NCBI RefSeq assembly: GCF_037975245.1 | Contig: NC_092575.1 | Coordinates: 20,411,841-20,475,840, forward strand | DNA: 64,000 nucleotides | Origin: Apostichopus japonicus | Lineage: Eukaryota > Echinodermata > Holothuroidea > Aspidochirotida > Stichopodidae | Reading direction: 5' to 3' | Shown: positions 1 to 64,000 of the stretch, piece after piece | Layout: every line of letters starts with the position of its first letter | How positions within the stretch are numbered: the first letter of the stretch is position 1 | The notes under the pieces: model-generated | The model's database searches: none | What the model saw: the letters and a program-made list of their open reading frames with translations, nothing else | Told to the model about the DNA's origin: nothing | Made by a program: the position numbers and the translations under genes

Positions 1-119
1 ACATTGAGCTTGGAACAACTGATGGAGAATTTACAAGACAAACATTTTTACACTTTACTGCATAAAGTGACAGTTAAGAATAATTGTTAAATGGCCTCGG
101 TAGTAAAGCAGTGGTATCA

Positions 120-320
120 CCACAGCTGAGGACTACAGCTTTGGTACTATTTTAGTGTACATCTCTCATTTATTAATTAATATTCTGAGGGTTTCTATTT
201 TTACACTCTTCAGCTTGTTGTAAACACAGCTGAGGAATACAGCTTTGATACTCTTTTGTGTTCATCTCTCATTTATTAATTAATATTCTGAGGGTTTCTA
301 TTTTTCACCCTCGTCAGTTC
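120..320 (+). repeat. About 100-bp tandem duplication in a SART3 intron
   Basis: ACAGCTGAGGA, ACAGCTTTG, CATCTCTCATTTATTAATTA and ATATTCTGAGGGTTTCTATT appear in the same order twice, near 120-205 and 228-305. Sequence 1-119 shows nothing else. Confidence 0.93.
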
Positions 321-361
321 GTAGCTGATTGTTAATGATGGTCTTTTTTGGTTATACTCAC

Positions 362-3300
362 CCTCTCCTTTTCCCGCCTCTCCTCCACCCTCTTCATCTG
401 AGATTCCACTCTTCTCCTGGAGGTCTGTAAAGTATCTAGAGTGCCCTCTAGCCTCTCAAACATGAGCAGAGTTTCACATACTTGCTCCGGCCAGTCACTA
501 ACGGCGTTTACAGCTCTGTTGAGTATCTTGCGGCAGTGTTTGGTATCTCCGTAGACCCTGAGAACATTTCAAAGTGAAATATCTGCGTTTATACCTGGCA
601 TCAACTAATAACTGTTCTTTCAAAAACATGGCCTCAGGAGACTGATAGTAGACAGGGGGTGGGGGAAGGAGGAAGGGGGGCAGGAAGTGTCCAAGTGAGG
701 GTGTGCCAAAGTAAACATTTTATTACCCAAAGGTTATATTATTAGGTGATTGTGTCCCTTTTCAAGAAGGCTGAAATTTTGTGGATCAGTTTACTATTGC
801 ACAAGTTAACCACCTTATTTCTTCCTCTGACACACATCAAAATTGGCTCAAAAAATGACCATGCTCACCTCTGTTTAATCATGAATTGGCTTCATTTAAT
901 AAAATATTCATTATTTCAATAGTTGCATCTGGCTGAATGGATGATGTCATCAGGTCAATTCAGCTGAAAATGTCTTTGTTTTAACAGAGTTTTGTCTTTG
1001 TTTTAACAAGGGCAAGATATTATCTAGATGGGGCTTTCAATTAGCATTGTGGAATATTTTTCTCTTCACAATAAATTTCACATTGTTTGTGACCAGAAAA
1101 GCATTTTTAAGATATGATGATTACATGGCCTCTGAGTCCAGATTTTTGTTCTCTGTTTCACTGATATCATGTTGTTAAGTAACATTGTATTTCATTAACT
1201 AGAACATGGGTGATATTGTGGCTCAAAAGGGTTTTGCAAAGTGAACTGAACCATCTATCATGGTTCATTGTTCACCCTACCATGAACGAAAACTGTTTCG
1301 TTCGCTGTGTGTGTCACAGATAATAACCCAATTTTTTGGGACACTGTTGCTTACCTCTGTCAAATTGGAAATTGTGGAAGCCTGTTGTCTGTGACTTCCA
1401 TACCATTTTCACTTTGAAGAGGAACATTTTCAAAGTTTTTGGGATGAGGTTTGGTTTGAACTGAAATTACCTCAACCTCATTTCCTATTTTCTGATTACT
1501 TGAATAAGACCTAAATATCCTAATGACCAGGCGGAAAACCTCATGTGACTGGCAGACTGCGTAATTTGTTCAAAAATGACACGAACTAGAAACCAAAAAA
1601 TACAATGCAACTTAAAAAGAGTTCAGAATCCTTTCAAACAATCTAAATAACGAGAAAAGATGTGGCAATAAAGTTTACCTCTCCAGATTGTAATAAGCCA
1701 TCCACATGTGTGCATGAGAACTGTTTCCTGCTGACAATATCTCATTCCAAAGCTCTCTACACTTTTCCATGTTCTGAAAGTATTTTGCCTGCAAAACAAA
1801 CAAAAAGTAAAAGAGGAATAACAATATGGAAAATACTAAATTCACAAGAGTTCACAAGGGAAGTGACCTTTTCTGCAAACAAGAGATACCTACAAATCAA
1901 ACTTTGACATCACAAAGCGATGTGGAACTGAATGTCAAACAAGATGATGTAACAGTTAGGTGGTCTTAGGTTTAAGGTGGCATACTCCTATTACAGTCTA
2001 TATCCATCTGCTTAATTGTTCTCCTTCAGGAAAAGTGCCAAAAAGCAGCAGGAGAACATCTTTTTTGACCTGTTATCAATCATGATCTAGTTTTTTGTGG
2101 CTTGCATGTTGAAGAGCATGAATGGAAGTACATGTGGTGACATAATTGGGTCAATTCAGGCAATTTTAGACCCCTTTAGGCCTCCCAGGAGCAGCGTAGG
2201 AAAATTGTTTACTACTGAATGAAGAGGTTTGTTTACAAGTGACGAAAAATTCTGGCTCGGATAGCAAAAAATCTACATTGTTACGATACGGAAAATTGAT
2301 GGTGCCATGAAAGGCCAACTTGTCAGCTATCCGGTTATGGGTAGCGTTTAGCTAGTGAAGACTTCTATCTAGACTTTAACAGAGACCACATTACTTTTGT
2401 GTGTGTAAGTCAATGGGGCTTTTAATGGGCGTATGCTACCTTAAAACCTCACCAGCAATCAGATTCTCGTGATCTATTTCAAAAAAATTGCTACACTGCA
2501 AAGATGCTGTGCAGAGTCTTCCTTTGGCATCTTTGGTTGCAACTGGGATTTGATTCCCTTCTTTCGATGGTTACTATTAAAACAACTTTGTTCAAAGAAG
2601 CTGTTCTACATTGATGATGAAATGAGTTACTTTTTAACCAAAGTTCATTATTTGACAGAGTGATGAGAGTTATGCTCTCATGGGCAGATGGGAACATTTA
2701 TCAGTGGTCCTGGAGCAGGAATGGGAGGGACTCTGACACCCCTGCCTCCTAGCTGTCTGAACACTCCATGTTCTATCCTCGATAAACCACATGGATAGGG
2801 TTCTGAATGAGCTGATGATCATGCAATACTAAACTGAGCTATACCAATAAGATTTATAGAACAAACAATTGAAGGATGAACAAACATGTGTGCACTACCC
2901 AACACTCACCTCAAGCACAGCTTGATACTGCTGGAGACGGAATGTTGGATCTGCTGAACTCCCAAAGTCTGTAAATTAAAATTAACATTCAGAACGGATG
3001 TAAATCTATCCATCATGAGCATCGTTTACAAAAGACATTTCCCAATTGCAGAGCAATGAAATAAAATAAAAAAATTCTTCTTGTAAATCAGGAACTTTGG
3101 TTTATCTCAGAAACATGTTCAAAATTTGTCTATTCTACAATTCATTTTCATTGTGTGTTGATACATCTCTGGTAAGATTTTCACATTCTGACCTGCTTTG
3201 ACATCAATTCGTGTTTGACAACCAAGGGCGGCGGAACCGGGGGGGCACAGGGGGGACGTGCCCCCCCCACTTTTCCTCAGGGTTAAAAATGTGCCCTTTT

Positions 3301-6300
3301 TCTACATAAAAATTGAGGTGTCTCAAGTTAGCAAGAGGCCAGGGAACCGTAATGAACACTCAGGAAGGGCCGTTTCTGGCCATCTGAGGGGTTTGTAAAA
3401 CCAAAAATTTTCTTGTACGCTCCGCGCCAACCGATGGTGGCGCTCCGCTCAGATAGTCGTGCATACAACTTGGATATTGCAGAGCTAGTATGCATATTTT
3501 CTATGAAAGGGGTGGGGGGGGGGGGCGTTGATGGAGTGATGTGTATACGCAAAAAAGATAATACAATAAGAGTTATAAAGGGTACTAAATATAAGGCTAC
3601 ATCAGTCCAATCGAATTTCTGCAAAGTGCCCTTTGATGTCGGTGCCCCCCCAGATTAAAAGTGCTTCTGCCGCCCTTGTTGACAACCCACTCCCCCATCC
3701 CCCCCCCCCCCCCGGAAACATAAGCAACAGGGACCTAGCACTCATGATGGGAAGCAACATATAACACCTGTCAAAATTAACTAAAATCTTCTCCCCATTG
3801 CTGAAATCCTGAAACAGCTAATATCTAATACAAGGGTCTAAAAACTATGGGACACCACCCAGACATGCATAGCAAAAAATTTCTGTGGCCAGTGAGATAT
3901 TTCCATATGCTGAAAATGTTATTTAAGGTTTTCAGAGCTTGGGGACAGAGGTCAATTCAGTTATTATTTTCACAAGAATGCCTTAGTCCAAGCTATCTTT
4001 CATGAGTACTCTGAGCATCAAGTCTGAGGGGTCAGGGTCTGGTGGGGTCATGGCTCAGCACTCACAGAAGATCCTGTGTCGTGGGCCTAAAAGTTTGTGG
4101 ACCACCTAGTGAATACTCACATTGGCCGAGGTATTCTGCTGCCTTTTCGATTGTGGCCTTCAGTTCTTCTTTTGCATCACTGAAATCTGTGAAAAGATTT
4201 AATGTGTGGGATTTATTTTATATAATAAAGAAGGTACACTATAAGGTTGAACATAACAGAAACAATTTGTTTAGTTTACATAAACAGACTCTGACTGCAA
4301 AATACCAAACAGATTGTGGGATAAAATGGGAATCCAATCAGATATCTCCGAAGTACACAACCTATGCTCTATATCAAATGACCTATCTAACCACTAATTG
4401 GCAGCAAGTCTTATCAATTGACTGCTGGGTGTGCTTGTTCAAAGTTACAGGACCTACCATACAACACACTTTTTTCTAAAAGTTGAATTTGTATGAAACA
4501 GATCATTTGTATTGTCTATTGTCTATAACAGACAGGACAAGGTGCAATTTGTCTAACAGCCACTCTTGGGTTATTTATATTAACTTGTTATCCTTTTTGA
4601 TTGAGGGGGGTGGTATGTTTCTTTAATTATGTACTGTACAGAAAATAAAAAAAATAAACCAAAGGTCATCGTCAGTATAAAGAAGCACTTGCTTTACCTT
4701 GCACTTGAAAGATTGTGTAGCACAAGACTAAACGAAACTACTTCAATGTCCATCACACTGACCTGACCTGACCTTAACCTAACCTGACCTAATCTAATTA
4801 TTTATATGTATAATTCTCAAAGCCAAACTCAACACCAACAAAATTTGTACAGTTACATTAAAACTGATCACTTTAAGACTAACAATTTATTTTGATGTTT
4901 ATATACAAAGACGACCTCAGTGAAGTAGAATAAAATAAACATGACAAATGATATCTGATAACATCCTCGGGTGCTCTGTTGTTTGTATGACACCAAAAGC
5001 AATGCCCCAAAAAGCCAAAAAGCCCCAGGCCCTCTACCAGACATCAGGACCCCAGGGCAGTAGCCCTCCTGACTCCCCCCCCTCTCTCTCCAGAACTGGA
5101 CACTAGAACATTAAAAACCTTAAAAATTGTACATGAAAAGAGGATCTGACATCCAGAAATTGACTTTCAAGGAGCATTTCAGATGCCTAATAAAACTAAT
5201 GGCTGAGTACATTGAAAATATTTATAACCAGCACTAAAGTGTTACTATGTTGTTGGGACATCTCGAGTCATGAAATAAAATGACTTAACAACAGATGGCT
5301 TACGTAAGGTTTTAATTAATAACCAACCTGTTTCTGAGGCAGTGTCCTTTAACTGGTCCAATCTTCTTCTCATATAGTCAATATAAGACTCCCACAATCC
5401 TAGAAAATCAGACGATTCTGTGAATCCACCTAAGAGGGACTTCTCAAAGGTTTCTGTAACACGAATGGAACGATTACGGTGAGTTCTTATATGCAAACTG
5501 GACCTATGGGTCACCATGGCACCAGTGTATATACTAGATCAGTGGTATGACACATGTAATCAGGGTGCAAGGTTTCACTTACTGATGAAGAAATGTGCAG
5601 CAAGTTTTCATGTCTCTATAAACAGTGAACCATACTTTTTACCATTTTTACAAATTTCAAGCAAACTTTACTACCATACATATCATTTTGCACCATCTTT
5701 ATGTCAGTTTATCTGATCAATTCATATCTACATGTTCATAGCCTAACATTAGATCTGCAACACTTTCATACCAGATGTACCTAAGCCTAGCCTTATTTGC
5801 AGCGACCAAACTATTACTGGAAACAGTTACTGCCATCAAGTGACCATGCAAATTACCACAGACCTGCTACCTCTCCCGGTTTTACCTGGACTTGTTTGTT
5901 AGATAGATAGAGCAAAATTGCATAAATACTGACGGATATTTTTGTTGATGGTAATTTGGCCACCTTACAACCACAGACTTGAACGCAGAAATGAAAGATT
6001 GTCAATAGCAGCAGTCACGTTCAACCATTTTGATCTTACAAAGCACACTGCAATTTCACTGAATCAGAGTTTGGTCACTTCAGGCTGCAATACCTTGTTC
6101 TCCTTTCACCAGATATAATTCGGTAACCTGACCCTAGTTTTACACTTAATATGGATGCAACCGAACATATTAACATGAAGTTATGAGATTCTCCAAATGA
6201 GTACCTTTGATTGTTTCATGAGGACGTTGATGATGTTCCAGAGCTTGCATGTATCCCTTCCAGAGTGTCGGTGACCAGGGACAATTTCTAACAGATCTGT

Positions 6301-9300
6301 TGTAGACGCTCAGGTGCATATCAGCTACGGTGGAATGGGAATCCTATGGGATAAAAAAATGAAATCATCATAAATTAAGAATCTCATGAAGGAATGGATT
6401 TGGCTGAATATGGAATTCAATAAACTTATGATACTTCAGTAGTAGTAGTAAATCACCCCCTTGACTTAAGAGCTAAGGCAACTTGGGATTGAATTAAGTC
6501 CCTTGAATATATGATGTTGTCTTGAGGATCTTACAAGGTACTGTGTGTAGTCTAGCCACAAGTCCGTTGCTAGGCAATGCTCTGCCACGGCCCTCTCAAA
6601 GCAGCATCTGACAGTTGCAGGTTCTCCATCTTTGATGATGAATGTCAAGTAGGACTGCCACTCGGCTAAATTAGAGCCATGGGTGTTAACCTACAAGAAA
6701 AAGGGAGAAAATTACTAAAAGACATACAACAGATAAAAAATGACAAAACTTGTCTGCAAATATTAAAACCAGGTGTGAAATACAAAGAAAATTCAAGTAC
6801 TGGTAAATTTCTTTTATTATTATTTTTTTTGACATTTTTTGAAACGAAACTTGAAATGTTTTTATTCAATGAATTGCATGATGGAAAACTACAACATGGA
6901 CAAATCATTAGCATCTTTTTGATGGATACTAGAGCATTACAAATGTTCATTACTATATCCATTATTATCACTACATCATAGACATATTCAATGCAAAATG
7001 CTGGTTTTTATATTGCGATGTTTACCAATTAGTAATGATAAGGTTTGAAACAAAAGCGTCACTCCACCTGGTTCAAAATCACTTTCACAAAAGTGTCACA
7101 TTTGAGTCTGGTTCATGACAATAACAAAGTGGAACATGACCCTTTAAGTAAAAGGCTGTTTTCTGGATAAAGAAGTTAAGAGGTAGATAACCAGAGAGAT
7201 TAAAGAAAAAGGTCTGTTTCTTTGTCACTAATGGCAAGTTTTTCTTATCCATATCTGTTCCCTTACCAGAGCAGATTCATAGGGTTTGTACTTTTTCACT
7301 TTAGCCAGAGCGATCTTGTAGTTAATCATAACGTCTTCCCCGGCGACTTCACATAGCCATTCTTGATATTCCTTTAAAGTTTCTTCCATGTCTGCAAAAA
7401 AACAAAGAGTAGTAAAAACACAACTATAGAGTTAAAGAAGAAACCCATTTTGAATTGTGTTGTAACTTTGCCTCGTTTTCCTAGTTTAGTTTCAGTTTTT
7501 AAAGACAACAATGGAAGAAGCATCAATTTCAGGGAGAGGAGGAGAGAAGAAGAAAACAGATTTACAGGCAGCTTCCCTTTACAGAAAAGAAAGCAAAGGA
7601 AGAAATTTTGGAGGGTCACTAAAACTTCAGCAGAAAAGGGGACATTGCTGATATTTGTAGAGAAAGTGAAAATATGTTGAAAAGTAGGTAAGAGAAAAAT
7701 AGAGGAAAGAGCAAATCTAAAACGAAGGAAAGGAAACTTGAAAGATGGGGGTAAAAAAAACGAAAGAAATCTTAAGAAAGAAGAAAAAAGAAAAATAGCG
7801 GGAAAGAAAATGCAAACTATAATATTTACGTTAAAAATTGGTCTCCTATTACATGTTTCTCAGAAAGTGGAGATTTTCAGTTTTCAATTTACTATTGTCA
7901 AGGCTGTTCCATAGTTCTGCAGCAGCAAGCCATACACCTTTGCCATTGGTCTTTTTGTGCTTACAACCATTAACTTACAAGTAACCAACTATTAAAGTAT
8001 TAACTGTGTTTCATCCAACTTACAAATGCTTTGTTTCCCCACAAATTTAGTGTATTACTTTCCCTATGTAACCATTGAAGGGTACACTTAATTAAATCAT
8101 TCCAAGTGCAAAGGGATTAGGATAAATTTTACAGATTACATTTGCAGGTAACTTATCTCTCGATCAACAAAACCAAGATAGGTGTCACTATATTTGATAC
8201 CAAAAAATTGTAGCTTTCATATATCAAGTTACATATTTTAGACACACCTTACACAAGAACGAAAATATACCGGTAATGGAAGGCTTCAACGAAGGAAATC
8301 TTAATTGTATACCAAGGGTTAGAACTGCGACAGACTTCCATTGTGCTTGCAAATATGAAATTGTTCCATAACCTTGCAAATATGGGGTATGTAAGCCACT
8401 AAAGCTTTAGGCATAAGCACCCTACCAGACTACCTTGCACACACCCCCCTACCTTCCCCCATTGTATCATCTATGAATAGTGAAATTTGATTCTGTCTGG
8501 CCTTTTTACTCCAACCAACGTTTCTCTCTTACCTTGCAAAGGAACACGAAGTTGTCTTTTGAAGATCTTGTTGATCCTCTCCACCTGTGCGTCAACTTCG
8601 TCTGTCTTTTCTTTGGTTACCACAGAGCCAGGTGGAGGCTGAAATTGAGTCGAAAACAATCTTAAAATTCTACAGAAATTTATTCCTAACTATTCACCAT
8701 GTACCGATTACCTGAACGTTACAGATTTTGGATGTTTCGTAGCAAGCCAAACATGTGTACCAAATACACAAACCAGAGTACAGCAGAATTATTAATTGCA
8801 ATCAAATAATTCTTGCAAGACGAAAAAAAAAAAATACAAAGTCTGTCAAACACTTATTTTTTGCTTAAATTCTGTGCACATCTTTTAGAGAACTTTCTTG
8901 GGTTTGCTTTATTTTATGGATTGTGTGAGATTATTTTAGATGCAGCAAAGAGAGGCCTTCTTCTGCTCAAGTAACATGACCTTCCTGGATTCTGTTTAGC
9001 CCTAGTTTAATAAACACGCATTGGTACTTAAAGGAGATATCAACAGGATCCCAATTTACTCCATCAGTTTTTTCTTTAGCAAAACAATTCACAATAGGAC
9101 CAAAAGTGAGTTTTCTCTGCTGAATAGTTTGTGCTGGTACATTTCCCTCTACATTAAGTCTAGCGACCATTACACATAAATTTGTGTATCATGCATGAAT
9201 ACATTAGGTAGGACTTACCACACAATTTTTGTAATTCTAATAACCATGTTTTGTTTTGTTTTGTTTATTTTTTGTTTGTTTTTTTTCTTCTTCTATCTTC

Positions 9301-12294
9301 TTTCTTCTGTCTTAGTTTTGCGACACATCTTCCAGTTTAGTTTTACTCTTTTACATATATTTTGTTTTGAGAGATTTTTATGCATCCTCTTGAAGAAACC
9401 TTGTAGTAGGCAGGCACATATATAAATGAATGTATACAAATTGTATACATTAGTAGGCAATACCCATAATAGTTCTTGTCATATAAAGCACATTACATTA
9501 TAGGGACTTGCAAAGATTGTACCTGAATTGTCGTTAGGAAAGCATTTTCACACTCTCTGTACAGCTCCCAAATAGCATTCCCTTTTCTCCAGTGGAGGCC
9601 TACAGCAGAGATGGCACGTTCATTGACATCTCTTATCTTCTCTACTCCTCCTGGTAAATTCATCCCACCGACTGAAAACTGGGCATATTCTAGCCACAGT
9701 TGGTCAGCTAATTTGGAAAAGAATTTGAATAAAAGAATGTTTATGGATTTGGTTGTCATTTCACCCAATTTTTTCGACCCTTATTTAGAAGTAAGATAAT
9801 TTATAATTTATCACACCAAAGATACCCTACTACATGTTGTCACCAAATGGAAATTAATAAGGTTGTTACTGACTCAATTCAATTCAATTCTCAAAAGTAT
9901 GTCACCGAGAAGTTTCTGTCAAATGCATAAAACTGAGATTTGGAAATACCTAATAATTTTGGCTGCTTCTTCCTTATTTTCAAAATTAATTAATGATTCA
10001 TACAAAGAATTACATGTTTATGGAATTCTATTAAATATTACTGAAAGTTACAGAAGTTACAGAACTTACAAAAGTTTACTCAAACAGCCTCTTTTAACAG
10101 TTTACATGGATTATTTACAAGTCCCAACATTTTCCCACACAAGGCTGATTTGTAATTATTCTTGATTGTCCAACACGACCATATCTTGTTGGAAAATCAA
10201 ATCTGTCCCATAAGTTTGCATAATCTCAAAGAAAAAAAAAATCTTTGATTTTCTAAAAATGGTGACATCCATCAGAACTAATAACATATTAACATTGACA
10301 TTTAGTTATATATTACACATGAACAATCAAAAGGAGTTTGAATCTACTTTTTAATGAAGGAGTAAACCAAGAGGAATAGTGATAAATTATTGTTATAGAT
10401 GGAGGTCACATTAAAACCTTCTTCATGCCCTACTGTAGATTCCACTGATTACAATGCAATCTGTATATATAGCAATAAGATATATTGCTTGGAAGCTTAC
10501 ATAAATAATCTTGAACAGCTCTGTCAAAGAGCTTTTCAATCTTCTCTCTGGATTTGCCATCCTCTGTAAACTTCCGTTCATCCTCTATCCAGTCCAACCA
10601 TAGTCCTGGAAAAGATCACACACAACTTTTAGTAATTGATCAGATAAAAAATTAACTTGACAAACATATTTAGTCATTTTATTCATATAACCATCTTATG
10701 AGGAAAAGAATTTTATTGCATGAGAACACTGTAAATACAAAGTATATTTTATTTACTATATTTATGTCTACAGTATGTTCATCATTCTGTGGACTTAACT
10801 GTTAACACAGAGGTCATTCATCACATTTTAAGCCAATATGGCAACTCTATGATGTAGGCAGGACTTAAAGCGTGTGAAGACTCGCGCAAAAAGAAATGTC
10901 TAATGCCGGTAATTTGACCTTTTTTTCGAATGAGGTGTAACAGAAGTGTTAGACACCACCATCGATCCCAGAAAACAACACACAGCTCGCTACCGTCGGT
11001 AATTAGACACTTGTGTACATTCAGTACATACCGCTGCGGTCATTACCCACAGCACAGTGTACAAACGATACAGCGATGGACATCTCAGGTCCAGCTAAAG
11101 ATTACAAGGTATCACGTTTCATTACTGTGCGATGCGACACGATGGTAATAGAATCTTAGAAACTACAATTAGCTTCATCTCCAAATTGTAATACAATTTG
11201 ATTTCAATGTTTATATACTCACTATCAGTCAGTGGGAATATTGCACTCATGTCTTCTCTTGCCTTACAAAGTTTGTCAAACTCTCCCTCTTTTCTCAATA
11301 CAGTTATAAGTTGAATGTGTAGGTCATACTGGTATGGATTGGCAGCAACCTGCAAAAACAAATATATTAATAAGTGTACAGTTATACATGAAAGAATATC
11401 TTGGTTTAAGCACTAGTTAACAGCTGAATAGTTTTCAAATTCGTACTCAGTCACTTGTCAAAAGTTCATTGAAAGGCATGTAAAATTGCTACATCAAATA
11501 TGCCAGAAAGGTTCACAAATGGTCACCAATATAAAATTATAAAACTAGCATTATTTGACATTTTTGAGGCTTTTACAGAAATATATTTCTTCAATTTTAT
11601 CCATTTGATGTACAAACAGTTATCCTCTGAGACACCTCCATGAAATTTCCATCAAATCTTGACTGGGTCATGTTTTGGTAAGCCTACCGGCTAAAGCCAA
11701 AAAAAAGGTAGTTGAGCACGTTTGCCCTGCAGAATGAGGAATAAGTATTTGCACAATCAAATTCATCCAGCTGGGTTGAAATCAAGAGATGCATCATGTT
11801 ATCACCATAGGACTCAGAGATGGATCATTGGGTACAGTAAATACTGACGGATACACTCTATTCGCCCCCCTCTAATGTGCAAATACTACAAAGCCACAAT
11901 GGAAAAAGTGCATGTGATGTGTATTGCAAAGCTGTATAGCAGTTTCGTTAGACAGAATGACATCTTCTACTATGAACAAAGTTTACTGGCTAACGAAAAA
12001 TGGTTAATACATTTGTTATTCCACGGCAGCCATGGAATACTGTACTGTAAGCACGAATTTTGATAGAGCACTACCACCTTCGCATAACAGGTACTAACAG
12101 CATATTTATACATCCATGTGGACACATCGTATCACATTCACATTAGTTTCTAAAACATAACGATGAATTGTTCTGAAATGTCTTGCCTTCTGTGTTAAGT
12201 CTTGAATGACTTCATCGTTTGCATCATCGCCACTGCTGTCGTCATCCTCAGCTTCCATAGTACTTTCCTCATGTTCAAGTGTCGTTGTTTCCAT
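362..12294 (-). CDS. SART3: SART3, U4/U6 snRNP recycling factor (N-terminal HAT-repeat half, 3' end off window)
   Basis: SART3 is a nuclear protein that binds U6 and U4/U6 snRNAs and helps reassemble the spliceosomal di-snRNP. It uses N-terminal HAT (half-a-TPR) repeats and C-terminal RRMs. Thirteen coding exons are visible in transcript order: 12187-12294, 11223-11349, 10501-10605, 9523-9707, 8533-8638, 7267-7391, 6535-6690, 6205-6343, 5328-5453, 4121-4186, 2910-2968, 1679-1788 and 362-557. Together they give 536 codons in one frame. HAT signatures seen include LWLDWIEDE, LWLEYAQFSVGG, LWLDYTQYL, RNCPW, LWESYIDYMRRR, MWMAYYNLER and the GDTKHCRKIL stretch, all collinear with vertebrate SART3. 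The start ATG at 12294 is preceded by an in-frame TAA at 12307-12309. An acidic N-terminus follows it (EAEDDDSSGDD). The first intron has a GC donor. The last exon ends in a charged coiled region (RRVEERREKER). The RRM exons must lie left of base 1. Confidence 0.93.
3223..3678. mobile_element. hAT-like MITE in a SART3 intron, 456 bp
   Basis: Terminal inverted repeats CAAGGGCGGC (3223-3232) and GCCGCCCTTG (3669-3678) extend to 13 of 14 matching bases. They are flanked by the perfect 8-bp direct repeat TTGACAAC (3215-3222 and 3679-3686), the hallmark of hAT insertions. A GGGGGGGCAC / GTGCCCCCCC inner inverted pair follows. There is no transposase. It lies between SART3 exons 10 and 11 of this model. 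Confidence 0.88.
4755..4800. repeat. Degenerate CCTAA/CCTGA interstitial tract
   Basis: TGACCTGACCTGACC, then TTAACCTAACC, then TGACCTAATCTAA. The tract is a short 5-6-base quasi-repeat resembling, but not matching, the TTAGGG telomere complement. It sits in a SART3 intron. Confidence 0.5.
12185..12186 (-). promoter_or_regulatory. Non-canonical GC splice donor, SART3 intron 1
   Basis: Exon 1 reads to the lysine codon AAG, followed by GCAAGA. The next exon begins after a standard TTTTTGCAG at 11350. This junction gives an in-frame join (LTQK then VAANPYQYD) that fits SART3. No GT donor nearby preserves the frame and the similarity. The upstream AAG matches the strong exon-side consensus usual at GC-AG introns. 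Confidence 0.7.
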
Positions 12295-12734
12295 TATTAA
12301 AGAAATTTAACCTTCTGGCTCCTTTTCAATTTCAGTCTTCGTCTGGGCGCTTACATTTTCGAGGGCGCTGCAGATGTAAACAAAACCAACTAAAAAAACT
12401 TGATAGTCTGGTAAGGATCGGCTGCTACTGCCAGCGGAAGACGGTGATGCAATACTGTGAAATTTCGTTATTTTAAACCCAGCGCTCATTCTCGAATGAT
12501 ATGGCTTTGACAGTCTTACACCATTTTGGTTCTAAATTTCTTTCTTTATTTAAATGTGCTATGCAATAAATGTCAATCTGTGTGGATCACCCCATCAGTA
12601 TAAATAATAGCAAAATCTAACTTACGCTAGGCCTAGGCATAAATTAACGTACATAGGCTACTTACATTTTCTCCTGTCCCAACTAAGCCTACCCTAGTTG
12701 CAGATCCATTACTTGGTAACGGGGCTGATCCGAA
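12295..12734. promoter_or_regulatory. Divergent promoter between SART3 and the Tpt1-like/LRR gene
   Basis: Only 440 bp separate the two start codons, which point away from each other. The interval must hold both 5' UTRs and both core promoters. No TATA box in a convincing place was seen. A TAGGCCTA palindrome lies at 12628-12635. A 60-codon antisense reading frame at 12307-12489 has no recognisable similarity and is not called. Confidence 0.6.
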
Positions 12735-15700
12735 ATGGAGGGAGCAACCTCATCACTACGAAATGCAAACGATTTCTCCCACAACGAGAAACTCAGTAAA
12801 CGGTTGGCTTACATACTAAGATATGGAGCAAGGAAAGAAGGGCTCACTGTCTCTGAGAAAGGTAAGTCGGAAATTATTTTCATACGTGGTCAAGCTTTCT
12901 TTGTCCAGCGGACAGGAAATGAAGAATCACATGCTCATGAATAATTTGGATTCCATTTTAAGATCACAGATAATCCATTCAACTTCTTTGGAGAGTCAAA
13001 GTTATTTGATATGTTTTTTTACATATTTCATTCTCGGACAAGGAGTTGATATGGTTAGTCATTTTTGTGATCTAGCTATTTCCTTTGCATGGACTTTTCA
13101 AGTTTGATCATTGGAAAGTGAAGAACATCTAGATTCTAGATTGCATATATATTTTCTTAAGCATAAGAATATGATATTTTGTGACATCAGCACATTAGAC
13201 TGTTGCAAATGATTATCTATTCTAGCCTATAATATGTTGCTTATAGGCCTACTCATCATTTACATTGGAATGCATTTAGCCATGGCAGTTGGAGATGAGA
13301 ACATTCAGGACACTACGCAAAAAATTCACCCTAGAATAAACCTCTTTGTTATTGCCAGTGTTGTCACAAAGTCAAAGTCACAAGTCAATTTTTTCTCAAG
13401 CCAATTTTAGTCACAAGTCAGGTTATCTTATTGCAATTCAAGTCACAAATCAATTGTAACAGAAAAAAAAGTCAAGCAATAGATATAGGGCGAATGAAAA
13501 TCAATCGATGAGTTTCAACAGGGCATATTCAGATGTGGTGCCAGTCCAGTGGATGACATGCATCTGTGAGCTCCAGCTAAAAACTAAGAAATGAAAACAT
13601 AGCTAAGAGCCTAGGCGAGCTCATACAATTAACAGAGCTTGCTCTCACTTTGTAAGTCAAATTTTAGTAAAAATGAGAAACAGAACAAATTGAGTATTAA
13701 TTACATCATCCAAAGCATTTCTTTTTATTTGTTTGTTTAATTAGCAAGTTGGTAATTGTAAACAAGTCATTTGATATTATCTCCAAATCAAAATCAAGTC
13801 TTCAGTGAATCATTCATCAGTAAGGCAAGTCAAGTCACAAGTAAAAAATATGTGACTTGAGTCTTACTCCAGTCCCAATCTTTGACTTGAGTCAACAATA
13901 CTCTTACTTGCTGAAATTGATCTTGTCCTGCACATCTTTAGGTTTTGTTGACATAGATGAGTTGATGACCCTTGACCTCATGAAGGATTACTCAGTGGAT
14001 GAAATCAAGAGGGAGATTAGCATCTCTATATCTGCCTCTGGTAAAAAGAGATTTCAGATGAAGACAGATGGAAAAGATGTATCAGTGAGAGCTTCTTACA
14101 GAAGAAGATTTGAACCAGTGAGTATAACTTGCTGTCTGCTGAAAGGTTTCGTAATTCTTGTACTGGTTCAATTAACTTTTTCTATGTTTTATCTCTCTGA
14201 CAAACTTCTGATCTGTATTAAAATAGTAAATTCTTCCATTAAGTCTTGATGGTGTGTTCCTTTCTTCCTCTTCCGGAGACTACTTGGCAGATGAAACAGT
14301 ACATTTTATATCTATTTCCGTCCTGCATTTTTTCAATTCTCCCTCAACCCCTCCCTTCTCATACATGCAAACACACTTTTCTTTTATTTAATGATCCATA
14401 AGATTTTTACAATATTTTTCATTCATGCCAAAGAAGCAAACAAAAGCATGACCTACCTCAATTTCTGTGTAAATTATTTTTATGATCATATTTGAACTTC
14501 ATATTTTGAATCTACCAAGATATATTAGGGTTATAATATACCTACAGTTTATTGCATTCTTGAACTTAAAGAATTTACAAAGAAAAGTGAAACAAAGTTG
14601 GCAATTTGGGTGAATGATTTCCTGCATTCCTTTGATTATAGCTGTTATTATTATTATAAAATAAGTCAGTTTCTTTCGTTTTTTAAGAATTTTTTTTTCT
14701 CTCCATAGAATCCATTTCATGATGGGACACAAGTCACTCGATTAACAGAGTTTTGCCTGTGTTATATATGCAAACATATTGAAGACTACTGTTTAGAAGA
14801 TTTTCCTGATGAATATTTGGTCAGGTCAGCAAGAGGTGTTTAAAATACACTGCAATTTTATATGCTTCTTTAAATCTTCATCTTCAAAAAATCACTTGGT
14901 GTCCTGTCTTCACATGATAGAGCACCATTTGCATATTCATTATTTTATTTTAATACTATACTTTTCAAAGATAGTAAAAGATTTTTACCATTTTCAAGAT
15001 ATTAATTACTAATATTTAGGCATGATTACTTTTACAAAACATGTTCAGGTAAAAAAAAACATTTCAAGAATTGGGATGTATGAATTTAACATTGTACCAA
15101 ATTTGACAAATTTTTTGCATCAGCCCTCAATAATTTTGTCCCTCTTTTCCTCCTTCCTCTTCAGAGAAATCATCCACAAGATGAAGAGAGATAAAAAGCT
15201 CAGCAACAAAGCTCTCCTTAATCTGGTTGGTCCTGGGTTAGAACTTCTTGATTTGGAAGGTAGTTTCATCACAGAGAAGACTCTAAATATTGTTAAACAA
15301 CAAGGTTACAATCTCAAAAGTCTCAGCTTAAAGGGAGCTGGCTATCTCCTAACTGACCATAATTTTGTTCCTTTGATCAAAGTAAGATTTTCACCTTATT
15401 CTAAGAAAAGTGAATTAATTTCAATAAAAGTATGAAAATAATTTTTTTCAAGAGAGTTTCATGAAGATGTGTTCGACCACTATCTTTTCTCAGTCAATGA
15501 TAGGTCATTAATTTAATTAACAGAGTTTAGGTGAAAATGCATACTTTGACGCTCTTAGTTACTTTCAAACATTTATGAAATAATTAAATAAAGAAAATGA
15601 AATAAGACAAATAAATCACTTAATATGGTAAATTCTTTTGATGGTGCCTATAAAAATGCTTGTTGAAATATGTATATGAGGGACTCATTTTTTACTTTAA

Positions 15701-16379
15701 TTTCTAGCATATTTGAAAGCAATAGTTTAAAACTGACAACAAATTGGACACTTGATTTTAGTATATTTTAAAAGAGTCAACCTGAAGAAAAATCAGGATG
15801 GTTCATGTTTCTCAAGGCAGGCGAGAAACAGTAGTACAGGCAGGTTTATTTGTGATGTTGTTGCAGAAGTAATGTTGTAGGTAGTATATTCGCCAGTTAA
15901 TAGATGATCAAATTCCAACCTTTTCATTACTGAATAGGTTAAAACCTTTGTGGTAGAGCCACTGTTTACTCAAAATGTCGAGTATGGAAAATATACATGT
16001 CATTTTTACCAGAATATGTGAGTAATATAGAATCCTTCATTTTTCTTATTTTTATTGTAATCCTTTCCTTTTTCAATCTCGTGCGTAGAAACTTGGCCAT
16101 CTCGAGACTTTGGATATCTCCGGCTGTTCACATCTGACCTCGGTTTCATTTTCCAGCATTCCAAGAGCTTTACCATCCTTAAGGAGAGTACTCATGTCTA
16201 ACTTACCAAACCTCTCGGAAACTGATATTCTCGTCGTCATGAATGAATCGCAAAATCTGAAATATTTACAACTCTACGGTAACGACGAACAGTTAACGAG
16301 AGGAGCAATAACAGGAATTTTGGGACTCGGCAAAGAAAAGCGGATTTATGTAGCTGCAACTTCAAGCGCGATATCCTGA
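12735..16379 (+). CDS. Tpt1/KptA N-lobe fused to BC-box-like helix and leucine-rich repeats (putative pseudoenzyme)
   Basis: Exons are 12735-12861, 13942-14117, 14709-14824, 15165-15381 and 16089-16379; all have GT-AG borders and consistent phases, giving 308 residues. Residues about 15-100 match the N-terminal winged-helix lobe of tRNA 2'-phosphotransferase: LSKRLAYILRYGA, EGLTVSEKGFVDIDEL, KKRFQMKTDGKDVSVRA. In active Tpt1 the first motif carries an Arg-His pair (LRHGA). Here it is Arg-Tyr. The QGHS motif after IRA is replaced by SYRR, and the NAD-binding catalytic lobe is absent. The chain continues with LTEFCLCYICKHIEDYC, which resembles the Elongin-C-binding box of ZYG11-type receptors (L-x3-C-x3-I). 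It ends in leucine-rich repeats such as LELLDLEGSFIT, LKSLSLKGA, LETLDISGCSHL and LKYLQLYGN. Catalysis is therefore unlikely. A scaffold or ubiquitin-ligase receptor role is inference. It is not a plain TRPT1 orthologue. Confidence 0.8.
13355..13910. repeat. AAGTCA-rich inverted repeat element in intron 1 of the Tpt1-like/LRR gene
   Basis: The left end (about 13355-13460) is full of AAGTCA/CAAGTCA words and the right end (about 13796-13910) carries mirrored TGACTTGAGTC words. The two ends therefore form imperfect inverted arms around about 350 bp. Similar AAGTC-rich sequence recurs at 23050-23110 in MKS1 intron 7. No clear target-site duplication was found, so the class is unknown. Confidence 0.4.
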
Positions 16380-18558
16380 TTGGATTGTAATGGTTCATTA
16401 GTGGTATCATACTTAGGATGTGATAGCCGTCTTTTTATATCAGGTTTTTTTTTTATAGAATATGTCTTCCTTGCAGGTCATCAGTGTTGCCCCCAAATAT
16501 GCCAAAAAGTCAGATAACGGTCTCGCATGTGAAGTTCCAAGCAGCATTTTACTGCCACTCTAAAACCAGTTATCCACAATGGGACTTTTCTTCTTAATAA
16601 TCCTCAATATCAGGAGTACAGAGCCTCTACAATACTACCTTTTGCAAACTTCCAGCAATGTTTTTTTAACGTGCTAAAATTTTGTCTGATACCCGTTACC
16701 GGTTAAATCCATTTTCAAAAAGATGGTTGTCTATTGATGGGTGCTGAATAATCATTATGAAGGTGTGTTCTAGCTTTTTCTGATTATGTACAAGTTACTG
16801 GCTTATATGCCTTGAAATTGAGAAGTTAGTCTTCTTATGTTTGAAGGTTATAGGACCTAAGTTACTTTCCCAATGTTTTCATCTGCTCTGGCTGAATAAA
16901 CAGAACAAATAAAATGTGAATGACATCCAAACTGATTCTTTTTTTATTCTCTTTGTTATATCCTAGCTCCACAAGCTGTATTACAAAGAATGCTCAATGG
17001 AGTATCTTTACTAAAATTTGGGCAACAAAACATGATTAAAGTAGACAAGTTTCAAGTAGTAGTTACTTGACCTCTGCAAAATAACTGATTCTGAGAATAA
17101 TTTTGTGCAAAAAAAAATTGATCAAAGTGAGACTAAAACTAAAAATTCTAGGTTTTTGGGGTTTAAAGTTCAGGAGACTGGGCAAACATATAAGTCGCTT
17201 TTAAGATGGCAAATCTTGCCTACATAGGGTCACCAAATATGTTTGATGGGTTTCCAAAATATTCGGAAGGAAAAAGAATTTGTTGTGTCCTTTGGAAAAC
17301 AACAACATGATGGAAAAATCTTGAGCATAAATTACTTTCAAAATCGAAAAAAACACCATTTTATAACGAAGCATCATTATTCTTTAATCATATACAACTG
17401 TTCAAAGGTGAGATAGATACCCCCTCCCCTATACCCCTTCCCCATGCCACGACATCCACCTATGGAGGATTGCTAAAGATGAAGGTAAAAATTGTAGTCA
17501 CATAGCAGTGTCACATCTAGTGTGTCTGCCACTGAAATATCCCACATGGGGCGCAGCCAATTTTGTTTTGTTTTGACTGGGCGAGGGGGGGGGGGTAGGG
17601 GTAACATGTCAATTCTTCCAGGGCAGGGGCCTACAGGAATATTTTGGTATATTGGAGGGTTCTAAGATGCAAACTGTGTTGCTATTGTTTGACAACGTTT
17701 GTTGTATATGATTTGACTGTTTATAGGCATCAACGTAACTTGTACCGCATAGATGTTACATAATGATGTACGTGTGCACTACAAAATTTTGTATTAATAA
17801 CATGGTCTGCCAGTGGAGGGAGGTCTCATCTCTCCCACCCTGATTTTTTTCTAGGTGGTAAATGCCCCAAAAATATATGTGGTTGCAATTGGTTTTGATA
17901 GCAATAATTCATACCAGTGCCCCCAATTATCTGAACACCTTCCCCTTCTTTTCATGGTCGATCGTGGGATCTATTCGGTATAAATTATAAAAGGGTTGGA
18001 TAAACATGTACTAACTTCTATGGTAGTAGTCTTTCTGTCACAGTAAGGCGAGTTCCCTGAAATTTCCTTTCGAGTGTTTTTGGCAGTTATAGGTGTATTA
18101 CCATTTGGTCACCCTCATGCGATCTTTCGGAGAGAAATTCAAAACATTGCACAATGCACATATTTCGGCACGATCAGTGTCTGGCATCTAGTAAATGTTG
18201 AGTCCTTCATGCCACTCAGCAACGCCCAAAACAAAATCTTGAATACTCTTGGCAGTTATCTTACATACGTTTAGCTCACTCTGGAGGTTGTCTATCATAT
18301 ATGTAGGCGTGGCTATGTACATGTTATAATCGACTGATTCTACTGGCTAGTTACCAATTATGGGCGCGGCCAAGTTGCCGTCGCTCTTGATCGGAATGAA
18401 CGAAGGACTCAACATTTAGACAGCCAGAAATGTCAATCACTGCACTGATCACCAACACAAACACCTTGAACAAGTATGCCTAGGCCTAACCTTAATAATG
18501 ATTCTTAAAGTATACTGAACGTGAAGCTGGCAATATTGAAAGTAACCCATGTGGAAAG
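16380..18558. other. Intergenic region between the LRR gene and MKS1
   Basis: The first half-kilobase is the 3' UTR of the upstream gene. The rest shows no open frame of coding character. It includes C/G-rich tracts at 17419-17445 and 17585-17595. A roughly 300-bp stretch at 17200-17510 loosely resembles 45820-46140, probably an old dispersed repeat. The MKS1 promoter must lie just before 18559, in DNA with a TAGGCCTA at 18481-18488. Confidence 0.5.
16895..16913 (+). terminator. Polyadenylation signals of the Tpt1-like/LRR gene
   Basis: Two AATAAA hexamers (16895-16900 and 16908-16913) lie about 520 bp after the stop codon on the coding strand. They are the first clear signals downstream, so the 3' UTR is probably about 0.55 kb. 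Confidence 0.5.
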
Positions 18559-21500
18559 ATGTCAGAAGTCAAAACAGCTGACTTGGGGACTGGATACTAC
18601 CGATCCAAGGATCCGATAAAAAACCTCAAAATAAAGTGAGTTTGCGTAACGTTAGGCCTAGTATTACTAGTATTAGGCATGTTAATAGTACTACGTTAGG
18701 CCTAGCCCTAACTGTTATGTTATGTATTATTAGCGCCTAGCCTTGGAGTCGGACTGCCGAAACTAAGCCCCCATCAGCGATCAGTCTACCAAGGGAATTG
18801 GAGGACTAGATTAATTTTATGCTTGAGTTTAACCTATTTGAGTGTAGGCCTGAACTGTCTCAGGTTAAGAATATGTTAGACTAACTTAGAGTACATTGTT
18901 AGTTTTGTTACAGATATGAGCTATCAAACTTGGTCACTATATGCCTATATCAATGCATTAAATTTAAGAAGTCTTTAGCTGTTTGCAATGGAATTAGTTT
19001 CTACTTCACAGCTATATGTAGATGATAATACTTATTACTACTTTAGGTATAGATTTACTTCTACAATATCCTACCACAACGGCTACTGGCCTTCAGTGAA
19101 CAGAAGTCATGGCAACTACCAAGCTTGTATGTTACCTAATCTCAGTATACTAAGTGATAGTAATGTTTTCATGTCTTGTGCACTATTTACATTAATTCAT
19201 ATGCCTTTTGGTCCAAAAATACCGCACCCTCAGGCTGACTTTTGACAGTCGTTGAATGTAAAATTACTCAGTTTAGATGACGTCATTGAATATACTTAAA
19301 AGATTTGAAGCCAATCATTTTGCTCTCGGAAGGAAACCATAAAGAGGTTCTTTCTGTTTTTTTCCATTCTTGTTTTTTTTCTCCTTTAATGCAAGAATTC
19401 ACAATATTTATATTGTTTTTCCCAGAGTCAATTTGAAGAAAGTGACTGGGTCAAGTCTAGTTCCAACTTTTTATAACCAGGATGACGATGGTGCTGGTAC
19501 TAGTGCGATGGAGATGAGGCCTCTTGGAAGTAGACCTTCATTAAAAGGTTAGTTATTACAACTTTTGAGAAAAAAATGATCATTGTATTGCCTAGCAAAT
19601 TGGAAGCACCCATTTCAAGTAATTTGGTATGGAATGCAGGTGGATGAATACATAATATTACAGGGAATAATTTATCCAGTGTCACCTCACAAGATGCTAT
19701 GCAAATATAGTCACATTAAGTCTATCCAAAGATGTATAGAACATTTTTACACACAAACCATAGTATTTTATATGAGAAAAACTTTGGAGCCATCAAAACA
19801 ACTTCCCAAAGCTTGAACATTTAAGTATTCCTGATTATTGCAAATATAACTTCATATGCACAATACAAGTTATTGATGATATGCCACAGAGGGAGGGTAA
19901 GAGGCTGGCACATTTTCCTTTCAACTATATATAATATCACAGATTAAAATGTCTTTGCTCCCAAACAGCTCCAGCTCCTCAAGAAGAGAAGGAAGAGTAT
20001 ACCTTCACCTGGCAGGAGAAGGTCTTTAGTCGGAGGGAGGTACAGATCTACTCAAATCCAGCCAACTGCTTTGGTCCGCAAGAAGAGAGACATCACCAAG
20101 ATATACTCGCCTTGAAAGAGCAGGGCGGCAGAAAGACCAGAAGATTATTTTCCTATTTAGATTCCGATAGATTCACAAGTAATGATGAGGTTTGTACAGG
20201 GTTAGTGGCATATATTATGTAAAATTAAAATTTTTATCTGGTGCTAGTCGCCTTGACGATAGAAAGCTTCCTGAGAAACATACTTGAAATCATATATAAT
20301 TCATTTTTTTTACTTTTTGTTGTTTTGTGTTTTCTTTTCTTTTGCGAGTTTGACTTGTAGCCACCAAAAAAAAACGACTCAGTTTTGACAGGCAGAAATA
20401 TTCACATTGTATTTTATGAAACTGCTCACCTTAATATCTTGTTAGATAAGATAAGGTTGATTGAAGCAACATAATATGAAGAAAATTAGATGAAAATTTC
20501 TAAGCAGACAAAAAGGGGATCATATGTAAACTCTTCAACTTAGTATCTCCATATCATGATTTATGGTTAAAGATATGGTTGCTTGAAGTTGAGAAGATAG
20601 GTCTGTGGCCTTTTCAATTTTTTTTTTTAGCCAGGTAATCCCTTAGCTTCACTAGGAAAAGAGCTTTAGTGGATGATATATGTTTCATATCAAGTTGAAT
20701 TCTGTGTGTAAATTGCCAGTCAACACCATTAACCCTTGGTTTAATGACATTAATCTGAAACATTATAAAAGCTATTAAGTATAATTAATTATGCAGAGTG
20801 TGACCCAAACCAAGTGGTGGATTAGACAAGCATCGTATTTGTTGTGTCATAACAAAACAAATTTCCGGAACTTTTCTTCTTTGCAGCAAATCCTTGCCAC
20901 TAGTTCCCCCAATGAGACAGCCTCCTTCCTAACACAGAAGATGCAGAATGTTAGAAGACGCAAGTTAGGAGGACCGGGAGACAGGTGAGTTAACCAGGGT
21001 AGCACTTAATAAACCAGGATAGTATATGATGATCCAGTGTAGCATCTGGTGATCCAGGGTAGCATCTGGTGATCTAGGGTAGCATCTGGTGATCCAGGGT
21101 AGCATCTGGTGATCCAGGGTAGCATCTGGTGATCTAGGTAGCATATGATGATCCAGGGTAGCATCTGGTGATCCAGGGTAGCATCTGATGATCCAGGGTA
21201 GCATATGATGATCCAGGGTAGCATCTGGTGATCTAGGGTAGCATATGATGATCCAGGGTAGCATATGATGATGGGGGATAATTTTGTTGAATACTTTGCT
21301 CACTTTCAGAGGATACAGCGATGCCAATCGAAGGAGGAAAACGGATGTGGTCATTAAGGAGCCTTCAGAAGAACACGTCCGTAGTGCCCATGTCCTGGAC
21401 ACGCCCGAGGTTACCATGTACATAATGGCTGACCTAGGGAGCTTTGATGAGTGAGTTTAAATTTGAAGAAAAAAAGACATTATGAAACTCATGATAGTTT

Positions 21501-24500
21501 CCATAAATTGAAGTATTATCTGATGTCCATGGAATGTTTTTTTTGGGGGGGGGGGGGGGGGGGTGAGGGTTGAGGGAGAGATCTTTAGATGTTGGAATGT
21601 TATGTGTGTAACCCATGATTTGGAGCTACTGGCTTCCTACCATGACTGAAATATGATCATTTTGCTGTTCATACCAACAAAACAGGGGAGGTGACAATGC
21701 AGATGAAGGCCACTCATTTTAGTTGTTGTCCGTGATTACTAATATTCATTTTGCCATGACATACCTATACCCCCTCCCAACATACCAATACTTGCCATTT
21801 TGGACCCCCCACGTCCCTTTCTCATCTGTCCTTTTAATAGGCCCTGTCATGCTGGATATGTATATTTAACACAATTAATTGCAAGAATAAAATAGGGTAT
21901 GTTTCATAGCTTAATATCTTAACTGTGGAAAAGAGCTAAGAGACTTCTGACAATTACCATTCCTAAAAGTTAAAGCTAAAAGTTTCTTTGCTCCTCTCAA
22001 GTTTGTGTCTTTAATTTCCCTGTTAGCATCCATCATTCATTTACTTATACAGCTTAAAATTGTACCTGATGCTTGATGTTAGATCTTCCAAAGACATGAA
22101 CGAAATAAAAACAAATTTAAACATATTTACAGGTTTCTGGAGCTGTATGAACATATGAGTCATTAAAGAGAATGAAATGTACTGACTCTTCAAAATAATA
22201 CATACATGTATATAATAATTCATTTAAAAAAAATCAAATTCTCCAATTTAAAGGGTCTTGCTTGAATGTGTGGTTATTGAAATATCTCAAATGTGTGAAA
22301 TTAGTTTACAAGTTTTAACTCTTTTTTTTTCTGTCTTTCTTTTTCTTCAGAGAAGTGGCAGAAGAAGATGAACATATTTTATGTACCATAAAGGTCAGTC
22401 ATCATGATGCTATGAAATGTTGATTTTTTTTCATTCTGTTTTGTTATCTCTTATCCTGCTAATACTTTTTCTCTTCGTTTGGCAGACCAATGGTCAAGGA
22501 GTGACCAGCTTGACCCCCGATCTGACCAGGCACAAAGACCCTTACATCATTGTCACGAACAATGCCCGTCGGGACTCCTTCCAGTACGAGTTGACCCTCG
22601 CATCTCAACCGATCAGCTGGAGGGAACAAGACAGAGAGAATAAAATGTACCAAGAACTTTACCAGAGACACTCTGAATATATCAAGACATTTGTGGGACA
22701 AGAGTTTGAGATGGTACGGTATGCAACTCTAGTTCTGTGTAGATTAGGTATTAAGGGAAGGGGCTGGGGAGAGAGAGGGTAGACAACATATGCAAGGATT
22801 TATCCGATGCGAAAGAGAATATAGTTTAGTCTCATCAAAACTGAAGAGTGTGGCTGGTTTATTTATTGTGTATAATTTTCCAGTGTATGAAAGTTATGTA
22901 TGTCCTGGGTTGGAGTACATTACTAAGCTGATGTTGTTGGCCTGTAGTGTAACTTCAATATTTACTGAGAGCAGTATATAATTCATTTTATACTCGATTG
23001 ATTTTGACTTACGTTGATGGCAGAGTAGTGCAGAAGTCATTTTATTATAGAGTCGAGTCAAGTCAGTTATCAGTGATTTTCAAGTCCAGTCGACATTGGC
23101 TCAAGTCACTGTTTAATCTCTGTCTGGAAGATAACTGACAAACTTGTTCGAAGTCACATCCCTTTTGAAATTTAGTGACCTGAGTTATCACTCGTTACAG
23201 CGCTAGTGTATGGTAAAGAAATGTAACACATGGATGTGATATCACTTACAATATATATATGTAAAACATATTGTTTCTTTCAGCACAATCATTGAGTATG
23301 CAATTCTTGTCTATGAAAAAAGTTAAAGATGACAGAGTAAATCATTTTAAACCAGAGTTGCAGATCTCATCCCCAAGTTTGGGTATATGACCGCTATGAT
23401 GTCATCACAATGACTATCCAGATTTGAAGTACAAGAAGCCTTGAACTGTAATGACTCTATTGTTCCCATTTTATAAATTAAATATGAAATATAAATTACT
23501 TCCTCAGGTGCCAGCCAATATGTTGAGACTTCTAGTTCTGGGCGAAATTGTATCCGTGAAGAATTTCGAGTACGACAATCTCTACGTGCATTACTTCATA
23601 GAACTACCCAAAGGTGAGTCGCTCATTGTATATTATGAGATGTGAAATGACAAATGTAGGCATTCAAACGCCATTCAATGTAACGTTAGTTACATCACTA
23701 ATATCAGGGAGCGAATTGATATACAGAAAATTAAGTAAGAGTAATATCAGGGAGTGAATTGATAATAATTACAAAAATTATGTATGAGAGGGAAACAAAG
23801 TCTGTCACAATTCAAACCAAATTATCAATGCTTGGCCAACTCAATCCCATCCTCTGAAAAGCAAGGCAAGTTTTCAATGGTCCTCCAAAATTTCTTAGGG
23901 AAAACCAAAAGCAGCTTTGGATGTCTATTTCTTTCTTAGCTGTTTGGAATAGTGCAATATGCCGGGGCGGGGGGGGGGGGGGGTGGTGAGGTGAAGGAAA
24001 GTGTCACAACCATGGAAAAGAGGGCACAAAATAGAGAAGTTTGAAAGTCAAGGGCTTCATATTAATAGAAAGTTTTGTAATACAGCGATAATATTTAAGG
24101 ATAAAATGATATCAAAAACTTAAAGGGCCTGAAGTTTAGATCACTGAAGGATCTTATTCATTTTATTCTAGACTAATTGAAATCAGAAGAGGCTTAAATG
24201 AGACAGATGGACCGTAAAGTGGACAAAAGAAACAGCAAAAATAGTTTGGTGAAAGGGAGAGGGGAAGAGAGGATAAAGTGGTTAAGATCTCTTGTCTCTC
24301 TGTACATTACATGTCCACACGTGATCACTGCACTTTGATATCTACGACACGTGTGCTGTTTGTTGTGATTAGCTTTCGATCATTTCAATGTAGTCAGCAT
24401 TTTACATGAAGTTTTTCATTTTATTCAAACAGAGTGGTCTGCAGACAGATCCCAAGAGATGGCTGGAGTCACCCAGACATGTAAAACAAAAGAAATTAAC

Positions 24501-27500
24501 AGGGTGAGTAATCGTAAACATGTAGTCCCAAAACACAGTGTCAGGGTGATAGCTTTTCTTCTACCTCAGAGACTTTGTTAGTTGTATGTATGTATGTATG
24601 TATGTATGTATGTTTGTATGTATGTATGTATGTATGTATGTATGTATGTATGTATGTATGTATGTATGTATGTATGTATTTTAGATTCTCCTGCATGCAG
24701 GAACTCGCAAAGAAGCCTCATTGGCTTATCAAAGCGGCAAGCTGACCGAAGTCAGTCTCTTAGATTCATATTTAACGTCCATGATTATGAATTGTCAACT
24801 GTCAACAACTCTGCAACTGGACGACATCCATTAATCTTGGAGTGACTCAAAGTGGGGAGTTGTAAGATACTGTTGTTTGGTCTGACAGATTGAGGTGGAC
24901 TCTCTCTATTTCGTATCGAATTTTTTTTTTTGTCCTTCTTGCCCTTCTCTAACTCCTCATTGATGGCTAATTCAGGTTCTGAGGACATAATTTTCACCCC
25001 CATATTTTCCTGGGCCCACTAATTGACCCTGGGTCCCTAGGCTGTCCTCCTAACACCATCCCCCCCCCCCCTGCCTCTCAACAGGCCTGCCTTACCTTCT
25101 CTTTCCATCATCCCTTTGCAGAAGCAAATTCTCAATGCATTCAATGTTTAAATTTTGGGTCAGCAAAAAAATAGTAATCATAACTTTTTGTGTATTGTGA
25201 TATGTTAGTATTAAAGCTTTGCTGTAATTGTTTTCGTCAGGAGAATGTTGCCTACTTGAGTCACCCTTTTGAAGTTGAGATGTTCTACAAGCCAGATGAA
25301 ATAGAAGAGAATGAGGAGAGATTGCCACAATGGCCACAGATATTTGTAGAAGTATTGTCAATAGATTCCTGGCAGAGGTACAGGACAGAGGGTTATGGGT
25401 ACATCACCGTACCAAGTACACCTGGCAAGTACAAAAGTGTATCTATATTAAAATATTTTCAATAGATTCCGAGGTACATGACAGAGGGTTCTGAGAATGT
25501 CACAATATCAAGTTTGCCTGACAAGTACTACATTATATTGACTCGAGTACTATAAGATACAACAACAGTAGCCAACCACTGCAGAAGTTTGGCTTTAATC
25601 AGAGTCATTGTAAATTGAAATCGCAATAATTTGATTATCTTCACTGACCAAACTCAAAAAGTCATAATTTATTACCTTGTGTGAAACTTCACTGCATCTG
25701 TTATTGCATTGCAAAATACTACATGAAATAGTTAAATTGCTATGTAAGTGCAAAGGTGCATAGCAATTTATGTGCACACGAATCATAGTTGTTTAGTGCT
25801 ACACAAAATTTGAATACTAAATGAGTCACTGAAATTTATTGTAAAAAATTCTTGAATAGAGCCCAAAAAAAAGAAGATAACTTTAGTCAGATAAGTCTTA
25901 TGTTTGGTTGCTTGTTTGATCAAATGTGGCAAGTATTACTCAAAATAACAATAATAGCTTTAAACTATTAATAATAACTGATTCATCGTCAGATTCTACA
26001 TCAGTGTTGTCACCACCAAACACATTCACATAATCTATATATCCAACATGCAAGAGGCTCAGTGAAGATGTTCAACTTGTCTTCTTTATTTGAAAGGAAT
26101 CATACCTAGTCAAAGTAAAGAATTCTGTCATCTGCAAATCATGCGATTTTTAGTGTCGATTGAAATTTGAAGATTTATCAAAGTCGACACATAAAGTTGC
26201 TTCAGGGCATACGATAAATATATGACCCTGACTACATGGTCAGGTACAGGGACTTTCCTTTCCATTTTATTTCATTCTTTCTTATTGTTCTAGGTACACA
26301 TCACCTGGACATTCAAACCTGGCGACCTCTCGGACGAAGCTCGTACGAAAATCTCCGGCGTTTCTTCATTGGGGGATCGCCAGAGTTGGAGGACCCCACC
26401 TACGTCTCAGTTCCGATCACCCACGACGGACCGGTTCTCAGCCGTTTTGGGTTTCGGACAGAAACTACAGGAATGGTTTCGCTGAAGCTGCATGTCATGC
26501 AACAGAGCAGGTTTGTCAACAATCTCCAGAGTTGCTGTTTAAAGGAGATGCAGTTTAGCTCCATGCCACCAAGAAAAGTCTTGGCCTGATTTGGTAGATA
26601 ACATGTTTCAAGGGTTCCTTCATATGCTATAGCTGAAGACTTGATCAGTTCTAAACAGGACGTCAAAGAGCCACTCGTGTTTGTGTAGTTAGTATTTTGG
26701 ATTTCCAAGAGGGGAAAACTATGATGTCACTCTTAACGACCTTGCAAAATTGTGAGGGGATCACAAAGTCGGCAATGACTGTAACGTGGATTGCAAAGTC
26801 AGTAGTTACTATTACGGTTAGATTTGTCCAACACTGCAGCATACAGAAAAGTTGAACTCAAAGCCAAAGTGAATTAATCAGGTTGCATATTAGGAGTCTA
26901 TGCATGCTATCTTCTACAATACCACCCATTATTTCCTTTAGTGAAACATCTCATACTGTAGTTCTTATCTCCTAGTAACAGCATCACATCACTGATTGAC
27001 AAAATGGCCGACAGTGTTATTTCCCTTTGAGATAGTTGAAGAATTTGATCTACTAATCTCATTTCAGACATTTCCCTAAATATTTATATATAAAGATTCC
27101 AAGGCTTCCTGGTACATAATCAAAATATGTCTTGGTCATCTAGTTCAAGAATATGTGGTCATAGTCGTTCTTACCTGCCGTTAAAAATGCTTGAAAGTCA
27201 CGATGGAACGATTTCAGAGATAATTTTTTCTTTGTTCTTACAACAGGATTTTTATGGAGAAATCTGCATCAAGAAGGACAGTGGGTTCATTGATTGACAG
27301 ATTAGGGTGAGTTAAACTCATTAGTATTTCTCTTATTTCCCTTAATATTGAATGCCAAAAGGTTCCCCAGATATACGATGATGATGATCTGAAAGATACG
27401 TCTATAATGTATAAATTGATATACTCTTTAAGAACAGTCGTCCAAGATAGAGCATGAACACCATAACCAAGCCACTTGATCCACTTTCAACCCCAGGTCC

Positions 27501-28984
27501 CCCTACATCAAGTCTGTGACTGTTATGTCCTCCACGGAAGGGTGACGGGGGGGGGGGGGTGTGAGATGTCAATGACAATGTTTAGTCTAACGGTTATTTC
27601 TCCTTTTTACTTTACTGTAGGGGTCTAACAATGCAAGCATCGGTGCAAAATGTTTTAGGTAAGTTAAATGCTTTATTTCATGTTTGTTGCTAGTAACATC
27701 CACTTATTTAAGGGGAAGTTCATGGAAATGAGGTGGGGAGGGACCGAGGGAAAGAGGTCTGATTGAGGTCAATAAACAATTGTATGAGATTAGTAGCATT
27801 GTAAACAGTTGGTTCCAATCACATCATATTTTTCCAGTTGGTCAGTTACATTTAAACAATGTGTCTCATGATTTTGTATTCATGTCACAAATGAAGCTGT
27901 TAGTCTTCAGAAAGCATGCACATTTTCAATCAGTAATACACTTAGCCTATCCTTTTGGACTTAGACTACTTTTCATACAAAAAAACTTGAGGGGGGAGAG
28001 GGAATGTTATTTTCATGAACTTATGTGGTCCAAGTAAGGATTTAACTGTCCAGTTTATCTCTCGGGGAGACAGGTACTACTGAATCCCATCGAGTATGCA
28101 ATAGGTCGTTACATAAGTATTTTGGGTTAAGCTGGTGGTGTGTGAATAGGGTTACCGTATTTTATCTGAAGAAAGGATGACAACTTTTAGTCTAGTGACC
28201 TCTGGAAGGATGGATAAGATCCGCACTTTGCCTACCATTTGTGTGAAAAATCATTTGATTTTGAAGCATACCTACATGTAAATGCTGACTGAGTTGAAAG
28301 TAAAATCTTCAATCTCAAATGTAAGATTGGTAGGGTTGATAGAATGTTACCGTTGACAATTTGCCTTTCTAGATGGCCAAATCACAATGCATAATTATAT
28401 ATTCATGTATAATGTATGTATAATGTACTCAATAGAACTTTGAACTACCTAAAACTAATCAAACATGTGGTAACCCCAGTGGGAAAAGTGTGTTTGGAAC
28501 AGTTACCAGATTCATGAAACAGTTTTATGGATTGGATGGAAATGGTGATCTGGTTCAGGTATTTAACAGTTGGATGGCATTGGTAGAGTTTAGATATGAA
28601 CAAAATAGTTTTTCCAATGGTTATTACACCTTGAGTAGTAGTATCAGTGTCATTATATTTTTCCAAACATTGTAAAATTTAGAAAATAAAGTAAACTTTT
28701 ACCAATTGTTAAATATATCCACCCATTTCAAAATTCACAAATGAATTTTGTTCTGATTTATGGATTTCACTTTTTCTATATTCTCAACGTTTTGAATGTA
28801 CATGATATGTTACGTTCTTAAATGCTTTGAATGGAAACTTGTTGAAGGAGACAAGTTTATGTAAAATGCTCTACAACCAACTTGACAGAGGTCTTCTGTT
28901 TTTCTTGTCCATTTTCCAGAACTATTTCAGAGAGCTCGTAAGAGGATGCAAAATGCCCGTCAAACTTTATCTACCGTCCAGTGA
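18559..28984 (+). CDS. MKS1: MKS1, Meckel syndrome type 1 B9-domain protein of the ciliary transition zone
   Basis: MKS1 works with the other B9 proteins and the tectonic complex at the ciliary transition zone, gating ciliary membrane content. Fourteen exons: 18559-18635, 19426-19547, 19969-20189, 20887-20984, 21310-21450, 22351-22393, 22486-22713, 23508-23613, 24433-24503, 25241-25424, 26294-26510, 27247-27306, 27621-27658 and 28920-28984. They sum to 1671 nt, or 556 residues, close to the usual vertebrate length near 560. Matches run end to end: [122 protein letters not shown]. The B9 domain is roughly residues 310-495. Intron 10 uses a GC donor. Intron 4 is almost all minisatellite. The ATG at 18559 gives the family's N-terminus; an ATG 10 bp upstream is in another frame. 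Confidence 0.96.
20992..21280 (+). repeat. 20-bp minisatellite filling MKS1 intron 4
   Basis: About 14 copies of a 20-bp unit, AGCATCTGGTGATCCAGGGT, with variants GATGATCC and GATCTAGG. The array starts about 8 bp after the exon 4 donor and ends about 30 bp before the exon 5 acceptor at 21309. The 325-bp intron is therefore nearly all tandem repeat. The long antisense open frame here is an artefact of the repeat. Confidence 0.95.
24579..24679 (+). repeat. (TATG)n microsatellite in MKS1 intron 9
   Basis: About 100 bp of almost pure TATG/GTAT tetranucleotide with one T-for-A interruption near 24613. It lies 76 bp after the exon 9 donor. A poly-cysteine-like frame through it is not a gene. Confidence 0.97.
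25425..25426 (+). promoter_or_regulatory. Non-canonical GC splice donor, MKS1 intron 10
   Basis: Exon 10 ends ACACCTG and is followed by GCAAGT, the classic GC-donor consensus. Joining to the acceptor before 26294 restores [14 protein letters not shown] in frame, as in MKS1. The alternative GT five bases downstream (GTACAA) would shift the frame and destroy the similarity. Confidence 0.8.
26702..26945 (+). repeat. Dispersed repeat copy 1 (MKS1 intron 11)
   Basis: About 240 bp clearly similar to 36991-37245 in the same orientation, sharing for example CGACCTTGCAAAATTGTGAG, AGATTTGTCCAACA, GCAGCATACAGAAA, GTGAATTAATCAGGTT and TCTATGCATGCT. Small inverted repeats with GNRA-type loops are kept in both copies (26702-26717 and 26767-26780). 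There are no terminal inverted repeats, poly-A tail or coding frame, so the class is unknown. Confidence 0.85.
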
Positions 28985-29241
28985 TAGAAATGAGATGAAT
29001 CTCGGTCATCAAGGTATTCCATGGAACTGTCCTTGACATAATAGCAGCTGAAATGAAGGCCACCCAGACCAAAGTCAGTCAGTCAGAAGAAAAAACAGTT
29101 TTCTAACCAACATTACCAAACATTTCAGTTCTTTCCCTTACTTATTGTCTTGAAGCAAATCCTGAAGCAAATGGAAAATTATATGAGTATTTGACGTTAG
29201 AATCATATTGACTAGAAGTAAAAATTCACCTTGATACTTCA

Positions 29242-29247
29242 AATAAA
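29242..29247 (+). terminator. Polyadenylation signal of MKS1
   Basis: First AATAAA after the MKS1 stop codon, about 260 bp downstream on the same strand. Confidence 0.55.
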
Positions 29248-31777
29248 AACTATTTATATATTTGTCTGTTATTGAAAAGGAATTATTAAACACAAATATT
29301 GTGATTTTGCCCCAAGAGTTACATAGTCAGCTGTGTTTTACCAGGATGCATATTGCATCTGAGGATGTTATTGATTTATTAATAGTGACTTTGTTTCCTT
29401 GATAATCAACCCATGCCGACCTTTGGTACTTTTCTAGTTGTTATGGAAACTATTGGTATTGCATGATTCGAATTACAGGGATCACGGGTACCTCCGACAC
29501 AAGCACCTGCTTGAATCTTTCTGTGAAAATCAACTTTCTGTCAGATGGTTCATCAGTGGAGATCATTTCAATTTAGGGTTCTCCTCTGATACAGTTTTAA
29601 ACACCTTTGAAAGAAGATACCTCAAACAAGCAAGGAAACATCTTGTGCAATTTTTATCCCAGATTTTAATTTTTATTTCCTGATCCGGTTACTAATCTTC
29701 TTGTCTTTCATAGTATTGTAACACCTTGAATTTATGGACCTTCATTTAAGAGTCCTTTTTTGGTATTCTGCCCTCACTTACCTTGATATGGGTTATGCTC
29801 TTTCAAATATCTTTTACATTATTTATTAGTTGTCAAGTGGGATGATAAAAATAACCTGCCTCTTCTATGTGCCATGCGAGAGGATGACAGGAATATTGCC
29901 AAGAAAAATTCAAAGGATTGGAAATTATTTTATTTTTTTACAGAATGCTTCACCTCATTATGCTTAGTTCATAGAGTCATCTAGTTTGGACTACAGCAAA
30001 CTTTGAGTTATTACATAGTGAGTGTAGTAGAATGATGGGCTCAATAGGGGAGGAAAAGAATTTTAAACATTTGGAGTAGAGTCGAACATGTTGTGGTTGA
30101 TTGGGTTTGGGAAATTTCTACGTTAGACAGGTTAGGCTTCCCGCAATGTGCCAAATCTCACTTTGCTGTCATTACATTCAATGAATTTTTAAGAAATTTA
30201 CTCTAAGCACAGGTAGCATTATGGCCAACAATGTCTTAGGTCAAGCAGATTAGATTGGATCTAAATGGCAAAAGGTTGCTCTTATATGTGACATTCTCCT
30301 CTTAACGTATCAATGTTACCTTAACAACTGAAAGGAAAAGCTTGACTTTGAATTCTTCAATTTAATATTTAAATTATTGTTGTAAACTTGATATGTTTTT
30401 GATATTTGAGATGGGGAGGGGGAGAGAGGGGGAAGGGGAGAGATGGGGAGGGGGAGAGAGGGGGAAGGGGAGAAATGGGGAGGGGGAGAGAGGGGGAAGG
30501 GGAGAGATGGGGAGGGGGAGAGAGGGGGAAGGGGAGAGATGGGGAAGGGGAGAGATGGGGAGGGGGAGAGAGGGGGAAGGGGAGAGATGGGGAGGGGGAG
30601 AGAGGGGGAGGGGGAGAGATGGGGAGGGGGAGAGAGGGGGAAGGGGAGAGATGGGGAGGGGGAGAGAGGGGGAAGGGGAGAGATGGGGAGGGGGAGAGAG
30701 GGGGAAGGGGAGAGATGGGGAGGGGGAGAGAGGGGGAAGGGGAGAGATGGGGAGGGGGAGAGAGGGGGAAGGGGAGAGATGGGGAGGGGGAGAGAGGGGG
30801 AAGGGGAGAGATGGGGAGGGGGAGAGAGGGGGAAGGGGAGAGATGGGGAGGGGGAAGGGAGACTTGGTCATATTTATTTATACCGTGCTGATGGACATGA
30901 ATTTAAAAGTAAGCTTAAATCAAATGTCAGAATTGTAGCATTTACTCATTTTACTGCCATTGTTAGAAAAAAGTATAACTTTTATATCACTGAAATTATC
31001 TTTCATTTATTACTCTGTATATACATTTTGTAGCAATTAAAGAGCCACCAACTAAATACATTGATTCATTTACTTTTTCATCATTCTCGAGTATCAATGT
31101 TCTTATTGAGCAACAGGGAAATGATCTAACACTAGTTGTTTTCTTTGAAGTTGTTAGTAACTTTGCAAAAGTGAAAGAAATTGAATTTAAAAAAAAAACA
31201 TTTCAGTGATCATTCACAAGTTTTTGAATCCTTCTGAAGTAATGGGTCTTATACCAAAATCATGCTGAAGAAGTTCCAATGACTTGACCAAAATGAATTT
31301 ATAACCATTAATTTCTCTGTTGGACAATGGCAAAACAATGACCAGTAACTTCAACCATGTGACTGGGATAGTTGTAGCAAGTCATCTCTTAAACATCATT
31401 GCTTTAACTTGATAGGGACAGAAAAGTTCAAAGACCATTTTTGCTCTTTGAAAAGAGCTTGGCAATATGTTTGTATACAAATTTCCACGAGGCCAAGGAA
31501 ATTCTAGCACTCACCCTGTGTAATCTGGCCTGACAGAAAGAATCCAATAAATACTGTAAGAAGAAAGTCCATTTTACAAAATGATTTAGTCAATTTCCAA
31601 ATCATTTCACTTGCCTCTTCAACATAAAGCTTTTGAACTAAAACAGAATTATACATTCCTTCAAGTCTGGACCTGGAAAAAGCTACTCATCAGTAAACCT
31701 TCAACTATTTAACATGCACGGATGTAAACAGTCACCTCATGATGTCTCTATGAGGAAGAAACGTTTTTATCCAAGTC
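29248..31777. other. Intergenic region between the convergent MKS1 and RAD51D 3' ends
   Basis: Apart from the GA-rich minisatellite at 30405-30860 nothing gene-like is seen. Short open frames lack similarity and have AT-rich composition typical of spacer. Confidence 0.6.
30405..30860 (+). repeat. GA-rich minisatellite, 32-bp unit
   Basis: About 450 bp of purine-only repeat on the plus strand except for one T per unit. The unit is about 32 bp, built from two 16-bp halves (ATGGGGAGGGGGAGAG and AGGGGGAAGGGGAGAG). Because 32 is not divisible by 3, several frames stay open through it as low-complexity Gly/Glu/Arg; these are not genes. Runs of G could form G-quadruplex or triplex DNA. Confidence 0.97.
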
Positions 31778-31783
31778 TTTATT
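31778..31783 (-). terminator. Polyadenylation signal of RAD51D
   Basis: AATAAA on the minus strand (TTTATT on plus), about 100 bp past the RAD51D stop. Confidence 0.5.
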
Positions 31784-31883
31784 CTGAGAGTTTGTCGACT
31801 GAGCTCGTGAATGCGTACACCACTGGTGACTGGGTTGTCATTCCTCTCAGGTTGGATATCCTTCAAGTAGATGCTGATATCCT

Positions 31884-34800
31884 TCAAGTAGTTGCTGGTG
31901 AAACAGCCATTGTATCACTACCTTGTGGGTCAGTTACACCTCTCTCTGATATCACAAATGATGCTGATGTTCCAGTAGGCTACGAGACATGAAAGGAAAT
32001 TATGAAACATAGTAAATGTTATTGATACTACTGTGTTGCAAGAAAACAGACCAGGGATTCTCAATATATTTTCTGCGTTTGCCAGACAAGCATTATTTTT
32101 GGCGATAAGGGCCATAAGGAACCTAAATCTAACTATATCTATGTAGTGTGCAATGTGTAGGTTAGGCCAGTATGGTGTTCCAGCCTAAAACAAGCCTCCA
32201 GGGTCCACATACTCTTGGAGTGCCAAACTGTAATTTGATTTTGTCTTAGTTTGTGGAGTGGAATGAAATCTTTTGCCCGCTGGACTGCTCTGCAGGAAAC
32301 CAATTGAAAACCCCTGCAGTTGGCTGTAGAAAGAACCACATTGCATATATTAAGAAAGGTAATAGCTGCTACCATTGACCCTTAGATCTGTTACCAGTTC
32401 GACAGAAAAAATTACATTGAACATCTGTTGAATATAGAGTTAAAGCACTACCTATATGATGACATGAGATTAAAATGTAAGCTTCTTATAGTAAATGTAC
32501 AGATGTGATTTAAGTGGACCCTCTCCAATTGAATTCCATTGCCATCTCTCCCCTGCCATCTCCCTCCTCCCCTGCCATCTCTTCCCCTCCCCTGCCATCT
32601 CTTCCCCTCCCCTGCCATCTCTTCCCCTCCCCTGCCATCTCTTCCCCTCCCCTGCCATCTCTTCCCCTCCCCTCTCCCTTCCCCTGTCATCTCTTTCCTC
32701 CCCTGTCACCTATCCCCTTCCCCTGCCATCTCTCCCCTTACCCTGCCATCCCTCCCCTGCCCTACCCATTACTAGACTGAGCAAACTCACCTGTCTCTGT
32801 GACTTTATTATGACAGCTTTCCTTCTTTGTATTCCGAGAGGCACAGCTGTATCCTCAATGCCTACTGCTGGATCTTGCTTTATCATGATTCTTGTGTGGG
32901 GTACGCTTTGCCACGAACGACCCAAAGCAGGTTTCTTTTCGTCCCAGGATTCACCTTGAACAACTGTATTGGTTACCTATGAATACAGACAGACAAACAT
33001 TGGACACTACCCTAGCTCACACTTAACACTTTAAGTAGGAAAAGCTAAACGAAAACATGGATATAAATGTCCCCCATAACTAGAACAGTAAACCATGATC
33101 AAGTCTTTCCTGTAAGATTGAAACAGCTTCTAGTGATGGCCCAGGTTTTAAAAGTTTAGAAGCCACGTAGAGGGCTTTTGCTCACTTGTTTATCAGTATT
33201 GTAACATTTTTGCTGTGAATCTACCTTGAAGGCCATGAAAGTAATCAAAGTTAGTAATAATATCAAGTTGATCAAAAGTTAAAAGTGTTTACATCTGTTT
33301 CAAAGCAAACACTTGATTTCAACACTTAATTTTTATGCTACTTGAAAATTTTAACATCATACTTGGACAATTGCCTGATGGATCTGTGAAGTTGGGCGCT
33401 GAACCCACATTAATTTGATAAAGCTGGTTGTGCCTGTTGCTAATTGCAATTACTCATTTACTAAATTTAATCATAATAATTAAAAAGTCATAAACTCAAA
33501 ACAGGAAAATTATTTGGACTTTTTGTGTTTCAAGAAAATGGATATGGACTGTCTAAAATGGAGATATTTGTTACCATTTGATGACATCACTCACACAATT
33601 TATTCAAGTTTTTACCATTGTTGCTGGCAAGGTACTTGCATCCATGTGGATCTATATAATACATACCAAGCTAACCTCAACTAATTCATCAACTGATTCA
33701 TCTACACAAATCACAACTAATTCATCTACACTAATGAATAGTTTTGAGTTATGTAACAGACGATCTTACCAAGACAGACGTGTAAAATTCCACTGGCAAT
33801 ACTTTCAAGGCTTGTGCAAGATGGCCGATCAAGGCTTGGCCTGTAATACAAATAAACAAAACAATTTAAAGCAATACAAATAATGCACAAACAATGCACA
33901 ATAAACAATGCAATTTGTGTTATTGAGTATGTTGTACCTGGCAAAGTGGCCAGTTAGATCTGACTAGTGGGTACAGGCTAGTTAGTAGGTCATAGTCATA
34001 GCTCAAGCTGTGGTACCTATCCAATCCTCACACATGCTGGTACACGGCACTTACCACAAGCTGCACGCATGATAATACCGTGACAATGTATAAATCTTGT
34101 TAAATGTCCTAAAAGGTCACAACATCTACATAACACACAGTCAGGGTAATAATTCTACGATCTCTCACTTTTAAGCATCTGCACAAAAGCATAATCGATA
34201 TCTTATCCTATAGACGAGGGCTCTAGAGGTTACATCAAACATTTGCCAGTTTATATCATCTTCTTGGGAGACCCTTGGATCAATCCACTAAACAGCATGT
34301 CAAACGATATTAACTGAACTCACCATCAACTTGGTTTCCCCCTAGCAGAGGAGCTAGCAAGGAAGACACCGAATCTACGATAACCATCTTGAAGGACACG
34401 TTAGCTCCATCTTGACCCTGTTCTAATCTGCCTCTGACCTCCTCCAGTAACTCCAACAAGTCATAGATATCAAAAACCTGCTTACACTGAATCCGCTGCA
34501 AAGCCTCTTGTTTAGTCTGTATATCAAAGAGACCATACTTCTCAATGATACTGTCTGTATGGTGGCTTCATAGGGACATGGGGGGGGAAAAAATAAGTGT
34601 CCCCAAATCTCACAATTTTGACTTTTCATCTCAAAGTTTTGACTTTTTATCTCAAGATATTACTGCTTGGGAAAAATGCCAGTGGGAACAGAAGCACTGG
34701 CATTTGTTTAGCAAGTCTCTAAATTGTGAGATTCTAGTCCTGTTATGTTACAGCATAGAACTCAAACATTGGATCACATCTTAAGCATCTCTTAATTCCC

Positions 34801-35945
34801 CTCCCTTCAACCCCCCCCCCCACTTTAACCTAGTTGCTATAAGGATGTAGAAAGGTAGGATTCAATATAATATTTTAATTACAATAGGAAGGAAAGTCCA
34901 TTTCTATGCCAGGTAATGAGCAGAGACCAGCCATATACTACTGTATTCCTAATTAATGTCAGCCCACCATTACCTCACATTTTATTTCACTTCTTATTTA
35001 GTAACCTTCACAAAATAAGACAAGTTTACCAGCTGTGTGCAACCTTTCTGATCAAGAATCTCATTTAACCTTTGACCTGAAAATCCTCCAGTGGTATCAA
35101 TGTACAGCACTCCTTGCTTTGATTCTACGGCGACGGTCGAGGCGACTGAGTGGCATAACTGTTTCAAGACACAAACATATTTTACATGGTAGGAGGGCAT
35201 TGAATTTGAATTTCATGAAGACAAAACTTAACGTCAAATGTAAATTACACAAATCACTATACATTTCCTTGTTTAATTCACTGAGATTTGTTGACATAAA
35301 TAGCATACATCTTCAAATCTAAGCATCGTTTGAAGAAGAAAAAAGGAATCAATAAAATGAAATCATGCAATCTTGATCTGATTTATTATGTTATTTCTGC
35401 AGCCAACAAGTTCAATGGAAATACTTCACAATAATATCTCATTAAAATCTCTTTTGATTTTCATGATAATCATATTCAGATCTGTAACAAAGTGTATTCC
35501 TTTTGAATTTGTTTAGAATGGTTTCAAAGTTTGACCCAGTTCTAAAATAGATTACAAAATTGCTTCATGGTCATATATAATCACAACAATAACCATAACA
35601 TATGTTATATCCTGTAGAATTCCTAACAAATTGGTCACGTAATTGTTAGTTTAAAATCTTGATTTCATCACCAGATCAGAAAGTTCTACCGTCAAAACGT
35701 CAGTTTAGCAATTGTTTTTTTTTTTCTTCCCTGTTAATATCAATTTACATGAGAAAAGTGTTTGTAAAATGGCTGGCTGTTTTCTCAAACTTTCTTTTTC
35801 CGCAGAAGATTTTGATGGTCATTCAATATATGTCCGAATTATTACTGGTTTAGTCCAGCTTACCTGTGTTTTACCAGCTTTAGGAAAACCAGCCATTTCT
35901 ACAAGTTCACACGTATACAGACCGCCATCCAAGACTCGATCCAGG
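31884..35945 (-). CDS. RAD51D: RAD51D, RAD51 paralogue (N-terminal exons not located)
   Basis: RAD51D is an ATP-binding RAD51 paralogue of the BCDX2 complex, which promotes RAD51 loading in homologous recombination. Exons in transcript order: 35864-35945, 35030-35158, 34324-34516, 33770-33840, 32791-32976, 31884-31979; phases agree at each junction and the frame ends at TGA 31884-31886. The first carries the Walker A loop GFPKAGKT after LDRVLDGGLYTCELVEMA. Then come GVLYIDTTGGFSGQRL, ALQRIQCKQVFDIYDLLELL, the Walker B strand FKMVIVDSVSS with LLAPLLGGNQ, then LVTN, then KPALGRSWQSVPHTRI and the C-terminal SQRQPTG. All are collinear with vertebrate RAD51D. About 85 N-terminal residues are missing. 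The exon at 35864-35945 begins in phase 2, so at least one upstream exon exists. It should lie right of 35945, possibly with the GPCR genes inside its intron. Confidence 0.92.
32540..32765. repeat. 20-bp pyrimidine-rich minisatellite in the last RAD51D intron
   Basis: On the plus strand the unit CTCCCCTGCCATCTCTTCCC repeats about six times, then decays into variants up to 32765. The array ends about 25 bp from the donor of the preceding exon (32790). It is strand-asymmetric (C/T on plus, G/A in the transcript). Open frames across it are artefacts. Confidence 0.95.
34655..34745 (+). repeat. CACTGGCATTT repeat, copy in a RAD51D intron
   Basis: Contains TGCCAGTG and CACTGGCA as an 8-bp perfect inverted pair, then TTTGTTTAGCAAGTC and a TTGTGAGATTCTAG tail. 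The same word order recurs at 39405-39615, 43675-43770 and 43948-44045. Confidence 0.6.
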
Positions 35946-36060
35946 CTGCAAAAGAAAAAGAAAATGGACTACGCTACATTAAAGCCATAATTATTATGCA
36001 GAAAAGCTACCCAAGGAAAATATAATAACGTAACGTAGGATTGCAACAGAAAGCCAAAAC

Positions 36061-36330
36061 TTGACTCAGGCGCAAAGCGAGGAATTTGCCAAGGGAGGGG
36101 CAAAGCCTGTAGGCAAACTATCTAAGCGTAGCGCCACCATGAGTTGGCGCGAAGCGTAAAGAAAATTTTGGCCGAGAATGCCTCCCAGATCACTGGAAAT
36201 GGCACTTCCCAGGCTTTGTAAGTTGCATCTAAGCATTTTCTATTTTGAAATTACTAACGATATAAAAAAAATACAAAAACTATGCTCAAAGGGGGGAGGT
36301 TGCCCCCTTCCCCCCCCTCCCCCACCTTGG
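36061..36330 (-). mobile_element. Degenerate relative of the 3223-3678 hAT-like MITE, reversed
   Basis: Read on the minus strand, this stretch shares the order AAAATTTTCTT, then ACGC then CGCGCCAA, then TGGTGGCGCT, then TTAGATAGT, with 3400-3460 of the MITE at 3223-3678. Terminal repeats and a target duplication are not evident, so it is a decayed or partial copy. Confidence 0.55.
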
Positions 36331-36990
36331 CTGAACACCTGACTTGACTGAACTAAACCTTAAAAAACCAATGTCCACTTTTAAGTACACTACAGGTGGT
36401 GATGTCATAAGTACATGTATTTTACAATGTCCTGGATTCTTCATTACTTCTTTTTTACAGTTCTTAAGTGCAATTTCAATGATGATCAATTGCTTTATTC
36501 AAATCAAATAGCCCATCGAATCGCCATCAGATCAATTAACGAAACTTTGACGACAGCCTTTTAATGGATCGCTGAATGACAGTTCCCATTCACGTCAGTT
36601 TTCTTCCCCACTTTAGATCCGGCAAGGTAGTGAAGTACTTTTCCTGTTTAAATGATCAATTTTCAAACATTTCGGCATTAAAACATTGTTAAAGCACCAC
36701 TTAGCTTCATTCAGGTCAAATAACGTTTTTCTCTAAAAGGCTAAAGAAAACCGCTACTTTGATATCTACAGTTGTCTTGCAAAGAATTTTAGTGGCTTTT
36801 AATTTTGATACTGGCCTATTTGTTTCTCATTTCCTGGTTTTCTATTGAGTTCTATTGAGTTCTGTTTTTCTATTGAGTTCAGTGAAGTCTTAATTCAGCA
36901 TATAATCCTTTCTTTAACTCAGAGACGTACTCAATGATTCATACGATCAAAAATGGTTCTTAATCTCTGCATAAACTGATCCCTTTTTGG

Positions 36991-37245
36991 TTTCCCGAAA
37001 GGGAAAACTGTGGAGTCACTCTTACCGACCTTGCAAAATTGTGAGGGAACGGCGGATTGTCGAGTCGGCAACGACTATAACACGGATCGCAAAGTCGGTA
37101 TTACGGTGAGATTTGTCCAACAAGGCAGCATACAGAAACGTTGTACTCAAAGCCGAAGCCAAAGTGAATTAATCAGGTTACACATCAAGACTCTATGCAT
37201 GCTTAGTTCTTCACTACCGCCGTCACTACCTTTCTGGAAATATTT
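36991..37245 (+). repeat. Dispersed repeat copy 2, with hairpins closed by GNRA-type loops
   Basis: Second copy of the repeat at 26702-26945. Here the inverted repeats are perfect: TTTCCCGAAAGGGAAA (36991-37006, GAAA loop) and AGTCGGCAACGACT (37063-37076, GCAA loop). ACCGAC at 37024-37029 can pair with GTCGGT at 37094-37099 around the second hairpin. Confidence 0.85.
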
Positions 37246-37900
37246 TCTACTGTATTTTTGATTGGATGTTGATTTCAACGATCGAGAACGCTACGATAAT
37301 AGGATATCATTGTTATTCCTCGTACCACCATTTTCAGTTTAGTTGTCACGTACTGTCCTATCAAATTGAAAGCACTCATTATCACTTTGTGATGATGCAC
37401 CTTAATACAAGGGAAGCATTTTAAATGCACCACCCATTATTCTTCCTGTGATTGTTATCATTGTTCCATAGTAACTTTTGACCACCACTTTTGTGATTCC
37501 ATTGTTGGTTTAGTTTCGAATATCAAGAGTCCCTGTGACGAGAACAAAGTTTTTGATAATTTTCGTGCATGCATACATGTTCATGACCTGAAATTTGAAG
37601 ACAGGTTATTTCTTATATGGTGAAACGATAAGCAAAATGCCCGAGGGCCATGACTGATGTTTAGCTATTTATCCAATTGTCAAAGAGGACTAGAAAACAC
37701 AAAGTATTTTCATCAAAATAAAGATAGAAACAATAAAACAAACCTCCATTGTTTATGGTTATCGCAATGAAGCAGTAATGACTAAATAACCATAAAAACT
37801 GTCAGCAAAGTTTCCATGAAAGTTCAGTCTGAATGGACATCTTCTAAATAAATACCTTGAAATAGTTTCGCAAAAAATCTGGAAAGTTACTTGAAGATCT

Positions 37901-38899
37901 ATGTCGAGTACTGTGGACGAACATTCAAGAAATTATGACAGTCGGTTTGACGACGACAGACTTGACCGTTGGAAAGGGTACTCGAGGAAAATGTTCCGTT
38001 ACATAATAGTGGCCTACTTTGTGATTGGCATATCAGCTATCTTATCAAGCAGTCTAACATTATATGTTCTTAGTAAAGTTAAAAACACTTCCCAATCTCA
38101 AAATCTGTTACTGAAGACACTCGGACTGATAGATTTATCCATTGGATTTGTGACCGTCAGCGGGGCGCTAAACGAGAGCATCCAACTTTTCAGACCTGAC
38201 ATAGTCTGCAAGATTTGTGCACTACATCTGACCATCTGTTCATCCATGACTACCGAGGTTCTACTTCTCATCGCCCTTGACAAGCTGCTATCTATTTTGA
38301 GACCTTTAAGATACCACTGTTTCGTGACGCTATTTCGCATCAGAGTTTTACTCGTCGTTGCGCTAGCGAATGCCGTCTTTTGGATGATCTTCGTAGTATC
38401 CTCTGACACCTTTCTCGACCAGCTCCTATACGATAGCGATTCCGGTTTCTGCTTCCCGAGTTTGATTAATCCACGGAGGAAGCTTGCTTCGTGTTTCTAC
38501 GTTGTCGTTTGGATTTGTTTACCTTTCTCACTTATCCTAACTTCGTATCTCTGGATAGGATTAATAGCTCGACAGCAAAACAAGAGGATCAATGATGTAT
38601 CCGTCATGCCATGCGGGCATCAGCAGCGAAGCAAAGAGTGGAAAGGAATCAAAATCGCCCTCTGCCTCACGACGGCTTTCATCCTCGTTTGGGTTCCGAC
38701 TTTATCGATTACTCTTCTTCAGTCTGTCGGGGATTACACCATTCCTCCCCCTGTGAAGTTCTTCTCTGGTTTTTTGACACTTTCCAATTCCTGCTGTAAT
38801 CTAGTTTTTCACTTTATCTGTTACAAGGAGTTCACGTTTCAAGCTAAACAAGTATTTGGAAGGATCATGAAAATGCTGACTTGCAAAGATTCTACCTAA
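37901..38899 (+). CDS. Rhodopsin-type GPCR 1 of the cluster, single exon
   Basis: A 332-residue, single-exon seven-transmembrane receptor. The ATG at 37901 opens a hydrophilic N-terminus of about 30 residues. TM1 is about 32-54 (IIVAYFVIGISAIL), and TM2 carries the Asp of LLLKTLGLIDLSIG. A Cys follows at the TM3 start (VCKICALH). TM3 ends in ALDKLLSILRPLRY, in the place of DRY. TM5 runs into LWIGLIARQQNKR, TM6 is EWKGIKIALCLTTAFILVWVP, and TM7 holds NSCCNLVFHF in place of NPxxY. It is the most divergent of the four by eye and has the longest tails. Ligand unknown. Intronless tandem GPCRs of this kind are expanded in sea urchins, where many are expressed in sensory tissue; a chemosensory role is inference. 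Confidence 0.88.
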   Translation: MSSTVDEHSRNYDSRFDDDRLDRWKGYSRKMFRYIIVAYFVIGISAILSSSLTLYVLSKVKNTSQSQNLLLKTLGLIDLSIGFVTVSGALNESIQLFRPDIVCKICALHLTICSSMTTEVLLLIALDKLLSILRPLRYHCFVTLFRIRVLLVVALANAVFWMIFVVSSDTFLDQLLYDSDSGFCFPSLINPRRKLASCFYVVVWICLPFSLILTSYLWIGLIARQQNKRINDVSVMPCGHQQRSKEWKGIKIALCLTTAFILVWVPTLSITLLQSVGDYTIPPPVKFFSGFLTLSNSCCNLVFHFICYKEFTFQAKQVFGRIMKMLTCKDST

Positions 38900-39404
38900 A
38901 TTCAGAAATATTTTTCATCATTAATTCTGATTTCAGTCTAGGCTCCTCATTATGAATTAAAGAATGAAAAGAAGAATTCACAAGGATTGACAACTGATGA
39001 CTATATGATTGTATACTGTAGAATGATCAAGATTTTCCTAAAAGCCCTCACTTTGCTGAGTGGCAACATTGCACAAAGAGTGAGTGTAGCCCTATAATGT
39101 GACGATGCTTGTCAAATCATCAGCGTTCCAAACCTGAACCTGATGAAAATGATCATTTTGTTGTTATTAAAATGACCCTTCAAAGTAACAGTATTTCATG
39201 TTTTTGTGAGCAAATAAACAGGCCCAGGGTAAGGTTTACTAACACTATGCTAAGATCATCATGCTGAGAATAAAACCTGGGAGCTTTACCTTGAATGAAC
39301 TACTGTAACACTAAGTTATATAAAGCATTAAATATAACATCTCAACAATTGAGCTGAACTATACAGGTTAATTGAATACTGACTATACATGTGCAGGCTT
39401 CAAA

Positions 39405-39615
39405 TTTTAAGGCCATTTACTGGCTAAATACCTGTGGATTTTGCTATGTGTTGGTAGCATAAAAGCACTGGCATTTCTCTGCGAGTATATGACATTTTAC
39501 TTTGTTTAATATTTTAAGGAATGTCCCAGTGGGAATTTGATTTTAGCAAGTAGACATTTCATGCACTGGTATTTGTTAAGCAAATTGGCTAAAAGTTTGA
39601 AATTATTGGCCTGAT
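39405..39615 (+). repeat. CACTGGCATTT repeat, copy upstream of GPCR 2
   Basis: Shows AAAAGCACTGGCATTT, then CCCAGTGGGAATTTGA, then TTTTAGCAAGTAGACATTT, then CACTGGTATTTGTTAAGC. These are the same words as at 34655-34745 and 43675-44045. It seems to be a small tandem of the core unit. Confidence 0.55.
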
Positions 39616-39868
39616 GTGTACTTGAATCAATTAAAACATACAATGGTAACAGAACATAGGTTCTTACAAACTCTGGTCCATCATGAAACTAATACTGTAG
39701 CTCTCCAACTATTTGTTATTAAGAGTAACATTATTAAATCACTGACAGATGTCAAACAGTTCTGAAATATTTACTAATCCACTCACGAGATGGAATATGA
39801 CATATGTGGAATGAAATATGACTAGTTTTGCAGAACATAAATGATCTCTAGTGTCTACACATATTGTT

Positions 39869-39930
39869 TTATATATATATATATATATAATTATATACTG
39901 TATATATATATAATTATATATATATATGTA
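39869..39930. repeat. (TA)n microsatellite with self-complementary structure
   Basis: Two TA runs separated by TATAATTATATACTG-like sequence. The tract is fully self-complementary in parts and could extrude a cruciform. Confidence 0.9.
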
Positions 39931-40358
39931 TATATAACCATTTCATTGCTCTAAATGATGTGTTTAAGAAAGTACAGAACAGTATTTTCAATATCATATA
40001 ATATAATCAGTTCACATCCCACCCTCCACACCCTCCCCCCTCCCTCCACCACACCTGCCCCACCACAGTATCAGTTACAGGGAAAATGCCTCAAAACTGA
40101 AGTGTCATAGATGTTCAAAATTCTCTATATTTATATTATATCATCAAACTATGCGATAAATTTATTACCACGGTGTAAGAAAATACTGCTCTGAAAATAT
40201 TACAAGTGTTAATAATAGCAGTTGAGATTTCTTGAACAGCAATCGATCTTTTTTACAATGAATTAATAAAATGCCATCACATCTTCTCAATGCATATATA
40301 CTGTATGCATAGCCATACTGTTTCTTCAGCTAGTAAGTATATTTAAATCAAAACCTCA

Positions 40359-40559
40359 CTATAGATGCTTCACAAATGAATCCTCGATTTTTTTGTCTTC
40401 AAAAAAATCACAACTCCCTGCAGATGATGATGCAGCGCTTGTCAGGAAAACTTTCAAGGTTTCCTTGTACGGAATATTATTGACCAGGTTTGGACAATAA
40501 CGTTTCGAAAACTTGACTTGCGGACAATCAATAGACATTACGAAAAACAAACCTTTTTC
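40359..40559 (-). CDS. Possible orphan terminal exon, unknown protein
   Basis: On the minus strand an open frame follows a plausible acceptor (ACATCTAG at 40560-40567) and runs 66 codons to TAG at 40359-40361. Its translation has mixed, coding-like composition (for example CPQVKFSKRYCPNLV and DFFEDKKIEDSF). No family was recognised. A very weak resemblance to the RAD51D N-terminal region was noted, but the splice phase does not fit well. No connecting exon was found, so this may be chance. Confidence 0.2.
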   Translation of the reverse strand, partial: EKGLFFVMSIDCPQVKFSKRYCPNLVNNIPYKETLKVFLTSAASSSAGSCDFFEDKKIEDSFVKHL

Positions 40560-41245
40560 CTAGATGTAAGCAATTTCAAATGTCGAACTGTCTAAATGAA
40601 GAAAAGGGACAACAATTATCACAAACGTACTAAATCAATACTGAACAATTAAAGAGTTATATGGTGAAATAACTCTAAGATCTGCGGAAATAATTTGCAA
40701 TTTGTCGTTAAAGCCCACAAAGTGTGGAATGCAAATGTCACATCTTTTACCTTCATCAAACCGATGTCAATTTCATTTCTTGCTGATTTTACGACTGTAG
40801 TTGATGTGGAATTAATATTAGACACACACGCACACACACACAACGAAAGAGGAGATCCTTTATCTATAGAAAACTTTGCAACAATCCAGTTTGTGATTTA
40901 TCTATAATTGTAAAGACTGTCAATGCTTTGAAGTTCTTAGGACAGGGAAATTGTATTTGTGGCAAATATATTCATCTTCAGTAGATGAACTTTTATTTAT
41001 ATGCTGTTAGCATAGCTAATGTTCTTTTGACTTACTATTTTCTGGAAATAGAGTTACTATTTTCTGGATAGCAACTTTCCTACCCTCAACGAGAAATGAA
41101 TATTTCACTCATATTTTATTGAGATTCTGTCGTGAAAAAATCGGAACGTGGATCTTCATATCAAATTCTGCCAATGTTTACACTGGGCTAAAAAGTGAAC
41201 CACAATTTGGAAGACATCATTTGATCTATCCAGAGATCCGTAACT

Positions 41246-42223
41246 ATGGAGAATGTGTGGAATGTAACGACTTCTGTCGTTACGATGGCGGAGATGGTAA
41301 GCCGACCGAAAACGATTCCATTGCTGGCAGTAGTTATTGCTTTTTCTGGATTAGTGGCAGCGTTGGGAAGCATCGTCATCTATGTTGTTCTGGGTCAGGT
41401 CAAAATCACCACAGATTCCCAAATGATCCTTCTGAAGATTCTTGCAATTACCGACTTTGCCATCGGAGTGGTCTTGGTCCTCAGCGTCTTGCAACAAAAT
41501 GTCGGCGCTTTGGAATCCGAAGTCTCGTGCAAGGTTCTGTTACTGTGTTTATCGATCGGCAATGCTATAACCACCTTCACGCTCGCCTTTGTCGCACTCG
41601 ACAAACTGCTGACGATTCTGAGACCTCTTCGTCACCAACGGTTGATCACTCCCTCTCGGATCGTAGCCGTAGAGTCGTCTTCGGCTCTCTGTCAGACGGT
41701 CTGGATGGCGTGGGTATTTTCGGGCGAGAGGTTTCTGGACAAGGTGGTCTACACTCCGGAGTTCAGCCTATGTGTACCATTCTTTGGTAATCCCGACAAA
41801 GTGGCATTGGTCGTCACCACCGGCATCCTGTGGATCATCTTACCGATAGTGCTCACCATGGGTTGTTACCTCTGGATAGGAATCATAGCCAGAAAACAGA
41901 ACAGGAAGATCGCCGCGAGCTCGGGTGACGGGGTGACGACCGAGCAGTTGCGGAGGAAGGAATGGAAGGGCATCAGGATCGCAGTGTGGATTACAATGAT
42001 ATTCCTACTGGCATGGATTCCAGGTTCTGTTATCTCATTACTTCAGTCAATTTCTTTAATTACAATTCCAAATTATGTTAAATTGATAGCTACGTTTATG
42101 ACGTTCACTAACGCCTGGTGCAACATCTTACTCTATTTCTTGTTTTATAAATCCTTTCGAGAAAAAGTAGTCCAGAATTGTAAGGATATATATTATAAGC
42201 TAAGGTTTTTTAACCAGTCGTAA
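41246..42223 (+). CDS. Rhodopsin-type GPCR 2 of the cluster, single exon
   Basis: A 325-residue single-exon receptor. The short N-terminus has one N-glycosylation sequon (NVT at residues 6-8). TM1 is about 26-49. The loop after it carries KITTDSQ, shared with receptor 3 and, as KITTESQ, with receptor 4. TM2 has LAITDFAIG. TM3 starts with SCKVLLLC and ends ALDKLLTILRPLRH. TM5 leads to LWIGIIARKQNRK. TM6 is EWKGIRIAVWITMIFLLAWIP, and TM7 has NAWCNILLYF. Compared with typical class A receptors, Arg of DRY is Lys and Pro of NPxxY is Ile, while Trp and Pro of the TM6 CWxP motif remain. By eye it is closest to receptor 3. A possible poly(A) signal lies at 42320-42325. Confidence 0.9.
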   Translation: MENVWNVTTSVVTMAEMVSRPKTIPLLAVVIAFSGLVAALGSIVIYVVLGQVKITTDSQMILLKILAITDFAIGVVLVLSVLQQNVGALESEVSCKVLLLCLSIGNAITTFTLAFVALDKLLTILRPLRHQRLITPSRIVAVESSSALCQTVWMAWVFSGERFLDKVVYTPEFSLCVPFFGNPDKVALVVTTGILWIILPIVLTMGCYLWIGIIARKQNRKIAASSGDGVTTEQLRRKEWKGIRIAVWITMIFLLAWIPGSVISLLQSISLITIPNYVKLIATFMTFTNAWCNILLYFLFYKSFREKVVQNCKDIYYKLRFFNQS

Positions 42224-42476
42224 AATTTTCCCAGCATTTATAATGAACAGCTTTGTAAATCCATTCTCATGCACTGCCCAAGCTTTCGCAAATTTCTTAC
42301 AAAAATTTCAATCTTCAGGAATAAATTCAGTAATACACACAGAAATTCAATAGATTTGAAATGGCTAAAGTCTTTGATACTATTTTAGCATCTCTCTTCA
42401 ACCTAATGCTGCAAGTATTTCTTTTCTAAAATTTACAGCAATATCCTAAAGGGTCCTATTCTGCTTTCATATATGT

Positions 42477-42680
42477 ATGCTCAATACAATGTACTACAGT
42501 ATAGTGACTCAATTTTACTGTACTATGTAAAGTTGCTCAAAGTGTTAATTCTGAACTTACATGAATGCTCAATACAATGTACGATATTTAACAGTAATAT
42601 GAAAAGTGGCTCATAGTGTTGACTCTGAACTAACATGTATGCTGAATACAATGTACGATATTTTACAGTAATATGTAATG
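42477..42680 (+). repeat. About 80-90-bp tandem repeat downstream of GPCR 2
   Basis: Three successive starts of ATGCTCAATACAATGTAC (the third with G for the second C), each followed by CAGTA, GTGGCTCA or TTGCTCA, and TGAACTTACATG-like words. The third copy is partial. Confidence 0.9.
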
Positions 42681-43674
42681 CTGAGGTCGTGGGGAGAAAC
42701 GAAAGTAAAGTCACTTAAGTAAATGCATGCAGCTTACGGGACTGGTCTTCTTAATGTATATATTTCTCTTGTGTTTACATACTGTAGTAACCTAAATCAC
42801 AATTTTCCTGTTTAACTTCACAATGTTAACTCGAATAACTTGTAAACCATGTATGTTGAACTATATGTAAATGAGTAACAATAATGATCATAAAAACTAA
42901 CATTGTGTTTATTTTTGTTTCTCTTTGAAATCTTTTTGACCCCAATTAACCAAAATTAGATTTTGAAAGTTTGAAAGATGGGAAGAATCCAATCACAATC
43001 AATCTGATGTTGTTGTTTTTTTTTTTATTGTTGCTTTTTGAATTATTATATCAATACAAATTATCTAATTATAATTTGAGTGCTTTCCATATAGGCCTAT
43101 ATAGTCGATTAAGTTGCATTAAGTTTTGAAAAAGTACGAAACGACTACAATATTTAAACAAGTCAAGTACGGCATACACAAAGTTTAAGAAACGAATATA
43201 TATGATAGATATCCTCTACTACAAGAGAACAATTCTGAATTTCCCAGTTACAGCAAAGTTTACAACTTACGTACTGCAACTTCAATACAGGTTATACATT
43301 GTGCATGTAGCTTTAAGTTCCATCACAGTTCACAAAGTACTTTACTTTAAAAGTGACAAGCACTCACAGGAAACAAAAAGTGACATCGCTTCAGTGAAAC
43401 GTTTTGACATTAGTTAGAGCACAATTACTTGCTTCGATGCTCACGTTTAACAAAGCTACAATTTAAGGTAACTTTTCCATTCGTGCTGAGATCATACTGT
43501 GCACAGTCGGAGTCGGAGTTACTGGTGTGTACAAGAAAGTAAAATATGACCATTTAGATATCGTTTCATAGGCCGCGTCTTCAGCAACAGTGTAAATGTC
43601 AAGTGTACAGTAGCAGAGTAAACTACCAGCCAATTGTGTTAAACATCTTGAGGTATATAAACTGAAATTCATGC

Positions 43675-44045
43675 TATTTACCAGCTAAAACTGTCAGTGG
43701 ATTTCGCTCTTTTTGCCAGTAGACAAAAACGCACTGGCATTTTTTTTAGCCAGTAGACATTCAGGATATCGATTCATGATGAGTCAGTTGAACAACCATC
43801 AGTCAAAAACCAGTCACTTTTTCCACACCTAACCTAAGTCAGACGTATGTATACTGCTTATCATCAGCAAATACTGTACTACTAATGGACAGCTCTGGTA
43901 AGCCTGCAGTACAGTATATAACTGATCTGTGTTTGTAATTCAGGAAATACCACTGGCCAGTGACTTGACTTTAGCCAGTAGATGTTTTCAAGTTTTCATT
44001 TTTCTAGTCACTGCTTTAAAGATTGTGAAATTCTAGGCCTAACCA
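43675..44045 (+). repeat. CACTGGCATTT repeat, two segments upstream of GPCR 3
   Basis: Segment one (43675-43770) has TTTGCCAGTAGACA, CGCACTGGCATTTTTTTTAG and CCAGTAGACATTCA. Segment two (43948-44045) has CCACTGGCCAGTGACTTGA, CCAGTAGATGTTTT and TTGTGAAATTCTAGGCC. The tail of segment two matches that of the copy at 34745. Confidence 0.55.
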
Positions 44046-44223
44046 TACACAGTTAAATACTCATCGCGAGTTGGATTGTAGTACAAGTATCAATTCACTA
44101 CTGTTGTACTAACTATTTTATAATCTGTCCTGTACCGTGTTACTCTCAGGAATATCAAAGTACACCCTGTGATTAAGGCTCTTCTAGCCCGAGTTGAATC
44201 GTTTAAAAATCGTCACAATTTAA

Positions 44224-45180
44224 ATGGCTCTTCCCACGGAAGAATTTCAAACCAGCGAATCGGGAGAGCCTGTGTTACTCGCACATGTACTGATATCTCT
44301 CATCGGTATCGCAGCAGTACTTGGCAGTGCATTTACTCTACTTGTGTTGAACGACATCAAACTCACGACAGATTCTCAATCATTCCTCTTAAAACTTCTT
44401 GCAATTTTTGACTTCATCATTGGACTCTTGCTTGTGGTGAGTGTCTTTCAACAGAACGTGACGTTTCTTCGGTCTCCGCTTCTCTGCAAGATCATACTCG
44501 TTTGTATCTGTCTCTGTAACATCGGTACGACGTACCTGCTCACCGTCATAGCTCTGGATAAGCTCTTCACCATTTTGAGACCTTTACGTTATCCGCAAAT
44601 TTTCACCTCCTTTCGAGTTCTCTCGGTTATGTCCGTTTTTATGGTCGTTCAAGGAATCTGGATGATATACGTCACTTCGGATGATTCGTTTCTGGACCTG
44701 ATACTGTACACCCCAGAGTTTGGCGTCTGCATTCCCAGCCCTTTCAATCGCAGAAGATTTTCGAATGCCTTCCTACTCGTATGGACTGTAATCACGATAT
44801 TTATCACATTCGGTAGTTATCTATGGATAGGCATAATAGCTAGAAAACAGAACAAGCAAGTCTCTAGTCTGACAAGTCCAGAGGGTAACAACTTGCAGCT
44901 ACGATTAAAAGAATGGAAAGGCATCAGGATAGCGGTGGGTCTAACGGTGGTGTTCATGGTTACGTGGTTTCCGATGAACGTCATTGGCTTTCTTGGGACA
45001 AACCTCGACATAGACATCGACATACGCTCTGTGCTGATCGCAACCATTCTCATGTTCACAAATGCTTGGATGAACATCTTTATCTATTTTCTGTTGTATC
45101 GAGCATTCCGTCAAAAAGGGAAGCTGCTCGTGGAAGGTACCTATCGGAAAGTTTCGACACTGCTAAAATGTGGTAAATGA
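44224..45180 (+). CDS. Rhodopsin-type GPCR 3 of the cluster, single exon
   Basis: A 318-residue single-exon receptor starting at ATG 44224. TM1 is about 19-42 (LISLIGIAAVLGSAFTLLVL), then KLTTDSQSFLLKLLAIFD with the TM2 Asp. LLCKIILVCICLC opens TM3, which closes with ALDKLFTILRPLRY. The second extracellular loop has a Cys in FGVCIPS, a candidate disulfide partner for the TM3 Cys. LWIGIIARKQNKQ follows TM5, EWKGIRIAVGLTVVFMVTWFP is TM6 and NAWMNIFIYF is TM7. As in the other three receptors, DRY is replaced by DKL/DKF and NPxxY lacks its proline. The C-tail is short and basic. Confidence 0.9.
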   Translation: MALPTEEFQTSESGEPVLLAHVLISLIGIAAVLGSAFTLLVLNDIKLTTDSQSFLLKLLAIFDFIIGLLLVVSVFQQNVTFLRSPLLCKIILVCICLCNIGTTYLLTVIALDKLFTILRPLRYPQIFTSFRVLSVMSVFMVVQGIWMIYVTSDDSFLDLILYTPEFGVCIPSPFNRRRFSNAFLLVWTVITIFITFGSYLWIGIIARKQNKQVSSLTSPEGNNLQLRLKEWKGIRIAVGLTVVFMVTWFPMNVIGFLGTNLDIDIDIRSVLIATILMFTNAWMNIFIYFLLYRAFRQKGKLLVEGTYRKVSTLLKCGK

Positions 45181-46375
45181 CAGAGAAGTTACCTCAAATT
45201 TAAGGCATTTGTATATTCCAGTGGTAGACAGTATAAAACTTATAAAGTTGAAATGAAACAATGTTTGGTTAATAATGACATCTAAATTTATGATATCCTG
45301 TACTTAACTCGAGATATCACTGATTGAACGCATTGCGAGCGATTTTGACTGGCTAAACTATATGTAATATTCTTGACGATAATTATACAAGAGATGATTC
45401 AAAGAGGAGTTGTTATAGCTTTGACTTCTGTATTCAGAGTGTCTCATTATACACTCTCATTGTTCTTAACTACTTCTACTAACATGCGTCATATATAAAC
45501 ATTCCTAAGAGTGACCACAGCCCCATGCTTCTTCTAAGGGTAAGTTGGTGGTTACAACAGGACATATTGTGGTTGCTTTAGGGTGGTGTAAAATACAATA
45601 CTGTAGAATGAGTACAATATGTTACACTATACTCTGGGAAAGGGATTACAGTTTACCGTAGGTGGTCTGTGCTATTATCTGGGGAATGTACTTCAAAGCT
45701 TTACTTGGGTTTATTTTAATACAACTAAGTTGTCAAATGCAACAATTTTGTAGATGTTTTAAGTACATATACATTTTCAGCTCAATTGCCGGAAGATCCT
45801 TTCATTTAAATATGACTTCATAATCTTGTATCCACGTTGGGGGAAAAGACCCTTTAAGGGTTGGCATAAAGTTTCTGGAGAGTCCCAATACTTTGGAAGA
45901 ATAACAAAATTGCCGACGTTGGTGAGAATACATGCGGAAATTGCTTGAACATAATTATTTTAAAGTTGCAAACTCAAAAGTGATTTTACAACTAAAAACT
46001 ATGACTCATATAAAAGGAATTCTCACGTAGGAGGGGGATACCTTGAGTGCCTCCTCCCAGATAACCCATTCCCCAGGCCACAATATCCTCGACTGGAGTG
46101 TTACCGAGTTGACAAAGGCAAAAACTGGGGTCACAAAGCCAAAAAGATTAAATAACAGAGATTTAATCGAACATCATTTCATATCATGTAAATTATTTGT
46201 CATAGCTAAGATAGAAAGGGTTTCAACATATGAAAGACTATATTTTTTGAACACTCAGTCAAGCAGTCTTTTCAATTGAATTGGATCAAATTACAGTAAT
46301 TCCACTAAATCATATCCAACATAAGTTTCAAATTTTTGACAGTATGGATTATTGTTGATATCTTGCAACCTTCAG

Positions 46376-46905
46376 CATAGGCGTAGGAGCCTAATTTGAT
46401 CTGGGGGGGCTGTAACGACTTGCCCGAAAAATATAACCAAATTTTTCGCGCGCTCCGCGCGCGTTCAACATGTTAATGTGCATATCATATAGGCATACAT
46501 CGGTTATTACATCACATGCCACTAACTGATGAATACTATATGATATGCACATTAAGATGTTGAAAGCGCGCGGAGCGCGCGAAAAATTTTGGTTATATTT
46601 TCCGTGTTATTACCCTTCCATATTGGTTTTAATTATTGGGGAAGTCGTTACAATAATAACGATAATAACAATATCAGTTTAACTATTGAAAAACATTGCA
46701 AATTACTCTTCTTTCAGTAGGTGCCCGAAAAATTCTCAGCATACTGCCCAAATTTTCACACAAAAAAAATTGAAAAACACAACTGCAAATTTTTCTTCTT
46801 TCAGTAGGTGCCCGAAAAATTCTCAGCATATTGCCCGAATTTTCACCAAAAATTTTGGTTGGGGGGGCTGCAGCCCCCCCAGCCCCCCCGCCTCCTACGC
46901 CTATG
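46376..46905. mobile_element. hAT-like MITE with internal palindrome, 530 bp
   Basis: Terminal inverted repeats CATAGGCGTAGGAG (46376-46389) and its exact complement (46892-46905) are flanked by the perfect 8-bp direct repeat ACCTTCAG (46368-46375 and 46906-46913). Eight-base target duplications are typical of hAT transposons. Inside is a large palindrome (about 46428-46600) whose arms carry GCGCGCTCCGCGCGC and GCGCGCGGAGCGCGC. An internal tandem duplication of GTGCCCGAAAAATTCTCAGC (46721-46740 and 46808-46827) follows. There is no transposase frame, so it is non-autonomous. The perfect duplication suggests a fairly young insertion. Confidence 0.88.
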
Positions 46906-47467
46906 ACCTTCAGTATTTAAACAATTTGGAAAAATTTCAGGCAGACATATCATCGCAACAGATTATAAGACTTGGACTGGTGATGTATGATTTTTCATTT
47001 TAAAGGGAAAATATACATACTGTATGGCAGCTGACCTGATCAAATTTCCTATCATTTTTATATAAAATATATAAAATATATGATATTAACCTCGTTCTGC
47101 TGGACTTTGTCAACTTTTGTCATCTCTCTTTCTCTCAGTTTGGATAATAAACTTTAACAAGTGAAACGACTGTCCTATTCCGTTTAATCAATGTTGTTTT
47201 GATAATGAAACTAAATTCTATGGAAACCATTCAATCTACGATAAGCTAGATACAGGAACATCCAACACTGACTGTGTAATGAAGGCTTATGTACTAAGAG
47301 TAATGGAGTTAATACAGACAGTTTCCGTTCATCCATTACAGGTAACGTACGTACGTACCACACTATGCCTTACTTTGCCTATGTCGTCATTTCAAAACTC
47401 TCCCATACCACTTTAGTAATTTTGTCAGCAGCACTGTCAAACTTTATTTGGAGCAGTTTTGTAGTTA

Positions 47468-47745
47468 AAAACCCTTTCTTAATTTTCTTGCTGTTAATTT
47501 CTTAAGGAACTGGTAAATATTTCTACATTGCCATCAGCTGTTTCAATTGTTCAGACATTATTTCCTTAGAACTGTATCCTACAGCTTTGAAAATTGTTTA
47601 ATCTTAACTCTATCCATAAACTTACAACAGCAATCATATCATTAAAATCCTTTCTTAATTTTCTTGCTGTTATGTTCTTTAAGGAACTGCTAACATTTCT
47701 ACTTTGCCATAAGCCGTATCAATTGTTCAGACATCAGTTTCCTAT
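47468..47745 (+). repeat. Direct duplication of about 100 bp
   Basis: CCTTTCTTAATTTTCTTGCT begins both copies (near 47470 and 47649). AAGGAACTG, TTTCTAC, TTGCCAT and CAATTGTTCAGACAT follow in the same order in each. About 80 bp of unrelated sequence separates them. Confidence 0.85.
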
Positions 47746-47914
47746 CCATAGACCTAAAAGAGGAATTGTCATCATTTACGTTTGAGTAATTGTTTCTGTT
47801 TAATGGTAACTCTAAACGAGGTGATATATAAACGTTTGTTACATTCCAAAAAGTGGAATATTTAATAAGCATACTGCAGTTCATTTATATTTTCATAAAG
47901 AAGACAGAAAGATC

Positions 47915-48935
47915 TCTCATCGCAACTGTCACATGATTCATTGAGCAACATCACTGTATAAAGCACAAATAATCAGCCAATAAGAAACTATTCTTTAACC
48001 ACCTACAGTGAGTGAAACTCATCTTTGTTTCAATAAAACAGTCTCAAAGTCAGAAAAGAGGTCCAATGTGGTGTTTAACTGTACACAACAGACAAAACCA
48101 CAGGGACCAGCTTAATTCCTACAATATCATCCAAAATTACTGTACATGATAATTAAATTAAAAACAAAAAGTTTTGAAGCATTGCCCTGCATTGCACCAA
48201 CTTTATCATTATTCTTATGTAATGAACCAACAGAAGAGCCAATATTCTGAAGAAAAAGAAGGAACTGTTACATCTGCTCTTTTCAACTTTTGTATTCTTG
48301 ATTTACAAGAAACAATAACTATAAGCTGAAATAGTTGGTCCAGTATCTGGCTAGCTTCAAACCTTACTGGACTAAATCAACACTCAGCATACAACAAGTA
48401 TAGTTGGATTCTGTCTTCAAGGATTTCCCTCATATTGATAACTTTCCTTCATAACATCTTTAACTGAATGCCTCGATCATTTGGAATCTGCATTTTCCCA
48501 GGATCTGCTTTGAAACAGGGGCATATGTCACTGATTTTTGAGTCACATCGTGGCACTGCTTACGTAACCAAAATCCAGGCTAGTCATACTTGTAAACACA
48601 TCGGTATCAGTGACTTCTAAACATAACTTACACAAATCGATGCTAGGTACGTTAAGGCGTAATCTTTCCTTCCATTCATTTTTGTAAATCATTAGGCAAT
48701 AATTGAATTTCTGTGATTCAAATAAAGGTTTCTTGTACTTTTGACTTGCTGTAATCAAGCAAAAAATGTATTAACTTTATGGAAATCCTTAGCTTGAAAG
48801 AGCAAATATCAGGAAGCATCTTTCATCTAATTTTTAATTGCACCCTAATACCAGAAACCACTTATGTTTTGTTTAAACTATGAATCATATGACATAAGAA
48901 ATACATAATTCCTTCCAAAGTAATTTCCTATCTTT
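47915..48935 (+). pseudogene. Decayed duplicate of the 5' region and start of GPCR 4
   Basis: This block matches 50310-50965, the upstream region and first codons of GPCR 4, in several collinear patches. Examples are TTGGTCCAGTATCTGGCTAG (48337) against the same with CCGG (50459), AAAATCCAGGCT (48570/50725), and AGAAACCAC just before the start codon in both. The relic ATG is 48880-48882. The matching frame then meets TAA at 48895-48897 where GPCR 4 has TCA. Similarity stops near 48935 and no transmembrane coding sequence follows, so the copy is truncated as well as nonsense-mutated. Confidence 0.7.
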
Positions 48936-50045
48936 TTCCTTTGAAGTTGTAAGTAATAGGTTGCAAGGTTAAACTGCTGCAATTTTTAGTGATATAAGAA
49001 GCACTTAGACAAATTGCTACGCCAAGTATAGTCTGTCAACTTTGACATTATCAGTTTGATTTTATCCATCAGTTAAATCAACCACATTATCTCGTGACTC
49101 TTTTAGCTGAAAAGAACAATTAAAACTCACAAACAAGTTTCACGATTGAACAGCTAGATATAAACCTGATTGGTGGGGAGAAAATATTTTAGTTAAAATG
49201 CTTCATTATTCAAATTACACTTAGCATTGTTTGCTACAGTAGTGACAATCAATATTTATATATAATGCAGACGTACTATTTTTATCAATATCAAGTGCAT
49301 TAACTCTGTGGATTTATTGATTTCATTCTAGGTAAGTTTAAGATTGCAGTACAAGCAAGGTCTACCAATAGCTAAGGAAAGTAAAACAAATCAATACTCA
49401 AATTTACCGAATGTTAATATCTGGATGAAATTTGTTGCAAAATGTTATTTACAGTACAAGACAACTACTATTGAGGAAAATTTCACACAGTTTTTCACAG
49501 AACTTGGGAACAAATTCACCACCATTGTCAGTACAGTAATTACAGCCAGGTTAAACTTTGAATGTTTCACTGTTTGGACTTTTTGTTTTGAAAACCATTT
49601 GTCAACTTCTTGAAAATTTCATGCAGTTATCATCGATTGGGAAACTTTGTAAAGCATTGCAACAATGACATGCGTGTTTTAATTGTTGTGGACAAAGCCA
49701 CATATATATGACAGCTCCATTCACCAAACTACCATTTGACATATATTGCGGAAAAACACAGATGGATTGAATAAGGAAGTTTTTTTCTTATAAGTTTAGT
49801 CAATTTTTGTTTGATAGTGGAAATAAGCTGCAATGCAATACATGCAATCTGAGAATGGATGGATGAATATATCAAACTGTGAAATGAATTACTGTTCAAG
49901 AGTAATAATCTAGAGTTCGATTAAGTTCTTCAAGGTTTACATGCATATCACGCTGTGTCATACTTTGTCTATATGTTGTTATGTTTCAGCTATAGTGTGA
50001 GTGGTGCCAAAACTGTATGGAGCTGTATATAGCAAACCACCTTTC

Positions 50046-50180
50046 TTAAGGAGCAGTTTCCTTCTTCTTTAACTTTGTTGCATATTGTTTACTTCGAACT
50101 TTGCTTTCATCCGATTGGATCTTTAAGGCTTGTTTTCTCTTTCCAGGAATTTTCGTGCTCACATTTTCAGTGACTATTTT
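50046..50180 (-). CDS. Possible orphan terminal exon with basic C-terminus
   Basis: On the minus strand a good acceptor (ACTACTAAAACAG, ending at 50181) is followed by 44 codons to a stop at 50046-50048. The frame is very lysine-rich (KIPGKRKQALKIQ, KLKKKETAP). The composition could be a real C-terminus, but no upstream exon was identified and AT-rich spacer can mimic this. Confidence 0.2.
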   Translation of the reverse strand, partial: KIVTENVSTKIPGKRKQALKIQSDESKVRSKQYATKLKKKETAP

Positions 50181-50915
50181 CTGTTTTAGTAGTAACCCGG
50201 ACCAGAGGAAATATACTTTGTTACATTTCAAAAGAGCGAAATTTTCTAGCATGCATACCACAGTTGATATTGCATTGACATAGAATTGCCATTAAATTGC
50301 CATTGGCAGGATTTACGATGACAGCTGTGACATGAGTCATCTTTTAATCATTGTAGGCACTCATAGCACATTCACCCAATGAAAGGACACAATTGAAACT
50401 TCTTTGTTGCCAAAAAAATTCTGAAAGTCGGAAAATAAAGTTCAAATAAGGTGAATGCTTGGTCCAGTATCCGGCTAGCTTCAACTTGACTGGACCAAAT
50501 CAAGGCTCAGTTTCAAAGTTTTACTTTGATTCTTTTGACTTTCTGTTGGACTTTCTTCATAGTGACATATTTTACCAGCTTTGGATAGTTTCATCATCTT
50601 TCTGAGAAAATTTTTAGGTCAATGCCTCCCTTGGCTGGTGCAATTTCCAAGGATATGCCTTTGAACAGGGACATATCGATCTGTTGAAGATTTTAAATCA
50701 CATCTTGACACTGCTTAATTTGTCAAAATCCAGGCTTGACACATCTTGACTGTGACCTAACAAAGCAGCAAAAATTTGTATATTCTCATGGTAAACTTAA
50801 AGGAAATGTGTCTGACATCCCTAGCTTGAATAGCTTTTCCAGGAAACTGTATTGTTGAACATTTCTCTACTAAATTTTGGATTTTGCACCCATACAAGAA
50901 ACCACCCATGTATTA

Positions 50916-51833
50916 ATGATGAATAATACGACATCAGAACGAGGCAATTCGTTCGAAGGTAACTTCATATACGTTAGCTTAGCAGTCATTGGTGTCACAA
51001 CAGTAATTGGAAGTACGATAAACTTCCTGGTGTTGAAGAATGTGAAAATCACGACAGAATCACAAAATCTCCTTCTAAGGATTCTTGCATGCACTGATTT
51101 CACCATTGCAGCCGTTCTGATACTTGACGTGTTACAAGCCAACTTATTGAAATCCATCTTTATTTGTAAGGTTTTAGTGTTTGTCATTGCTATCTGTTGT
51201 GGTGCCACAACAAAAACATTGACCCTTATAGCTCTTGATAAACTACTCTCAATTCTGAGACCACTGCGCTATCACAGTTTAATTTCTCCTGTACGTATCG
51301 TGACGATAGAGGTCGTCTACGATGTGCTTCTCATAGCTTGGACTTCTTACATTTTCACCGACGAGCGATTCTTAGATCTAGTTGAGTACAGTTCTCAATT
51401 TCGACTCTGTTTTCCACCTTACAGAAACCAACCTGTCGGTGAGGGAATAACCACTTCATTTATTTTTGTTTTATTACCTCTCATCATCATAATCACCTGC
51501 TATGTTTGGATAGGTCTTATAGCTCGAAAACAAAACAGAAAAGTCAGGAATTCCACCAATAGCGCGGCACCGGGAGGAATACGAAACAACAGAGAGTGGA
51601 AAGGAATCAGGATTGCAATTCTGGTGACCACGGCCTTCTTGGTGTCATGGTTACCGGTCTGCTTGATTTCATCCTATGGAGAAGCCACTGGCAATGAAGT
51701 TCCATTCATTGTTCATATCATTGGTTTTTCTTTTGCCTTCAGCAACTCTTGGTGGAATACTGTGAGTCACTTTGCACTTTACAAGGAATTCAGGGTGAAA
51801 TTTAGGGAACTGTTTGTACAAAGAGTTGCATAG
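50916..51833 (+). CDS. Rhodopsin-type GPCR 4 of the cluster, single exon
   Basis: A single-exon receptor. The open frame extends upstream to a TTG at 50877, but the first ATG is 50916, giving 305 residues, with a second ATG immediately after; that start is preferred. NNTT near residue 3 is an N-glycosylation sequon. TM1 is about 17-40, then KITTESQNLLLRILACTD with the TM2 Asp. FICKVLVFVIAICCG opens TM3 and ALDKLLSILRPLRY closes it. CYVWIGLIARKQNRK follows TM5, EWKGIRIAILVTTAFLVSWLP is TM6 and NSWWNTVSHF is TM7. It shares DKL for DRY and the missing NPxxY proline with its paralogues. Its 5' flank was duplicated upstream (47915-48935). Confidence 0.9.
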   Translation: MMNNTTSERGNSFEGNFIYVSLAVIGVTTVIGSTINFLVLKNVKITTESQNLLLRILACTDFTIAAVLILDVLQANLLKSIFICKVLVFVIAICCGATTKTLTLIALDKLLSILRPLRYHSLISPVRIVTIEVVYDVLLIAWTSYIFTDERFLDLVEYSSQFRLCFPPYRNQPVGEGITTSFIFVLLPLIIIITCYVWIGLIARKQNRKVRNSTNSAAPGGIRNNREWKGIRIAILVTTAFLVSWLPVCLISSYGEATGNEVPFIVHIIGFSFAFSNSWWNTVSHFALYKEFRVKFRELFVQRVA

Positions 51834-52389
51834 CTTGTGAAGTCTTAACTCGAGGAAGTCTGGAATATCAAACGATTTTCAGGATCGGAGGGCCGGCAAA
51901 CCTACCAATTAATTATTCACAAATTGGCTGTGAGGTGCACCACCTTCGCCTCCTCCCTTCACCTTTCAGGGAATAATTTAATGTTGAAATTTTGTGTAGC
52001 AGTTATGAATTTCATTTCCTGAAATATAAAGCATACATGGCTCACCTATGTCATATTTAGACTTTATCAAGACTTCAGCCTTGCGTATGAAGGAAAAAAT
52101 ATTTGTGATAAGTCCTAAATTGAATTAGATATTTCTTTGCTGTTTGAGGAAGTTGTTCAAAATTGTTTTCTCTACGATATAGACCAATGATTATGGTTAG
52201 GTTCGAGTTCATCACAACCCATGGCACATATCCCTGTTCATATTATGTGTAATGGGAACCAATTGTGGTTTCCAGATAATAATATTTTTTCTCAACATTA
52301 AATAGCCCCCTCACTTTTTTACCGTTACAATTCAACAGGCAATTGGCAACGCACATGTCACCATTTCTTAGTGTATGATCAGTGTAGAA

Positions 52390-52490
52390 TACATAAACAT
52401 AAATATTCATTAAAAACTAATATATATTCATGAATATATAAATAAAAAGATATTCATGAATAAATAATAAATATTCATGATTAGATGAAT
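52390..52490. repeat. AT-rich repeat of ATTCATGAAT-type palindromes
   Basis: ATATTCAT/ATTCATGAAT words recur about six times in 100 bp, separated by A/T runs. Confidence 0.75.
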
Positions 52491-54099
52491 AGCCAAACAC
52501 TGGCACAAACCTTTTACATCCAGTTTGCAATATAGCAACACTTGAGATCACCTCCTGGTAGAGGTTAGCACCACTGATTGGGATGGCTGCAAAATGGGCA
52601 AATAGGACTTTCCGAATCGAAAGGAGAACCTAATAATGCAAATTAAGGAGAATTATATGAATTAAATGAAACATTGACAACAAAATGTTCCTGATCATAT
52701 GCAAAGGAAATAGTCATAAGTAATGGAACTTATAACAACCCTCACTGTTGCTAGCTTTAAAATGTGGAATGTTACTAAGTCTGTTCAAATATTCTCAGTA
52801 TTAAGCTAAGCATTACAACAAAATGTGTTCTTCTTTCTCAGTATCTTTTATTCCACCAGACTCAATACAACCTCTTTCCAATCCTCAAAATAAAATACAT
52901 GCAATTTACATGGAGAAGTACTCCAATGGTTCAACGACAAACTGTTTCAAAACATTCATATATGAATCAATTTGTTTATTCAAACTTCACACAATTAGCT
53001 CTATATAACAGTTAAATATCATTGCAGCTCATTAATAAAAGGTTTTACTGAAAACCCATTTATAAACTACCATGGCCTAATTAGAAAATATATGCTAAAT
53101 AGTGAAACAGGGAGGTAAAGGGCAGAGACTAGGGCCAGGAAAACTGAATCCTGTGTGTACAGTTCTCTGGCTTCAATACTTCAGAAGCTGCAAGTTTAGA
53201 GAATTTAATGACGAAGGTGCAATCACCTTGTATGATATGCTGCATTTTCTGGCCAATTCTTCAGCATTACCAGCGATGAAATCTGAAACTATTAATATAA
53301 TAGAAAAATAGGTTAGCCAACAGAATTAATTTAACAAACATTATCAAATATCTTTTATATCATTTATCAGGATAGGTGGTCATGCTGCCTCCCTAAAAGC
53401 ATTTTTACTCACTGAGGCAAAATTACTGGACTATTCAGTTGCTCCCTAAATGTATGTAATACTTTAGTAGAGTAAGAGCCTTCCAGAAGGTTCTTTTGAA
53501 ACGTTTATAGCATTTTCGAGCAGACTACAAAGTGGGGCCAATACTGAAGACCTGTAAATGAAAATTCAAGACAAATAGAATCCTTCTTTTTGTAATACTT
53601 TCACATCCCTCTGTGAAAGCAAACTTCAGTTCAGTATAGGTTTCTGCACATGGTATTCGCGAACCAGTCTGTTAGTTGTTTCACCTGTTTTGGAAATGTG
53701 AGGTGACTTCCAATTTCATCCTTGTATCAATTTATTTCACTAAGCAAGATATTTTGCTTTAATTGTTCATTTTATGAAGGTCTACTGTTACTAATCTACA
53801 TATATATATATATATATATAGAAGTCGAATACACTAAGTAACAATTAGAGGCTCATGTAGGCACATTTCACTGCACCTTTACTTTCATATTGTTATAGTT
53901 AAATATATTGTTTGAAAGCTCAAAGGAAGTTTTTTTCTGTTTTTATCTTGTCGCTCCTATAGGGAGGATGAGATATTGTAGTACCTCTGCCAGTTGGGCA
54001 ATATACAGCTATGTCAGTTGCCATAGCAACAGTTGCCATGGTAATGGTTAAATTTCCTGAGTGGCTACTCTCGGGGGCCACCTACAACTGAGGGGGGGT

Positions 54100-54380
54100 C
54101 AAAATGTGTCTGTGTGTTTGTGTCCAAATTTGTGTCGAAAACTCCTCCAAAACGACCGGACCGATTTTCTTCAAACTTGGTGGGAAGGTACCCAAGGGTA
54201 ATTTGACATGGGACCTTCACAGATCTAATGGAAATGTGAGTGGTTGCCATTGGAACCGATGTCAACGGTCCTATGGTTAAAAGTCAAATGTATATTGTTA
54301 GTGGAATTTTGTGTCACAAACACCTCCTTAACGGCTGGGCAGATTTTCTTTAAACTTGGTGGGAAGGATACCCCAATGTG
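54100..54380 (+). repeat. Tandem, diverged repeat with an AACTTGGTGGGAAGG core
   Basis: Two diverged units of about 185 bp. Each contains TTTGTGTC, then CTCCTCCAAAACG or CTCCTTAACGG, then GATTTTCTT, then AACTTGGTGGGAAGG followed by TACCC/ATACCCC, at 54130-54200 and 54310-54380. Similar sequence is known to me as a widespread dispersed repeat in marine invertebrate genomes; exact family not named. Confidence 0.7.
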
Positions 54381-55487
54381 AACCCTGATGTCTCAGTGAA
54401 AATGAGGAGCATAAACCTAGCCTTAGATACTAAACCTAGATCTAGCTTTTAAATGCTGCACTAGCCTGAACCTAACTGTTATGTTAGGCCTGGGCAAACG
54501 GTTAATACAACTAGGCTACAAAGTACAATGTTGTGCCTGGCCTGGTCCAGTTATTTGTGAAAACTTGACTTAATTGACAGGCTTTGTAATTTCCAAAATG
54601 TCTCTGTGCCACTCATGGTGAGAACAGCAGTAACACGCAACTTGATGATAGCTATGTTCAAAATGGGATGGGAAAGTCGCAGTTTTGTGACGCTGTTCAC
54701 CTTTGTATCTGGGTCTAGCCTATAACTAGTAAACACATGCATGAGTATACCTGCGATATATACTGTACTGCATTTTGCCTCTAGAGGAGAGTAGCCTAGG
54801 TCTATTCCCTGTTTCTAAGTAGTACGCAAGAGGACAAAGTCGGCCTAGTGCATGTATAATTACCTTCGCACAACATTAGAATTTAATTGATTCACATTGA
54901 GTGATAATCTTTTAGATAGTGAGTATAAAATGGACATAAAAAAAAATAGGAAAAATTTAACAATAATTTGATCACTGTTAAAAGTATGACTCTGGAGTCA
55001 GAATTCCCAGGATTCTACAGGATTCCCAGCTTAGTTTTGTTCAGCGTAGGGTTCATATAAAGAATATAGTCACGTCTACTTAAAAAACGGTATTGCCAGT
55101 TTGCATGGCTAATATATATTTGTACGTTTAAAATCAGTCTTTGCTGGCAGTATGACATATGCGACTCCCTGGATTGCCCTCCTGTTCTGATCTGGTAGTG
55201 GTGCAAACTTTGACCTTACCATGCCCCAAATTACAAACACCATCCTAATTCCAAAGGTAGGCCTAAGTAAGGCTAGAATCCTACCCAAAACAAGTGTATC
55301 ACTAGTCTGCCTATTTTTGTCTTGTGCTTTGGATCTTACATTTGTAATAGGCCAAACTCAAATGTTGTACTTAATACTAGGCGACCAGATGTCCCCGATG
55401 TTCGGGAAAGTCCCAGATTCTAAAGTTTTGTCCCTTAATTATTAACAAGTGTCCCCGAAATTATCGCAGATTTAACAAGAAGTAGGC

Positions 55488-55789
55488 TACCTGAAATTTT
55501 AAAGTAGCCTATGACATTTTATTTTTCAACAGATTTAGAAATGTTGCAAAATCTACCTTCCTGCCTGTTTCACTTTAATGACATGTTATTAAACACCATA
55601 GATGTACACAAATACCTTGCACGGACAATCGCAGAGATCAAAACAAGAACTAGGCCTACTATAAAGTTGGGTAGTATTGTCTATGGTTTTGTAATGATGT
55701 GTCATTAAAGTAAAACAGGCAGGAAGGTAGATTTTGCAACATTTCTAAATCTGTTGTGAATAAAATGTCGTACTTTAAAATTTCAGGTA
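55488..55789. repeat. Foldback element with about 90-bp arms
   Basis: Left arm 55488-55582 and right arm 55701-55789 are inverted copies, with for example CAGATTTAGAAATGTTGCAA against TTGCAACATTTCTAAATCTG. The loop is 118 bp. An RNA from this region would form a long hairpin. No target duplication was found. Confidence 0.9.
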
Positions 55790-57141
55790 CTTCTTGTGGA
55801 GTAATGTGCGAGCATGACAGTGTTGTTACTACTGCGCTGACCTATACTATTACTAGGCCTACTCTTGATTATGTCATGTCTGTGCAGCTATATATCTGAC
55901 TAGCACTTTTTTCTACCCCTCCCCTTAGACCCCTTCTAGAGGCCAGCACATCATGCCTTCAACATTTTGTCCCAGATTCCTAGTAAAAAAATATGTTCAC
56001 CTTATTATACTATGCACTTGTAGGATTTTTTTAGACTAAGCTACTTTGAGACCACTTATTGTACATGTACTAATACAATGTTGGGAGCGCCTGTGGACTA
56101 GCCTAAGCTACAGTCTGACTCTGACATGCTCAGCCGTAACCTCAAACAGAAGGGCACGTGCACTTAATAATACTAGCCTAGGCCCCTATATAAAATTAGA
56201 ACACACCGGTATTGATTTTCAGATCACGGAGCAGTCTTATTAAGTTTTCGTTCAACAGTGGACACATTCCAGGTTTTAGCAAAGTCATGCTATTTCTGGG
56301 AATGCATGCCTCTGTCAAGATGCAGTTGTGTTACTACTTCTAAACAAGGATTTCGTAATTCCCGCAATAGCAATTTTTTTTCGTAATATACTTGCGGACG
56401 TCTGCAGACGATTTTACCAGGTATCACTAAGGCTTAGTTAGCATAGGCAACCATCAAAATAAACCTTCAAAGGTACATTACAAGATAAGGACAGCTATAG
56501 CCCTTTGTTCGTAGTTATTATCCAAAAACTTAACGCAGGATTTTGCTTACCGAAAGAAATTTTGGAAAACTCAACATTTAAGCGCAACTTGTCTGCGCTT
56601 TTATATCCGTAACAACAATACGGTATTACAAAAGAGCGATCTAGCTATAATTTGAAACGTCATTGACGATGATGTCATGTGTGTGGCGCAACAACACTTA
56701 CTTTTGTTTGCACTTGTGATATCATTTCCGGTGAATTTACAATTTCCGACAAATCCATCAGTTATCTCATTTTACAAAATTCTTTTCATGCAAGTATTTT
56801 ATTCTTTCAAATCAGCTTATCAAAGCTCAATGAGACTTGAATCCGTCGGTCGTGTGACTGTCGATACGATTGGGTTAGTTATTTCTTGACTTACTAGGCC
56901 ATTCCTCAGCACAACATTGTGAGACATGTTGTTATACTTACCCTGGCCGTTGGTATCATCACATGTGTTTACTTTCTGAAACTGGATCGGACTAGACTGC
57001 AAGGAGGCAAACATTATAAAGTAATACAAATCACCAGGGAAAGCGTAACCTTGCAACGATTTCGTCGAACTGATTGTTCTATAACCTCGGACCTGGCAAT
57101 TCTCAAATACGACTAGCTAAGGGCGAAAATAGCAAGCAGTA

Positions 57142-60100
57142 ATGGCTACACAGGAGATTCCAGTTGAAAAATGTTCATTGCATGTCCCTGACCTTGATGA
57201 GCTGTGCAGAGGTAGGCCTAGGTCTAACGCTATGCCTTCGGGTTAGGCCTAGTCTTAGGCTAACTGTCTTTAGTATTACCTGCGAATGTAAGCATACTAT
57301 AAATTGGTAAAATGGTTAAGATGTACTCTGATGGAGGTTAAGATGTTTTAGATAAACCAAGACTTTGAGTAACACTAAAGACTAGCCAACAGGTTAGGGT
57401 TCAATGAGACACTAGCCTAAAGTTGGTCTAGGCTAAGTTAAAGTCTCAGTATGTGTTTGCCAAACTTAAACTTCGACCTTTCAGTGAAAATGACACCTTT
57501 CTATGCAATTTTCATATCAATATTTGTTATTTTTATGATCTGTCGTTAAAAAAGTTGAGCTGCATAAAATTCGCCAGATTTATTAATAGGTCTGTAGCCT
57601 AGATTGTGCAAACTTTAATCAAAATGTGCAAGCCCTGCTGGCCCAACAGATCATGCGCCAATCAAATATTTCTTTTTTGTTTACAACCGTTAGGCCTAGG
57701 ATTACTTTTACTTTCATGGCTAGCCTGCCTTAGGTCCCTGCTCATGTATCTTTCTCTCGGTGTTACCGATGTAGCTAGCGAAATTGTGTCATTTCCTTCC
57801 ATTGCAATGAATAAACAGGTGTTTTCAGATGTTTCCTCTGTGGAATTGTAAAAATTGGATGATATGGGTATAAGACTGCGTTAAAATCTTTATCCGGCTG
57901 ACATGGGCGTTCGCAGTGTTTTTACGGTAAATCGTTCATAACATTAAGGCAACAGAAAATACATTTCCTTCCTTCGATTGCGACTGCGTTTCTCCATTAA
58001 ACCCACCTGCAGAAGATTGTTTTTCGAAATTGATCAGCAAACACGTATTGAGACTTTAACTGAGGAGAATGGCTTTGACTTGAGGGTGGTTGTTGCTTGT
58101 TTCAGTTTGTACACTTATCTCATTCTCTGACTTTCAAGCTATCAGGAGGCAATACTGATACCCTTTTAAGGCTTTAAGCTTAAGAAGTGATAATTCCTTT
58201 AGAAATATAAGTTAGGCGAGATATACTATAGACTTACCAAGCATCCCAACAGGTTCTAATTATGCATTCTCAACTTTGTGCTATGATAATTAGACATAAC
58301 GAAAGGTCTTATGTCTAGATATTCTGAGCTCCTCAACTCAACTCAAGTCCAAGTTGTGATCTTAGTATACAGTTAACAAGAAATAACCCTTTTCACTGCA
58401 AACAGTAATGTTCTGAAAGTTATGCTTCAAAACAGGGAGCACCTAGGCCTGTGACCTTCATTTGCTGATGTGCATGTTTTCACTTACAGAGCGTGGTAAC
58501 AAATGTCTGTCAAATAAGTTGGTCAACTACCAACACATGTAACAACTGCATACATTCAATTGTAATCAACCTTTACTGGGCATTGTTTTTTATGCATAAT
58601 TTTGGTTTAATCTTTACATTTTAGTGTTACAGAAAGGCCTTTCAAACAATTTCAAGAATGTTTCAGTGAAAACTGTAGAATGTCCAGATTTGACTCAAAA
58701 GCCATTCACTCTAGCAGCAAAAGGTTTGTAGTCCCTTTTTCTTTTCTTTTCTCTTACGTAAATTCTTAATGGAGAAAAAAAACCCATCAATCATCCTTAC
58801 CTTGTATGAAACACACCTTTGTGATGAACAATTCCACCAAACAATTAAGAAATACCTGGCTTTGTTTGAGAGATATCCTATTTTGAAGTTGTCGCAGAGT
58901 TTTGTCATCTCGTAAATCCGTGATATCATAGTGCCACTAGGATAAGAAGCCATTTATTTTCTCTTTGTTTATCATATCCTACTCTCAATGTAGAACGTTA
59001 ACAGTGTTAACACTGAAAACAAAGTGTTGGTTACTGGTTAGTTCACATTGAGAGCTTTAGATACTTTAGATTCAGCATAATCTGCAAAATCCATCTCCAT
59101 TACAAAAATATTTAGCATTATAATAAATTAAGAAAAAAGGAACTTTATGAGCAAAATTTTGGCACATTGTAGCTTGATGATGTCATATTTTAGACTTGTG
59201 CAAGTCTTCAGCTATTTGTGTGAAGGAACATTTAGCTTGTGATATACAGTATCACCCAAATGGAATCAGATACTTCTTGGCTGTGTGTTTTGAAGTTTAG
59301 AGTTATTGAGCTAATCTCTATCGCATTTACTAGTGATGATGCTTGGGTTTGTGTGCATGGTGGAGACAATGAATGACAGCATTATGAGTGTTGCTTACTT
59401 GCTTATTATTAAGGAAGTTTGAATCACAGTCAGCAAACTCATTCTGGTTACTTTACAGTTCTATATCTGGTGTACTGCTATAGGCTGAATTCATATGGAT
59501 GAACCAGTGGCATTGCCAGACATTTGAAAATTGGTGCAGGGGGGTCGGTGGGGACGGGAGCAGATTAAAATGAGAGTAGCATTAAGAGGGACACAGTATG
59601 TGGGCCATTGATATCAGGCAGTGGAAAGCCATGTTGTGGTGGGTATCAGGGGGAGTCCAGACAATAAATTCAGCTTCAAATCAGCAGAATTTGGAGATAT
59701 ATGTTTTAACAAATTATAGTTGGTAAAAGTAAAAGAGTTGTGTATCTTCCCACCTCAGGCTTTTTTTTTTGGACATGGCAATTTCATTTGGGGGGCACCA
59801 GGGGATAGCATGCACCCCTCCCATGCCGACATGACTGGGATGGAAATACATAGTTTATCTTAATGGCAACATGCATGATGTATTCTCTCTGGTGGATAAA
59901 TTGATCAACCATAATAGCAATCAATACAGTATTAGCTTAGTATGGTATTCATCTATAGAACCGAAGACTCATGCTACTGAAGCTGCTGTTATTTGATTGC
60001 ATATTATGGTTTTAATAGTAATTCACTCATACTGGCTGGTCCATGTCAATCCATGAGTAAACTTGATGTCACCTTTCTCTTTTGCCTTCCATTATTAGGA

Positions 60101-63032
60101 ATCTCTGGTAGTCCTCGACTTGCTGATGTTGGGGGAGTTCCATACCTGGTTCCTTTAGCTCAAAGAGACAAGGTAATAATTTAAATTCCAAAAATTCATC
60201 AATACTACCACTGCTTTATATGCCTTGCCTGTGTTTCATGCCTACAGTAGTACCTTAAGTTTATCATTGAACTGTGACCTAATGATAATCAAATTATAAT
60301 ACTGATAGTAAAATAAGGTGTTTGTTTTTACTCTTTTGGTCCCCATGAGAAACTCAGTCATTTTAATATATCACAATATATTTTGCACATATTCCTAATT
60401 TCTTAATGATTGCTGTATCACAAACTCTGGTGCATGAATAAATTATGTGCACGACTGTGGCCTTTGTGAATAGGGTTTATAATCTCAATAATAATCAATA
60501 AAATTGTCAAGAAAAATATCATGGGATTCATCTTCTCAGGTTCTTTAGAAAGAAATATATATTCAAACTTGCTGTCTTTTATATGATATCAGATACCATT
60601 GAGTTTTCCATAGAACTAGTTTCAACAATATGGGTATCATTCAGTTTTGATGGTTCAATTAAGAGGGCAAATATTATATTATATATAAGTCTAGAACAGT
60701 GGAGATCTTTCCATTCCTCCCCCTCCCCCCTGGGATTGGGGCCCTGGTCTCCCAAATGTTTCCAAAGTATGGATCCCCTAACTTACTGTGTTATGAACCC
60801 TAGATGTTTATGTCCACGTGGTTGTAATGATGTATTGAAATTTTATATTCAAATTATGTATCAAATTCATATAGTTATGTATTCAACATTTATCTTCTCT
60901 CTGTTTTCTATGATAGGTTTATAACTTCGACACAGTGGCTAGCTTAGTGGATTTGCCCGGAGCATTTATCATAGGTGCTGGAGCCGGAAGGCTTTGCACA
61001 ATCAACTGTGAGGTAAAAATTTAAATAAAATTGAAATTATTTTTTTAATTTCTTTTATTAATTATTTTATCTAGAAACAAACTTAACTACACATAATGGT
61101 CCTGTTGACCTAGTTATCATTTGTTATTGTTGCCTGTACAAAATGGTATCAAATTTGTGTAACAGATTGCTTCAAACATATCCCCAATCTGCTAGCATAG
61201 GGGTAGCTCATGTCATATTTAGACTATACCTAATGTTGAGACGACTGTCCAAATGAACACAAGTAGGCTTGATATGAATTTTATCATTTTGAGAAGTTTG
61301 GGTAAAATTGTGCTAAAGATAACAATGAATTCAAGGTTTCATGTTACTGATCCTTTATGTTATCCAGGGAGGGGGGGGGAGAGAAATTGGATCAGTTAAT
61401 GAGAAAACATGACTAGACAATGGCTGATAGGTGATTGCGATGTGACTCTTGCCCCTCCTCCTTGAATCCACCGAGTGCTGCTAAAAACAAACTTTGTATT
61501 TTGCAGTTAATGAAATATATAAAGAAGAAAAGTTGGTAAAGTATACTTTTCTTCATTAAAAAAATTCATATTTGGATACAACTTGAATAAGTCTTGATTA
61601 CTTGGCACCGATAATCTTACGTTTCAATACTCTGTTATTGTACTCTATCAACTGATTTGTTTGTGTTCTTGGGATGTTTCTTGCAGTTGATGCCAAATAT
61701 TGTAACTACCAGCGACTGCACCCATGGCGATAACAAGTCCCGTGCAGCTATGATATGTCCAGATGATGGGATATTGATGATAAAGCAGTACGATCTTAAC
61801 GAATTCTACATTCTCGGTAACCTATTAGCATGTGAGGGAAAGCAAGGCCCGGTAAGTCAAGTAGATGGAATAGTAGAGCTTTAAGAGGAAGCAAAGATGG
61901 GGAGGAGTGGGTGGTGTATTTTTATAGGCACTGATCACCCAATCCTTGACCGAGAGGTGTTCATCTGCCATCTGGATGTTCTGAATCTCTGGATGCCTTC
62001 AGTTTAGGTCATGTATAGTGCACACCTCGCACCGCACCGCTTGGGTGTGCTTCTGGGGTAAGGGGCCAGTAACTCCCCACCTGTCAGTAGTTCCAAAGCT
62101 GCTGTGAACCAGTGATTGGCCCATGTGATTTCTCTTATAGTGCCTCACAGCCTATATTAGCTCTTGACTTATGTCAATCTTCATGGGCTATAAAAAAAAT
62201 ATTAATAATAATAAAAAGTAGCTCAGAGACCTCACAAATTAAATATTATTTAGAGAAGACAAAATATCAAAGAAATTTATCATTTGTTTATATGTATTCA
62301 CTTTCCTATCATTAGAAGGAGCTTTCTGTCATAGCTAACGTCTACGATTTGAACTACCGAAATGGTGGAAAAACTTTTCACTTCATTATTCGAGATATAC
62401 AGCATAAGTGTATGAACTCAAAAAAAGTAATACTTACACTCAAGTGTCTTTTTGCAAGAATTGCGCCAAGGCTTTTTTACCGAAATCAAACTTTGTGTTT
62501 CAGAAAGAAATAATTGATAGTTTGTTCTGAAAAGTTTTGTACTTAGCTGACTTATGCCTAAGAAGTTATGAGACCCTTTTGGCAGTTTCTTTTGATTGAT
62601 GGTTTTGCTTATTGTTGATTTATGAAAGTTTAACAACAATCTTGCAAAGAACGAAAGGAACAAAATAACAAGAAATGTCATTTATTATATTGGTGAAATC
62701 TTTGAAGTGGGGAAAACAACCCTCGCACATGGTTACTAGTAGGCAACCATGGACAATTATATCCAAGAAAGAGAGTTTTTAGATGACCAAATTGAGACGC
62801 CAAAAGTATTCATTTCATAATTAATGTCTACTTGGTTTTTTGTTATGCATACACCTCTAATATTGTTTAATTCATCAAACAGGTTATAGAGGTAAAAGTA
62901 TCAAAACGATCCGGAAAGGAAAATTTTGTAACGAATATGCGAGAAACTCTCAAGGCACATTACGGAGACAAACCGGTCGGCTTAGGAGGAACATTCCTAA
63001 TAGAAAGTGGCAAAGCCAAGCTTCATGTCATG
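57142..63032 (+). CDS. C11orf54: C11orf54/PTD012 ester hydrolase (DUF1907), 5' part, cut by window end
   Basis: Human C11orf54 (PTD012) is a zinc-containing protein with ester hydrolase activity and a DUF1907 fold. Six exons are visible: 57142-57211, 58625-58723, 60099-60172, 60917-61012, 61687-61851 and 62883-63032, giving 218 codons in frame with GT-AG borders. Matching blocks are SLHVPDLDELCR, LQKGLSNNFKNV, VECPDLTQKPFTLAAKG, LADVGGVPYLVPL, LPGAFIIGAGAG, FYILGNLLACEGKQG, VIEVKVSKRSG, NFVTNMRETLKAHYGDKP and GLGGTFLIESGKAKLHVM. About 95 further residues, including the C-terminal metal-binding His cluster, lie right of the window. The ATG at 57142 gives the family's usual N-terminal length. 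Confidence 0.93.
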
Positions 63033-63767
63033 GTAAGTCTTAAGATTCCTTCATCACCACTAGTCTCTGCTCTGAAGCAGTTTGAGAAGGTTAAGGAATA
63101 AATGGCTTTGGTCTGCCTTTTATTGATGAATAAACCCTTCCTAAATTTGGCAGCAAGCTAAAAAGGTGGAGGGGGGGATGACAAAAATTGGAATGAAAAA
63201 TTGAAGCAATTATTTTGCCTTGTTATTTTTTTCTTCACTGACAAACAGCAAAATGATACCTATTGTCCTTTTTTTAGTGTGGAACATGTTACAAATATTA
63301 TGTACTTAAATTTGAAGAAAATGCTTGTGTAATGTCATAGGTACAAATTAAGAGAATAATGCACATCAGCAACTTACTCATGCACTGGCAGTAGGTAAAC
63401 GAGAAGTTTGAAAACTCTGCAAGAATATAACAATACATCGTCAATAACTGGTATCGCAAAGATTCAACCCTGACATGTGGTTGACAATGATGTTTATTGT
63501 GCATTGCCAGACACAATTCAGCAGGTGTGTTCTACTGCTATAGTTGGCCTAGTTGACTGTGTTTTGTTGCATCATGGTTAACAATGACAGTGCTTTCTGC
63601 GCACCAGTAGTTTTCAGATCTCACATATTTGTAAGATTAGACGACTATTGCTAAATATATCAACTGTTGTAACTCTAACAGTGCACTTTGGACTTCTTAT
63701 TTAGTGTGTAAATCTCCTTCGTTGAGTGCAAAAACCCTACAGAAATAAAGATGGAGATAAAAGATCA

Positions 63768-64000
63768 TTTGAGGTCAACAAAAGGTCAAAGTCTGAAAAT
63801 CATCTGAAAGCTTGGATGAACGTCATATTTGGTATATAGATCCACCTTAGTGATTTACGAAAACCATTTTGTTTTCTGTGGAAGCCACAGGTCACTTGAG
63901 GTCAACAGATATCAAACGCTGGAAACTTTTTATGCAGTTTAACTCAAAATGTAAAGCTTGAATTAATTTCATACTTGCTATTTAGATCCACAAGTAGTGA
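63768..64000 (+). repeat. About 130-bp tandem repeat in a C11orf54 intron, cut by window end
   Basis: TTGAGGTCAACA starts both units (63769 and 63897), and AAGCTTG, CATA-TTG and TAGATCCAC follow in the same order in each. It may continue past the right edge. Confidence 0.75.

Follow-up and report, generated by a model that had tools for sequence, protein, structure and literature searches.

We know of no reader of the 2'-phosphate of RNA. As described in the literature, this mark is written by ArkI in archaea and, in fungi, plants and lancelet, by RNA ligation; its eraser is Tpt1/KptA (PMC9095486, PMC4090602). The word "reader" is absent from the main text of PMC9095486. Lancelet is reported to possess the complete pathway of 5'-phosphate ligation, whose product retains a 2'-phosphate, so that an invertebrate chordate can carry the mark (PMC4090602). 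The RNA lobe of CthTpt1 is described as a discrete unit (aa 1-85), in which Ser10, Lys11, Arg18, His19, Lys66, Arg68 and Tyr80 hold the base, the 2'-phosphate and the 3'-phosphate (PMC6333775). Ablation of Tpt1 in mouse and E. coli was reported to be phenotype-free (PMC6333775), so that the retention of the enzyme in animals calls for an explanation.

The protein encoded at the locus studied here resembles Tpt1/KptA/TRPT1 (PF01885) in having an RNA lobe with equivalents of S10, K11, R18, K66, R68 and Y80. Unlike these enzymes, it lacks the NAD lobe and with it Arg121 and the HGT motif; Tyr takes the place of His19 and RRR that of GHS, and leucine-rich repeats (LRRs) follow. With the CRL2 receptors ZYG11B and ZER1 it shares a BC-box-like helix and the FP of a Cul2-box, then LRRs, and its LRR part matched ZYG11B in a single comparison (BLASTP 2e-5). 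However, it lacks a strict VHL box and ARM repeats, carries the Tpt1 lobe in front, and has five LRRs compared with the ten described for ZYG11B (PMC13201589). LRRC9 likewise joins LRRs to a piece related to ADP-ribosyltransferases, and a pseudoenzyme function has been discussed for it, but LRRC9 has a remote ART-like (NAD-side) domain whereas the present protein has the RNA lobe but lacks any ART part (PMC7955679). By titles and the beginnings of abstracts, none of the papers listed by our searches of the open-access literature is about an architecture of RNA lobe plus LRRs; it may be mentioned within a text.

The gene lies at 12735-16379 on the plus strand of the window, by which we mean the whole 64-kb stretch of DNA analysed. 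Judged by its sequence, it is an animal-like join of one half of Tpt1, the RNA lobe, with an LRR domain. A preliminary description had proposed five exons in one frame with a stop at residue 309, and splicing bore this out: 927 nt are joined in a single frame to encode 308 residues, with codon 309 as stop. All four introns are GT-AG, and the exons start in phases 0, 1, 0, 2 and 0. At the given base composition, 308 open codons would arise by chance with a probability of about 4e-10, a value that is indicative only because exon borders were picked by eye. The exons and the first domain are as follows:

12735..12861, plus strand: exon 1, residues 1-42 and base 1 of codon 43, with LSK (S21, K22) and LRY (R29, Y30)
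13942..14117, plus strand: exon 2, remainder of codon 43 to residue 101, completing the RNA lobe, with K77, R79, Y95 and RRR 96-98
14709..14824, plus strand: exon 3, free of Met, with residues 102-139 plus the first two bases of codon 140
15165..15381, plus strand: exon 4, residues 141-212 preceded by the final base of codon 140, with LRRs 1-2 from residue 163 (15232)
16089..16379, plus strand: exon 5, residues 213-308 and the stop, with three more LRRs to about residue 292
12780..14108, plus strand: Tpt1/KptA RNA (winged-helix) lobe, residues 16-98, in exons 1-2 with intron 12862-13941 between, assigned by PF01885, hhalign and our own HMM

The assignment of the Tpt1 winged-helix lobe, already made in the preliminary description, is confirmed by a profile search of residues 1-101 with PF01885 (E 4e-13; residues 16-95, profile positions 2-79 of 177). 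The whole protein gave E 2.2e-12 over residues 17-97, and hhalign of the RNA lobe gave 97.0% and E 1.1e-10. We also built a lobe HMM from 85 Tpt1 sequences, 84 of them bacterial, archaeal or phage sequences picked mainly via an NAD-lobe motif, plus CthTpt1. Out of at least 573 relatives in prokaryote genomes, 80 loci were kept; phage and plasmid Tpt1 served solely as alignment partners, with five loci taken from the matching records (14 of phages and 11 of plasmids). Eukaryotic TRPT1 was compared only up to about residue 89. The spliced protein scored 43.1 bits with this HMM (E 2.3e-15 for a single sequence), and exon 2 (E 2.4e-4) and exon 1 (4.4e-4) were the top two among 2143 six-frame ORFs. 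A weak match of the N-lobe HMM at 38343-38465 on the minus strand (E 0.051) was taken as chance. In a Pfam scan of 12735-22734, PF01885 appeared in one frame (E 8e-6) as two stretches. One of them is exon 1, and the frame concerned is also that of exon 2. Exons 1-2 finish close to the RNA-lobe border at a phase-0 intron. The lobe has a net charge of +5, compared with a median of -2 among the 85 enzymes, whose values span -11 to 8 and so include that of the lobe.

Neither Pfam nor a C-lobe HMM revealed an NAD lobe in the protein, and the latter had no match in the 2143 six-frame ORFs of the 64-kb window (best E 1.3). Pfam likewise returned no PF01885 match in the three plus-strand frames of 14118-24109. 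The missing NAD-binding lobe reported earlier is thus borne out, and no downstream exons that would restore the catalytic lobe were detected in either search. Since this lobe is missing, the sequence supports a protein without 2'-phosphotransferase activity by the known Tpt1 mechanism.

The RNA-binding pocket is largely kept. In the alignment with the 85 Tpt1 sequences, six of the seven substrate-contact residues of CthTpt1, which are 89-100% conserved there, are identical (S21, K22, R29, K77, R79 and Y95), including all four that bond phosphate (Arg18, Lys66, Arg68 and Tyr80). The last of these, Gln78 in RslTpt1, is retained as Tyr95, as follows from the register in which IRA-L-Y-G-H-S of CthTpt1 is aligned with VRA-S-Y-R-R-R. 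The same register places RRR at the GHS of the lobe hinge, next to the boundary towards the missing NAD lobe. The essential tetrad Arg-His-Arg-Arg is incomplete: R29 and R79 are present, the His is Tyr30, and the fourth Arg (Arg121) belongs to the absent lobe. This His is called essential for activity and is described as contacting the 3'-phosphate alone, and Ala at this position of RslTpt1 is reported to slow step 2 only threefold (PMC6333775). The letters quoted in the preliminary description were correct (LRYGA, and SYRRR after VRA, there given as IRA). Its claim of changed catalytic motifs holds for His19 to Tyr30 and GHS to RRR, but not for the RNA lobe at large. S21, K22, K77 and R79 as kept residues, and a BC-box-like helix between lobe and LRRs, were absent from that description.

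Residues 163-292 form five LRRs, with LxxLxL motifs at residues 165, 190, 217, 243 and 269; the fourth deviates, and the loose pattern also matches at 50 and 113. The best PDB sequence matches of this part were the F-box/LRR group (FBXL2, FBXL17 and SKP2), with FBXL2 at E 1.3e-12 in phmmer, a value summed over three repeat registers (best single stretch 0.002). Pfam LRR models gave E 7e-4 to 4e-3, below curated cut-offs, as was LRR_Zer-1 at 0.0024. The motifs and the FBXL2 match agree with the earlier placement of LRRs after the Tpt1 lobe. The F-box/LRR proteins have the same LRR type; an F-box before the repeats was considered and rejected, as no Pfam F-box model was found at E up to 5, a search in which HMMER filters drop most weak matches.

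Reuse of the lobe for binding, as suggested before, is the most likely inference. We tentatively propose that the product of the gene is non-catalytic and reads RNA phosphates (a 2'-phosphate or RNA ends), with the LRR arm serving a protein partner. The lobe would retain the pocket for the 2'-phosphate and the junction base through S21, K22, R29, K77, R79 and Y95. With this pocket kept and the NAD lobe gone, the protein would bind marked RNA and hold it, not erase the mark. The ligand could be a phosphorylated RNA end or else an internal 2'-phosphate that remains after RNA has been joined by 5'-phosphate ligation. The five-repeat arm may recruit a partner, which could be a ubiquitin ligase given a segment that resembles the Elongin C/Cul2-binding part of ZYG11B.

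It is also possible, if somewhat doubtful, that the lobe is a mere winged-helix scaffold that binds nucleic acid or protein blind to the mark, its kept residues reflecting slow divergence or a recent origin. In the lobe, 14 of the 22 columns that are at least 80% conserved in the enzymes are still identical, and the difference between kept contacts (6/7) and other conserved columns (8/15) is not significant (Fisher p 0.19). In RslTpt1, Ala in place of S8, K9, K62 or Q78 (corresponding to S21, K22, K77 and Y95) is reported to leave near-quantitative activity at 1 mM NAD; of the four, K62A alone is described as losing activity at low NAD, and mild temperature sensitivity in yeast is described for K9A. 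Catalysis thus tolerates the loss of any one of four of the six kept contacts, which weakens the proposal of an RNA-phosphate reader and strengthens that of a scaffold. On the other hand, the family-conserved polar positions D29, H82 and S83 outside the pocket are lost, whereas the six pocket residues stay.

The segment behind the lobe raises a further, rather unlikely explanation, namely a substrate receptor of a Cullin-2 ligase built of winged-helix lobe, VHL box (BC 113-121, Cul2 133-141) and LRRs, in which the LRRs or the lobe would pick a target, ubiquitinated perhaps when RNA is bound. This would be compatible with RNA-phosphate reading.

14742..15168, plus strand: tentative BC-box/Cul2-box-like segment, residues 113-141 (LTEFCLCYI ... 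FPDEYLVRE), in exons 3-4 with intron 14825-15164 between

The first 17 residues of the segment were aligned to the BC-box helix of ZYG11B, LLDICLNFLTTHLEKFC, and the remainder by hand to published residues. Six of the 17 aligned residues (113-129) are identical. Among 34,340 17-mers in the 885 window ORFs of at least 35 aa, only the segment itself reached the score of this alignment. Of 2000 shuffles, 9 attained it when compared with the complete ZYG11B fragment and 2 when compared with the first 90 residues of that fragment; BLASTP of the piece gave E 0.018. The ZYG11B comparison was picked after the sequence had been seen, which tempers these figures. The residues of ZYG11B reported to face Elongin C include L18, I21, C22, L23, L26, F33, F50, P51 and V54, and L19 and L58 are further contacts (PMC13201589). 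In an alignment made partly by hand, L18, C22, L23, F50 and P51 are identical (L113, C117, L118, F133 and P134), I21, L26, F33 and V54 are matched by F116, I121, Y128 and Y137, and L19 and L58 are replaced by T114 and E141. As in ZYG11B, the box stands immediately before the LRRs. The strict VHL-box consensus, given as (S/T/P)LxxxCxxx-phi plus phi-Pxx-phi-xxx-phi (PMC4878042), is however broken by R112 at its first and E141 at its last position, which weakens the ubiquitin-ligase reading. A relaxed pattern is present at 113, but relaxed motifs arise in 1939 and 4863 of 50,000 shuffles, and a PDB search for a VHL box with residues 102-178 returned one chance match (E 1.8). It is improbable, though conceivable, that a dedicated 2'-phosphate reader, made from the recognition lobe of the eraser after separation from its catalytic lobe, is coupled to a Cullin-2 ligase by way of the VHL-box-like element and the LRRs, so that RNAs with unremoved 2'-phosphates or phosphorylated ends would trigger protein turnover.

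We consider it quite improbable that the model joins two genes, one with exons 1-2 and the other with exons 3-5, or that missed exons restore the NAD lobe. Intron 2 contains ATTAAA at 14217 and nine ATGs, and AATAAA occurs once in intron 1 and three times in intron 4, so that an alternative end or start is possible. Against this, intron 2 has no AATAAA, an extended pyrimidine tract with AG precedes the Met-free exon 3, and every join keeps the frame at GT-AG borders, including the junctions 14117-14709 and 14824-15165, which had been predicted correctly. Further points against it are that no NAD lobe appeared in six frames of 64 kb or in the Pfam scan of plus-strand 14118-24109, and that a B9-domain gene has exons farther downstream, at about 25.2-26.5 kb. 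The flanks of the gene comprise:

16895..16913, plus strand: two AATAAA polyadenylation-type signals (16895, 16908), about 520 bases past the stop
12295..12734, no strand: gap of about 440 bases from the ATG of the gene to what seems to be the first ATG of a divergent gene with HAT repeats, whose start was set by eye

The divergent neighbour has an ORF at 12106-12306 on the minus strand with HAT matches further along that strand; it is presumably SART3-like, and the gap is possibly a shared promoter. A second copy of the gene was not found in the 64-kb window (tblastn; other matches E >= 1.3). A functionless, decaying TRPT1 duplicate with captured LRR exons is most improbable: His19, GHS and half of the domain are gone, but the frame is open across five exons, the splice dinucleotides are intact and the lobe keeps most of its conserved columns.

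In conclusion, a natural RNA lobe freed of its NAD lobe, with the pocket mostly kept, would offer a direct handle on readers of the RNA 2'-phosphate and on the retention of Tpt1 in animals.

The preliminary description had read a five-exon gene as a Tpt1 N-lobe joined to leucine-rich repeats (LRRs), with changed catalytic motifs and no NAD lobe. Its exons are borne out as sequence: they form one spliced frame with consistent phases and GT-AG at 4 of 4 introns, and the predicted spliced coding sequence of 927 nt yields 308 amino acids and a stop. GC content is 0.399 across the exons versus 0.285–0.340 in the introns.

Tpt1-lobe/LRR gene (exons from spliced sequence) and adjoining features
12735-12861, + strand, exon 1
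13942-14117, + strand, exon 2
14709-14824, + strand, exon 3
15165-15381, + strand, exon 4
16089-16379, + strand, exon 5
12295-12734, divergent interval between the HAT-repeat gene and the lobe/LRR gene
16895 and 16908, two AATAAA signals 3' of the lobe/LRR gene

The left-hand neighbour is a - strand HAT-repeat gene that matches PRP39 models above cut-offs (1e-9 and 1.2e-9) and that we take to be SART3-like. About 440 bases separate its apparent first ATG from that of the lobe/LRR gene, and 12295-12734 is possibly a two-way promoter. To the right, B9-domain exons were found at ~25.2–25.4 and ~26.3–26.5 kb (7e-15 and 6e-14). Judged by these neighbours and by the introns, the stretch is of animal type. 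ARAGORN detected no tRNA gene in the 64-kb window. Tandem repeats occur at 20994-21272 (20-base unit CCAGGGTAGCATCTGGTGAT, 13 copies, traversed by a pair of overlapping ORFs on the - strand, 97 and 163 codons long), at 30408-30855 (G-rich, 32-base unit, 14 copies, 98% match) and, with a strand bias opposite to that of the G-rich array, at 32548-32763 (C-rich, 20-base unit, 11 copies); a (TGTA)n microsatellite of 24 copies lies at 24583-24679. A GC-skew peak of 0.381 at 30001-32000 probably stems from the G-rich array.

PF01885, the Pfam model of Tpt1/KptA, hits the full protein with E 2.2e-12 (residues 17-97; positions 3-81 of the 177 in the profile) and, when residues 1-101 are searched by themselves, with E 4e-13 (residues 16-95; positions 2-79). 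Only the family's N-terminal half is covered by these matches. A PDB sequence search with residues 1-106 (E cut-off 10) lists 12 matches, of which 11 are 2'-phosphotransferases and one is a tail protein at E 1, in agreement with Pfam; profile comparison of the lobe with five KptA gave 97.0% (E 1.1e-10). A lobe HMM from 85 enzymes, namely CthTpt1 and the 84 loci yielding an ORF out of 85 fetched, collected mostly via an NAD-lobe motif and with near-duplicates retained, scores the protein at 43.1 bits. Its lobe is 16% to 41% identical to these enzymes and carries a net charge of +5, versus their median of -2 (range -11 to 8). The C-lobe HMM from the same sequences matched none of the window's 2143 six-frame ORFs (best E 1.3), and Pfam gave no PF01885 match in + strand 14118-24109. 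A weak RNA-lobe HMM match at 38343-38465 (-; E 0.051 among 2143 ORFs) is probably chance.

In CthTpt1, aa 1-85 form the RNA lobe and aa 86-182 the NAD lobe; in the structure as reported, bonds to the transferred phosphate come from Arg18, Lys66, Arg68 and Tyr80 and those to the 3'-phosphate from His19, Arg18 and Arg121, and the base is held by Ser10, Lys11 and Arg68 (PMC6333775). By alignment, Ser10/Lys11/Arg18/His19/Lys66/Arg68/Tyr80 correspond to S21/K22/R29/Y30/K77/R79/Y95; thus six of seven RNA-lobe contacts, in columns conserved at 89–100% across the 85 enzymes, are identical and only His19 is changed. Among 15 further lobe columns conserved at ≥80%, eight are identical; the seven departures from the commonest residue fall at position 14 (A, which CthTpt1 also has; S in most enzymes), P21, D29, I76 (V), G81, H82 and S83. 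Preferential keeping of contact residues is a pattern, not proof (Fisher p 0.19), and the lobe may be a plain winged-helix scaffold if residue keeping merely reflects slow divergence.

Judged by RslTpt1 mutant kinetics, two arginines would count most among the kept residues: R16A slowed step 1 380-fold and step 2 710-fold, and R64A slowed step 2 210-fold (PMC6333775). The other four kept contacts would carry less weight, since S8A, K9A, K62A and Q78A were reported to remove phosphate near-completely at 1 mM NAD, although K62A lost activity at 0.1 mM and K9A showed mild temperature sensitivity in yeast. The lost histidine belongs to a tetrad called essential, and alanine there slowed step 2 only threefold (PMC6333775). 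GHS (81-83), adjoining the lobe border on its N-terminal side, is RRR here, a change that fits with NAD-lobe loss; speculatively, RRR supplies arginines where Arg121 formerly helped.

Five LRRs occupy residues 163-292. Pfam LRR models score under curated cut-offs; F-box/LRR proteins are the top PDB matches (FBXL2, E 1.3e-12 with three registers summed), the best single stretch reaching only E 0.002. The linker between lobe and LRRs includes residues 113-141, LTEFCLCYICKHIEDYCLEDFPDEYLVRE. Residues 113-129 align ungapped with the BC-box helix of human ZYG11B, a CRL2 substrate receptor chosen only after the sequence had been inspected (17 aa, 6 identical, score 44). That score was attained by one of 34,340 17-mers from 885 window ORFs of at least 35 aa, this segment itself, and by 9 of 2000 shuffles; BLASTP of the piece gave E 0.018. 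Several of the Elongin C-touching residues reported for ZYG11B are matched, the FP part being aligned by hand, whereas L19 and L58 correspond to T114 and E141 (PMC13201589), and the published VHL-box consensus is violated at R112 and E141 (PMC4878042). Relaxed motifs arise in 1939 and 4863 of 50,000 shuffles, and residues 102-178 have a lone PDB match at chance level (E 1.8). We treat a ZYG11B-like BC-box/Cul2-box reading of 113-141 as a lead.

Among the open-access papers listed by our literature searches, none concerns a Tpt1 RNA lobe with LRRs; relatives may be annotated elsewhere. Of the published proteins found, LRRC9 comes nearest: it is described as combining LRRs with a remote ART-like domain (PMC7955679), which represents the half of the Tpt1 plan opposite to the one present here. 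Lancelet is reported to have a complete 5'-phosphate ligation pathway that leaves a 2'-phosphate (PMC4090602), giving this mark a source in an invertebrate chordate. Human TRPT1 reportedly binds RNA and ADP-ribosylates 5'-monophosphate RNA ends (PMC9458441), which makes RNA ends an alternative ligand. Most likely, the sea cucumber protein would bind RNA in the kept pocket without the ability to process it, reading the Tpt1 substrate or competing for it, and the LRRs would be an arm binding a protein partner.
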